Of a stretch of DNA of 42,710 nt, positions 1 to 42,710 are shown one piece after another. The notes under the pieces were generated by a model. That model made no database searches. It saw nothing but the letters and a program-made list of their open reading frames with translations, and had not been told where the DNA came from. Position 1 is the stretch's first letter, and each line of letters starts with the position of its first letter. The position numbers were made by a program, and so were the translations under genes. Source of the stretch: Parabacteroides sp. (GTDB lineage: Bacteria; Bacteroidota; Bacteroidia; Bacteroidales; Tannerellaceae); NCBI GenBank assembly GCA_020026285.1, contig JAHHQS010000012.1:1-42710 (forward strand), in the 5' to 3' direction.

Positions 1-44
1 ATTAGTAATTAATCAAAAACTGTAAACCATTTCCAGTAAAGGTC

Positions 45-101
45 AAAGGTCAAAGCTTTTTCGGAAAAAGTCTAATGTTTTTGTAAAAAGCTTTGACCTT
101 T
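45..101. repeat. 17-bp perfect inverted repeat (hairpin)
   Basis: Arms at 45-61 and 85-101 are exact reverse complements, with AAGCTTTGACC at their core, around a 23-nt loop. The left arm also contains a short direct repeat, GGTCAAAGGTCAAAG. The right arm ends in a short T run, so this could terminate a plus-strand transcript from a gene left of the window. Seen directly; the terminator role is inferred. Confidence 0.5.
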
Positions 102-155
102 TAAAAAACGACAGGGAAGCAAATTTTTTATTTTTGATAAATACTATAAAAAATA

Positions 156-184
156 AAAAGGCCGGAAATCACTTCCGACCTTTT
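156..184 (-). terminator. Rho-independent terminator of the Dps gene
   Basis: Read on the minus strand, a GC-rich stem (GGTCGGAA / TTCCGGCC, one G-T wobble) with a 4-nt loop is followed by TTTTTATTTTTTA. It lies about 45 bp past the stop codon of the Dps-type gene, the expected place and orientation for its intrinsic terminator. Confidence 0.8.
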
Positions 185-228
185 CCCTTATAATCGCTAT
201 ATTCCTATCTCTAACACGAGAGAAGATT

Positions 229-720
229 TTATTTTTTACAAACATCACCTGATGAATATGCTACTAACATCCAGACCAGCTTTTCCTGTTCCTTTAAATA
301 GTCACTCATCATAGCTACTGTTGATTCGTCACCTGCTTCTGAAGCTGCAGCCATTACCTTACGTTCTTCACCAATCAAATAACCCATTGTATCTAATAGA
401 TTCTTTACGGCCTTGTCTGCACATGATACATCTGACACCTCTTCCAGTTTAGCGACCTTCAAGTAATCGCTGAACTTATTATCTGGCTGTCCACCCAGCA
501 TTAAAATACGTTCTGCAATTTCGTCTACTTTTTCAGCTACATCGTCGTACATGCTTTCGAATTTGCTGTGGAGAACAAAGAAACCGTGTCCTTTGATGTT
601 CCAGTGAAAACCACGAAGATTCGTATAGAATATCTGATAGTCGGCTAATAACTGTTTCAAACCTGCTACTACGTTAGCAACTGCTGATTCATTCAAATGG
701 ATATAATCTAATGTTCTCAT
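229..720 (-). CDS. dps: Dps family ferritin-like DNA-binding/iron-storage protein
   Basis: This is a DNA-protection-during-starvation (Dps) ferritin of about 163 residues: a dodecameric shell that oxidises and stores ferrous iron and limits Fenton chemistry during oxidative stress. The family signature is clear near the N-terminus: LLADYQIFYTNLRGFHWNIKG supplies the His of the inter-subunit ferroxidase site. It is followed by FESMYDDVAEKVDEIAERI with the conserved Asp/Glu ligands. A longer frame begins at 780, but the predicted -7 promoter element lies at 767-774. Transcription should therefore start near 760, inside that extension, so the ATG at 720 (MRTLDYIHLN) is the better start. Single-gene unit with its own terminator. 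In Bacteroides dps is under OxyR control, but I see no OxyR site that I can defend here. Confidence 0.93.
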   Translation of the reverse strand: MRTLDYIHLNESAVANVVAGLKQLLADYQIFYTNLRGFHWNIKGHGFFVLHSKFESMYDDVAEKVDEIAERILMLGGQPDNKFSDYLKVAKLEEVSDVSCADKAVKNLLDTMGYLIGEERKVMAAASEAGDESTVAMMSDYLKEQEKLVWMLVAYSSGDVCKK

Positions 721-766
721 AATTCTATTTTTTTTATTGTTATACATGTTTTCTTTTTCTGTATTG

Positions 767-798
767 CAAAGATAATACATGGCTAATCTATTGTCAAA
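767..798 (-). promoter_or_regulatory. Bacteroidota -33/-7 promoter of dps
   Basis: On the minus strand, TTTG (795-798) is followed after exactly 20 nt by TATCTTTG (767-774). This matches the Bacteroides consensus TTTG-N19-21-TAnnTTTG. It predicts a start near 760-763 and a leader of about 40 nt to the ATG at 720. Confidence 0.7.
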
Positions 799-1010
799 CA
801 GATAATTTATATCAATTAATAGATTTTATCTATTAAACACGACACAGAAGTGTTTATTTCAATTCTTACTTCAAAAGAGATAGACTGAGAACTGTAAAAT
901 TGATATAAATTTTATGAAGCTCTAAAAATCTCATTAAATCCGAACCAAGATACACCTGTCGAAAAAAATCTATATTATCTGCCTGATTATTAACAAACAA
1001 ACATTTATTC

Positions 1011-1018
1011 TATCTTTG
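1011..1018 (+). promoter_or_regulatory. -7 promoter element of thioredoxin lipoprotein gene
   Basis: TATCTTTG matches the Bacteroidota -7 consensus. No good TTTG box is found 20 nt upstream. The rest of the 781-1080 intergenic stretch is AT-rich, and I see no gene in it. Confidence 0.5.
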
Positions 1019-1080
1019 TATCTAATTATAATTAGAGATAAAAATAAATGGATGTTTTATTTTCAATAAAAATTTCTTCT

Positions 1081-2202
1081 ATGAGACTCATAAAAACATT
1101 ATCGCTATTCATTGGAATAATTTTATTCCTTCCTTCTTGCAATCATAAAGCTAATTTCAGTGGAACGTTAACAGGTATTGAAAGTGATACTTTACTTGTA
1201 TTCGTTAACAATATGAGGACAGGGAAACAGTTACGTACTGATACAGTCGCTTTAACTCAAAATCATTTCGAATTACAGCTTCCAGATTCCAACCTTTACA
1301 TCTACTTTACTCCAAAACCCAGTTCTCCAAGAGAACCAATTAGAATGATCACGGGAAAACCTGTTATTTTTTTCCCGGGTAATCATATAATAATAGAAGG
1401 ATCGATTGATGATATAAAGATTTCCGGGAGTGAGCTCTATGATGAATTGGCTCAATTCGACGAGATCCTCCAAATGGAGCAAAGAATCAAAAAAATCAAT
1501 AAGGAATTTACAGAAGCTTATAAAACGAAAGACAAACAACTGCTGGATCAAATAAAGAAAAAAGCAAAAGAGCAATATGAATCCATTTTGACAGCCAAAA
1601 TGGAAGCGATCAAGTCCAATCCTAATAATATGGCTTGTGCTTATTATGCAACGGAATTAAATGCAGAAAAAGGACTTGAAGCAATAAGTCTGTTATCTGA
1701 TCAGGTAAAAAATGGTCCTATGGCTATTCTAATTCAGAAAGCCCAAAAATCATATCAGAAGAGAATTGCCAGAGAAAAAGCTGAAGAAAATATCAAAACA
1801 GGGAAACAAGCTCCCGATTTAAATTTGAATACTATAGATGGCAAGGCAGTGACCTTAGCTTCTTTCAGAGGGAAATATCTATTAATTGATTTCTGGGGAA
1901 CCTGGTGCGGATGGTGTATCAAAGGAATGCCTGAAATGAAAAAGTATTATGCCAAATACAATAAAAAGGTAGAGTTCTTAGGCATTGCTTGTAATGATAC
2001 AGAAAAGAAATGGCGTGAAACGGTAGCCAATCATCAACTTCCTTGGGTTAATGCGATGGAAGGAAATTCTGATGCTTCTGTAAAATATGCAGTAGGAGGT
2101 TTCCCTACCAAGATTCTGATTGATCCGGAAGGAAAGATTGTAGAAATTTTCGTTGGCGAGACTCCTGATCTTTATAAGAAGATGGACGAGCTGTTTAAAT
2201 AA
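1081..2202 (+). CDS. Thioredoxin-fold lipoprotein (DUF4369 + TlpA/AhpC-TSA domain)
   Basis: Predicted lipoprotein thiol-disulfide oxidoreductase of the TlpA/ResA group, about 373 residues. From the ATG at 1081 the N-terminus is a lipoprotein signal (MRLIKTLSLFIGIILFLPSC, lipobox LPSC). An in-frame ATG at 1048 would add 11 residues ahead of it and seems less likely. The N-terminal half resembles DUF4369, followed by a charged, helical Lys/Glu-rich linker. The C-terminal redoxin domain carries WGTWCGWC with the redox pair Cys276/Cys279 and the cis-proline region GGFPTKILID. These proteins act at the periplasmic side of the inner or outer membrane, reducing or reshuffling disulfides; the substrate is unknown. 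It stands alone, followed by a strong terminator. Confidence 0.88.
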   Translation: MRLIKTLSLFIGIILFLPSCNHKANFSGTLTGIESDTLLVFVNNMRTGKQLRTDTVALTQNHFELQLPDSNLYIYFTPKPSSPREPIRMITGKPVIFFPGNHIIIEGSIDDIKISGSELYDELAQFDEILQMEQRIKKINKEFTEAYKTKDKQLLDQIKKKAKEQYESILTAKMEAIKSNPNNMACAYYATELNAEKGLEAISLLSDQVKNGPMAILIQKAQKSYQKRIAREKAEENIKTGKQAPDLNLNTIDGKAVTLASFRGKYLLIDFWGTWCGWCIKGMPEMKKYYAKYNKKVEFLGIACNDTEKKWRETVANHQLPWVNAMEGNSDASVKYAVGGFPTKILIDPEGKIVEIFVGETPDLYKKMDELFK

Positions 2203-2226
2203 GTAGTTATATCAGTTCCAATAATC

Positions 2227-2274
2227 AAACCGGCTTGCAGTTATTCCAGACAGATATACTGCAAGCCGGTTTTT
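2227..2274 (+). terminator. Rho-independent terminator after the thioredoxin lipoprotein
   Basis: A perfect 15-bp inverted repeat (2227-2241 / 2258-2272) with core CCGGCTTGCAG runs into TTTTT on the plus strand. It lies 25 bp past the stop codon at 2202. The opposing ABC operon ends at 2331, so it may also stop that transcript, although the minus-strand T run is short. Confidence 0.85.
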
Positions 2275-2330
2275 ACATCCTACAAGGCAGGTTCCCTCTT
2301 TTCTCCAGGATGTGAGATTACCTGTTTCCT

Positions 2331-3005
2331 TTAAATCTTCACCTCGGTTACCACCTCGCCATCGAACAGATTGATGATTCGGCTGGCATAACCGGCATCG
2401 TGACGCGAGTGAGTTACCATCACAATAGTTGTTCCTTCCTTATTCAGTTCAGTAAGCAGGTCCATGACTTCCTTTCCATTCTTTGAATCCAGATTACCAG
2501 TAGGTTCATCGGCCAATATCAGCTGAGGGTTGGCAACTACGGCACGAGCAATCGCCACACGCTGCTGCTGACCTCCTGATAACTGCTGCGGGAAATGTTT
2601 GGAACGATGGGAGATAGCCATTCTATCCATGGCTTCTTCCACGCGACGCTTGCGCTCAGCTGCTGGAACTCCCATATAAAGCAAAGGAAGTTCGATATTC
2701 TCATACACATTCAATTCGTCTATCAGATTGAAACTCTGGAATACGAAACCAATCACTCCTTTACGTAGGTCGGTACGCTGTGATTCTGTCAGCTGAGCCA
2801 CTTCGGTTCCGTTCAATTGATAAGAGCCACTGCTTGGATTATCCAGTAATCCAAGAATATTCAATAGGGTAGACTTACCGCAACCGGAAGGTCCCATAAT
2901 AGCGACAAACTCGCCTTTCTTCACTTCGATACTGACATTATTCAATGCCCAGGTTTCTACTTCTTCTGTGCGGAATACTTTCTGTAGATTCTCAGTCTTA
3001 ATCAT
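2331..3005 (-). CDS. ABC transporter ATP-binding protein (MacB/LolD type)
   Basis: Cytoplasmic ATPase of a type VII (MacB/FtsX/LolCDE-like) ABC system, 224 residues, full length. Walker A is GPSGCGKST (38-46), the signature is LSGGQ (142-146) and Walker B is LILADE (162-167, catalytic Glu167). The Q-loop (VFQSFN) and H-loop (VTHSR) are intact. It is the last gene of a minus-strand unit of four FtsX-type permeases and the only ATPase in it. It therefore probably powers all of them as a mechanotransmission machine working with periplasmic and outer-membrane partners. The tolC- and hlyD-type genes at 15288-18031 are the likely partners, sharing the predicted sigma-54 control. The substrate is unknown. 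Confidence 0.95.
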   Translation of the reverse strand: MIKTENLQKVFRTEEVETWALNNVSIEVKKGEFVAIMGPSGCGKSTLLNILGLLDNPSSGSYQLNGTEVAQLTESQRTDLRKGVIGFVFQSFNLIDELNVYENIELPLLYMGVPAAERKRRVEEAMDRMAISHRSKHFPQQLSGGQQQRVAIARAVVANPQLILADEPTGNLDSKNGKEVMDLLTELNKEGTTIVMVTHSRHDAGYASRIINLFDGEVVTEVKI

Positions 3006-3041
3006 AATGATATGTTTTAATTAATTGTTTATTCTTTTATT

Positions 3042-5429
3042 TTATTCATTCTTAATCACCTCTACCGGATTGATACGTGATATTCTCCAGATGCGCACAT
3101 AGACCAACGAAGTTACAAGGAGAGCCACTACCAGGAAAATACCTCCATAAAACAAGATGCCTGTGTCGATAAAGACATTGTATGCTTTCTTCATAAGCAT
3201 CAAGATTCCGCCTGACAAAGTAAAGGCAAAGACCGATGCAATGACTACGATACGGATATACAGACGGGCAATGAGTAATGCAATATCACGCACTTTTGCT
3301 CCGTTAATCTTGCGAATAGCCATTTCTTTCTGACGACGTTCTGTATCAAGCGTAATAGCCGAATAAATACCCAGTAAAGAAATCATCAGCGTAACCAGTC
3401 CCATGTACAAGACGATGCCACGAAGCTCATACTCCAAGGCCTGCTCGGCAACAATTTCATCCATCATAGTTTTTGTTTGTGGCTCTATATTGTCGGGCAA
3501 GTAAGCTTTCATCACTTTTTCTATACCTTGAAGTGCTTCAGTTTGCTTATCAGGATTACACTTCACATAACAGTAACCAAAGTAATCGGCAAAGTCATCC
3601 ACTATAAAAAGGAAGCCGTTCTTATTCATGTTACTACAGCTGAATTCATTACAAACACCTTTGACCGTAAAACCTCTATCGGCCGTATCATAAAGCGTCA
3701 TTCCCAATACATCCTTCTTGAGTTGTCTGGCAATTTCACGGTCGATAACGGCTTCATGCAAAGCCGGCACGGTGCCTGATTCCATTTTCACATTCATAAA
3801 GGAAAAGAAATTAGGCGAAACACGATGGGTCATTGCGTCCATATATGAATTTTCCCTTCCTTTTTCAGTATACATACCCCAACCGGAAACTCCTTTCGTG
3901 TAGGCAATGTCTGCCAGAATCACATCTTCCACTCCCGACTGTTGTTTGATTTTACTGACAATCTCTCTGCGCTGCTGCTGATTGAGGAAGGTATAATCCA
4001 AAGATACCCCCACAATGTTTTCTTTTTCCTCGTTCGACAAAGTACCGAACATAGTTCGGGTGGATAATTCCGCCTGCTCATAGAGTGCAACTGTCAGAGT
4101 AATGAAGACAATTCCAATGAACAACTGTACGCCAAGAAGGATATTACGAAGGCGGTGCTTTCCGTAACGGTTGGTTCCTCCGAACAGACCCGACTGAATC
4201 TTAATCTTACGTAACTTTAAAACGACCAAAGCAGATAATAAAGCACAAACCAATAATAGGGCAATGAGATAGGAAAATATATGCCCCATTAAGATAGTCG
4301 GATTTATAATCAATGAGAATTGATACATATCGATATGAAACCAGGGAGCCAACAGTTCGACCAGTTCGAACGTAAGACAGGCCGCTATCACAACAGGCAA
4401 GGCCGATTGAGTGAATAACAGGAGGAACTGCCTGCCGAACCCCGCACCGTTCACCCGACGGATATTGAACTCTCGTATACGAGTCAGGAACGAGCCTATC
4501 AGGAAATAGAAGAAATTCAAGAGACTCACCAACAGCACCAACGAACCAGCCACCAATGTGATGGCCGAAAAGATAGAAGCAGGCGACTGCCGCCAGAACA
4601 CTTCCCCGAAAGCATTAAATTGAACGTACATCTCTTCATCCCAAAGCGGATAGGTAATCTTGCGGGCTTCTACCTCCTGATTACACTGAGCTATCGTTTT
4701 CTTTCCCGGCATCGCATAAATCCAGCAACCGGTCAGTCCTTCTCTGACCTTATTTTGTAATCGTCCTTCACTATCATTCACAGTCAACGCATGAATCTGA
4801 CCTAAAAAATCGAAGCTGCAATTGGCTGGTATATCTTTCATCACCGCCTGAACCGTATAAGCTATTCCTCCCTCTTTAGGTGTACTTTGAGGAGAAGTAT
4901 ACAATCGACGACCCAATACAAGGCGTTTGCCAATAGCTTTTTCCGGTGAACCAAATATACGAGTAGCCATGCTCTCAAAAAGGATAACTGCATTTTGCGT
5001 ATGAACAGCCTGCTGCCATGAGCCAACAGTAATAATCGGTGTAAAGAAACGATGATAGGTCGTATCTACTTCCATACATTTAAGCGTATAAGGCAGAAGT
5101 TTCTCGGCCTCCACTTCTACATTATATTCTCTATCGTCGGGATAAGTCACCACACATGTCGGGAAGTCAAATCCTTCATTCTTTAGTCTGACAGCCAGTT
5201 CTGCCGGAACTCCGGCTATATCCCTACCAGATTCCATTCGCTGCAAAGTAACCTGTGCTATTTCGTTTCTTCTCTCGAAACATTCATCAGTGGCATTGAT
5301 AAAGCGACTGATGTAAAGGCACACGCTGAAGCAGAGCAGAGCTAGTCCAACGCCAACAATGGCGATAAGGTTCTGCACCTTGTATTTCATCAAATGCCTT
5401 ATAGCTGTTGTTATATAATGTCGTATCAT
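3042..5429 (-). CDS. ABC transporter permease, double FtsX/MacB-PCD type (permease 4)
   Basis: Inner-membrane permease of the MacB/FtsX superfamily, 795 residues. The layout is TM1 (about 20-42), a periplasmic MacB_PCD-like domain to about 280, a three-helix FtsX bundle (about 285-400), a second TM near 430, a second periplasmic domain, and a last three-helix bundle ending INPVEVIKNE. Each half has a cytoplasmic coupling segment (REFNIRRVNGAG and KEMAIRKINGAK), so the chain is effectively two fused FtsX units. It is 36 bp from the ATPase and 29 bp from the preceding permease, which fits co-transcription. Confidence 0.92.
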   Translation of the reverse strand: MIRHYITTAIRHLMKYKVQNLIAIVGVGLALLCFSVCLYISRFINATDECFERRNEIAQVTLQRMESGRDIAGVPAELAVRLKNEGFDFPTCVVTYPDDREYNVEVEAEKLLPYTLKCMEVDTTYHRFFTPIITVGSWQQAVHTQNAVILFESMATRIFGSPEKAIGKRLVLGRRLYTSPQSTPKEGGIAYTVQAVMKDIPANCSFDFLGQIHALTVNDSEGRLQNKVREGLTGCWIYAMPGKKTIAQCNQEVEARKITYPLWDEEMYVQFNAFGEVFWRQSPASIFSAITLVAGSLVLLVSLLNFFYFLIGSFLTRIREFNIRRVNGAGFGRQFLLLFTQSALPVVIAACLTFELVELLAPWFHIDMYQFSLIINPTILMGHIFSYLIALLLVCALLSALVVLKLRKIKIQSGLFGGTNRYGKHRLRNILLGVQLFIGIVFITLTVALYEQAELSTRTMFGTLSNEEKENIVGVSLDYTFLNQQQRREIVSKIKQQSGVEDVILADIAYTKGVSGWGMYTEKGRENSYMDAMTHRVSPNFFSFMNVKMESGTVPALHEAVIDREIARQLKKDVLGMTLYDTADRGFTVKGVCNEFSCSNMNKNGFLFIVDDFADYFGYCYVKCNPDKQTEALQGIEKVMKAYLPDNIEPQTKTMMDEIVAEQALEYELRGIVLYMGLVTLMISLLGIYSAITLDTERRQKEMAIRKINGAKVRDIALLIARLYIRIVVIASVFAFTLSGGILMLMKKAYNVFIDTGILFYGGIFLVVALLVTSLVYVRIWRISRINPVEVIKNE

Positions 5430-5458
5430 AAATCTATTTGTTTTCTTTTTCTAATTCT

Positions 5459-7819
5459 TTATTCACTCTTCAATGCCTTCACCGGATCTATTTGTAACAG
5501 GAAATAAGCCTGAATACAAATGGCTGCTACCGAAACCAACCATATAATCAGGAATGGAAGAATGAAATCGATCATACTAAAGGATACATGATAAGCAAAC
5601 TGCCCAAACCAGTTACTCAACCAATAATAAGTGAATGGTAAAGCCAACAGATAGGAGAGAACGGCATAAATGGTGAACGGTTTATTCAGCAGCCAGAGCA
5701 GCTGCCAGCGACTGGCTCCATGTATCTTCCGGATACTTATTTCACGAATCCTTTGACGAGTTGCATACCACGAAATGGCAAACAAGCCAAACAAAGTAAG
5801 CAGCAGACCTATCACGGCATAGACAGTCAGAACTTGTGTAAAGGAAATTACTTTATTATTCCGCTTCATAAAGTCCCGGTGCAAATCGGTATAACTAAAT
5901 GTTCCTTCATGATTCATTTCCTTCCATATCGTTTCTATCTGAGTCATTGTTTCTTCTTTGTTCTCATTCTTCAAACGGATATCCAGAACATTCGCTTTTT
6001 TTATCTGCTCTGCTTTCGGGAAATAGATTACGGTTGGTGTAATCTCTTTTTCCAATGAATTTATAGGGAAGTCACGCACAACTCCTTCAATTACATAAAG
6101 AGAATCCGCTAAAGAATCAAATTCTCTCAAAGGATGTCCTATCGGATTTGTTTCCCGTGGAACAAGATTTCGAACATAACTTTCGTTCACTAATACGGGA
6201 TAAGCCTGTTCCTGACATATTTCTTTCAGCGGCTTTCCTGCTATCTGTTCTATTCCCATGGTATGCAGATATTGCTCGTCACCATAAAGCATCAACAGGA
6301 AAGTTCGTTTCTCTGTTCCATCCTGTTGTTTCACTTGCAGTTCACGAATAGGAGACTGAAGTATCTGTCCTTGGGAAAGAGAGATAGATTCAATACCTTT
6401 TACCCGTTTCTCCAGTTCCGCTTTTAATGAAGATGCCGGAGGAGCAAATGGATCTCCAATCTCGATACAATCTTTATAACAGGAAGCATTTTCTGTCACC
6501 ATCTGCTGTTGTTTGTAAGCCATCAAAGTAGAAAGAATCAATCCACAGGAAATGGCAAACTGAACGATAACAAGTAATGCTACGAAGAATTGCTTCCGTC
6601 GGCCCGTATAACTGGTTTTATATTCACTATAAGAGAGATGCATCAACCGATGACTCATGTACCAGGCCGGAACTACAGCCATCAATAAAAGGAAGCCGAG
6701 CAGGAGAGGAAGCATCTGCCCACTGAAGAAGTAAGACATTTCCAGTCGCGAACCTAATACAGCGTTAAAGGCCGGTAGACAATCACTGATAATCAATAAA
6801 GAGAACAGGAAAGAAATGGCTACAGTCAGAACCACATCACCAAACAATTGGAAACGAATCTCCTTCATTCCTCCACCCATCAGCTTCTCCACATAAATCA
6901 TCTTCAACTGCTGCATCAGACGGCTCAAGCTCATATTTGTATAATTACAACAAGCAATGATTAGTATCAGCAAAGCTGCCAGCAATCCAACATAAAGCAA
7001 CTGAACCTGTGTCTGCTGGATAAAAGATAACGGCTGCTGCTGAGTTCCCTTCTTATCTACGAAATACAAATCGGACAATGGATCAACATAATACTTTAAT
7101 TGGCCAGGCATCAGGGTAGGAATAGACTGATCGGCGTTTATAGCCTTTACTATCTGTTGTGCCGAACCTCCTTTTACCAGTTTCAGAAAAGCAACTCCGC
7201 CCCAGTAATCTGCAGTCAGACTGGTTAACATATCATATTTCAGAAGCGATTGTGTCCGTTCTTTAAAGACAGCAGTAACCTCCAGAGAACGTTTCTGTTT
7301 ACCAGAGCCAAAATCAATTATCTTTCCCAAAGGATTCTGTTTGCCAAACAAACGATTGGCCACACGCTGACTCAGCGCCACTTTATCCGGTTCGGCAAGC
7401 GTGCGGAAAATATCTCCAGCAACAATATCCATCGGGAAAAAAGAATTTATGGCAGAGTCTACTCCCAGAACAATAAGATCTTTCAACTCTGTTGATTGAT
7501 ATTGAACTGTTGAGGCTTCAAAACTTTGTACCCGCATAAAACCATCCACACCACTAATCTTATCCTTTATCTGCTGCGGAATATCTTTGGCGGCATAAGC
7601 GACTTTTTCTCCTTGTTCCATCGGATTATCTTGACGCAGACAATACACATCATCTTTGTAAGGGTTACCATATTCTATATGGTAATCGTGCATAAAGTAA
7701 GTCAGCAATAAGTTTGTACAAGCCAGTCCAACGGACAGACTGACAACCGCCACCAGAAAGAACAGCTTATTCCTCCACCAGTTGCGTACAATCAGCTTTA
7801 ACAGATTTAATTGTTTCAT
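5459..7819 (-). CDS. ABC transporter permease, double FtsX/MacB-PCD type (permease 3)
   Basis: Second copy from the promoter-distal end of the permease series, about 786 residues. The start at 7819 (MKQLNLLKLIVRNWWRNK) puts the first TM in the family position. A longer start at 7846 would overlap the upstream stop codon by 8 nt and adds only a basic stretch. Two FtsX halves are visible, with coupling segments MIYVEKLMGGGMKEI (diverged) and REISIRKIHGASRWQ, and a C-terminal IDPVKALKSE. It is the most diverged of the four, which suggests subunit specialisation rather than a recent duplication. Confidence 0.9.
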   Translation of the reverse strand: MKQLNLLKLIVRNWWRNKLFFLVAVVSLSVGLACTNLLLTYFMHDYHIEYGNPYKDDVYCLRQDNPMEQGEKVAYAAKDIPQQIKDKISGVDGFMRVQSFEASTVQYQSTELKDLIVLGVDSAINSFFPMDIVAGDIFRTLAEPDKVALSQRVANRLFGKQNPLGKIIDFGSGKQKRSLEVTAVFKERTQSLLKYDMLTSLTADYWGGVAFLKLVKGGSAQQIVKAINADQSIPTLMPGQLKYYVDPLSDLYFVDKKGTQQQPLSFIQQTQVQLLYVGLLAALLILIIACCNYTNMSLSRLMQQLKMIYVEKLMGGGMKEIRFQLFGDVVLTVAISFLFSLLIISDCLPAFNAVLGSRLEMSYFFSGQMLPLLLGFLLLMAVVPAWYMSHRLMHLSYSEYKTSYTGRRKQFFVALLVIVQFAISCGLILSTLMAYKQQQMVTENASCYKDCIEIGDPFAPPASSLKAELEKRVKGIESISLSQGQILQSPIRELQVKQQDGTEKRTFLLMLYGDEQYLHTMGIEQIAGKPLKEICQEQAYPVLVNESYVRNLVPRETNPIGHPLREFDSLADSLYVIEGVVRDFPINSLEKEITPTVIYFPKAEQIKKANVLDIRLKNENKEETMTQIETIWKEMNHEGTFSYTDLHRDFMKRNNKVISFTQVLTVYAVIGLLLTLFGLFAISWYATRQRIREISIRKIHGASRWQLLWLLNKPFTIYAVLSYLLALPFTYYWLSNWFGQFAYHVSFSMIDFILPFLIIWLVSVAAICIQAYFLLQIDPVKALKSE

Positions 7820-7838
7820 GATATATCTTTTTCTTTTC

Positions 7839-10133
7839 TTATTCACTCTTTATCACCTCAGCCGGATTGATTCTTGAAGTTTTCCAGACACGCCAGCCTA
7901 TGCATAGGGCAATCAGTAAAGCAACACCACTGAAAATGACGGCATAAATCCAAACAGCTATTTCTGTCTGACGTATATAACTGACAAGCCATTGTTTCAT
8001 CAGGATGTAACCTACAGGAAAAGCGATCAGTGAAGCCCATACTAAAAGCCATACGTATTCTCGAATGAAGATGCGCTGAATATCTCTTACTTTCGCACCA
8101 TTAACCTTGCGGATGGCAATCTCTTTACGGCGACGTTCACAACTCAACGTAATCATGGAATAGATACCAAAAGCAGCAATAGCCACACAAACCAAAGAGA
8201 CTACCGAAAGCAGCTTGATTAACAGATGTTCGGAGTAAAGGAATTTATCATAATACTCTTCCGTGCTGGTAAAAACGGAATGTACCTCCGGATAATCTTT
8301 CGCAAACATTTCTTCCACCTGCTGTTTGAAAGTTTTCCATTGACCCTCTTTAAAACGGATAATCATCTGAAACACTTCCGAATCCGACCAAGAGACAAAA
8401 GCCAGAGGTGTTGCCGGCAGAGTGGGAGGATTGATATACGGATCCTTCACAATACCAGATATTTTCACTCTTTTCTCTCCAACAAATCGATCTATCGTTT
8501 TTCCTACCGGATTGCTCATCCCCAATGCTTTCACCGCCGCCTCGTTCAAGACAACCGACTGCCGGTCACCTTCTACAGGAATAGTCCCTTCTTTCAAAGT
8601 AATCTCATAGAAAGGAATCAACACATGACCTTTTTGTATCACACGGATTCCGGGTGATGAAACGGAATCAACTTTGCCCTCCCAGCTTGAAGGAGTATAA
8701 CTCATCCTCACCACACTTGGGGCCAATGCCACCGTATAAGGAATAATAGTATCTACTGAAGCCATGCCGGACAAACGATGGATAATTTCATCCAACTGAC
8801 CTGCCGGATAGACATCCAACGTAGCGATACCGCTTCGTTTCCATCCCATGTCTCCTTTCTGCAACAGAAAGATTTGTTTCATCAAAACAACCATACAGAA
8901 CATCATCAGGATACTAACTGTCAATTGGAAGAAAACAGCAATCTTACGTATCCTGCTTTCATGAATAGTTCTGTTTGGACGAGCATAATGACGAACTAGA
9001 AATATCAATAATACGACGGTCAGTATCCATATTGCCGTCCAATACAACAACAGAGGACTAGTGACTGATCCACTCACTCCCGACAATTCGGTAAATGCCG
9101 GAAGGCTCCATTCTATCAGTAATAAAGACAGACACATGGCCATCATAGTCATGACACTATATTCTATGATAAACATGGAAAAAAGTTTTCCCCACGTTGC
9201 TCCACATACTTTACGCAAGGCGATTTCCCGTTGACGAATCCCCAGGCGAATAACAAATATGGACAGATAATTAAACAGTGCCGCCAAAATGATGAGCAAT
9301 CCTACGGCTGCAAACAGAACGAGATAATAAAACTGAACCGGATTCTTTTCATTCATCATGGAATGATGAAATTCGCTCAACGGCATCAGTTTCATCTCCT
9401 GTAAAGACTTTTTCATCAAAACATCCTCTCCGTCATACCCCTGCATCTTCTTTTGAAAAGCCATCGGATCGACGCCTTTCCGGAGCGTCAGCACAATCGA
9501 ACCGACACCGACATTTTCCATTTTCTTCACTCTTTCAAAACGTGCGCAATCGTACCATACATCGAAAGAGAAAAAACTATGGGACAAGGACTTGAAAACC
9601 GCACCCACCGTGTAGGTACTCCCTTGTACATCCTGAAAAGTCTGTCCGAGTACATCTACCGTTCCAAACAACCGCAAGGCACCCTCCTCGGTCAAAGCAG
9701 CTTTATCATTGACATGAAGAAAATCGAACGAGCCTTCTTTCAGCTCCAGACCAAACCGGTCTATGAAAGTTGAATCTGCCTGCAAAGATCGCAGCTCACC
9801 CACTTTCTTTTCGTTCACCTTCAAATTGTCTCCTTCCCATACAGCCTGTATGTTGGAAGATTCAATCTCCGGATACATTTCCTGCAGACGTTGACGAAAA
9901 ACATTGGAAAAGTTGATTTCACAACCTCTTACATTCAACGAGTTGGGACTATAGAGTATATACATCCGGTCTGCCTCTTTATGCTGAGTATCGTAGGTGG
10001 ATTCATATTCAATCCAGATCAATGACAAAGCAAAACAGACAAAGCCTGCAGCTAAACCTAATATACTGATAATCGATTGAGTTTTATACCTCATCAAATT
10101 ACGTACCGCTATTTTCAAATAATGTATTATCAT
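7839..10133 (-). CDS. ABC transporter permease, double FtsX/MacB-PCD type (permease 2)
   Basis: FtsX/MacB-type permease of 764 residues, slightly shorter than its neighbours. It begins MIIHYLKIAVRNLMRYKTQ with TM1 at about 20-42. Both halves retain coupling segments (REIALRKVCGATWG, KEIAIRKVNGAKVRD) and the chain ends INPAEVIKSE. The gap to the upstream permease is 31 bp. Its close match to permeases 1 and 4 in the second coupling segment and C-terminus points to tandem duplication. The role is presumed export or envelope mechanotransmission; the substrate is unknown. Confidence 0.92.
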   Translation of the reverse strand: MIIHYLKIAVRNLMRYKTQSIISILGLAAGFVCFALSLIWIEYESTYDTQHKEADRMYILYSPNSLNVRGCEINFSNVFRQRLQEMYPEIESSNIQAVWEGDNLKVNEKKVGELRSLQADSTFIDRFGLELKEGSFDFLHVNDKAALTEEGALRLFGTVDVLGQTFQDVQGSTYTVGAVFKSLSHSFFSFDVWYDCARFERVKKMENVGVGSIVLTLRKGVDPMAFQKKMQGYDGEDVLMKKSLQEMKLMPLSEFHHSMMNEKNPVQFYYLVLFAAVGLLIILAALFNYLSIFVIRLGIRQREIALRKVCGATWGKLFSMFIIEYSVMTMMAMCLSLLLIEWSLPAFTELSGVSGSVTSPLLLYWTAIWILTVVLLIFLVRHYARPNRTIHESRIRKIAVFFQLTVSILMMFCMVVLMKQIFLLQKGDMGWKRSGIATLDVYPAGQLDEIIHRLSGMASVDTIIPYTVALAPSVVRMSYTPSSWEGKVDSVSSPGIRVIQKGHVLIPFYEITLKEGTIPVEGDRQSVVLNEAAVKALGMSNPVGKTIDRFVGEKRVKISGIVKDPYINPPTLPATPLAFVSWSDSEVFQMIIRFKEGQWKTFKQQVEEMFAKDYPEVHSVFTSTEEYYDKFLYSEHLLIKLLSVVSLVCVAIAAFGIYSMITLSCERRRKEIAIRKVNGAKVRDIQRIFIREYVWLLVWASLIAFPVGYILMKQWLVSYIRQTEIAVWIYAVIFSGVALLIALCIGWRVWKTSRINPAEVIKSE

Positions 10134-10164
10134 AATATTTTATCTTTTCTTATTTCCTATTCTT

Positions 10165-12546
10165 TTATTCGCTCTTTATCACCTCAGCCGGATTGATTCT
10201 TGCTGCTCGATTTACCTGCCAGAACAAAGTTCCTATAGAAATTACTGCTACAATCAGTAAAGCTAACACAAAGATACCGATTCCTATCGGAGCTTTGACC
10301 GCAAAGCCGGCGGTGTACTGATGGATAATCAGGATGGCCAAAGGAATAGATACCACAAACGAAGCAGCCAATAGCAATACATACTTGCGGAACAAAAGCA
10401 GATAAATATCTTTCAGCTTGGCTCCATTTACCTTGCGGATTCCTATTTCACGATAACGCTGACGGATATCAAATAAGGACAGACCAAACAATCCCAGACA
10501 GGAAATTAATACGGCTATTACGGCAAAGGTTATATAGACCGATACCATAATCCGGTCGTTTTTATAAAGAGCACGAACCTCATCTTCCACGAAAGTATAA
10601 TCAAAGTCCTCTATTCCGTAGACATCTTTCTCCACTTCACGCAGATAAGCCATAACCTCTTTCTGCTTTCCCGGTGTAAAAGCAATATGATACAGGTCAC
10701 CGGAACTACCGAAGCCTATCTGAAACAAAGTCGGTTTGACTCCTTCCGTCAGATGTCCATTGTAATAATCATCCATTACTGCAACTATGGGCTGATAAGC
10801 ATCTGCTTGTCCGACACGCAATTTATTATCTTCTGCAATACGGGCATTATCCAGATTCTGAAAGCCAAACGCCTTCATGGCTGCCCGATTCAGTACATGT
10901 ACAAACCGATTCTTCTGAATTTCTTCTTTATCAATCTTACCTTCCAGTAACTGGATTTCATACATTTTGAAGAAGTCTGGAGTCATATAACGATATAGTA
11001 AGTCTACCTTCTTCCCATTCTCTGCCGTAAAAGACATTTCAAAACCTGGATTCACAATTGTTTCATAACCAGCTATCCAATATTGGATATGCGGACAGGC
11101 TTCTATTTTATTATCAATAGCCTGGATTCGCTGCTGCCGAGCCTTGACAGCTTTCATCGCTTCCTCTCCACGAAGCTTATATATATCGTCCGATTCGTGA
11201 ACCAACTCGGCATATAATATATTCTCCGTACGGAAACCTGGCTCTGTTTCCAGAAACAGATTCATCTGACGGTTGAAATAGAAGGAGAGAATCACAATCA
11301 GCATGCAGAACAAATATTGAACAAAAAGGAAGGACATGCGTATTCGTATGGATCGGGAATCTTTGGCAATAGAATGAATACTTTCAACCGGTGTTATCCG
11401 GCCATATTTAATCACCGAATAGACAGACGTCAACAAAGGCAACAGAAGAAGAAGTCCCAAAGTAAGCTGCCAGTCGAAAGCCGTATAGACAAAGTCATAA
11501 TGGAAAGTCTTTTCCCATAATGGCTGAGACAGTTCCACTATCAGCCAGGCTATGAACAGGGCTCCACTAATCAACAGGAAGGATTCCAGCCAGATCTGCG
11601 TAAACAGACCGGACAGATGGATTCCGAATACACGTTTCAAGCCATATTCCTTGCCACGCTTCTGCGAAGAAACCAGATATAAATTCACAAAGTTGATAAC
11701 TCCTGAAAGGAAAAGCAACAGACAAACGCCTGCCAGCATCTGTACATAAGCACGTACGCCATAGTTGTAAATCGTATCTGAATTCAATACATCTGCCTGC
11801 CAGTAAAGTTCTTTCAATGGAATAAAGGAAAGTGTATACTGGCGCGTATCCATATCTTTATAATGAGGATTCACCCAACGAGAGATACTTCCCAATCTGT
11901 TTATCTCAGCCATATCCGTATTCGGCATAAAGCGGATAAACTGCTGTGGCATACGTCGCCAGTTTTCTGCTTCGGCATAAGGATAAATCACATCAAAGCA
12001 AAGCGAAGTTTTGTTTTCCGGTTCAGCTAAAACGCCACCCACAGTCATTTCCTTTCCACCATTATAACGGATTCTCTTTCCTATGGGATTCTCTTTTCCA
12101 AACAGTTTGCGGGCAAATGGTTCCATCAACAATACGGATTCGGAAGTATAATCCAGGGTTCCTTGTACACAACGATAGGGGAAAAGCTTGAAGAAACAGC
12201 TGTCTGCACCAATTACTTTAGCCGGATAACGATGTTCATTCAAGTCGATGGTTCCCGAACTGGTAGGCTTTATCATCGTCATGGTTTCAATATATCGAGG
12301 ATCAATATAGCCACTATCACTGGGAGCATCACGTAAAGCAGCCAGTGCAGCACTTCCTTCCATGTGGTGAACAATGGCATAGATTGATTCACGGTCGGCA
12401 GAATGTGTATCAACAGTCAGTTCCCGGTGAATATATCTTACCAGCATAATGCAGCAAGCCAGGCTGAACGACAATCCCAGCAGATTAATAACCGTATAGG
12501 CTTTAGAGCGCATCAAAAAGCGCAGGGCGTACTTGAATGTCTTCAT
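10165..12546 (-). CDS. ABC transporter permease, double FtsX/MacB-PCD type (permease 1)
   Basis: First gene of the permease-ATPase unit, about 793 residues from the ATG at 12546 (MKTFKYALRFLMRSKAYT, the usual N-terminus of this family). An ATG at 12558 would add only MRDI. TM1 lies at about 17-37, two FtsX halves follow (coupling segments KEYGLKRVFGIH and REIGIRKVNGAKLKDI), and the C-terminus is INPAEVIKSE. A sigma-54 type promoter at 12585-12600 predicts transcription starting about 28 nt upstream of this ATG. The unit is therefore predicted to be silent until activated by an NtrC-type regulator, most likely the one encoded at 18204. Confidence 0.92.
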   Translation of the reverse strand: MKTFKYALRFLMRSKAYTVINLLGLSFSLACCIMLVRYIHRELTVDTHSADRESIYAIVHHMEGSAALAALRDAPSDSGYIDPRYIETMTMIKPTSSGTIDLNEHRYPAKVIGADSCFFKLFPYRCVQGTLDYTSESVLLMEPFARKLFGKENPIGKRIRYNGGKEMTVGGVLAEPENKTSLCFDVIYPYAEAENWRRMPQQFIRFMPNTDMAEINRLGSISRWVNPHYKDMDTRQYTLSFIPLKELYWQADVLNSDTIYNYGVRAYVQMLAGVCLLLFLSGVINFVNLYLVSSQKRGKEYGLKRVFGIHLSGLFTQIWLESFLLISGALFIAWLIVELSQPLWEKTFHYDFVYTAFDWQLTLGLLLLLPLLTSVYSVIKYGRITPVESIHSIAKDSRSIRIRMSFLFVQYLFCMLIVILSFYFNRQMNLFLETEPGFRTENILYAELVHESDDIYKLRGEEAMKAVKARQQRIQAIDNKIEACPHIQYWIAGYETIVNPGFEMSFTAENGKKVDLLYRYMTPDFFKMYEIQLLEGKIDKEEIQKNRFVHVLNRAAMKAFGFQNLDNARIAEDNKLRVGQADAYQPIVAVMDDYYNGHLTEGVKPTLFQIGFGSSGDLYHIAFTPGKQKEVMAYLREVEKDVYGIEDFDYTFVEDEVRALYKNDRIMVSVYITFAVIAVLISCLGLFGLSLFDIRQRYREIGIRKVNGAKLKDIYLLLFRKYVLLLAASFVVSIPLAILIIHQYTAGFAVKAPIGIGIFVLALLIVAVISIGTLFWQVNRAARINPAEVIKSE

Positions 12547-12584
12547 AATATCACGCATTTTACTCTTTTTCTACGAAAATAAAA

Positions 12585-12600
12585 AGCAAAAACTATGCCA
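12585..12600 (-). promoter_or_regulatory. Sigma-54 (-24/-12) promoter of the permease-ATPase operon
   Basis: The minus strand reads TGGCATAGTTTTTGCT, which is GG-N10-GC and fits the RpoN consensus TGGCAc-N5-TTGCa/t. The predicted start lies near 12574, just ahead of permease 1. The paired dyads lie 55 bp further upstream, the geometry of an activator-dependent sigma-54 promoter. Confidence 0.85.
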
Positions 12601-12655
12601 AATCAATAACTCATTGATTGATAGCCAAAGACAAAAATAAGGTTTTGTAAACGAT

Positions 12656-12690
12656 GTGCGTTCCCGCACAAAAATCGTGCGATAATGCAC
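12656..12690. promoter_or_regulatory. Tandem-dyad upstream activating site (copy B)
   Basis: Two dyads lie with centres 21 bp apart: GTGCG-TTCC-CGCAC (12656-12669, perfect) and GTGCG-ATAA-TGCAC (12677-12690, one mismatch). They are separated by AAAAATC. The same arrangement, with the same spacer, occurs at 18133-18167. Two turns of helix between dyads is typical for cooperative NtrC-family binding. It is most likely the binding site of the regulator encoded at 18204. Confidence 0.8.
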
Positions 12691-12783
12691 GCTTATCTGT
12701 TCTGAAAAGGGAAAAGGTTTCTAATTCTTCTAAAAAGAGATTCCGGTTATTCACCGAATAACTGGACTTATGGGACCTACAGA

Positions 12784-12815
12784 ATTGTCTTTCTTCGAAT
12801 AAAATCCTATCTTTG
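12784..12815 (+). promoter_or_regulatory. Possible upstream promoter of higBA
   Basis: ATTG (12784-12787), 20 nt, then TATCTTTG (12808-12815) fits the Bacteroidota -33/-7 pattern and points towards the toxin-antitoxin genes. It would give a leader of about 113 nt. It competes with the closer element at 12923. The remainder of the 12559-12931 intergenic stretch holds the sigma-54 promoter and dyads, and I see no gene. Confidence 0.35.
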
Positions 12816-12898
12816 AGTAAATCGAGTGGGAGAGAGATAAATTCCATGACCCTAGCGCCATAATCTATCTGAAAGAAACGTTAATCAGTCTCCCAAAA

Positions 12899-12930
12899 GT
12901 TGCAATATATTGAAACAAATCATACCTTTG
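12899..12930 (+). promoter_or_regulatory. Proximal promoter of higBA
   Basis: GTTG (12899-12902), 20 nt, then TACCTTTG (12923-12930) matches the Bacteroidota consensus except one base in the -33 box. The -7 element ends one base before the ATG at 12932, so a transcript from here would be leaderless or nearly so. Confidence 0.5.
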
Positions 12931-12931
12931 C

Positions 12932-13264
12932 ATGAAAAGAAAAATCAGAACGTACGGTGGTTATTTCGAGTGGTTCATGGCCACTTTAAGCGAAAAGGAA
13001 CAACAGAAAATAGAGTTTGGACTGCTTCTTTTAAAAACTCAAGACAGAATGCCGAGTAAATTCGTCAAATTAATCAGAAATGGGTTGTACGAATTACGTA
13101 CCGAATACATGAATAACATTTATTGTGTATTCTTTATCTTCGACAAAGGACAAATTGTTGTCCTTTTTAATGGATTTCAAAAGAAATCTCAGAAAACACC
13201 AATTTCTGAAATAGAAAAAGCTTTAAGAATCAAGGAGGAATATTATGGAGACAAACAATCATAA
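12932..13264 (+). CDS. higB: HigB-like toxin (RelE/ParE superfamily, phage Gp49-like)
   Basis: A 110-residue member of the RelE-superfamily Gp49-like toxins, which cleave mRNA, usually in association with the ribosome. The family's basic N-terminus (MKRKIRTYGGYFEWFM), the KFVKLIRNGLYELRTEY core strand with its conserved Arg, and VVLFNGFQKKSQKTP near the C-terminus are all present. The toxin gene precedes the antitoxin and overlaps it by 20 nt, the usual HigBA order. It sits as a plus-strand island inside an otherwise minus-strand efflux locus, which suggests a later insertion. Confidence 0.88.
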   Translation: MKRKIRTYGGYFEWFMATLSEKEQQKIEFGLLLLKTQDRMPSKFVKLIRNGLYELRTEYMNNIYCVFFIFDKGQIVVLFNGFQKKSQKTPISEIEKALRIKEEYYGDKQS

Positions 13265-13550
13265 AATAGTTGATTACGATGCCGTATTAGATGATAAATA
13301 TGGTAAAGAAGGAACACCTAAAAGAGCTAAATTCGAAGAAGATGCCTATGCTTTCTATACCGGACAAATTCTACAGGAGGCTCGTAAAGAAGCAAAAGTC
13401 ACACAGGCAGAACTGGCAAGCCGTATCTGTTCCACCAAATCATATATCTCCAAACTGGAAAATGGAGTAATTGTCCCAAGTGCTGCCACCTTTTATCGAA
13501 TCATCAATGCCCTTGGCATGCAAGTGGAAATCACGAAGGTGATAGGATAG
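13245..13550 (+). CDS. higA: HigA-like antitoxin (XRE-family HTH)
   Basis: A 101-residue antitoxin. An acidic N-terminal segment (VDYDAVLDDKYGKEGTPKR) is followed by an XRE helix-turn-helix (about 43-95: TQAELASRICSTKSYISKLENG). Such antitoxins bind and neutralise their HigB partner and repress their own promoter. The start overlaps the end of higB by 20 nt, implying translational coupling. Complete and apparently functional. Confidence 0.9.
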   Translation: METNNHKIVDYDAVLDDKYGKEGTPKRAKFEEDAYAFYTGQILQEARKEAKVTQAELASRICSTKSYISKLENGVIVPSAATFYRIINALGMQVEITKVIG

Positions 13551-13566
13551 AGGAATTAAAATATAA

Positions 13567-13635
13567 AGGCACGCTATACAATATTTCTTTGGGACAGAAA
13601 AAGCTATTAAACTTTTAAAGAAAATAAAAGAATGA
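13567..13635 (+). pseudogene. Possible 3' remnant of a DUF3990 gene
   Basis: Reading in frame from just after a TAA at 13564, the sequence encodes RHAIQYFFGTEKAIKLLKKIKE and a stop. The stop overlaps the next ATG as ATGA. This resembles, from memory, the C-terminus of DUF3990 proteins, which are commonly encoded directly upstream of DUF3791. No start codon or upstream body exists, so if the identification is right the gene has been truncated, with only its tail left. Tentative; the match is by eye and short. Confidence 0.35.
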
Positions 13636-13853
13636 ACAATGATATACAATTTCAAATAGAATGTTTGTCTACGGAACTAACATCCATGCTAATGGAAGAA
13701 TATAACTGGGACATGAAAAGGGCTTTAGATGAATTGTATGCTTCTGAAACATATCGACGTCTGAATGATCCGGAATGTGGTTTATACTATGAAAGTGCAG
13801 TATACGTCTTTTCTTTCATTAAAAATGAAATAGAACAAGGTGTCGTCAAGTAA
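13632..13853 (+). CDS. DUF3791 family small protein
   Basis: A 73-residue protein matching the DUF3791 pattern: an N-terminal helix (FQIECLSTELTSMLMEEYNWDMKRALDELYASETYRRL), then DPECGLYYESAVYVFSFIKNEI. Function is not established. It usually neighbours DUF3990, predicted by others to be ADP-ribosyltransferase-like, and is thought to form a toxin-antitoxin-like module with it. Here only a DUF3990-like tail remains upstream, so the gene may be an orphan antitoxin or immunity partner. It follows higA by 81 bp and may share its transcript. Confidence 0.75.
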   Translation: MNNDIQFQIECLSTELTSMLMEEYNWDMKRALDELYASETYRRLNDPECGLYYESAVYVFSFIKNEIEQGVVK

Positions 13854-13885
13854 AAAAGATAAATACTCCTTCGATATAAAACATG

Positions 13886-13924
13886 AATCCTCCCACAAGA
13901 GTATATTCTTCTTATGGGAGGATT
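13886..13924. terminator. Hairpin between convergent genes (likely bidirectional terminator)
   Basis: Arms at 13886-13900 and 13910-13924 (AATCCTCCCA... / ...TGGGAGGATT) pair over 15 bp with one mismatch. They lie between the end of DUF3791 (plus) and the end of the redoxin lipoprotein (minus). T runs on both sides are weak. Confidence 0.6.
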
Positions 13925-13952
13925 GATATTTTAAAGACATTCACTCTTCCTT

Positions 13953-15161
13953 TTACAAAAGTCTTTTTATTTCGTCTTCAATTTCCTTATCCGAATTCTT
14001 TACTGTATAACCTTTCAACTTTTTCTGAATTATACGGTCTTTATCGATAATATAGAACTGAGGAACTCCGCTTCCTGCCTGATAATCCTTGATTAATTCA
14101 GCAACAGTCTCCTTATCGGCTGTTAGAAAACGATAATTGATATCATGCTTTTTGATATAGGCTTCACAAGAGGATTTCTGTCTTCCCCATGTTTCGACAG
14201 CCACAATCTCCAATTCTTCCTTACTATACTTCTCTCTTAACTGATGAAGGAATGGAGTGGAAGCTCCACAAGGTCCACAACCGATTCCGGTAAGCTGTAA
14301 TAATATAACCTTCGACTTCAAATCTTGTAGCGTAACGGATTTATCGTTGATATCCGAAAGTTTCCACTCTGGAGCTTTCTTGCCAGTCATGTCCACCAAA
14401 CGTTTTCTGCGATCTTCACCTATTTTATGAAGAGTATAATCTTCCGGATAATAATTCTCAGCAACAATTCGACCTTTATCCGAAGGATTTAAAACAAAAT
14501 TTGAACATGTTTTCTCACTAATACTATGTTCCATTTCCCGACGGATACGATAAGGCAAATTATTCTTCTTCGAAATCCAGATTTTATACACAGAAACAGG
14601 ATCTTTTATGTATGGATTCTTAGGCATATAACAAGGTTTACCGAAGAATTCCACCTGCATAGGCATGTTAATTGTCAACTCCATTAAATAATCCTTTTCC
14701 TGATCTTTCAACAAAAGAGAGATGCTATCAGTTGTTGTCAACGCATAATCTAAAACAGCTTTCGTATAATAGAAGAATTCCGGCATTACCAGACGGAAGG
14801 ATAATATATTCTTACGACTGAAATCATTAATCAACACTTCCTTTTCTTCCGTATTCAAATTGAATTTAACCTCTCCATCATATCCATATTTAAGATTCTT
14901 AAAATCCGTATCATTACTTACCAGGAAAGAACTTCCAACTTCTTTGTCTTGAAGATTATTATGCTCATAGACCTCGACTGGATCCGTATAAACAGGATTT
15001 TTATCTCCCGGTTCCCACGCTTGTGATACACAATGATAGGTCACAGATTCAACCTTGTTCATATTTTGCAATACTTCAGTAAGATATTCCTTATCTGTAC
15101 GAGTACCACAGCTGACAAACAAAACCATGCCAATAATAGCTAATAGTGATTTTAATCTCAT
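13953..15161 (-). CDS. Redoxin-domain lipoprotein (TlpA-like, CGPC)
   Basis: Predicted lipoprotein of 402 residues. Its signal is MRLKSLLAIIGMVLFVSC with lipid-modified Cys18. A long N-terminal region (about 20-260) resembles the LolA/outer-membrane-lipoprotein-carrier-like sensor region seen in many Bacteroidota redoxin lipoproteins, but I cannot assign it firmly. The C-terminal thioredoxin fold (about 265-402) has GIGCGPCGAS with Cys295/Cys298, and GVPQFYIID as the cis-Pro strand. It is probably a thiol reductase or oxidase at the envelope. It lies in the efflux locus on the same strand as hlyD, but an 18-bp hairpin separates the two, so co-transcription would need read-through. No clear promoter of its own. 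Confidence 0.85.
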   Translation of the reverse strand: MRLKSLLAIIGMVLFVSCGTRTDKEYLTEVLQNMNKVESVTYHCVSQAWEPGDKNPVYTDPVEVYEHNNLQDKEVGSSFLVSNDTDFKNLKYGYDGEVKFNLNTEEKEVLINDFSRKNILSFRLVMPEFFYYTKAVLDYALTTTDSISLLLKDQEKDYLMELTINMPMQVEFFGKPCYMPKNPYIKDPVSVYKIWISKKNNLPYRIRREMEHSISEKTCSNFVLNPSDKGRIVAENYYPEDYTLHKIGEDRRKRLVDMTGKKAPEWKLSDINDKSVTLQDLKSKVILLQLTGIGCGPCGASTPFLHQLREKYSKEELEIVAVETWGRQKSSCEAYIKKHDINYRFLTADKETVAELIKDYQAGSGVPQFYIIDKDRIIQKKLKGYTVKNSDKEIEDEIKRLL

Positions 15162-15191
15162 ATTCTTATTTTAGTTCTAATATTCAAATAC

Positions 15192-15237
15192 AAAGTACGG
15201 CAATATTTAAGTAGTTTACTAAATATTGCCGTACTTT
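15192..15237 (-). terminator. 18-bp perfect hairpin between hlyD-type and redoxin genes
   Basis: Arms at 15192-15209 and 15220-15237 (GTACGGCAATATTTA core) are exact reverse complements with a 10-nt loop. Read from hlyD on the minus strand, the stem is followed by TTTGTATTTG. It is the likely end of the tolC-hlyD transcript or an attenuator ahead of the redoxin gene. Confidence 0.7.
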
Positions 15238-15287
15238 TCTTCATTAAAAAAATCATCTTTCCAATTATAAAAAAGATGATATATTTT

Positions 15288-16538
15288 TTACTTCAAGATT
15301 AATTCTTCAACGCCACCAAAGGTATCATACCCAGTAGTGATAACACAATCGCCAGGTTGCAATCCTTCCGTGATTTCATATTGTCTCGGATTCTGTCGGC
15401 CTATTACAATCGGGACCTTGACTGCTTTGGTCTTATTTGCATCCAATTTATAAATCCATTGTCCACCTGTCTGCTGATAAAAGTTTCCACGTGGAACGAT
15501 AACCGCCTTTTCGGGCTGACCTAATTCGATCTGGACTCTAAAACTTTTACCAACTCGGACATTATCAGGTTTGTCTCCTGTAAAGATCAAATCAACTTCA
15601 AACATACGTTCTTTTACTTCCGGAATCACCTTACTTATCTTCAAAGGGAACCGTTCTCCTTGATAAAGGATACTGGCTGGAAGTCCATTCGTTACACGAT
15701 CAATATAATATTCACTCAACGAAGTATGAATCTTGAACTGATCCATCACCTTCACTTCGGCTATATTTTCTCCTGCTGCCACCTGTTGTCCAGGTGTTAC
15801 TTTCACGAAACTCAACTGTCCATCAATAGGAGAACGAACAATCAGGTCTTCCACTCTTTGACGGCTACGTATCAGTTTCTTCTGTTCCCTGTCACGATCA
15901 TTCTGAAGCAATTCCTTTCGGATTACAGTCATAGAAGAATCACTCTGCAAACTTTTCAACTTTAATCGAGTCGATTCCATCTTATATCGATATTCATCTT
16001 CCGAAACCTCCAGCTGTGCCTTGCTCCGAACGCCCATCTTATATTCCTCCTTCTCCAACGAGAAACTTTTTCGTATTTTGTTAAGCTCATATTCAGCTTC
16101 CAATGACTGCTGTTTCAGAGTCAGACTTTTCTGTTCCATTTCCAAAGCCTTTTCCTGATAGGATATGCGCTGTTTTTCCCATTCATCCTGCTGATCTTCA
16201 ATTTCACGTATCAGATTCGGATTGGTCAAAGTCAGAATAGTATCACCTTTCTTCAATAGACTTCCATCTTCTCCAATGATACGGTCCACATTTCCAGCCT
16301 CTCGTGTATTAACTTTAATAGTCAGTATCGGATGGATTATACCTTCAACATCTACATACTCCATAAAATCACTTTGACAAACTTCTTCTATCCGAATATT
16401 CTCTGCATCAATCCGTAACCTACGAGGTCCGAACGAGAGTACAATCACATAAACCAAGGCACAAAACAAAACGAATCCACCTAAAAGATAGTGGCGATAA
16501 CGAATGTACCAGGGTTTCTTTTCCAATTTGATATCCAT
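15288..16538 (-). CDS. HlyD/MacA-family periplasmic adaptor (membrane fusion protein)
   Basis: Adaptor subunit of 416 residues linking an inner-membrane ABC transporter to a TolC-type channel. One TM anchor lies at about 15-36. It is followed by a biotinyl-lipoyl half (VDVEGIIHPILTIKVNTREAGNVDRI), a long charged coiled coil (about 110-225), the second lipoyl half (DLIVRSPIDGQLSFVKVTPGQQVAAGENIAEV) and beta-barrel/membrane-proximal domains. The gap to the tolC-type gene is 20 bp, so the two form an operon from the sigma-54 promoter at 18061. No permease lies directly downstream. The cognate ABC parts are probably the 2331-12546 unit, which carries the same predicted promoter and operator. Confidence 0.93.
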   Translation of the reverse strand: MDIKLEKKPWYIRYRHYLLGGFVLFCALVYVIVLSFGPRRLRIDAENIRIEEVCQSDFMEYVDVEGIIHPILTIKVNTREAGNVDRIIGEDGSLLKKGDTILTLTNPNLIREIEDQQDEWEKQRISYQEKALEMEQKSLTLKQQSLEAEYELNKIRKSFSLEKEEYKMGVRSKAQLEVSEDEYRYKMESTRLKLKSLQSDSSMTVIRKELLQNDRDREQKKLIRSRQRVEDLIVRSPIDGQLSFVKVTPGQQVAAGENIAEVKVMDQFKIHTSLSEYYIDRVTNGLPASILYQGERFPLKISKVIPEVKERMFEVDLIFTGDKPDNVRVGKSFRVQIELGQPEKAVIVPRGNFYQQTGGQWIYKLDANKTKAVKVPIVIGRQNPRQYEITEGLQPGDCVITTGYDTFGGVEELILK

Positions 16539-16558
16539 AATATACTATTCTATTTATT

Positions 16559-18031
16559 CTATATTTCCGGTAAAATTTCACTTAGAGGACAATCCTTCAG
16601 GAAATCATATTGTGTCATACTACGTAAACCATAATATAAAGTCCAATATGTTTTCATGGCAGCCATATAATTCCTACGAGCGGAATCCTTTTCTGTTGTA
16701 GCAGCGTTAAAATCGAGAATGGAAGACTTTCCTAACAGATATAATTTGCGAGCTACATCATAACGTTTCTGCGCAGTCTCATCTGTTTTGGCCGCAACCT
16801 TCACCTGATAAGCCTGCAGATTAAACTGACGCACCATTTTATGAACATTTAATTCAAAATCGGTCATGGCTTGTTCTACTTGCGTATCAACCAGTTCCAT
16901 TCGAGATTTAGCTACACGAACTTTTCCTTTTCCTCGTCCCCAATCGAGAATAGGAATAGCCAAAGACAAACTGACGTATTGCTGGTCCAATAAATTCCGG
17001 TAAGAAGAGCGTAAATTGTTCCCGGTCTGAGACAATCCAAATTGAAGATAAAGATCAGCTTTCAATCCCCGTGAAGCCTTGGCTTGAGCCAATTCACTTT
17101 TACTTTCCAGTTTCATTCTTTCGTACGTCTCTATTTCAGGACTATGTTCATAAGCACATTGTAATGCCTTGGCCAAAGGAACTTCAAAAGCAACAATATC
17201 TTTATCTTCGGGTATAACTTCTATTTGTTCATTTTCACGGATTCCCAAAAAGGAACGAAAAACAAGAACAGCTTCTTCAACTTCTATTTGAGCCTTCATC
17301 ACATTAGTTTCTTCAGTCAGTTTATTTACCTCCAGTTGAAGCATTTCGTTCTCGGTAATACTACCGATCTCGTAACGACCACGTGCATATCTAAAAAGCG
17401 TATCTGCCGATGCATAATTAGATTGAGCAATCATGAGATTATTTTGAGCAGTAGCCAGATTGAAAAAGAGTTCACAAGTCTTTGAAGCGATTAACTCCAA
17501 TGTCTCTGCATAACTCTTCTTTGCTTCCTGAAAACGTACCGGTTCAATTTTTTTATCCCATTTCAAATAATTATATCCAAAAACAGACTGACGATAACCA
17601 ACCATTACCGGCTGTGTATTGAATGCTTTCCGGTCAGAACTGAACTCATCCATACGTTGTGTAGCCGTTTTGAGAAAAAGATTACCTCCCGTAAACCAAA
17701 TATTCTGACTAATATTTACAGCCAAATCCGTACTAAGCTGATTCTGTCGGATAAATTCTTCTGTACCATCTGGCTGAGTTACCTTATTGATCTGTCTATT
17801 CAGAAAAGGAGAGGAAGTAAGACTTACAGCCGGTAGGTAATTTGCCCGGAAGGCACGATAGTTCCAATAAGCCGCTTTAAAAACATGTCTGGCCGACTTG
17901 GCTTCAGGCGAAAATTCCTGTGCCATCTGAATAGATTGTTCTAATGTCAGTACGTGTTTATTCTGTGCATTCATTATTAACGAGAACATACACATTAAAA
18001 CTAACAAATATTTAAAAAGACTTTTTTTCAT
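16559..18031 (-). CDS. TolC-family outer-membrane efflux channel
   Basis: TolC-type outer-membrane factor of 490 residues. Its signal peptide is cut near residue 22 (MKKSLFKYLLVLMCMFSLIMNA). The family's duplicated helical coiled-coil pattern is clear (AAYWNYRAFRANYLPAVSLT; second repeat SELAQAKASRGLKADLYLQFG), ending in MAAMKTYWTLYYGLR. It forms a trimeric beta-barrel and periplasmic tunnel for tripartite efflux with the HlyD adaptor encoded 20 bp downstream. First gene of its operon: the predicted sigma-54 start near 18050 leaves a leader of about 20 nt. Confidence 0.93.
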   Translation of the reverse strand: MKKSLFKYLLVLMCMFSLIMNAQNKHVLTLEQSIQMAQEFSPEAKSARHVFKAAYWNYRAFRANYLPAVSLTSSPFLNRQINKVTQPDGTEEFIRQNQLSTDLAVNISQNIWFTGGNLFLKTATQRMDEFSSDRKAFNTQPVMVGYRQSVFGYNYLKWDKKIEPVRFQEAKKSYAETLELIASKTCELFFNLATAQNNLMIAQSNYASADTLFRYARGRYEIGSITENEMLQLEVNKLTEETNVMKAQIEVEEAVLVFRSFLGIRENEQIEVIPEDKDIVAFEVPLAKALQCAYEHSPEIETYERMKLESKSELAQAKASRGLKADLYLQFGLSQTGNNLRSSYRNLLDQQYVSLSLAIPILDWGRGKGKVRVAKSRMELVDTQVEQAMTDFELNVHKMVRQFNLQAYQVKVAAKTDETAQKRYDVARKLYLLGKSSILDFNAATTEKDSARRNYMAAMKTYWTLYYGLRSMTQYDFLKDCPLSEILPEI

Positions 18032-18060
18032 AACCGAACAATTAATACAAAAAATTAACT

Positions 18061-18076
18061 AGCAAACACCATGCCA
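18061..18076 (-). promoter_or_regulatory. Sigma-54 (-24/-12) promoter of the tolC-hlyD operon
   Basis: The minus strand reads TGGCATGGTGTTTGCT: GG-N10-GC, a near-ideal RpoN site. It shares TGGCAT and TTTGCT with the permease-operon promoter at 12585. The tandem dyads begin 56 bp upstream. Confidence 0.88.
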
Positions 18077-18132
18077 AAACATCAATCCTTTATTAAACAG
18101 TCATATACGCTAATACATCCATAAGAAACAGT

Positions 18133-18167
18133 GTGCGAACTCGCACAAAAATCGTGCGTTATCGCAC
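18133..18167. promoter_or_regulatory. Tandem-dyad upstream activating site (copy A)
   Basis: Two perfect dyads, GTGCG-AACT-CGCAC (18133-18146) and GTGCG-TTAT-CGCAC (18154-18167), have centres 21 bp apart with spacer AAAAATC. Both are in the divergent region between the tolC-type gene and the NtrC-type regulator. Binding here would activate tolC-hlyD and, because the array ends about 24 bp before the regulator's -7 box, could also repress the regulator gene. Confidence 0.85.
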
Positions 18168-18190
18168 ACACAACTTGTCTGTTTTAACCT

Positions 18191-18198
18191 TACCTTTG
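18191..18198 (+). promoter_or_regulatory. -7 element of the response-regulator gene
   Basis: TACCTTTG fits TAnnTTTG and ends 5 bp before the ATG at 18204, predicting a near-leaderless mRNA. No TTTG box is seen at the proper distance; that region adjoins dyad copy A. Confidence 0.5.
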
Positions 18199-18203
18199 CG
18201 TAT

Positions 18204-19568
18204 ATGGAAGGAAAAGGGAAAATATTAATCATCGACGATAACGAAGACGTTCTATTCGCTTTGAATCTTTTACTTGAACCAATTGTTGAAAAGGTTAAAG
18301 TAACAACACAACCAAGTCGAATCGAATTTTTTATGAATTCATTTCATCCGGATGTCATCCTTTTGGATATGAATTTTAAAAGAGATGCAGTCAGTGGGCA
18401 GGAAGGATTTGTTTATCTGAAGCAGATTCTTTCCATCGATCCACAAGCTGTAGTTATTTTCATGACAGCTTATTCTGATACGGACAAGGCTGTAAAAGCG
18501 ATCAAAGAAGGAGCAACCGATTTCATTTCCAAACCTTGGAATAATGAGAAATTATTGGCTACTCTTTCAACAGCCATCAAGTTAAGTCTATCACGTAAAG
18601 AAGTAGATCGACTACAAGAGAAGATGACAGCTATAAAAGATGAAGATTCTTTGCCTGAGCTTATAGGAGAATCACCAGCGATGCTTCAAGTGAAAGAGAC
18701 CATCTATAAACTGGCAGAAACGGATGCCAACATTCTGGTAATGGGAGAGAACGGAACCGGGAAAGATCTGATAGCCCGTATGTTGAAATTCTATTCTCCA
18801 CGAAAGGATGACGTCTTTATTACTATCGATTTAGGAAGTATTCCCGAACAACTTTTCGAAAGTGAACTATTTGGTTACGAGAAAGGTGCTTTTACAGATG
18901 CCAGGAAATCAAAACCAGGACGAATGGAAACAGCATCGGGAGGAACCTTATTTCTGGATGAGATAGGGAATCTGTCTCTTCCTATGCAAGCTAAATTATT
19001 AACAGCTATTGAGAAGAAACAAATCACCCGATTGGGAGCAGTCGATTCAATTCCTATCAATGTCCGTTTAATTTGTGCTACTAATGCAGAATTACATAAT
19101 CTGGTAAAAGAAGGTTCTTTCCGACAGGACTTGCTTTATCGTATCAACACCATCGAAATCCACATTCCTCCACTTCGCGAACGCGGTAATGATATATTAC
19201 TTCTAGCCGATTATTTCTTGAAACAATATAACCGTAAGTACAAAAAAGAAATCAGCGGTTTCACTAAAGATGCCAATCAGAAACTTCTGAAATATCACTG
19301 GCCGGGAAATGTTCGCGAACTTCAACATGTATTGGAACGTGCCGTTATTCTGAATGAAAGTACCATGCTGCACCCGAATGACTTTCCTCTTTATCCTCAA
19401 AAAGAAGAAAAGAAAGAGAACAACGGAGAACTTAATCTGGAACAAGTAGAAAAGAAAACCATTGAACGAGCCCTTCGATTAAGTAATGGCAATATGACTT
19501 ATGCTGCTGAACTTTTAGGAATAACACGTTTTTCCTTGTATCGTAAAATTGAAAAATTAGGACTATGA
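18204..19568 (+). CDS. Sigma-54-dependent response regulator (REC-AAA+-Fis, NtrC family)
   Basis: A 454-residue transcriptional activator. The receiver domain has Asp11/Asp12, phospho-acceptor Asp55 (VILLDM), Thr88 and Lys110. The AAA+ domain has Walker A GENGTGKD (181-188), the sigma-54-contacting loop as GAFTDA (228-233, in place of the classical GAFTGA) and Walker B TLFLDE (248-253). A Fis-type helix-turn-helix closes the protein (about 419-452: NGNMTYAAELLGITRFSLYRK). Phosphorylated oligomers would bind dyadic sites and remodel RpoN holoenzyme. The dyads in its own upstream region and before permease 1, each paired with a sigma-54 promoter, are its probable targets. It overlaps the kinase gene by 4 nt (ATGA). 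Confidence 0.95.
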   Translation: MEGKGKILIIDDNEDVLFALNLLLEPIVEKVKVTTQPSRIEFFMNSFHPDVILLDMNFKRDAVSGQEGFVYLKQILSIDPQAVVIFMTAYSDTDKAVKAIKEGATDFISKPWNNEKLLATLSTAIKLSLSRKEVDRLQEKMTAIKDEDSLPELIGESPAMLQVKETIYKLAETDANILVMGENGTGKDLIARMLKFYSPRKDDVFITIDLGSIPEQLFESELFGYEKGAFTDARKSKPGRMETASGGTLFLDEIGNLSLPMQAKLLTAIEKKQITRLGAVDSIPINVRLICATNAELHNLVKEGSFRQDLLYRINTIEIHIPPLRERGNDILLLADYFLKQYNRKYKKEISGFTKDANQKLLKYHWPGNVRELQHVLERAVILNESTMLHPNDFPLYPQKEEKKENNGELNLEQVEKKTIERALRLSNGNMTYAAELLGITRFSLYRKIEKLGL

Positions 19569-20851
19569 AAACTTATCTCTGGTATCTGATTGCTCATGTT
19601 GCCGGAATTCTTTTTTCATCCTGGCTGACTATTCTCTGTATACAGAAAGAATTGAAGATAAGCACTTTTGCCTGTATTATTCTGATTATTGCAATCTGTG
19701 TAAGTCTTTACCTTCTTCAACTGAGGCAGATTCGAATATGGAGACACATTGTAGATTGTATGGCACAGAATGAAGTTATCCAGATTGTCCGTACTCCTTT
19801 TAAGGATAAAGCTATGCAGCAACTGGCAAATGATACTTCTGCGGCCTTAAAATCTTTTCGTGAACAATTACTAAATGAAGAAATTAAACATCAGTACTAT
19901 GAGAACCTACTGAATAAAGTGGATACAGCCATGATTGTAACAAATCTGCAGGGTGAAATCGATTGGATGAACAAGGCTGCAACTGAGTTACTGGAAAATG
20001 AAAAGAGACTTCCTGATGAAGTAATTGAAGCTTTACAGAAAAAAGAGGACATTGTTCACTATCACAAACAGTCTCTTGTTCTAGACCTGGCAATTTCCTC
20101 AACATTAATCTATATGAAAGGATATAATCGAAGAATCATCAGTCTGAAGAATATTCATTCAACCTTGGAACAGACAGAAATGGAAGCCTGGCAAAAACTG
20201 ATCCGTGTACTGACTCATGAGATTATGAATTCGATTACTCCCATCATATCTTTAGCCCAGACGTTAAGTGAACGCGGACTCACAAACCCAAACGACGAAA
20301 AGACACAGGCTCAAATACAACAAGGACTGAATATTATACACAGAAGAAGTAAGGGATTGCTTGACTTCGTAGAAAATTATCGAAAGCTGACTCGTGTAGC
20401 TCCTCCTGTTAAAGTAAATATTAAAATAAAGGATTTTTTCAATGACTTGAAGCGACTCTGCAATAATCCGTCTATTCATTTCTATTTATCCGATGATAAT
20501 CTAATCTGTTCCGTTGATCGCTCACAAATGGAGCAAGTCTTTTTAAATCTATTGAAGAATGCCCAGGAAGCGTGCTCTTCCATTTCAGAACCAAATATAG
20601 AAGTAGGAGCAAAGACGGTACGAGACCAACTGATCTTTACTATTCAAGATAATGGGGAAGGAATTTTTCCCGAAGTTATAGAACGTATATTCATACCATT
20701 CTTTACCACTAAAACAAATGGTTCCGGAATAGGTTTAAGCCTATGCAAGCAGATTATAACTTTTCATGGAGGACAGATTTTTGTGAAATCGGAAAATGGG
20801 AAAGGGACCTGTTTCCAAATAGTGTTTCCCGCAACAAATGCCTATCTGTAG
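19565..20851 (+). CDS. Membrane sensor histidine kinase (NtrY-like, partner of the sigma-54 regulator)
   Basis: A 428-residue kinase. Two closely spaced TM helices (about 5-25 and 29-50) leave almost no periplasmic loop, so sensing is probably in the membrane or cytoplasm. A PAS-like segment follows (about 110-200: DTAMIVTNLQGEIDWMNKAATELL). The H-box is LTHEIMNSITPI with phospho-acceptor His218, and the ATPase domain has N-box NLLKNAQEA, DNGEGI and GSGIGLSLCK. It should phosphorylate Asp55 of the regulator, to which it is translationally coupled. The signal is unknown; envelope stress or an efflux substrate would fit the regulon. Confidence 0.93.
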   Translation: MKTYLWYLIAHVAGILFSSWLTILCIQKELKISTFACIILIIAICVSLYLLQLRQIRIWRHIVDCMAQNEVIQIVRTPFKDKAMQQLANDTSAALKSFREQLLNEEIKHQYYENLLNKVDTAMIVTNLQGEIDWMNKAATELLENEKRLPDEVIEALQKKEDIVHYHKQSLVLDLAISSTLIYMKGYNRRIISLKNIHSTLEQTEMEAWQKLIRVLTHEIMNSITPIISLAQTLSERGLTNPNDEKTQAQIQQGLNIIHRRSKGLLDFVENYRKLTRVAPPVKVNIKIKDFFNDLKRLCNNPSIHFYLSDDNLICSVDRSQMEQVFLNLLKNAQEACSSISEPNIEVGAKTVRDQLIFTIQDNGEGIFPEVIERIFIPFFTTKTNGSGIGLSLCKQIITFHGGQIFVKSENGKGTCFQIVFPATNAYL

Positions 20852-20964
20852 AAATTATTCTATCATAAAATAAATTGCAGATTCTCATGTATTAAGTCAT
20901 AGAATCTGCAATTCAATTAAAATGGTTATAAATTATTTTATATGAATGAATCCGAGCATTCTTT

Positions 20965-22059
20965 CTATCTGATCTGAATATATTCCATTGGATGTTCTTT
21001 CTTCTTATCCAAGTCTGCCATTTGATATTTTACTTTACCAAAATCTATCGTTCGTAAATCAATACATCTGATTGTACAGTTCCATTCCGTACGATAATAA
21101 AATTTCAGACGTTTTAAATCCAGAGCAGCTGTCCACTGAGAAGCACTTAACATGCCGTCTGGAATTTCTTTTTTATCTCCAAATTCTGTACCAATAGGGA
21201 CATCGAAATTATTCAATATCTGGAAAGATTGCATAACAGCCCCATATCCTGTTTCCGGCTGAAGAGCTGTATGAAGAAAAAAGGCAGCTCTAACAAAACG
21301 AGAAGGAGGAGTCATATCGCCAGGCAAACCTAAAGAAGCAGAACCAATTCCGAAAGGTTTTAAAGTTACACCGGGAACGACTTCATGCGTAGGAGCAGCT
21401 CCAGCAAAGATATTTACATAATTATTCAGGTTTGTCATCTGCCAATCAAAAGAAGGAGCATTCGTTATCACACCAATCTTATTTTCAAAAACGCAAGGTT
21501 TTCCATTTAAGAACTCAACAACGACATGACGGCCAGATGCATCCGCTACATTAAAGTGTACAGCGCCGAATCCATGTCCATAAGGAACTACATGTACATC
21601 TTTTAGAGCTTTTTCCATCTCATCAATTGAGGCAAAATTACTTAATACCCATGATAAGAATTGTGCATCCACGAAAGAGGTAGAATTCTTAGTTTCATCA
21701 TATTCCTCATACTGTCCATATCCAGGAAAATAGAAAAGTTCACCAGCCAATCCTTTTTCATTCATTCCTTCAGCAATCAGATTGTCTTTCAAAACGCCAA
21801 TTCCTACATATCCATATTTAGCAACAATCTTCATTCCATTAGTGCCAGAAGGAGTCATTGCTGTTTCAGAATGTCCTCTTGGTACTACTATATAACGGGA
21901 TTCCATAACAAAAGTTCCCCATTCCATTGTTCTAGCAATAACTTTACTCCCGTCTTTAGCTGTAAAAGAAATACCAGTACAAGCAGAAGCTGCTTGATAG
22001 AAACCAAACATTGCTACTAAAAGTATAGCAATTAAGCGTAAATATTTAGAACGTACCAT
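20965..22059 (-). CDS. Choloylglycine hydrolase-family (bile salt hydrolase/penicillin acylase-like) Ntn hydrolase
   Basis: Secreted N-terminal-nucleophile amidase of about 364 residues. The signal peptide (MVRSKYLRLIAILLVAMFGFYQAASA) is followed directly by the nucleophile Cys27 (CTGISFTAKDGSKVIARTMEW), which signal cleavage would expose. Arg43 matches Arg18 of bile salt hydrolases. The next catalytic position (Asp21) is Glu46 here. NEKGLAGELFYF, VITNAPSFDWQMTNL and SRFVRAAFF supply the later conserved Asn and Arg. It could deconjugate bile salts or cleave another linear amide such as penicillin V or an acyl-homoserine lactone; sequence alone does not decide. A start at 22083 would add 8 residues. 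Monocistronic, with no clear promoter in the following 313 bp. Confidence 0.88.
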   Translation of the reverse strand: MVRSKYLRLIAILLVAMFGFYQAASACTGISFTAKDGSKVIARTMEWGTFVMESRYIVVPRGHSETAMTPSGTNGMKIVAKYGYVGIGVLKDNLIAEGMNEKGLAGELFYFPGYGQYEEYDETKNSTSFVDAQFLSWVLSNFASIDEMEKALKDVHVVPYGHGFGAVHFNVADASGRHVVVEFLNGKPCVFENKIGVITNAPSFDWQMTNLNNYVNIFAGAAPTHEVVPGVTLKPFGIGSASLGLPGDMTPPSRFVRAAFFLHTALQPETGYGAVMQSFQILNNFDVPIGTEFGDKKEIPDGMLSASQWTAALDLKRLKFYYRTEWNCTIRCIDLRTIDFGKVKYQMADLDKKKEHPMEYIQIR

Positions 22060-22083
22060 TGTAATAATTTGTTTTTTTCTCAA

Positions 22084-22396
22084 GATTTCTTGAAAGTGTT
22101 AAACATCCGATTTTATATACGATATTGCAATATGTCTGTCTTAAAAGAGCCGTAAATCATTAACTTATAATCAGGTCTACGTACTTCTATAACAGATATA
22201 TTCTATAAATTGTTTGACTATTAAGATTTATACTCTTTCCTTTTTTATACGTTTTATCTTAATATCTTGATAATAAAGAAAAGTTAATAGCTAAAGTGTT
22301 TACTTAAGTTAAGATTGTACTTTGGGTATACCGGATAATTATGAGATAATATATCTGGCAAACGATAAAATTTTTAAAATAAAAAAGAAATGAAAA
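22084..22396. other. 313-bp intergenic stretch without a recognised gene
   Basis: AT-rich region between the choloylglycine-hydrolase gene and ybeY, both on the minus strand. I find no convincing -7 box facing the hydrolase gene, no strong hairpin and no coding frame of note. Confidence 0.5.
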
Positions 22397-22831
22397 TCAA
22401 ACTTCCCTACACTCTTCTGGAAGGATAGCAAGAGCCTTATTTTCATTAGCTTCCATGATTTCTCTCTCTCCTGGACCTTTATCATTTATTCCACACAAAT
22501 GAAGAATACCATGGATAATTGTTCGATGTAATTCTTCGTTATATGGAGTATGAAAAGCTTCTGAATTAGTCTTTACTGTATCCAGACTGATAAACAAGTC
22601 TCCTGAGATTTTATTTCCTTCTGTATAATCGAAAGTAATGATATCTGTATAATAATCGTGCTGAAGATACTGACGATTTACTTCCAATATTTTCTCGTCG
22701 GAACAAAAGATATAACAGATGTCACCCGTTTTTTTGCCATAAGTTGCTGCAACTGCTCTTACCCATTGACCAACAGCCTGCTCTTTGAGTACCGGAAGTT
22801 CCACTCCTTCCGCATAAAATGAAATTGCCAT
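22397..22831 (-). CDS. ybeY: YbeY endoribonuclease / rRNA maturation factor
   Basis: Metal-dependent RNase of 144 residues acting in 16S rRNA 3'-end maturation and ribosome quality control. The family core TDIITFDY, ISGDLFISLDTV and HGILHLCGINDKGPGE is present. Two zinc ligands are His107 and His111. The third, His in E. coli (HGTLHLLGYDH), is Asp117 here, which I believe is usual in Bacteroidota. A -7 element (TATCTTTG, 22853-22860) lies 22 bp upstream of the ATG. Complete. Confidence 0.95.
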   Translation of the reverse strand: MAISFYAEGVELPVLKEQAVGQWVRAVAATYGKKTGDICYIFCSDEKILEVNRQYLQHDYYTDIITFDYTEGNKISGDLFISLDTVKTNSEAFHTPYNEELHRTIIHGILHLCGINDKGPGEREIMEANENKALAILPEECREV

Positions 22832-22852
22832 AGATTAATCTTTAATTGTATG

Positions 22853-22860
22853 CAAAGATA
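22853..22860 (-). promoter_or_regulatory. -7 promoter element of ybeY
   Basis: TATCTTTG on the minus strand, 22 bp before the ybeY start. No matching -33 box. The remaining 22861-23129 stretch contains only a weak 8-bp inverted repeat (22947-22954/22982-22989) and no gene that I can see. Confidence 0.45.
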
Positions 22861-23129
22861 CATTATTATCTTGAAAAGAATCATCTATACTTAAATGTAT
22901 TGTTTACAATGCGATTTATTAAACATCCAACAGCTAATCATTGTTCCATAATTCTAATTTGAAAATAAAGGATTTCCTTACGAATTATGATTTGACTTAA
23001 ATAAAAACAGGACATAGTATGAGATTATGCTAAACCGAAGAGAGTCTCTACAAACAAAACAGCAACAGATAAGCCGGAATGACATAGAAAAATCTTATCT
23101 GAAATGAGCAATTCAAGAAAGTATAATGA

Positions 23130-23837
23130 CTATAAGGACATATAATATTTCCGTTCCTCAATAGTATGGTGCTCGATGGCATAACGCAAAGAGGTACGTG
23201 GTAAAAGCTTGGCATATTCATTCAGAAACTCATTTAGGACTTGTTTATCTTTCTTACCAATTTCACGGAGCATCCAACCAATAGCTTTGTGCATCAGATC
23301 ATGCTTATGGTTCATCAGAAGTCTGACCAAGTTGATGGTATCATCAAACTGACCGGAACGAATAAATGTGATAGTCGATACAATGGAGATCCGCTGTTCC
23401 CATAAATTATCACTCTTTGCCAGTTGATAAAGGACTGACCGATCGGAACGCTCCAATAAATAACGACCAACTATAGTCGGACAAGTCAAATCGACCAAAT
23501 CCCAATTATTGCAGTGACAGACATTTTTCAAATAGAAATGATAAATTTCATCCCGTTCCTCAAGCGATGTCCGCTTCCGTTTGAATCGTTCTACCAAAAT
23601 AATCAAAGCAGACAATCTGACTTCATGCCATTTACTATTCAGCATTTCCTGTAAATCATCAAACGGAAGATCCAGACAGGTTTTCGATATCCGACGATTT
23701 TCAGGAACAACGACTCCCAAGAAGCAATCACCTTCTCCATATTGTCCAGGGCCCGTTTTAAAGAAACGAGACAAATGCAAAGCTTTCTCTGGTGATCCGG
23801 CAGCCTTTAATGCCGATATGATTGTACGTGCTGACAT
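23130..23837 (-). CDS. DNA alkylation repair protein (AlkD-like HEAT-repeat glycosylase)
   Basis: A 235-residue all-helical glycosylase of the AlkD family, which excises bulky or cationic N3/N7-alkylated purines without base flipping. The catalytic and DNA-contact residues fall almost exactly on Bacillus cereus AlkD numbering: Trp112-Asp113 (NNWDLVDLTC), Arg149 (WEQRISIV) and Trp188 (AIGWMLREIG). HEAT-like repeats run through 60-210. Complete. Divergent from the SpmA/B-type gene, with its own -7 box (TACTTTTG, 23863-23870). Confidence 0.93.
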   Translation of the reverse strand: MSARTIISALKAAGSPEKALHLSRFFKTGPGQYGEGDCFLGVVVPENRRISKTCLDLPFDDLQEMLNSKWHEVRLSALIILVERFKRKRTSLEERDEIYHFYLKNVCHCNNWDLVDLTCPTIVGRYLLERSDRSVLYQLAKSDNLWEQRISIVSTITFIRSGQFDDTINLVRLLMNHKHDLMHKAIGWMLREIGKKDKQVLNEFLNEYAKLLPRTSLRYAIEHHTIEERKYYMSL

Positions 23838-23862
23838 CTTGAATATTCCTTTTACTTGTACA

Positions 23863-23870
23863 CAAAAGTA
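23863..23870 (-). promoter_or_regulatory. -7 promoter element of the alkD-like gene
   Basis: TACTTTTG on the minus strand, 26 bp before the ATG at 23837. The -33 region is not recognisable. Confidence 0.45.
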
Positions 23871-23912
23871 ATGATTTTGAACACTTCCAACGGGTTATTC
23901 TTCTTTTATTTG

Positions 23913-23920
23913 TATGTTTG
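23913..23920 (+). promoter_or_regulatory. -7 promoter element of the SpmA/B-like gene
   Basis: TATGTTTG, ending 18 bp before the ATG at 23939. It overlaps an in-frame TTG at 23918, which argues that the TTG is not the start codon. Confidence 0.45.
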
Positions 23921-23938
23921 CAAATAAAAAACAGACTT

Positions 23939-25171
23939 ATGGTACTTAATTATATATGGATTGGATTCTTCCTGATTGCTTTCGTGGTAGCAGCTTTCAA
24001 ACTGATTGTCATGGGAGATACAAATGTATTTACTGAAATAATCAATGCTTCTTTTGATTCTGCCAAGACTGGTTTCGAGATTTCTTTGGGATTAACCGGA
24101 ATCCTTTCGCTTTGGTTGGGTATCATGAAGATAGGAGAGAAAGGTGGAGTGATTCAGGCATTTGCTCGACTGGCGTCTCCCGTTTTTAGTAAGTTATTTC
24201 CGGATATACCCAAAAATGATCCGGTAACGGGTTCGATTTTTATGAACTTATCCGCCAATCTTTTGGGACTGGATAATGCAGCAACTCCTATGGGACTGAA
24301 GGCGATGCAGCAGCTCCAAGCATTTAATAAAGAAAAGGATGTTGCCAGCAATCCGATGATTATGTTCCTCTGCATCAATGCTTCAGGACTTACTCTTATT
24401 CCTATTACCATTATGATGTATCGTGCCCAGATGGGAGCGACCAATCCTTCAGATGTCTTTCTTCCTATCATGCTGACCACATTTACCTCCACATTAGTTG
24501 CTATATTAGCTGTTTGTATCAAACAGAAAATCAATATTTTCCAACGTAACCTGATTCTATTCTTCGGAGGACTTGGAGCATTTATCGGAGGACTGATTAT
24601 TCTTTTCCATTCCATGAGCGAAGAACAGGTTTCATTATATTCGACCCTGTTTGCCAACACCTTGTTGTTTACTATTATTTGCGGATTTATCATCAGTGGA
24701 GTACGAAAACACCTGAATGTATACGAAACATTCATTGAAGGAGCCAAAGAAGGATTCCATACAGCCATTACTATCATTCCATACCTGGTAGCTATATTGG
24801 TCGGTATCGGAATATTCCGTGCATCCGGAGCGATGGACATCGTGATTGAAGGCGTACGTTACAGCGTAGCTGCCTGTGGATTAAACACCGACTTTGTTGA
24901 AGCTTTACCAACCATGCTGATGAAGCCATTAAGTGGCAGCGGTGCTCGAGGCATGATGCTGGATGCCATGAAAACGTACGGAGCCGATTCATTCGTAGGC
25001 CGTTTATCTTCCATTGTTCAAGGTTCATGTGACACAACCTTCTATGTAGTAGCCTTATACTACGGAAGTATCGGTATTAAAAACACTCGTTATACCGTAC
25101 CATGTGCCTTATTAGCCGATTTAGCCGGAGCCATTGTAGCCGTTGCTATGGCTTATTTATTCTTCAGCTAA
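23939..25171 (+). CDS. Fused SpmA-SpmB-type (nucleoside-recognition/Gate domain) membrane protein
   Basis: Polytopic inner-membrane protein of about 410 residues. The N-terminal half resembles spore maturation protein A (GFEISLGLTGILSLWLGIMKIGEKGGVI, then SIFMNLSANLLGLDNAATPMGLKAMQ). The C-terminal half resembles SpmB (EGAKEGFHTAITIIPYLVAILVGIGIFRASGAMD, then KPLSGSGARGMMLDAM and GSCDTTFYVVALYYGSIGIKNTRYT). Each half has a Gate domain. The two are separate genes in Bacillus and fused in Bacteroidota. The function outside sporulation is unknown; a transport role has been suggested for Gate-domain proteins. The ATG at 23939 is preferred over the TTG at 23918. Confidence 0.88.
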   Translation: MVLNYIWIGFFLIAFVVAAFKLIVMGDTNVFTEIINASFDSAKTGFEISLGLTGILSLWLGIMKIGEKGGVIQAFARLASPVFSKLFPDIPKNDPVTGSIFMNLSANLLGLDNAATPMGLKAMQQLQAFNKEKDVASNPMIMFLCINASGLTLIPITIMMYRAQMGATNPSDVFLPIMLTTFTSTLVAILAVCIKQKINIFQRNLILFFGGLGAFIGGLIILFHSMSEEQVSLYSTLFANTLLFTIICGFIISGVRKHLNVYETFIEGAKEGFHTAITIIPYLVAILVGIGIFRASGAMDIVIEGVRYSVAACGLNTDFVEALPTMLMKPLSGSGARGMMLDAMKTYGADSFVGRLSSIVQGSCDTTFYVVALYYGSIGIKNTRYTVPCALLADLAGAIVAVAMAYLFFS

Positions 25172-25543
25172 AGATTTTTACCGGAACATTCCACATTTCT
25201 TATATACCTATTGAAGTGGATAAAACGAACTATTTTTGCAAAAAACGAATTTATTAAATTCAGCATCATGAAAAGTATAATCTTAAAACAAAAGCAAGAA
25301 AGGGAATGGGACGAAGATTGAGTGATAAATACACAGAATGAAAAGTAAAGTAATAACAGATCAGTATACGTAATTAAAAGTCCGAATTTGACTTATGTAT
25401 TCATGTACTTAAACCTAATTCGGACTATATTTATATTCTCTAATAACTTTCATTTTAAGGCCAGAATTCTCTCTTCAGACAAATTTCCAAATCTAAGGCA
25501 GACTTACCAAATAACTTCTTAACTTTGAACATTTATTAAAGAC
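25172..25543. other. 372-bp intergenic stretch with a short peptide frame and a hairpin
   Basis: No standard gene. It contains a -7-like element (TATTTTTG, 25231-25238) and then a 17-codon frame at 25268-25321 (MKSIILKQKQEREWDED). A 10-bp inverted repeat follows, AGTCCGAATT/AATTCGGACT (25379-25388/25417-25426). A second -7 element, TAACTTTG, lies at 25520-25527 and probably serves the lipoprotein gene at 25544. The peptide resembles the first residues of AAA-type ATPases common in this group, so it may be a decayed start rather than a real gene. Confidence 0.4.
25379..25426 (+). terminator. Possible terminator hairpin
   Basis: A perfect 10-bp stem with a 28-nt loop, followed on the plus strand by ATATTTATATTCTC. 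It is weak as a terminator because the loop is long and the T tract is interrupted. Confidence 0.35.
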
Positions 25544-25996
25544 ATGAATCAAATACTTAATTTTTGGATATCGATTATAATTCTTTTTCTATTGTCTGGA
25601 TGCAATGAAAAAGTCTTTGTACCTGAATTTCTTCCCGAATCAATTGATAGAACAATGGTATGTGGTGACACTTTCAGAATACCTTTTACCAATGAGAATT
25701 GGAACATACTGTCTGTTTGTATTCCGGAGCCGTTAGAACTACTGCGTGGAGATGTTTACGACAAACAGGGTAATAGAATTAGTCAAGACAAATTTTTATA
25801 TCTGGAAGGTTTAGGTAAAATTGTTTACCATGACGACTCGTGTAAGCTCAATATTGAACGTCCACTATCTGAAGAACTTGTCATAAGCCTAGAAAAGAAT
25901 CTACACAAGCTTCCTTTTATAATTGCAATTAATGTTGGAAATGAAGATGAAACGAAGCATATTAATCTGACACTCAAGCTAAATAAAACAGAGTAA
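25544..25996 (+). CDS. Hypothetical lipoprotein
   Basis: A 150-residue protein with a lipoprotein signal (MNQILNFWISIIILFLLSGC, lipobox LSGC, Cys20). I do not recognise the mature part. It has short beta-like stretches, four further Cys residues (in MVCGDTF, LSVCIPE and DSCKLNI, among others) and no catalytic motif. It is preceded by a TAACTTTG -7 element 16 bp upstream. The next gene, an outer-membrane deacylase homologue, follows after 94 bp on the same strand, so they may be co-expressed. Confidence 0.7.
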   Translation: MNQILNFWISIIILFLLSGCNEKVFVPEFLPESIDRTMVCGDTFRIPFTNENWNILSVCIPEPLELLRGDVYDKQGNRISQDKFLYLEGLGKIVYHDDSCKLNIERPLSEELVISLEKNLHKLPFIIAINVGNEDETKHINLTLKLNKTE

Positions 25997-26090
25997 TCTA
26001 AAGATAAATAATTCATTACTATTCCTATAATTACAGAAATAGTCTTTCATTCTTTATTATTCATAAAATTCTGATTCAGAGTATTAAAAA

Positions 26091-27293
26091 ATGAGTTTTA
26101 AACAATCTATTATTTTTTGTATAACAATTCTGGTAGCCATCGTTCAGACTATTTCTGCTGAAAACAACGATACGACAGCTCATAAAAAGATTATACACAA
26201 ACTAGGCTTTGATATAGCTTCTGGATATATCTTCCCAACACATAGATTCCTTAAAGGAGCCAACAATAAAGAAAAGCCCATGCGTACAAGTGTGTCAGCT
26301 AATCTGAAATATGGCTTTCAATTTGGCGAGGATACTTACTTTGGTCGAAATTACCCGCACACAACACAAGGAATAGGCATCTCCTATAATACTTTCTTCA
26401 ATAAAGAAGAACTAGGAAATCCAATAGCCGTTTATGCTTTTCAAGGCTCGCGTATAACTTCTCTTTCTGACAAATTATCTCTTGATTATGAATGGAATTT
26501 TGGAGCATCTTTTGGATGGAAAAAATACGATGAAGAAACGAATCCGAATAATAAATTGATTGGTTCCAAAATCAATGCATACCTCAACTTCGGACTTTTA
26601 TTCAACTGGCAGCTATCTCCAGACTGGAACCTGAAGGCTGGAGTGGCTTATACTCATTGTTCAAATGGGGATACACATTACCCGAATTATGGCTCCAATG
26701 TTTTAGGTCCACGCATTGGATTAGTACGGACTTTCGGTGATAATCAGACTAATAAACATCATCGATTTATACAGAAAGATATTTTCAAACCATATATCTG
26801 CTATGATTTAATTATTTTTGGAGCGACCCGACAGAAAGAAATCTATTCGGAACAAAAAGAAGATGAGGTAACCATTCCCGGATCTTTTGGAGTAATCGGA
26901 TTAAATTTCAATCCGTTATATAATATCAGCAGATACTTCAGAGCAGGGGTTTCTTTAGATATCTTATATAATGAAAGTGCCAATCTGAAAGATCACATAG
27001 CAAGCGATCAAGTCACGGAAGATGTAAAATTTCATCGTCCTCCTTTTATTGAACAGTTTACTGCTGGTCTTTCTATTCGAGCAGAATTTGTCATGCCAAT
27101 CTTCTCCATCAATGCAGGAATAGGAAGGAACTTTATTTGTAAAGGGGATGAAACCAATAACTTCTACCAACTATTTGCCATGAAAGTGAATGTTACCAGA
27201 AGTATGTTTCTTCATATTGGCTACCAGTTATTCAAATTCAAGGATCCAAACAACCTCATGCTGGGTATTGGTTATCGTTTTAACAATAAATAA
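26091..27293 (+). CDS. PagL-like acyloxyacyl hydrolase (lipid A 3-O-deacylase family)
   Basis: Outer-membrane beta-barrel of 400 residues. Its signal peptide is cut after TISA (about residue 23). The strands alternate in the barrel pattern, and a PagL-type active-site segment is present, YTHCSNGDTHYPNYGSN: the His-x-Ser-Asn arrangement holds the catalytic His and Ser. PagL removes the 3-O acyl chain of lipid A, and this group is the Bacteroidota branch. The chain is about twice the length of Pseudomonas PagL. The extra C-terminal half (about 230-400) is also barrel-like (ISRYFRAGVSLDILYNES, FLHIGYQLFKF). Substrate inferred from family only. Confidence 0.75.
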   Translation: MSFKQSIIFCITILVAIVQTISAENNDTTAHKKIIHKLGFDIASGYIFPTHRFLKGANNKEKPMRTSVSANLKYGFQFGEDTYFGRNYPHTTQGIGISYNTFFNKEELGNPIAVYAFQGSRITSLSDKLSLDYEWNFGASFGWKKYDEETNPNNKLIGSKINAYLNFGLLFNWQLSPDWNLKAGVAYTHCSNGDTHYPNYGSNVLGPRIGLVRTFGDNQTNKHHRFIQKDIFKPYICYDLIIFGATRQKEIYSEQKEDEVTIPGSFGVIGLNFNPLYNISRYFRAGVSLDILYNESANLKDHIASDQVTEDVKFHRPPFIEQFTAGLSIRAEFVMPIFSINAGIGRNFICKGDETNNFYQLFAMKVNVTRSMFLHIGYQLFKFKDPNNLMLGIGYRFNNK

Positions 27294-27300
27294 GTATCTT

Positions 27301-28065
27301 ATGGATATAGAATTGAGAGATAAAATAATAGAGTGGGCTAAATCCTATAACACAAAGGAATTTATACCAAACGATCCAGTACAATTTCCTCATCGTTTCG
27401 AGAAAAAGCAGGATATCGAAATATCCGGTTTCCTTACAGCCTGGATTTCGTATGGAAAAAGAAGTCTTATTCTGAAAAAAGCAAATGAATTACATCAACT
27501 GATGAACAATCAGCCCTATTCGTTTATACTACATGGTCCTGAATCCTTTCAGGAAATTAAGGAAAAAGCTAACCTGCAAGGTTCACGAAATACATTCTAT
27601 CGCTTCTATACTTATCAGGATTTATTATCCCTTTGTGAACGATTAAATCAAATTTACAGTCAATATGAGTCTTTGGAAGAAGCATTAATCAACACACCAA
27701 TAGGAGAGAAGCTTCATCCTATTCAGCGCATACAATTCCTTTTTAAGGATATTAAAGGGATTCCAACCATAAAGGGAACATCAGCCTGTAAACGTCTTGC
27801 CATGTTTTTACGGTGGATGGTTCGTCAAGATGGAATTGTTGACTTTGGTATTTGGAAAGATCTGATGAAGCCTTCCGAACTGATTATTCCTTTAGATACT
27901 CATGTCCATCATGTGTCTGAAACCATCGGACTGATTCCTCATAAGACAGCTTCATGGAAAACAGCTGTCGAAATAACAGAAGCTTTGAAAGAAATCTTTC
28001 CGGACGATCCCTGCCTGGGAGATTTTGCTTTATTCGGATATGGAGAAGATGGGAACGAATCATAA
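27301..28065 (+). CDS. TIGR02757/DUF2400 family protein
   Basis: Cytosolic protein of 254 residues with the TIGR02757 hallmarks: DPVQFPHRF, DIEISGFLTAWISYGKR, KGTSACKRLAMFLRWMVR, PLDTHVHHV and a C-terminal GDFALFGYGED. The arrangement is reminiscent of helix-hairpin-helix DNA glycosylases, but no activity is established to my knowledge. The ATG at 27301, 7 bp after the upstream stop codon, is the natural start. A longer frame into the previous gene exists but is an overlap artefact. Co-transcribed with the deacylase gene by spacing. Confidence 0.85.
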   Translation: MDIELRDKIIEWAKSYNTKEFIPNDPVQFPHRFEKKQDIEISGFLTAWISYGKRSLILKKANELHQLMNNQPYSFILHGPESFQEIKEKANLQGSRNTFYRFYTYQDLLSLCERLNQIYSQYESLEEALINTPIGEKLHPIQRIQFLFKDIKGIPTIKGTSACKRLAMFLRWMVRQDGIVDFGIWKDLMKPSELIIPLDTHVHHVSETIGLIPHKTASWKTAVEITEALKEIFPDDPCLGDFALFGYGEDGNES

Positions 28066-28248
28066 CAAATGTATTCCGGAGGATTCTACTACTACACATA
28101 AATTATAATAAAAACAATTATAGATAAGCCTTGGCATCAATAATTTGAATAACTTTGTTCTTATGAATAAAATGAGAAATATCTTATTATACGAAATATC
28201 TATCTAATTCAATAATTACAAAAAGATATCATAACAGAAATATCTACG

Positions 28249-29778
28249 ATGGAAAATACAAAAAAAGAGCATATAGTGCGTATTGAGCCTATAGGAGTGA
28301 AATGTAAAGTTCCACATGGGACTTTTTTAGGCAGCATCCTTGGTCAATATGGTGCAGACTTTCCCTGTTCGGGACGCGGTGTTTGTGGAAATTGTCGCAT
28401 AGAGCTTTTAGAGGGTAACATTGAATTATCACAAGGACAACGAATTCTATTAGAAAGGAAAGGGTACTCTACTGATACATGGCGACTGGCCTGTCTAAGT
28501 ATGGTAACCGAAGATATTACTATTCGTATACCTCAAGGAAAACACCAAATACTTACAGACCAATCTCAAATAAAAGAAGGCATAGAAGAAGGATATGCAA
28601 TTGCTGTTGACTTGGGATCTACAACAATCGTTGCTCAATTGATAGATCTAGGGAGTGGTAAAATCATTTCATCTGCAGCAGGACTAAATAAACAAAGTCA
28701 ATATGGTGCAGATATTATGTCACGTATATCTTTTGCTATACAAGGAGACAGCGAACTAAACATTCTTTCATCGCTAGTTCGTGAACAAATCGGAGAACAA
28801 ATTAAATCATTAACTGCTTCAAGCCAGATAAGTGATATCCGACGAGTCATTATGGTAGGAAATAGCGTCATGCATCATTTATTCTGCCATTTGGATGTAA
28901 CACCTCTTGCGGCCTATCCTTTTCAATCCGAAAAAAATGCTGCACAAACATTTACTCCTGAAGAATTGAAATGGGACCTTCCTTCAACTTGTCAAATAAC
29001 TTTTTTACCCAATATCAGCCATTTTGTAGGAAGTGATATCCTTGCCGGATTAAAAACTATCGAAATACATAAACAAGAGAAGTGGCATGCCCTAATAGAC
29101 CTTGGAACGAATGGAGAGATGGTTATTGGTAAAAAAGGGAAGATTCTTTGTACATCAACAGCAGCAGGACCGGCTTTTGAGGGAGTCAACATTTCAAAAG
29201 GGATGAGAGCCGTCAGCGGAGCTATCTGTGCAGTAGATGAAAATAACGGACAAGTACAAGTCGTAGATCAGGCAGAACCATTAGGCATATGCGGCAGCGG
29301 ATTAATAGATGCTATTCACTATTTTATAAAACAAGAGATTATTGACATATCAGGAGCCATTGCTAATGAAAGTTTAACTGACAAGTTGACTCTTGCACCA
29401 AAAGTAACATTACTAGAACAAGATATTCGGGAATTCCAACTAGCTAAAGCAGCCATTGCCACTGGTTTCCAACTATTAATGAAAGAATTGGCAATTACTA
29501 TTGATGATATAGAAACAATTCATGTATCAGGAGGTCTGGGTACTTACCTTAATATTAGCAATGCAAAGGATATAGGTTTGTTGCAAGGGAAAAATATAGA
29601 ACAAATCCATAAAGCAGGAAATACAGCTCTGATTGGTTGCAAGAAATTCCTTTATCAGGAAAATCAAAAAGACATTGATGAAATTCTTTCAATCACGGAA
29701 CATTTCGGACTTGAATCATCTCCTGATTTCCAGGACTATTACTGTAATAATTTATTCTTTGGTAATATATTCTTATAA
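28249..29778 (+). CDS. RACo-like ASKHA-domain ferredoxin (corrinoid protein reductive activator, DUF4445)
   Basis: A 509-residue protein. The N-terminal plant-type [2Fe-2S] domain has Cys40, Cys46, Cys49 and Cys82 (C-x5-C-x2-C-x32-C). A C-terminal ASKHA ATPase-like domain follows (AVDLGSTTIVAQLIDL, LIDLGTNGEMVIG, STAAGPAFEGVNIS, HVSGGLG). RACo enzymes use ATP to reduce inactive Co(II) corrinoid to Co(I) in methyltransferase systems. It is shorter than the roughly 630-residue Carboxydothermus RACo. No corrinoid protein or methyltransferase gene is nearby, so the partner is encoded elsewhere. Monocistronic, ending at a strong terminator. No clear promoter in the 183 bp upstream. Confidence 0.88.
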   Translation: MENTKKEHIVRIEPIGVKCKVPHGTFLGSILGQYGADFPCSGRGVCGNCRIELLEGNIELSQGQRILLERKGYSTDTWRLACLSMVTEDITIRIPQGKHQILTDQSQIKEGIEEGYAIAVDLGSTTIVAQLIDLGSGKIISSAAGLNKQSQYGADIMSRISFAIQGDSELNILSSLVREQIGEQIKSLTASSQISDIRRVIMVGNSVMHHLFCHLDVTPLAAYPFQSEKNAAQTFTPEELKWDLPSTCQITFLPNISHFVGSDILAGLKTIEIHKQEKWHALIDLGTNGEMVIGKKGKILCTSTAAGPAFEGVNISKGMRAVSGAICAVDENNGQVQVVDQAEPLGICGSGLIDAIHYFIKQEIIDISGAIANESLTDKLTLAPKVTLLEQDIREFQLAKAAIATGFQLLMKELAITIDDIETIHVSGGLGTYLNISNAKDIGLLQGKNIEQIHKAGNTALIGCKKFLYQENQKDIDEILSITEHFGLESSPDFQDYYCNNLFFGNIFL

Positions 29779-29783
29779 ACACA

Positions 29784-29820
29784 TAAAAAGGTCAGGAACT
29801 AATAGATCCTGACCTTTTTA
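29784..29820. terminator. Bidirectional Rho-independent terminator
   Basis: A perfect 14-bp inverted repeat (29784-29797/29807-29820), AAAAAGGTCAGGA / TCCTGACCTTTTT, with T runs on both strands. It lies between the convergent RACo-like gene and the HMA gene. Confidence 0.9.
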
Positions 29821-29863
29821 TATTGTAGACACACAGGTTCGATCACCTGCTTAATAACTTCAT

Positions 29864-30187
29864 TTATTTATCTTCCTTATCATTTTTAACAGCTTTGAAC
29901 GGAGTTACAGTAAAACCCATCTTCTTAATAGCTGCTTTCAACTTTTCAGGAGATGTCTTATCTGTACGATATTCAATTGTCACCAATTTGTTTGGAAGGT
30001 CAACTTTCAAATCAGTTACCCCCTTTTCATAAGGAATATTCTTTTCAATACGCTGCTGACAATTTTTACAACTCATTGAAACAAGATAAGTAACTACTTC
30101 CTTTTTGTGCTTTTCAGTAACATCTGCACTGATTGAAGCGATACACATAAGCAACAATGTGCATAGCGCAAAGATCTTTGTTTTCAT
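29864..30187 (-). CDS. Periplasmic heavy-metal-associated (HMA) domain protein
   Basis: A 107-residue exported metallochaperone-like protein. The signal peptide is MKTKIFALCTLLLMCIASISA. The mature part is one HMA ferredoxin-like fold with the metal-binding pair Cys40-x2-Cys43 (MSCKNCQQRIEKNI), followed by GVTDLKVDLPNKLVTIEY and KLKAAIKKMGF. Such domains bind Cu(I) or similar soft metals. It follows the TonB-dependent receptor gene by 50 bp on the same strand, which suggests a joint role in acquiring or handling a metal in the periplasm. The Lys/Asp-rich tail (KNDKEDK) is not conserved. The metal is not determinable here. Confidence 0.88.
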   Translation of the reverse strand: MKTKIFALCTLLLMCIASISADVTEKHKKEVVTYLVSMSCKNCQQRIEKNIPYEKGVTDLKVDLPNKLVTIEYRTDKTSPEKLKAAIKKMGFTVTPFKAVKNDKEDK

Positions 30188-30237
30188 CTCTTTTAATTTT
30201 TAATATAGATAATATTTAATTTCAGATCATTCTAATA

Positions 30238-32463
30238 TCAAAACTTAGGAATATTAAATCTAACTCCTAAATAAAACTTTCGTCCCATTGTTGGTCCCCA
30301 AACCATAGTTGCATCAAAATTATTACTATATGGATTCTCTGGGAAAACGATTGGATTTTTCTGACGATAGTTTGTTAGATTCTCTCCACCCAAATAAATG
30401 CTCCAACGACGGAAACGACGAGTAATCTGGGCACTTAATTGAACGTAAGATTCAAAGGAATTGCTCCACAAAGGATTTTCTTTATCAACTAAAGGCATAC
30501 GTCCACCACCATTAAACTGTGTTGTAAAATCAAACTGCCATTTATGAAGAGGTGTCTCATATGAAGCAGTAATCAATCCTTTATATCGGCTTGATAAAGG
30601 CTTTCTCATCACCTTTCCTCCGTATGTACACTTAACATCCATCCAACGATAAGCACCAAGCAAAGTAAATCCTCTGAAAAGTGGATAGCTAGCTTCTATC
30701 TGATATACGCTTGAAGTCGATTTTCCATCCAAATTATAAAAAGCGACCTCATGTGGATTTGAATCCATATCTATTACTACCTGATTATTGAAATCAGTAT
30801 AGAACCATTCGGCACTAATACTTAATTCTTCATCGTTTATAGGTATTGTAAATAAAGCACTAGCTCCATAATTCCATGCGCTTTCCTGTTCTAAATTAGA
30901 GTCAATAACAAATTCACGACTACTTGCTAATAAATAACTATTCTCTGGGAAAACAAATGCAGAACGATAACCTTTACCAACAGAACCACGAAGATGGAAC
31001 CATGAAGTTACGTCATATTTCAAATGTAAACGAGGAGTAACAAACCATTTATGAAGAGAACTATAATCCGCACGAATTCCTGCAAGAACTGTTAACTTTT
31101 CCACTGGAGTCCAAGTATATTCTGCATAAGCTCCTGTAACTGTTTCATGCAAGTTTCTCCATTGTGGACAATATTTATCAATTACATTTCCACGCTGAGC
31201 ATATCTATCCCAATTAAAGTTCATTCCGGCAGCCAATTTGTGTTGTTTGCCAAATTCGCTTTCATAAAGTATTGATCCATAAATATTAGACTCGTATATA
31301 TTATAGATTTTCTTTGCATAATTAGACTGTTGATCGTGATAAGAGCCAGAAACAATTACAGCAATACTTTCATTTCTATCCTGATTCATAATGAATCCAT
31401 TCTTAGAAAAGAGTTCTACACGATTTGTTTTAAGATTAATTGTAAATGGATCATAATTATAACCCGGAAGTAATGTATGATCAGTCTGTCCACTTGTACG
31501 ACGGTCAGTCAAAACCTTAACACCAGACTGAGAAACGAATTTGGGAGTCTGATAGTGCCAGCGGTTCATCGCACTGAACGATTGCATTTTGGGCATGTCC
31601 AAAAAAGAATCACCATTCTTATCATGAGATTTTTCCTCGTTATAATAATTTACGAAAAGAGCTGTTGATAAATTATCGTTCAATTCTAAAGCTCCTACTG
31701 CATTTCCTTCATATCTGCCAGCGTTACTTGTAAATAAATTAATAAAAAGAGGATCAGCGATTTTGGGTTTCTTATACTCTACATTAATCTGTCCTGTCAA
31801 AGATTCAAAACCATTCTTTACAGAAGCAGCACCTTTTGAAACCTGAATACTTTGCATCCATGGTCCAGGAATATAATCTAATCCATAAAGAGAAGCAACA
31901 CCGCGCATGTTTGGAAAATTCTCTGTCAACATTTGAACATATGTTCCTGAAAGTCCTAGTAACTGAATCTGTTTAGCGCCAGTAACAGCGTCACTGTAAG
32001 CGACATCTACAGATGGATTTGTTTCAAAGCTCTCTGACAGATTACAACAAGCCGCACGAGTCAATGCCTTTGATGTAATATCTTCAGTAACCATTGCACT
32101 ATTCAAACGTTTTAAAGATCCCATTCCTCTTTGAGTTATAACAACTTCTTGTAACTGATTACTTGTTTTCATAACGATAACTTGTACATCTGTTGGGGTA
32201 ACAACTTCATGAAGACGAGATTCAAAACCGACATAATCAACCTGAAGGACAGGCTTCTCTTCCTCTATTTTTAATTCAAAATAACCTCCATCTTGTGCAA
32301 TTGCCGAAACTGTTTTAGATTTATTGCAAACGAGTGCTCCTATTAAAGGATTACCATCTTCATCAAGAACATAACCTTTAATAACGAATTTAGAGGCGTT
32401 GTCTGCAAATGTCTGGGCAATAACTAAGAAAAATAAAATAAATAGTTCTAAACCTCTTTTCAT
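30238..32463 (-). CDS. TonB-dependent receptor (carboxypeptidase-like regulatory domain + plug + barrel)
   Basis: Outer-membrane active transporter of 741 residues with a signal peptide (MKRGLELFILFFLVIAQTFA). An N-terminal CarboxypepD_reg-like domain (about 27-110: IKGYVLDEDGNPLIGALVCN) precedes a plug (about 120-230, including QIQLLGLSGTYVQML and VKNGFESLTGQINVEY). The 22-stranded barrel ends in GVRFNIPKF with the terminal Phe. It lacks the SusD partner of glycan systems, so metal or small-molecule import is more likely. The co-operonic HMA protein supports a metal or metallophore. A Cys-Cys pair near residue 136 (TRAACCNLSE) at the start of the plug could take part in metal contact; this is speculative. 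Confidence 0.92.
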   Translation of the reverse strand: MKRGLELFILFFLVIAQTFADNASKFVIKGYVLDEDGNPLIGALVCNKSKTVSAIAQDGGYFELKIEEEKPVLQVDYVGFESRLHEVVTPTDVQVIVMKTSNQLQEVVITQRGMGSLKRLNSAMVTEDITSKALTRAACCNLSESFETNPSVDVAYSDAVTGAKQIQLLGLSGTYVQMLTENFPNMRGVASLYGLDYIPGPWMQSIQVSKGAASVKNGFESLTGQINVEYKKPKIADPLFINLFTSNAGRYEGNAVGALELNDNLSTALFVNYYNEEKSHDKNGDSFLDMPKMQSFSAMNRWHYQTPKFVSQSGVKVLTDRRTSGQTDHTLLPGYNYDPFTINLKTNRVELFSKNGFIMNQDRNESIAVIVSGSYHDQQSNYAKKIYNIYESNIYGSILYESEFGKQHKLAAGMNFNWDRYAQRGNVIDKYCPQWRNLHETVTGAYAEYTWTPVEKLTVLAGIRADYSSLHKWFVTPRLHLKYDVTSWFHLRGSVGKGYRSAFVFPENSYLLASSREFVIDSNLEQESAWNYGASALFTIPINDEELSISAEWFYTDFNNQVVIDMDSNPHEVAFYNLDGKSTSSVYQIEASYPLFRGFTLLGAYRWMDVKCTYGGKVMRKPLSSRYKGLITASYETPLHKWQFDFTTQFNGGGRMPLVDKENPLWSNSFESYVQLSAQITRRFRRWSIYLGGENLTNYRQKNPIVFPENPYSNNFDATMVWGPTMGRKFYLGVRFNIPKF

Positions 32464-32539
32464 ATAAAAATAACCTAAATAAAACTTTATGCCTAAAAGA
32501 TTGCCTTGCAGTAAATATATTATTAATTCAAAATTTCTG

Positions 32540-32571
32540 CAAAATTACAACTGTTTGAAACAACTATCAAT
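32540..32571 (-). promoter_or_regulatory. Promoter of the TonB receptor-HMA operon
   Basis: On the minus strand, ATTG (32568-32571), 20 nt, then TAATTTTG (32540-32547) fits the Bacteroidota -33/-7 pattern. The predicted leader is about 73 nt. The rest of 32464-32766 holds only this promoter and the hairpin at 32685. Confidence 0.6.
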
Positions 32572-32684
32572 ACCATAAAATGGGTATTATTTAAGCACGA
32601 AGAGGGATTCTTATGAGTAAATAAATGTATTTTTCACTTGACAAAAAATGAGAACATATTTTGTGAACGGTTTTTATAAAAAGA

Positions 32685-32716
32685 GTTAGCGGTAAATAAA
32701 AGCATTTACCGCTAAC
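32685..32716 (-). terminator. Rho-independent terminator of the MFS gene
   Basis: A perfect 13-bp stem, GTTAGCGGTAAAT / ATTTACCGCTAAC (32685-32697/32704-32716), with a 6-nt loop is followed on the minus strand by TCTTTTTATA. It lies 50 bp past the MFS stop codon. Confidence 0.85.
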
Positions 32717-32766
32717 AAAAATAGAAACACAAATTATAATAGATTTTGATTTAAGGTATACTTCTT

Positions 32767-33996
32767 TTATTTCTTTTGCAAATTAGTCTCTTTAAAGAAT
32801 AACACAAACAATAACAATAAAACAAATGACATTCCTGAAGAAATTAAGAATAAAATCGGCCAATTACATTTATCCCCATCACGGAAGAAATCAATTAACC
32901 AACCGTTACATAATGTGCCGATCAAAAATCCAATTCCCCAAACTAGAAAGAATAAAAGACCTTGAGCACGTGCTTTCATTTCTTTAGGAGCAACCTGATC
33001 TGTATAAACTTGTCCACCAACATAGAACAATCCAAAAATTAAACCATGAACTATAATCCCCAAATAATAGAACCACTGAATATCCATTTCTGCTCCTAAG
33101 AAGAATGCAAAGTAACGAATGAACAAGGCTACCAAACCTAGAATTAATGTCTTCTTAATCCCAGATCTTAACAGAATAGAAGTTGTGATTACCAGAAAAA
33201 ACATCTCTGCCAATTGTCCTAAATTTAGGGTAACAGTGATATTACGAACATTTTCATCTGCTAAAATCATTGACCCATAAACATGATATAATGTAAATGG
33301 AATAATGGAAAGAAAAGTAAGAATCATAAAGACTCTAAAATTTTTATCTTTCATCAAAGTAAAAGCACTGAAACCTGTAATATCCATAAAAGAGAAGCAC
33401 TCTTTCTTCGAAGGAACTGGAGGTGTATGAGGTAAAGTTAAATTGACAACTGCTGCAATAAATGCAACTACTGCTCCACAATACATAGGCAAATTCGTAT
33501 CATCAAATGCATCCATTCCCAGAATATGTAAAGCGACAACACTAAAAATTCCAGAAGCGACCCAACCAACAGAACCAAACATTCGAATACGAGGAAATTG
33601 TTCGGAAGGAGCATGTTGCATTGCAATTGTACTCGTCAAACTTTGTGTAGGCATATGGCAAAGCATTGCTAAAACAACACTAAAGAATAATCCACAAAAA
33701 GAATCCTGATTAGCAGCAATCAATAAAAATACACCCGTTAATAGATTTAATACTGCTAAGATTTTTTCTGCTGCAAAATACCTATCAGCTATAGCCCCGA
33801 TAAAAGAAGACCCCATGGCACCAATAGCCATTGCACTTAAAACTAAAGAAATCTGATAAACTTCAAATTTTAAGGTATGAGATAAATAGGCCGCCAAAGG
33901 TACCCACCATACAGCACTTAACATATACTGTAAAAACATCATCATACAAAGTTGTTCTTTTACCCGTAGGCCATTGAGTTTATGATTTTTTTCCAT
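32767..33996 (-). CDS. MFS transporter, nucleoside:H+ symporter (NupG) type
   Basis: A 409-residue, 12-TM major facilitator of the nucleoside:H+ symporter branch (NupG/XapB-like). Typical segments are the N-terminal MMMFLQYMLSAVWWVPLAAYL, IGAMGSSFIGAIADRYFAAEKILA, FPRIRMFGSVGWVASGI and the late YVGGQVYTDQVAPKEMKARAQGLLFFLVWGIGFLIGTL. Members in Bacteroidota carbohydrate loci are usually named nucleoside permeases, but some may carry sugars or uronates. It is divergent from an HTCS regulator and next to kduD/kduI-type genes, so transport of an unsaturated-uronate product is a reasonable alternative. Complete. Confidence 0.88.
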   Translation of the reverse strand: MEKNHKLNGLRVKEQLCMMMFLQYMLSAVWWVPLAAYLSHTLKFEVYQISLVLSAMAIGAMGSSFIGAIADRYFAAEKILAVLNLLTGVFLLIAANQDSFCGLFFSVVLAMLCHMPTQSLTSTIAMQHAPSEQFPRIRMFGSVGWVASGIFSVVALHILGMDAFDDTNLPMYCGAVVAFIAAVVNLTLPHTPPVPSKKECFSFMDITGFSAFTLMKDKNFRVFMILTFLSIIPFTLYHVYGSMILADENVRNITVTLNLGQLAEMFFLVITTSILLRSGIKKTLILGLVALFIRYFAFFLGAEMDIQWFYYLGIIVHGLIFGLFYVGGQVYTDQVAPKEMKARAQGLLFFLVWGIGFLIGTLCNGWLIDFFRDGDKCNWPILFLISSGMSFVLLLLFVLFFKETNLQKK

Positions 33997-34040
33997 AATA
34001 ATTATAGATTTATTTATTTTCTATTATAAATATTGTTTTA

Positions 34041-34048
34041 CAAATATA
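34041..34048 (-). promoter_or_regulatory. -7 promoter element of the MFS gene
   Basis: TATATTTG on the minus strand gives a leader of roughly 40 nt. A CAAA block (TTTG on the minus strand) at 34074-34077 is 25 nt upstream, slightly too far for a standard -33 box. Confidence 0.45.
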
Positions 34049-34231
34049 ATTTCACGAGTCATTTTTATTTTCTTCAAATAATACCATTATTATGAATAAT
34101 CGTCTCATTTTCTAATAATTGAACATCTATGATACAAATTCAAATAATCATGAGAAGAAATCTAAAGAAGAGGTTTTATTATAAAATCTGATTTTTATGT
34201 ATCTTTAAGCACGTAAACAAAATACCATGTA

Positions 34232-37200
34232 ATGAAACATTCACTAGTTATATTTTTCATACTTTGTTTTTTTTATATTTTACCATCACAAGCAAAAGAT
34301 GCAAATTATATATTCAGGCATTATCAAGTTGAAAATGGCCTTAGTGATAATATGGTCACCGGATGTATACAAGACCATCATGGCTTTATATGGATTGGCA
34401 CACGAGATGGGCTAAACAGGTTTGATGGTTATACCTTCAAAGTTTTCCGTCATGATCCTACTGATAAATCTTCTTTAGGGAGCAATTGGGTTACTTCTTT
34501 AAACTGCGATAAAGAAGGAAATATCTGGGTTGGGACCTTGGCTGGATTATTTAAATACAATTCACAAGATGAATCCTTCAAACAACTTCCAATTACAAAA
34601 GACAAAAGAATTTACCTTTTCCAATTCGACGAAAGGAACAGATTATGGATTTTAATGGAAGGAAATATTATTTGTCAAAACCTGTCGGACAATCAATGTA
34701 GAATATTCGCCCATCCTGATAAATTTTCCTATACATCGTTTTGTATTACTCTAAATCATCAATTATGGGCCGGGGATTCAAATGGTTGTATTTCATTAAT
34801 CAATGAAGAAGAGAATATAAGTACATTTCCCTTATTTGATAATGCTCCTTCCCGTAAAATAAAAATGTTATATCCTTCACAATTCGAAAACAAAATATAT
34901 GTCGCTTACGAACATGATGACATCAAAATATTTAATACAGAATCAAAAGCTTTTCGAGACTTACATATTCAAGAATCAAATAAGATTACATGCCTGATCA
35001 ACCAATTTTTGGAAAAAGATAAAAATGAACTTTGGATTGGTACTGATTCTGGTTTAATCATTTATTACAACAATACAGGAGAATATAAAAGGGTACAACA
35101 AGATCATTTTGATCCTCATGCTTTATCTAGTCAGTCTATATCTGCATTTTGTAAAGATAAAGAAAATGGAATTTGGATCTGTTTTCACCAAAATGGTATA
35201 AATTATTGTTCCCCTTTTCAACCTTTCAAAATTCAATATCCTGGAGATGGCATAAATGCAATGAAAGGAGAGGTCATTCGAGATATTTGTTCAGATAAAT
35301 ACGGGAACATTTGGATTGGAACAGAAGATGCTGGTATTAACTGTCTGGATAAACAGACTAATAAATTCACAAATTATCAGCCTCTTCCCGATAACACCAG
35401 TATTTCTCATACCAATATTAGAAGTATGGCTGCATCAGATGAACATCTCTGGATAGGTCACGTTATCCATGGAATTGACAAAATGGATATAAAACAAAGA
35501 AAAGTCATAAAAAGATATAGCTTACTAAAAGACTCAACAAGTACAAAGAATAGTTCTGTAAGATGTATAAAAGTCCTACAAGAAGGGCAAATTTATGTAG
35601 GTACAGATGATGGCGTTTTCAAATATGATTATTTAAACGATTGTTTCCGTTACGCACCACAATTTCCTTCTAATTCCGTAAGATGTATTTATGAAGATCG
35701 TCTAGGTAGAATATGGACTGGAATGTTTAACAGAAGTTTTTATTATAATCCTATTAGTAATACAGGGATGTATCTGCCTTTTGATAAATTAAATACACAA
35801 AGACATAACTTCGTTAATGATATTTGTGAAGACACAGAAGGTAACATGTGGTTCGCTACTTTGGAGGGAGTCATAAAATATGACTTTCAAACAGGAGAAT
35901 CTTTTCATTATACAGTAAAAAATGCAATGCCAAGTAATATTGCATTTAAAATTATTCCCGATGAAAACGAATGTCTTTGGATCAGTACTGCGAATGGATT
36001 AGTCTGTTTGGATGTTCAAAGTGAACAATTTACAACATATACAGAAAGTCATGGTCTGATATCAAGACAGTTTAATGAAAACTCTGCTTTTAAAGATGTT
36101 GATGGGAGTCTTTATTTCGGTTCCATAAAAGGTTTTATTCATTTCAAACCGAATGATATACAAATAGAAAACAATTCTTCTGAAGTTTATTTACACACAT
36201 TGGAAAAAGGGAATACAGAAGAGATTCTAAATATATCACCTGATTCTCCTCTATCTAAAATCTCTTTAAATCATTGGGAATCGACTTTTAGTATCAGTTT
36301 TTCAACGTTGAGATTTACAGCTCCTAAATCCATTCAGTATGCCTATCGTTTAAAAGGGAGTGATCCAAAATGGATCGAAATAGGGGAACGTAATACTGTT
36401 TACTTTACAAATCTCTTACCGGGAGAATATCTTTTAGAAGTAAAAGCGACCAACCTCTCTAATCGTTGGAGTAACACTATTACCAAATTAAAAATAGAGA
36501 TCCGTCCAGCATGGTGGCAGTCTATTCCTGCAAAGACACTATATGTTCTTTTAAGCATTTCTTTATTACTTTTTATTTTTTACTGGTGGAAAAAAAAGAC
36601 AAAACAGGAAATGGCTTATAACATGCAATTATTTGAAGACCAAAAAGAAAAAGAGTTATACCAAGCAAAGATTGACTTCTTTATCAATATAGCTCATGAA
36701 ATACGTACTCCATTAACTTTAATCAAGAATCCATTAGAAAGGATTCTTAAATCAGAGAATATACATGGGAAAGATGAGGAATCTCTTAAATTAATGGATA
36801 AGAACGTCTCTCGTTTGCTTTCTTTAATCAACCAATTATTGGATTTTCGCAGGACTGAGATTGAAGGTTTTCAATTAAATTTCGTCCGAGCCAATATTAT
36901 CGAAATACTTAAAGATACAATAGACAGATTCCAAGATTCAGCTATCGAACATAACCTGCTTCTAAATTTAGATATTTCAACTGACGAATTGTATGTATAT
37001 ATTGATCAGGAAGCTATCACTAAAATATTTAGTAATCTTCTTGTAAATGCAATCAAGTATGCAGATAGAAATATCATTATCCGTGTACAATTAAACGAAT
37101 CACACGATCAATTTATTATTGATTTTATCAACGACGGCAAACCGATTCCTGAAGAATCACGAGAAAGGATATTCGAACCTTTCTACCGATTACAACCGAA

Positions 37201-38221
37201 TGCAAATAATAAAACCGGTACCGGCTTAGGATTACCATTAGCACGTTCTTTGACAGAAATGCATCATGGCTCTCTTTCGTTAGAAATATTCGAAAAGGAT
37301 CCAAAATTGACATTATTCAGATTAACTTTACCTCTTAAACTACCTGAATCAATATCTGACGGAGAAGAGGAAAATATTTCTGAAGAAACTACTCACATTA
37401 ATCTTACATACAAAGAAGGAAGGACAAATATTCTTATCGTAGAAGACAATAAGGAAATGCGTACATTTATTGCAGAAGAATTGAATGATCATTATAATAT
37501 TTTCATTGCAGAAAATGGAGTCGTAGCTATTGACATAATACATAAACAAAGTGTTCAGTTGATTATTAGCGATATAATGATGCCTGTTATGGATGGAATA
37601 GAATTATTAAGAAACATAAAGACAAATGTTGAATTCAGTCATATTCCTGTTATCTTATTAACGGCAAAAACGACTGTACAATCTCGAATGGAAGGACTTG
37701 AATCTGGAGCAGATGCTTATATCGACAAACCTTTTTCAACGAGTCTGCTACTTGCTCAGATTTCCAACTTACTTACAAACAGAGATAAAATTAGAAAGTT
37801 CTATTTCAACTCTCCTGTTGCAAATATGAAATCAATAGCCTATACAAAGACTGATGAGAACTTTTTAGACAATCTTAATAAGATCATAAACGAACATATC
37901 AGTGATCCTTCATTAGATGTAAACCAAATTGCAGATTTAATGAATATCAGTCGTCCGACCTTATACAGAAAAATCCGGACTATCTCTGATTTAACTCCAA
38001 ATGAATTAATAAAAATCAGTCGATTGAAAAAGGCTGCAGCCTTACTAATAGAAGGAGAAATGAAGATATATGAAATATCCGAATCTGTAGGATTCAGTTC
38101 CCAATCATATTTTTGGTCTGCGTTCATTAAACAATTTGGAGTCAGCCCTTCAAAATATGCAAAAGACAATCGTTCAACTAATTTAGAGAATAAAATTGAA
38201 GAATCATCCAAAATTGATTAA
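34232..38221 (+). CDS. Hybrid two-component system (HTCS) sensor/regulator
   Basis: A 1329-residue one-polypeptide sensor, kinase and transcription factor typical of Bacteroidota glycan utilisation. A signal peptide (to about QA, residue 21) precedes a periplasmic double seven-bladed Reg_prop propeller (about 25-690, repeated GNIWIGT/NELWIGT motifs). A Y_Y_Y domain (about 695-755) and a TM (about 768-786) follow. Then come HisKA with phospho-acceptor His822 (NIAHEIRTPLTLI), HATPase (TGTGLGLPLARSL), a receiver with Asp1114 (IISDIMMPVMDG) and an AraC-type HTH at the C-terminus (NQIADLMNISRPTLYRKI, GFSSQSYFWSAFIKQFGVSPSKY). It senses an oligosaccharide in the periplasm and most likely activates the adjacent uronate genes. 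It is 45 bp upstream of the DUF2264 gene. A weak -7-like TATCTTTA is at 34200-34207. Confidence 0.95.
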   Translation: MKHSLVIFFILCFFYILPSQAKDANYIFRHYQVENGLSDNMVTGCIQDHHGFIWIGTRDGLNRFDGYTFKVFRHDPTDKSSLGSNWVTSLNCDKEGNIWVGTLAGLFKYNSQDESFKQLPITKDKRIYLFQFDERNRLWILMEGNIICQNLSDNQCRIFAHPDKFSYTSFCITLNHQLWAGDSNGCISLINEEENISTFPLFDNAPSRKIKMLYPSQFENKIYVAYEHDDIKIFNTESKAFRDLHIQESNKITCLINQFLEKDKNELWIGTDSGLIIYYNNTGEYKRVQQDHFDPHALSSQSISAFCKDKENGIWICFHQNGINYCSPFQPFKIQYPGDGINAMKGEVIRDICSDKYGNIWIGTEDAGINCLDKQTNKFTNYQPLPDNTSISHTNIRSMAASDEHLWIGHVIHGIDKMDIKQRKVIKRYSLLKDSTSTKNSSVRCIKVLQEGQIYVGTDDGVFKYDYLNDCFRYAPQFPSNSVRCIYEDRLGRIWTGMFNRSFYYNPISNTGMYLPFDKLNTQRHNFVNDICEDTEGNMWFATLEGVIKYDFQTGESFHYTVKNAMPSNIAFKIIPDENECLWISTANGLVCLDVQSEQFTTYTESHGLISRQFNENSAFKDVDGSLYFGSIKGFIHFKPNDIQIENNSSEVYLHTLEKGNTEEILNISPDSPLSKISLNHWESTFSISFSTLRFTAPKSIQYAYRLKGSDPKWIEIGERNTVYFTNLLPGEYLLEVKATNLSNRWSNTITKLKIEIRPAWWQSIPAKTLYVLLSISLLLFIFYWWKKKTKQEMAYNMQLFEDQKEKELYQAKIDFFINIAHEIRTPLTLIKNPLERILKSENIHGKDEESLKLMDKNVSRLLSLINQLLDFRRTEIEGFQLNFVRANIIEILKDTIDRFQDSAIEHNLLLNLDISTDELYVYIDQEAITKIFSNLLVNAIKYADRNIIIRVQLNESHDQFIIDFINDGKPIPEESRERIFEPFYRLQPNANNKTGTGLGLPLARSLTEMHHGSLSLEIFEKDPKLTLFRLTLPLKLPESISDGEEENISEETTHINLTYKEGRTNILIVEDNKEMRTFIAEELNDHYNIFIAENGVVAIDIIHKQSVQLIISDIMMPVMDGIELLRNIKTNVEFSHIPVILLTAKTTVQSRMEGLESGADAYIDKPFSTSLLLAQISNLLTNRDKIRKFYFNSPVANMKSIAYTKTDENFLDNLNKIINEHISDPSLDVNQIADLMNISRPTLYRKIRTISDLTPNELIKISRLKKAAALLIEGEMKIYEISESVGFSSQSYFWSAFIKQFGVSPSKYAKDNRSTNLENKIEESSKID

Positions 38222-38266
38222 TTTAGCAAACTATATTTAGACATTATTCATAAGCTTAATGGGAAC

Positions 38267-39522
38267 ATGAAAAACTTTATTTACATCGGCCTATTTACAA
38301 TAGGATTAATATTAAACTCTTGTACATTTGATTCTCCAAAAGAGTCCGTTTCTGCAAATGCAGAACAAACGAAACCAACAGGGCTAGAGGACAGAGCTCT
38401 TTGGGTAAAAACAATTACAAAAATTGCAGATCCAGTATTAATAAATCTCAGTCAAAACTCTTTGGTCAAAAACATGCCTTATGAATCTATTGATCCCAAT
38501 CGGCGTACTTATTCTTATCTGGAAGCCGTTGGACGACTAATTTGTGGTATTGCTCCATGGCTTGAATTAGGACCCGATGACAGTCCGGAAGGGAAACTTC
38601 GTGCTAAATATATTGATCTAGCTGTTAAAGGGATAAAAAATGGCGTTAATCCTAATTCTCCTGATTATTTAGAATTTGGAGAACCATATCAACCTCTTGT
38701 AGATGCAGCATTCCTAGCACAAGGCTTGCTTCGCGCGCCAAAGCAATTATGGGGAAATCTAGACGAAGAAGGAAAAGCATGGATGATAACAGAGTTAAAA
38801 AGAAGCAGACAAATCAAGCCATGGGAAAACAACTGGCTTTTATTTGCGTCCATGGTTGAAGCCTCCTTACTTGAATTTACAGGTGAATGTGATATGGACA
38901 GACTGATGTATGGAGTTAAACGTTTCCGCGATGAATGGTATAAAGGAGATGCTTTATATGGCGACGGACCTGCATTTCATCAAGATTATTATAATAGTTT
39001 TGTTATTCATCCGATGTTAACAGATGTACTACTTATCATGAAGAAACACCATATCGAAGAAGGAGTTTTTTTAGAGATACAAGGGAAAAGGCTGACCCGA
39101 TATGCAGAACAACTGGAACGCTTCATTTCTCCTGAAGGCTCATATCCTGTTTTGGAAGATCCATCATCTATCGTATTGGAGCTTTTCATGCATTGGCACA
39201 AGCATCTTTACTACATATGTTACCCCAAAAGGTCACTCCTGGACAAGTTCGTTGTGCTATGACTGCTATTATTGAACGACAGTTCAAATCGCCAAAAAAT
39301 TTCGATGAAAACGGCTGGATAAAAGTTGGATTGACAGGAAGTCAGATAAACATGTCTGAATCATATATAAATAATGGTAGTGCATATCTTTGTTCTGTTG
39401 GTTTCTTGGCATTAGGATTACCTGTTGATGATCCGTTTTGGAGTGAACCTTATACAGAATGGACCAATTTAAAAGCATGGAACGGTATTGATGTTTCTGC
39501 TGATCATGCATTAGCAAATTAG
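38267..39522 (+). pseudogene. DUF2264 lipoprotein, interrupted by a single-base frameshift
   Basis: A DUF2264-family protein, predicted (alpha/alpha)6-like hydrolase relatives found in uronate and pectin-type loci, with lipoprotein signal MKNFIYIGLFTIGLILNSC. The frame from 38267 runs through family-typical segments (YLEAVGRLICGIAPWLELGPD, NNWLLFASMVEASLL, YGDGPAFHQDYYNSFVIHPML) to GSYPVL near 39150, then goes off family and stops at 39262. From about 39154 the next frame continues the family sequence (GRSIIYRIGAFHALAQASLLHM, then LPQKVTPGQVR) to the stop at 39522. Adding one T to the TTTT run at 39150-39153 restores PVFGRS and a single frame of about 418 residues. Either a real inactivating slip or a sequencing error in a homopolymer. 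Confidence 0.88.
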
Positions 39523-39555
39523 AATTGAATATTTATTTCTCAAAATACAATTATT

Positions 39556-40347
39556 ATGGTAAATTTTTCATTAGAAGGAAAAATTGCTTTGGTAACAGGT
39601 GCGTCATATGGAATTGGATTTGCAATTGCATCTGCCTTTGCTGAAGCTGGAGCTAAAATTGTTTTTAACGATATTCGTCAGGAACTAGTAGATAAAGGTT
39701 TGGCTGCTTATGCAGAAAAAGGAATAGACGCTCGTGGTTATGTCTGTGATGTAACAGATGAAGAAGCTGTCAATAAATGGATTCCTCAAATTGAAAAAGA
39801 AGTAGGAACTATTGATATTCTTGTAAATAATGCAGGTATCATCAAACGTATTCCTATGTGTGAAATGTCAGCAAAAGAATTCCGTCAGGTGGTTGATGTT
39901 GATTTGAATGCTCCTTTTATTGTTTCTAAGGCTGTTATTCCGAGTATGATCAAAAAAGGGCACGGAAAGATTATCAATATCTGCTCTATGATGAGTGAGC
40001 TTGGCCGTGAAACAGTTTCAGCCTATGCTGCGGCTAAAGGAGGTTTAAAAATGCTGACTCGTAATATTGCTTCCGAATATGGAGAATTTAATATTCAATG
40101 TAATGGTATTGGTCCGGGTTATATAGCAACTCCTCAAACAGCTCCTTTGAGAGAGAAACAACCAGATGGATCTCGTCATCCATTCGATTCATTTATAATT
40201 GCAAAGACTCCAGCTGCACGTTGGGGGACACCGGAAGATTTGATGGGACCTGCTGTATTCCTGGCATCTGATGCTTCTAATTTCGTAAACGGGCACGTAT
40301 TGTATGTTGATGGTGGAATCTTGGCTTACATTGGTAAACAACCTTAA
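39556..40347 (+). CDS. kduD: SDR oxidoreductase, KduD/gluconate 5-dehydrogenase type
   Basis: Short-chain dehydrogenase of 263 residues. The Rossmann motif is TGASYGIG (14-21), NNAG is at 91-94, and the catalytic set is Ser144, Tyr157 and Lys161 (SAYAAAKGG). Asp39 after the second strand (VFNDI) favours NAD(H). Together with the KduI homologue 1.3 kb downstream, it most likely reduces 3-deoxy-D-glycero-2,5-hexodiulosonate to 2-keto-3-deoxygluconate in unsaturated-uronate catabolism. Homologues in Bacteroidota are often labelled gluconate 5-dehydrogenase, so the exact substrate rests on context. The gap to the DUF2264 gene is 33 bp. Confidence 0.87.
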   Translation: MVNFSLEGKIALVTGASYGIGFAIASAFAEAGAKIVFNDIRQELVDKGLAAYAEKGIDARGYVCDVTDEEAVNKWIPQIEKEVGTIDILVNNAGIIKRIPMCEMSAKEFRQVVDVDLNAPFIVSKAVIPSMIKKGHGKIINICSMMSELGRETVSAYAAAKGGLKMLTRNIASEYGEFNIQCNGIGPGYIATPQTAPLREKQPDGSRHPFDSFIIAKTPAARWGTPEDLMGPAVFLASDASNFVNGHVLYVDGGILAYIGKQP

Positions 40348-40376
40348 TTGTCAAGATGCTTCTGTAAATGATTTAT

Positions 40377-41633
40377 ATGAAAACATTCATGAAATCAAAT
40401 CATATTTGGATGAGTTTGCTGTCAGGTCTATTCCTGACAGCCTGTTCTTCCAGTCCTGTTCTAACCGTTACCGTTGAAAATCCTTTAGAACAGAAACGGT
40501 CATCAGAAATTGTTGAAGTTAAATCTGTGACATTAAAGAATCATTTCCATACAGGAAATTCAGAATATCTTTTAAAGGATGATCAGAATCACGAAATTCC
40601 TTATCAGATCACACACGAAGGAGATTTAATATTTCCTGTTTCTTTGAAAGCTAAGGAAGAACAAACCTTCTATATTTCAGAAGGGAAGCCATCGAAGATG
40701 ACAGTTTCAACTTGTGGAAAACAATATCCAGAACGAGTAGATGATATTGCCTGGGAAAACGACAAGATTGCATTCAGAACGTATGGACCAGCATTACAAC
40801 GAAACAAGGAAAGAGCTTTTGGCTATGATATCTGGTTGAAGAATACAAGTGATCTTGTTGTTGAGAAACGTTATGCTACAGAATTGAACCCTGAGACAAG
40901 GTCACATATCCAAAAATTACGTAAAGAAGGTGAAAAAGAAAGAGCTGACAGTATCGCGAAAGCCATTTCTTATCACATTGATCATGGTAATGGAATGGAC
41001 TGTTACAAAGTCGGACCTACTTTAGGAGCGGGGACAGCTGCTTTAATGCAGAAAGATTCATCGATTATTTATCCATATTGCTATAAAGACTTTGAAATAT
41101 TAGATAATGGTCCACTTCGTTTTAAAGTAAAACTGACTTATCATCCGTTTGAACTAGAAGGTAAAAATGTTGTTGAAACAAGAATTATTCAGCTCGATCA
41201 AGGTTCGTACTTGAACCGAACAGAAGTTTCTTATAAAGGATTAACAGATTCACATCCTTTAAGTGTAGGTATTGTAATTCAACCATATCATAAAGACAAA
41301 TATTCATTCAGTAAGACAGAAGGTTATATGTCTTATATTGATCCGACGGATAATCCGAATAATGGGAACGGATTAATATATGTAGGAGCTGTTTTTCCTA
41401 AACAACCAAATGAAATAAAACCTTGTTTCTTTACAGATGAAGAAAGAAAGGAGCATGGAAATGCATCCGGTCATATAATGGGATTTACCACTTACCAACC
41501 TAATAGTTCATATACGTATTATTGGGGCGCAGGCTGGAGTAAATCAGATATCAAGTCTGAAGGACAATGGATCAGTTACTTAAAGGATTTCTCTATCCAG
41601 TTAAAGAATCCTCTAATCATTAAAACTAAATAA
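40377..41633 (+). CDS. DUF4861 family lipoprotein
   Basis: A 418-residue predicted lipoprotein (MKTFMKSNHIWMSLLSGLFLTAC, lipobox LTAC). An in-frame ATG at 40368 adds three residues. It matches the DUF4861 pattern as I know it: IAFRTYGPALQRNKERAFGYDIWLKN, HIDHGNGMDCYKVGPTLGAGTAAL, TYHPFELEGKNVVETRIIQLDQGSYLNR, and a C-terminal YYWGAGWSKSDIKSEGQWISYL. The fold is presumably beta-rich. Members cluster with DUF2264, kduD and kduI in polyuronate loci, and a role in processing uronate oligosaccharides at the envelope is inferred. No biochemical function can be read from the sequence. It is 29 bp after kduD and 14 bp before kduI. Confidence 0.85.
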   Translation: MKTFMKSNHIWMSLLSGLFLTACSSSPVLTVTVENPLEQKRSSEIVEVKSVTLKNHFHTGNSEYLLKDDQNHEIPYQITHEGDLIFPVSLKAKEEQTFYISEGKPSKMTVSTCGKQYPERVDDIAWENDKIAFRTYGPALQRNKERAFGYDIWLKNTSDLVVEKRYATELNPETRSHIQKLRKEGEKERADSIAKAISYHIDHGNGMDCYKVGPTLGAGTAALMQKDSSIIYPYCYKDFEILDNGPLRFKVKLTYHPFELEGKNVVETRIIQLDQGSYLNRTEVSYKGLTDSHPLSVGIVIQPYHKDKYSFSKTEGYMSYIDPTDNPNNGNGLIYVGAVFPKQPNEIKPCFFTDEERKEHGNASGHIMGFTTYQPNSSYTYYWGAGWSKSDIKSEGQWISYLKDFSIQLKNPLIIKTK

Positions 41634-41647
41634 TAATAAAGATATAA

Positions 41648-42529
41648 ATGGAAAACGTACAGACTAAAATTAACTATCGTATGTTGGTGGCTTGCCATCC
41701 AAATGACGTGAAACATTATGACACTGAATTATTGAGAGAAAGATTCCTTATGGAGAAAGTTATGGTTCCCAACGAAATCAATCTGACATATTCAATGTAC
41801 GATCGTTTAATATTTGGTGGCGCTGTTCCAGCCGGACAAGATTTGACTTTGGAAACTATCGATCCTTTGAAAGCTCCTTATTTCTTGTTCAATCGTGAAC
41901 TGGGTGTTATCAATGTTGGCGGAAAAGGTATCGTTAGTGTAGATGGAACAGATTATGAATTAAACTTCCGCGATGCTTTATATGTAGGACGAGGGAATCA
42001 GAATGTAGTGTTCAAAAGTGTAGATGCAGCCAACCCGGCTCATTTCTATATTAATTCGGCAATAGCTCACAAAGAATACAAGACTCAGTTGGTAACAATT
42101 GATGGCCGAGAAGGTTCTTTGAAAGCAAACTCTTTCGCTGCAGGGAAAATGGAGGAAAGTAATGACCGTGTTATCAATCAGCTGATTGTAAAAAATGTAT
42201 TGGAAGAAGGTCCTTGCCAGTTGCAAATGGGATTGACAGAGTTAAAACCGGGAAGCGTTTGGAACACAATGCCTTCACACACTCATAGTCGTCGTGTCGA
42301 AGCTTATTTCTACTTCAATGTATCCGATGAGAACCGCGTTTGTCACTTTATGGGTGAACCTCAGCAGGAACGTATCATCTGGATGGCAAACGAACAAGCA
42401 GTCATGTCACCAGAATGGTCTATTCATTCAGCTGCAGGAACTAGTAATTATACTTTTATCTGGGGGATGGCTGGAGAAAACTTGGATTACAACGATATGG
42501 ACAAGTTTGGATATAAAGATATGAGATAA
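41648..42529 (+). CDS. kduI: 5-dehydro-4-deoxy-D-glucuronate isomerase (KduI)
   Basis: Cupin-fold ketol-isomerase of 293 residues, converting 4-deoxy-L-threo-5-hexosulose uronate, from unsaturated uronic acid, to 3-deoxy-D-glycero-2,5-hexodiulosonate, the substrate of KduD. The zinc ligands His211, His213, Glu218 and His260 ([32 protein letters not shown]) have the same relative spacing as E. coli His196, His198, Glu203 and His245. The C-terminus [22 protein letters not shown] is the family's end. Last gene of the operon, followed by a hairpin. Its presence shows that the locus handles delta-4,5-unsaturated uronates produced by a lyase. Confidence 0.97.
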
Positions 42530-42584
42530 TTATACATGCATTTGATAAAAAATAATTATCAACAGATTGCTGTTAAATAAATAG

Positions 42585-42625
42585 AGCCGACTAGCTTAGT
42601 GCATTTGCTTACTATCCAGTCGGCT
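42585..42625 (+). terminator. Hairpin downstream of kduI
   Basis: AGCCGACT (42585-42592) pairs with AGTCGGCT (42618-42625) and is followed by TTATTATAAGATTTT. It lies 55 bp past the kduI stop. The stem is short with a 25-nt loop, so this is a moderate-strength prediction. Confidence 0.55.
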
Positions 42626-42710
42626 TTATTATAAGATTTTATCTATCAGATAACACAGTAAGACATCATTTTGTTTTTCGTTTCTGTCCTGGGCTAAAAA
42701 TTAATTCATC

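Follow-up and report, generated by a model that had tools for sequence, protein, structure and literature searches.

A predicted tandem-dyad sigma-54 operator before both halves of a split efflux system in Parabacteroides sp.

Genes and control elements of the locus

The window, that is, the whole stretch of 42,710 nucleotides of Parabacteroides sp. that was analysed, encodes a TolC channel, an adaptor, MacB-type permeases and an ATPase together, a tripartite ABC efflux set of the MacAB-TolC/Dar type. These genes lie on the minus strand in two units. The first contains a TolC-type outer-membrane channel (16559..18031), with an OEP domain, and a HlyD/DarC-like periplasmic adaptor (15288..16538), with HlyD_3 and, above cut-off, RND_mfp matches; the second contains four MacB/FtsX-type permeases (10165..12558, with FtsX and MacB_PCD; 7839..10133, 5459..7846 and 3042..5429, with FtsX/MacB_PCD) and a LolD/MacB/DarD-like ABC ATPase (2331..3005), assigned from domain matches. 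The scores were below the NCBIfam equivalog cut-offs for DarD (301.4 of 375 bits), DarC (153 of 450) and DarB (at most 102.5 of 700 bits in the three of the four permeases scanned). Between the two halves sits a pair coding for a Gp49/RelE-like toxin and an HTH_3 antitoxin-like protein (12932..13550, plus strand), and a TlpA/ResA-like thioredoxin-family gene (13953..15161, minus strand), whose membership of the unit is uncertain, lies downstream of hlyD; the initial annotation names neither the pair nor this gene. No Rfam match was found in the window.

On the plus strand, the gene at 18204..19568 codes for an NtrC-type response regulator with receiver, Sigma54_activat AAA+ and Fis-type HTH_8 domains (PF00072, 9.7e-19; PF00158, 2.9e-63; PF02954, 8.2e-13) and the recognition helix FSLYRK; these are the domains of an NtrC-type activator. 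It is followed by a sensor histidine kinase (19565..20851, plus strand, domain match), whose N-terminus is hydrophobic at about residues 7-58 and, judged from hydropathy, probably leaves no space for a large periplasmic domain. The gene content proposed in the initial annotation (tolC-hlyD, four permeases with an ATPase, regulator and kinase) is thus borne out by the domain matches. The F and T of the GAFTGA loop of such activators are the contacts to sigma-54. In the window the loop reads GAFTDA, as in 72 of 98 regulators (GAFTGA is present in 8 of the 98); this substitution was counted against the activator reading, with F and T retained.

Each unit is preceded by a predicted sigma-54 promoter on the minus strand, TGGCATGGTGTTTGCT at 18061..18076 for tolC-hlyD (promoter A) and TGGCATAGTTTTTGCT at 12585..12600 for the permease-ATPase unit (promoter B). 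They are the only exact matches to TGGCA-N6-TTGC-W in the window, where up to two mismatches give 79 places, and both fit GG-N10-GC within TGGCAY-N5-TTGCW. By the -12 convention, transcription would be expected to start near 18050 and 12574, respectively. Upstream of each promoter lie two GTGC-N6-GCAC dyads, to which no strand is assigned: operator A (18133..18167) is formed by the dyads 18133-18146 and 18154-18167, and operator B (12656..12690) by 12656-12669, which is exact, and 12677-12690, GTGCGATAATGCAC, which carries a single mismatch to GTGCG-N4-CGCAC. The dyads had been described with this longer form, which holds exactly for three of the four, whereas the other features reported for them, namely their pairing, the 21 bp between dyad centres in both operators, the common AAAAATC spacer and the gaps of 55 and 56 bp to the promoter elements, were all recovered. 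Another claim, that the N4 centre is free, did not survive, as A or T fills the two middle positions in 48 to 51 of 51 sites, depending on the position, a preference from which one window dyad (N4 = TTCC) departs. A lone dyad with up to two mismatches is common in the window (5 observed, 3.45 expected from shuffles), so it is the pairing and the distances that exceed chance. On the other side of operator A, 23 bp from its outer edge, TACCTTTG (18191..18198, plus strand) is presumably the -7-type box of the regulator's housekeeping promoter; since operator A abuts this promoter, the regulator probably controls its own synthesis too.

Operator geometry in relatives

The same arrangement has been found in a set free of selection by pattern, consisting of 80 loci (the window included) retrieved by the regulator protein only. 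In these loci, 30 exact dyad pairs lie within 80 bp, with a spacing of 21 bp in 26 cases and 20 bp in four, and nothing else; where an exact TGGCA-N6-TTG occurs within 200 bp of the exact pairs, it is located at 55-58 bp in 23 of 23 cases. Readable upstream DNA was available for 51 regulators with a [FY]xLYRK helix, and a dyad pair (up to two mismatches) is present within 900 bp upstream in 44, of which 38 are followed by a promoter element 54-58 bp on, at gaps of 56 (25 sites), 55 (8), 54 (2), 58 (2) and 57 bp (1). The remaining regulators of the 51 comprise seven with no pair within 900 bp upstream and six with a pair and no sigma-54 element 50-70 bp beyond (L012, L044, L046, L047, L172 and L177). 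For some of these exceptions, a site is present elsewhere in the genome (L003, L009, L033, L043 and L049). Taking all loci, including those picked by the 21-bp pattern, 58 distinct sites were obtained, with a spacing of 21 bp in 51 and a gap of 55-56 bp in 53; the rare gaps of 66 and 77 bp are about one and two helical turns longer, and 8 of 48 transporter units in this pattern-enriched sample have no operator-promoter block. The sites thus have two upstream dyads on one helical face, with centres 20-21 bp, or about two turns, apart. In one set of 20 loci, L018-L020 were poor matches and were kept out of the conclusions, and the upstream sequence of L015 is that of L014. A de novo scan for tandem repeats revealed further repeats in several loci (e.g., L002, L101, L134 and L135).

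With regard to the promoters, the GG-N10-GC form first proposed matches both window copies and is too strict for the relatives, since its final C is present in only 10 of the 58 sites. As a search pattern it had a match no more than 120 bp from a pair in two relative loci (L013 and L016), and it was replaced by TGGCA-N6-TTG, set from intergenic sequences; this appears to be the conserved core, in part because sites were chosen on that pattern. RpoN (Sigma54_DBD) was detected in 14 of the 16 relative genomes searched and not in G001 and G014, yet both of these carry sites with promoter elements. Most sites precede tolC; other clusters also have sites before later or detached permease or ATPase genes, as does the window (L087, L088, L094, L095, L105, L106 and L109-L112).

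Pairing of regulator and operator

In the family of G002 (Bacteroides sp. GM023), 22 of 151 genomes contain the exact pair GTGC-N6-GCAC-N7-GTGC-N6-GCAC, a search pattern that includes neither promoter nor gene, and none of the 151 contains its reversed control. The exact pair is present in 21 of 33 genomes with a regulator orthologue vs. 1 of 118 without (Fisher 2.7e-16, a value that overstates certainty because related genomes are not independent). Six of the 33 orthologue genomes have no 21-bp pair even at one mismatch; five of these have a pair spaced by 20 bp, and in the sixth (G099) the only pair, on a short contig (L046), is spaced by 20 bp and carries one mismatch. Allowing one mismatch makes the search noisier, with 39 of 151 genomes matched, 12 of them without the orthologue, and five matched by the reversed control. 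An exact pair in G051 (L093), which lies within an open frame and has no promoter element, was rejected as chance. Across the order, the exact composite pattern was found in 1 of 393 genomes, ahead of an open reading frame with an OEP (TolC) domain, while at least 11 genomes of this sample carry an LYRK orthologue; the pattern is therefore specific but insensitive.

Another line of evidence is provided by the recognition helix. Among 52 regulators whose LYxK position is R, 33 are accompanied by the GTGC pair, against none of 40 in which that position is N, A, S or T; outside that sample, the pair was found for 10 of 10 readable [FY]xLYRK regulators and for none of 18 TSLYRR regulators, a comparison that replaced a narrower-filter covariation table with only three TSLYRR regulators (p 0.11). 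In several clades the operator letters vary with the recognition helix while the layout is unchanged, and this covariation connects the dyads with the regulator encoded at 18204, so that the neighbouring two-component regulator very probably acts on the operators. Perfect dyads are equally typical of repressor operators, and the pairing of regulator and dyads is a predicted one; hence another transcription factor, e.g., an efflux repressor, might bind the dyads while the NtrC-type regulator works elsewhere. This is very unlikely in view of the helix-linked letters and constant layout, of the concentration of the pair in orthologue genomes, and of the position of the dyads, which lie where sigma-54 activators bind and not across the sigma-54 promoter.

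The operator might also serve mainly for autoregulation of the regulator, with sigma-54 in a secondary role. Of the 33 divergent sites, 23 indeed have the regulator's TAnnTTT[GA] box at 22-23 bp from the edge of the operator, and the six regulators with a pair and no sigma-54 element include that of G270, in which the pair beside the regulator has no promoter element (L172) and a second pair, with promoter, precedes tolC (L171). However, among the 24 sites that have no regulator on their far side, only 4 possess a -7 box so placed, and copies with no adjacent regulator, before permeases, ATPase or a distant tolC (L088, L100, L102, L105, L106 and the second sites of L109-L111), retain the 55-58 bp gap; this reading is judged very unlikely. 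A third alternative holds that copy B arose by recent duplication of the entire control region of copy A and is a by-product without selection for joint control, for which the identical AAAAATC spacer speaks; the initial annotation had called the promoter and operator duplicated. A literal duplication was rejected, since the likeness is confined to the motifs: the linkers are 47% identical, vs. 37% +/- 8% (95th percentile 49%) for random site pairs, and identity in the outer flanks is 35% and 32%. Moreover, AAAAATC is frequent in copy A of close relatives (L077, L078, L079 and L111), and second copies recur in other genomes at different genes, and the by-product reading is accordingly judged highly improbable.

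The control of both halves by one activator, through the tandem-dyad operator and the sigma-54 promoter, had been predicted in the initial annotation; backed by the kept architecture, the co-occurrence with the regulator and the helix-linked letter changes, it is considered highly likely. The kinase at 19565 would phosphorylate the regulator at 18204, whose Fis-type C-terminal domain would occupy both neighbouring dyads, which lie on the same DNA face with centres two helical turns apart. There, at roughly 90 and 110 bp before the transcription start, the AAA+ ring would assemble and open a sigma-54 polymerase poised at TGGCA-N6-TTG. Because the same block precedes both tolC-hlyD and the detached unit of permeases and ATPase, the channel and adaptor would be induced together with the permeases and the ATPase despite the split, and operator A, beside the housekeeping promoter, probably also lets the regulator tune its own synthesis. 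The function may be efflux of an envelope-active compound.

Known systems and significance

The window system appears to be an NtrC-type enhancer system. In enterics, the NtrC/glnA system combines a two-component AAA+ activator that has a Fis-type domain with a pair of dyads placed roughly 100 bp before a -24/-12 promoter; the NtrC recognition helix contacts a GCAC-type half-site through arginines, and NtrC synthesis is controlled from the same region. The likeness includes the activator type, the two upstream dyads, the predicted reading of the half-site by arginines and the probable control of the regulator's synthesis from this region; the differences are the order of the half-site, the 21-bp centres, the nearly fixed 55-58 bp gap, the efflux-gene targets, the GAFTDA loop and the phylum, Bacteroidota. 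Sigma-54 enhancers generally tolerate distance, and a near-fixed distance between operator and promoter is unusual among them. The transporter resembles the MacAB-TolC and DarBCD (darobactin) exporters in its FtsX/MacB-type permeases, LolD-like ATPase, HlyD-type adaptor and TolC channel, and differs from them in its four long permeases and predicted sigma-54 control. Sigma-54 control of COG0577 permeases has been predicted in Bacteroidia (PMC12316311, 2025), with the same promoter class, permease class and bacterial class as in the window; the part of that work considered here mentions neither an activator nor an operator, and it describes no spacing, split operon or connection with tolC-hlyD. 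In the literature searched, including the parts considered of PMC12316311 and PMC10434189, promoter predictions were found, but no characterised Bacteroides sigma-54 operator or activator-operator pair.

With about even chances, insulated sigma-54 efflux circuits form a large family in the Bacteroidales and follow one common plan, in which tandem dyads about two turns apart are helically phased to a -24/-12 promoter and, for much of the GTGC clade, also to the housekeeping promoter of the regulator. The circuits would differ chiefly in the letters of the half-sites and in the helix residues that match them, a readable protein-DNA code that would separate paralogous regulators and let a split operon rewire by gaining one 35-bp operator and a promoter. 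For one Bacteroidota sigma-54 system, a concrete operator, activator and promoter are hereby proposed, detached parts of an efflux machine bearing the same switch. Regulon prediction becomes feasible through a simple pattern search, and the natural regulator-operator pairs may provide a test set for DNA reading by Fis-type domains.

Two control regions and their geometry

Control region A (18061–18167) lies between the minus-strand tolC–hlyD unit and the plus-strand genes for an NtrC-type response regulator and its sensor kinase, the gene order that the initial annotation had described, and region B (12585–12690) lies upstream of four FtsX/MacB-type permeases and an ATPase, also on the minus strand. 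Both regions follow one design, in which a pair of dyads, 21 bp from centre to centre, is separated from TGGCA-N6-TTGCT by 56 bp (A) and 55 bp (B), exactly as had been claimed; exact promoter elements are confined to these two regions in the whole window. The dyad given as GTGCG-N4-CGCAC is exact in three of the four cases, and the fourth has one mismatch. Between the halves of the efflux cluster are found a plus-strand toxin–antitoxin-like pair (12932–13550, a Gp49/RelE-like toxin and an HTH antitoxin-like protein) and a TlpA-like gene (13953–15161). At about 15192–15238, between the thioredoxin gene and hlyD, visual inspection shows an inverted repeat that is T-rich at its ends on either strand and resembles a bidirectional terminator.

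The cleanest count of the geometry comes from loci fetched by protein only, without pattern selection. Exact pairs within 80 bp (n = 30) show a spacing of 21 bp in 26 cases and 20 bp in four, and nothing else; exact TGGCA-N6-TTG elements within 200 bp (n = 23) lie at gaps of 55 (4), 56 (17), 57 (1), and 58 bp (1). Among 51 regulators with the recognition-helix end [FY]xLYRK for which 250 bp or more of upstream DNA could be read (two with too little of it and five loci yielding no regulator were left out), a pair with two mismatches or fewer was found within 900 bp for 44, accompanied by a promoter element in 38 and without it in six; no pair was found within that distance for the other seven (L003, L004, L009, L010, L033, L043, and L049). 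A larger set of 58 distinct operator–promoter sequences (gap 50–62 bp, at most two operator mismatches and one promoter mismatch), taken from all loci, in part picked by the 21-bp pattern and including some closely related genomes, gives spacings of 21 (51), 20 (6), and 22 bp (1), and gaps of 56 (44), 55 (9), 58 (3), and 57 bp (2). When the gap was left unrestricted, 55–58 bp accounted for 30 of the 32 exact promoter elements, against a background of 7.2e-5 per position, and the remaining two, with gaps of 66 and 77 bp, lie about one and two turns beyond the usual; no exact element was found within 200 bp of 9/41 exact pairs. Positions outside the selection are also kept: the fifth dyad base is G in 48/51 and 36/51, the tenth is C in 42/51 and 42/51, and T precedes TTG in 53/58 sites. 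The centre of the dyad, previously regarded as unconserved, has A or T at its two inner bases in 48–51 of 51 sites, and GG-N10-GC does not describe the kept promoter, the final C of the −12 element being present in 10 of the 58 sites. In locus L130, three dyads stand in a row upstream of the regulator and the promoter-nearest one is degenerate, so that the clean pair is about two turns further from the promoter.

Occurrence in relatives and genes preceded by the sites

A first regulator scan returned 20 loci (best identity 72%, three poor matches among them), those with a name coming from Phocaeicola, Bacteroides, Tannerella, Dysgonomonas, Symbiothrix, and bins of Bacteroidales, Bacteroidaceae or Dysgonomonadaceae. 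A scan for the dyad pair alone was run on 151 genomes of the family of Bacteroides sp. GM023, 51 of which have regulator matches at E ≤ 1e-100; a line set by eye at E below 1e-140 (at least 53% identity) defines 33 orthologue genomes. The exact pair occurs in 22/151 genomes (reversed control, 0/151), and 21 of these 22 belong to the orthologue genomes (Fisher 2.7e-16). At the search threshold of E ≤ 1e-100, it is present in 21/51 genomes with a match versus 1/100 without, and in 0/18 genomes with only more distant paralogues. The sole exception outside the orthologue genomes, in G051, sits within an open frame and was set aside. With at most one mismatch, the pair is found in 11/15 further genomes, those of the first scan's loci. 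Genomes G128 and G113, whose regulators are 75–77% identical to that of the window, have one pair each, even allowing one mismatch, and in their loci (L077, L078) a single site precedes an uninterrupted run of tolC, hlyD, and those permeases that were read.

In 40 annotated regions plus the window, sites are most commonly placed before tolC. They also precede a permease in the window, L088, L094, L095, L105 and L106 (twice each), L109, L110, and L112, and the ATPase in L087 (gap 66 bp), L111, and L113. In the window and L111 the units stand apart, with further genes or a long stretch of DNA between them; the second sites of L109 and L110 are internal to contiguous clusters. By a fixed rule applied to regulator-containing loci, a set enriched for pattern hits, the operator–promoter block starts 40/48 transporter units. 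Four of the eight block-less units are stand-alone ATPase-like hits (L003, L004, L005, and L113); the others are L012 (pair present, promoter TTTGCAC), permB of L113, behind an ATPase unit that has a block, and permA of L117 (degenerate) and L118. A pair without promoter element occurs in L074, L090, and L093, and the contig of L074 bears a second pair, with 20-bp spacing and an element (L047). Literal duplication of the control region, as first suggested, was rejected because the identity of the linkers of two copies in one genome falls within the range seen for random site pairs. In L096, a site with promoter element (operator 4001–4035) precedes a Thioredoxin_8-domain gene at a distance of more than 500 bp, with a second TTGGCACGGTTTTTGTAA at about 3500, directly before that gene; in the window, TlpA-like thioredoxin genes at 1048–2202 and 13953–15161 flank the permease cluster. 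These genes may be regulon members.

The regulator as predicted binder

The regulator (18204–19568) is named as the binder mainly because the dyad letters covary with its recognition helix, the last part of which was compared with the dyads upstream in the 92 of 98 regulators that could be classed. A GTGC-type pair (spacing 20–22 bp, within 600 bp) accompanies 33/52 regulators with R in LYxK and 0/40 with N, A, S or T at that position. Several QTLYNK regulators have TGTCCAA/TTGGACA or GTCTAAT/ATTAGAC tandem dyads and PTLYAK or PTLYSK regulators have TGTAAAG/CTTTACA dyads nearby (L144, L146, and L156), in both cases about 21–22 bp apart, and many QTLYNK-type sites have a promoter element 54–56 bp on; for many of the 40, no tandem dyad was found. 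An order-wide sample (393 genomes, 140 with a regulator match) added 29 loci, in which a GTGC pair with at most two mismatches is present in 10/10 readable [FY]xLYRK regulators, three fitting GTWC equally, and in 0/18 TSLYRR regulators (L183–L200, 57–61% identical to the window's), 7/18 of which have a GTWC pair (GTACG/GTTCG dyads). In six of the TSLYRR loci (L184, L187, L188, L191, L195, and L196), the best pair lies 66–67 bp from a TTGGCATA-type element. In NtrC, the residues R456, N457, and R461 contact DNA. This covariation, drawn from few clades and not many times independent, is strong sequence evidence for the regulator as the predicted binder. Paralogous regulators of other efflux clusters (L123, L127–L129, L143, L147, L149, L152, and L159–L163) have their own tandem dyads 21–23 bp apart (TGTCCAA/TTGGACA, GTCTAAT/ATTAGAC, and similar), with a TGGCA-N6-TTG-like element about 54–56 bp on. 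The sigma-54 contact loop reads GAFTDA instead of GAFTGA in 72/98 regulators, the window's included.

Operator A also adjoins the putative promoter of the regulator itself. A TAnnTTT[GA] box, which we take to match the Bacteroides housekeeping −7 element, starts 22–23 bp from the operator's outer edge in 23/33 sites with a divergent regulator (TAnnTTTG alone, at 23 bp in 16 and at 22 bp in three) and at that distance in 4/24 sites without one; in the window it is TACCTTTG (18191–18198, 23 bp). The distance from operator to regulator start varies from 36 to 405 bp, while that to the box is nearly constant. Genome G270 has a pair without sigma-54 element by the regulator (L172) and a pair with it before tolC (L171), which fits two separate jobs. 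Where a pair upstream of the regulator lacks a sigma-54 element 50–70 bp beyond it (L012, L044, L046, L047, L172, and L177), the site is perhaps purely autoregulatory. The kinase (19565–20851) has a hydrophobic stretch that takes up roughly its first 58 residues and leaves space for a short loop at most, from which we infer that the signal would be perceived within or at the membrane, or else by way of the exporter. A choloylglycine (bile salt) hydrolase-family gene (20965–22083) adjoins the kinase gene.

Relation to known systems

Sigma-54 promoters have been predicted before COG0577 permeases in Bacteroidia, in what is termed the first sigma-54 link to this ABC family; in the portion of that article available to us, neither activator nor operator is named (PMC12316311). 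The available portion of another article (PMC10434189) has no bearing on the Bacteroides sigma-54 operator question. No characterised Bacteroides sigma-54 operator was found in the literature, which is weak evidence of absence, subscription journals being mostly outside coverage. The observation of the initial annotation is confirmed, and is ordinary in kind and unusual in precision: the window very probably encodes an NtrC-type enhancer system, whose operator is very sharply defined and is present also at detached transporter units.
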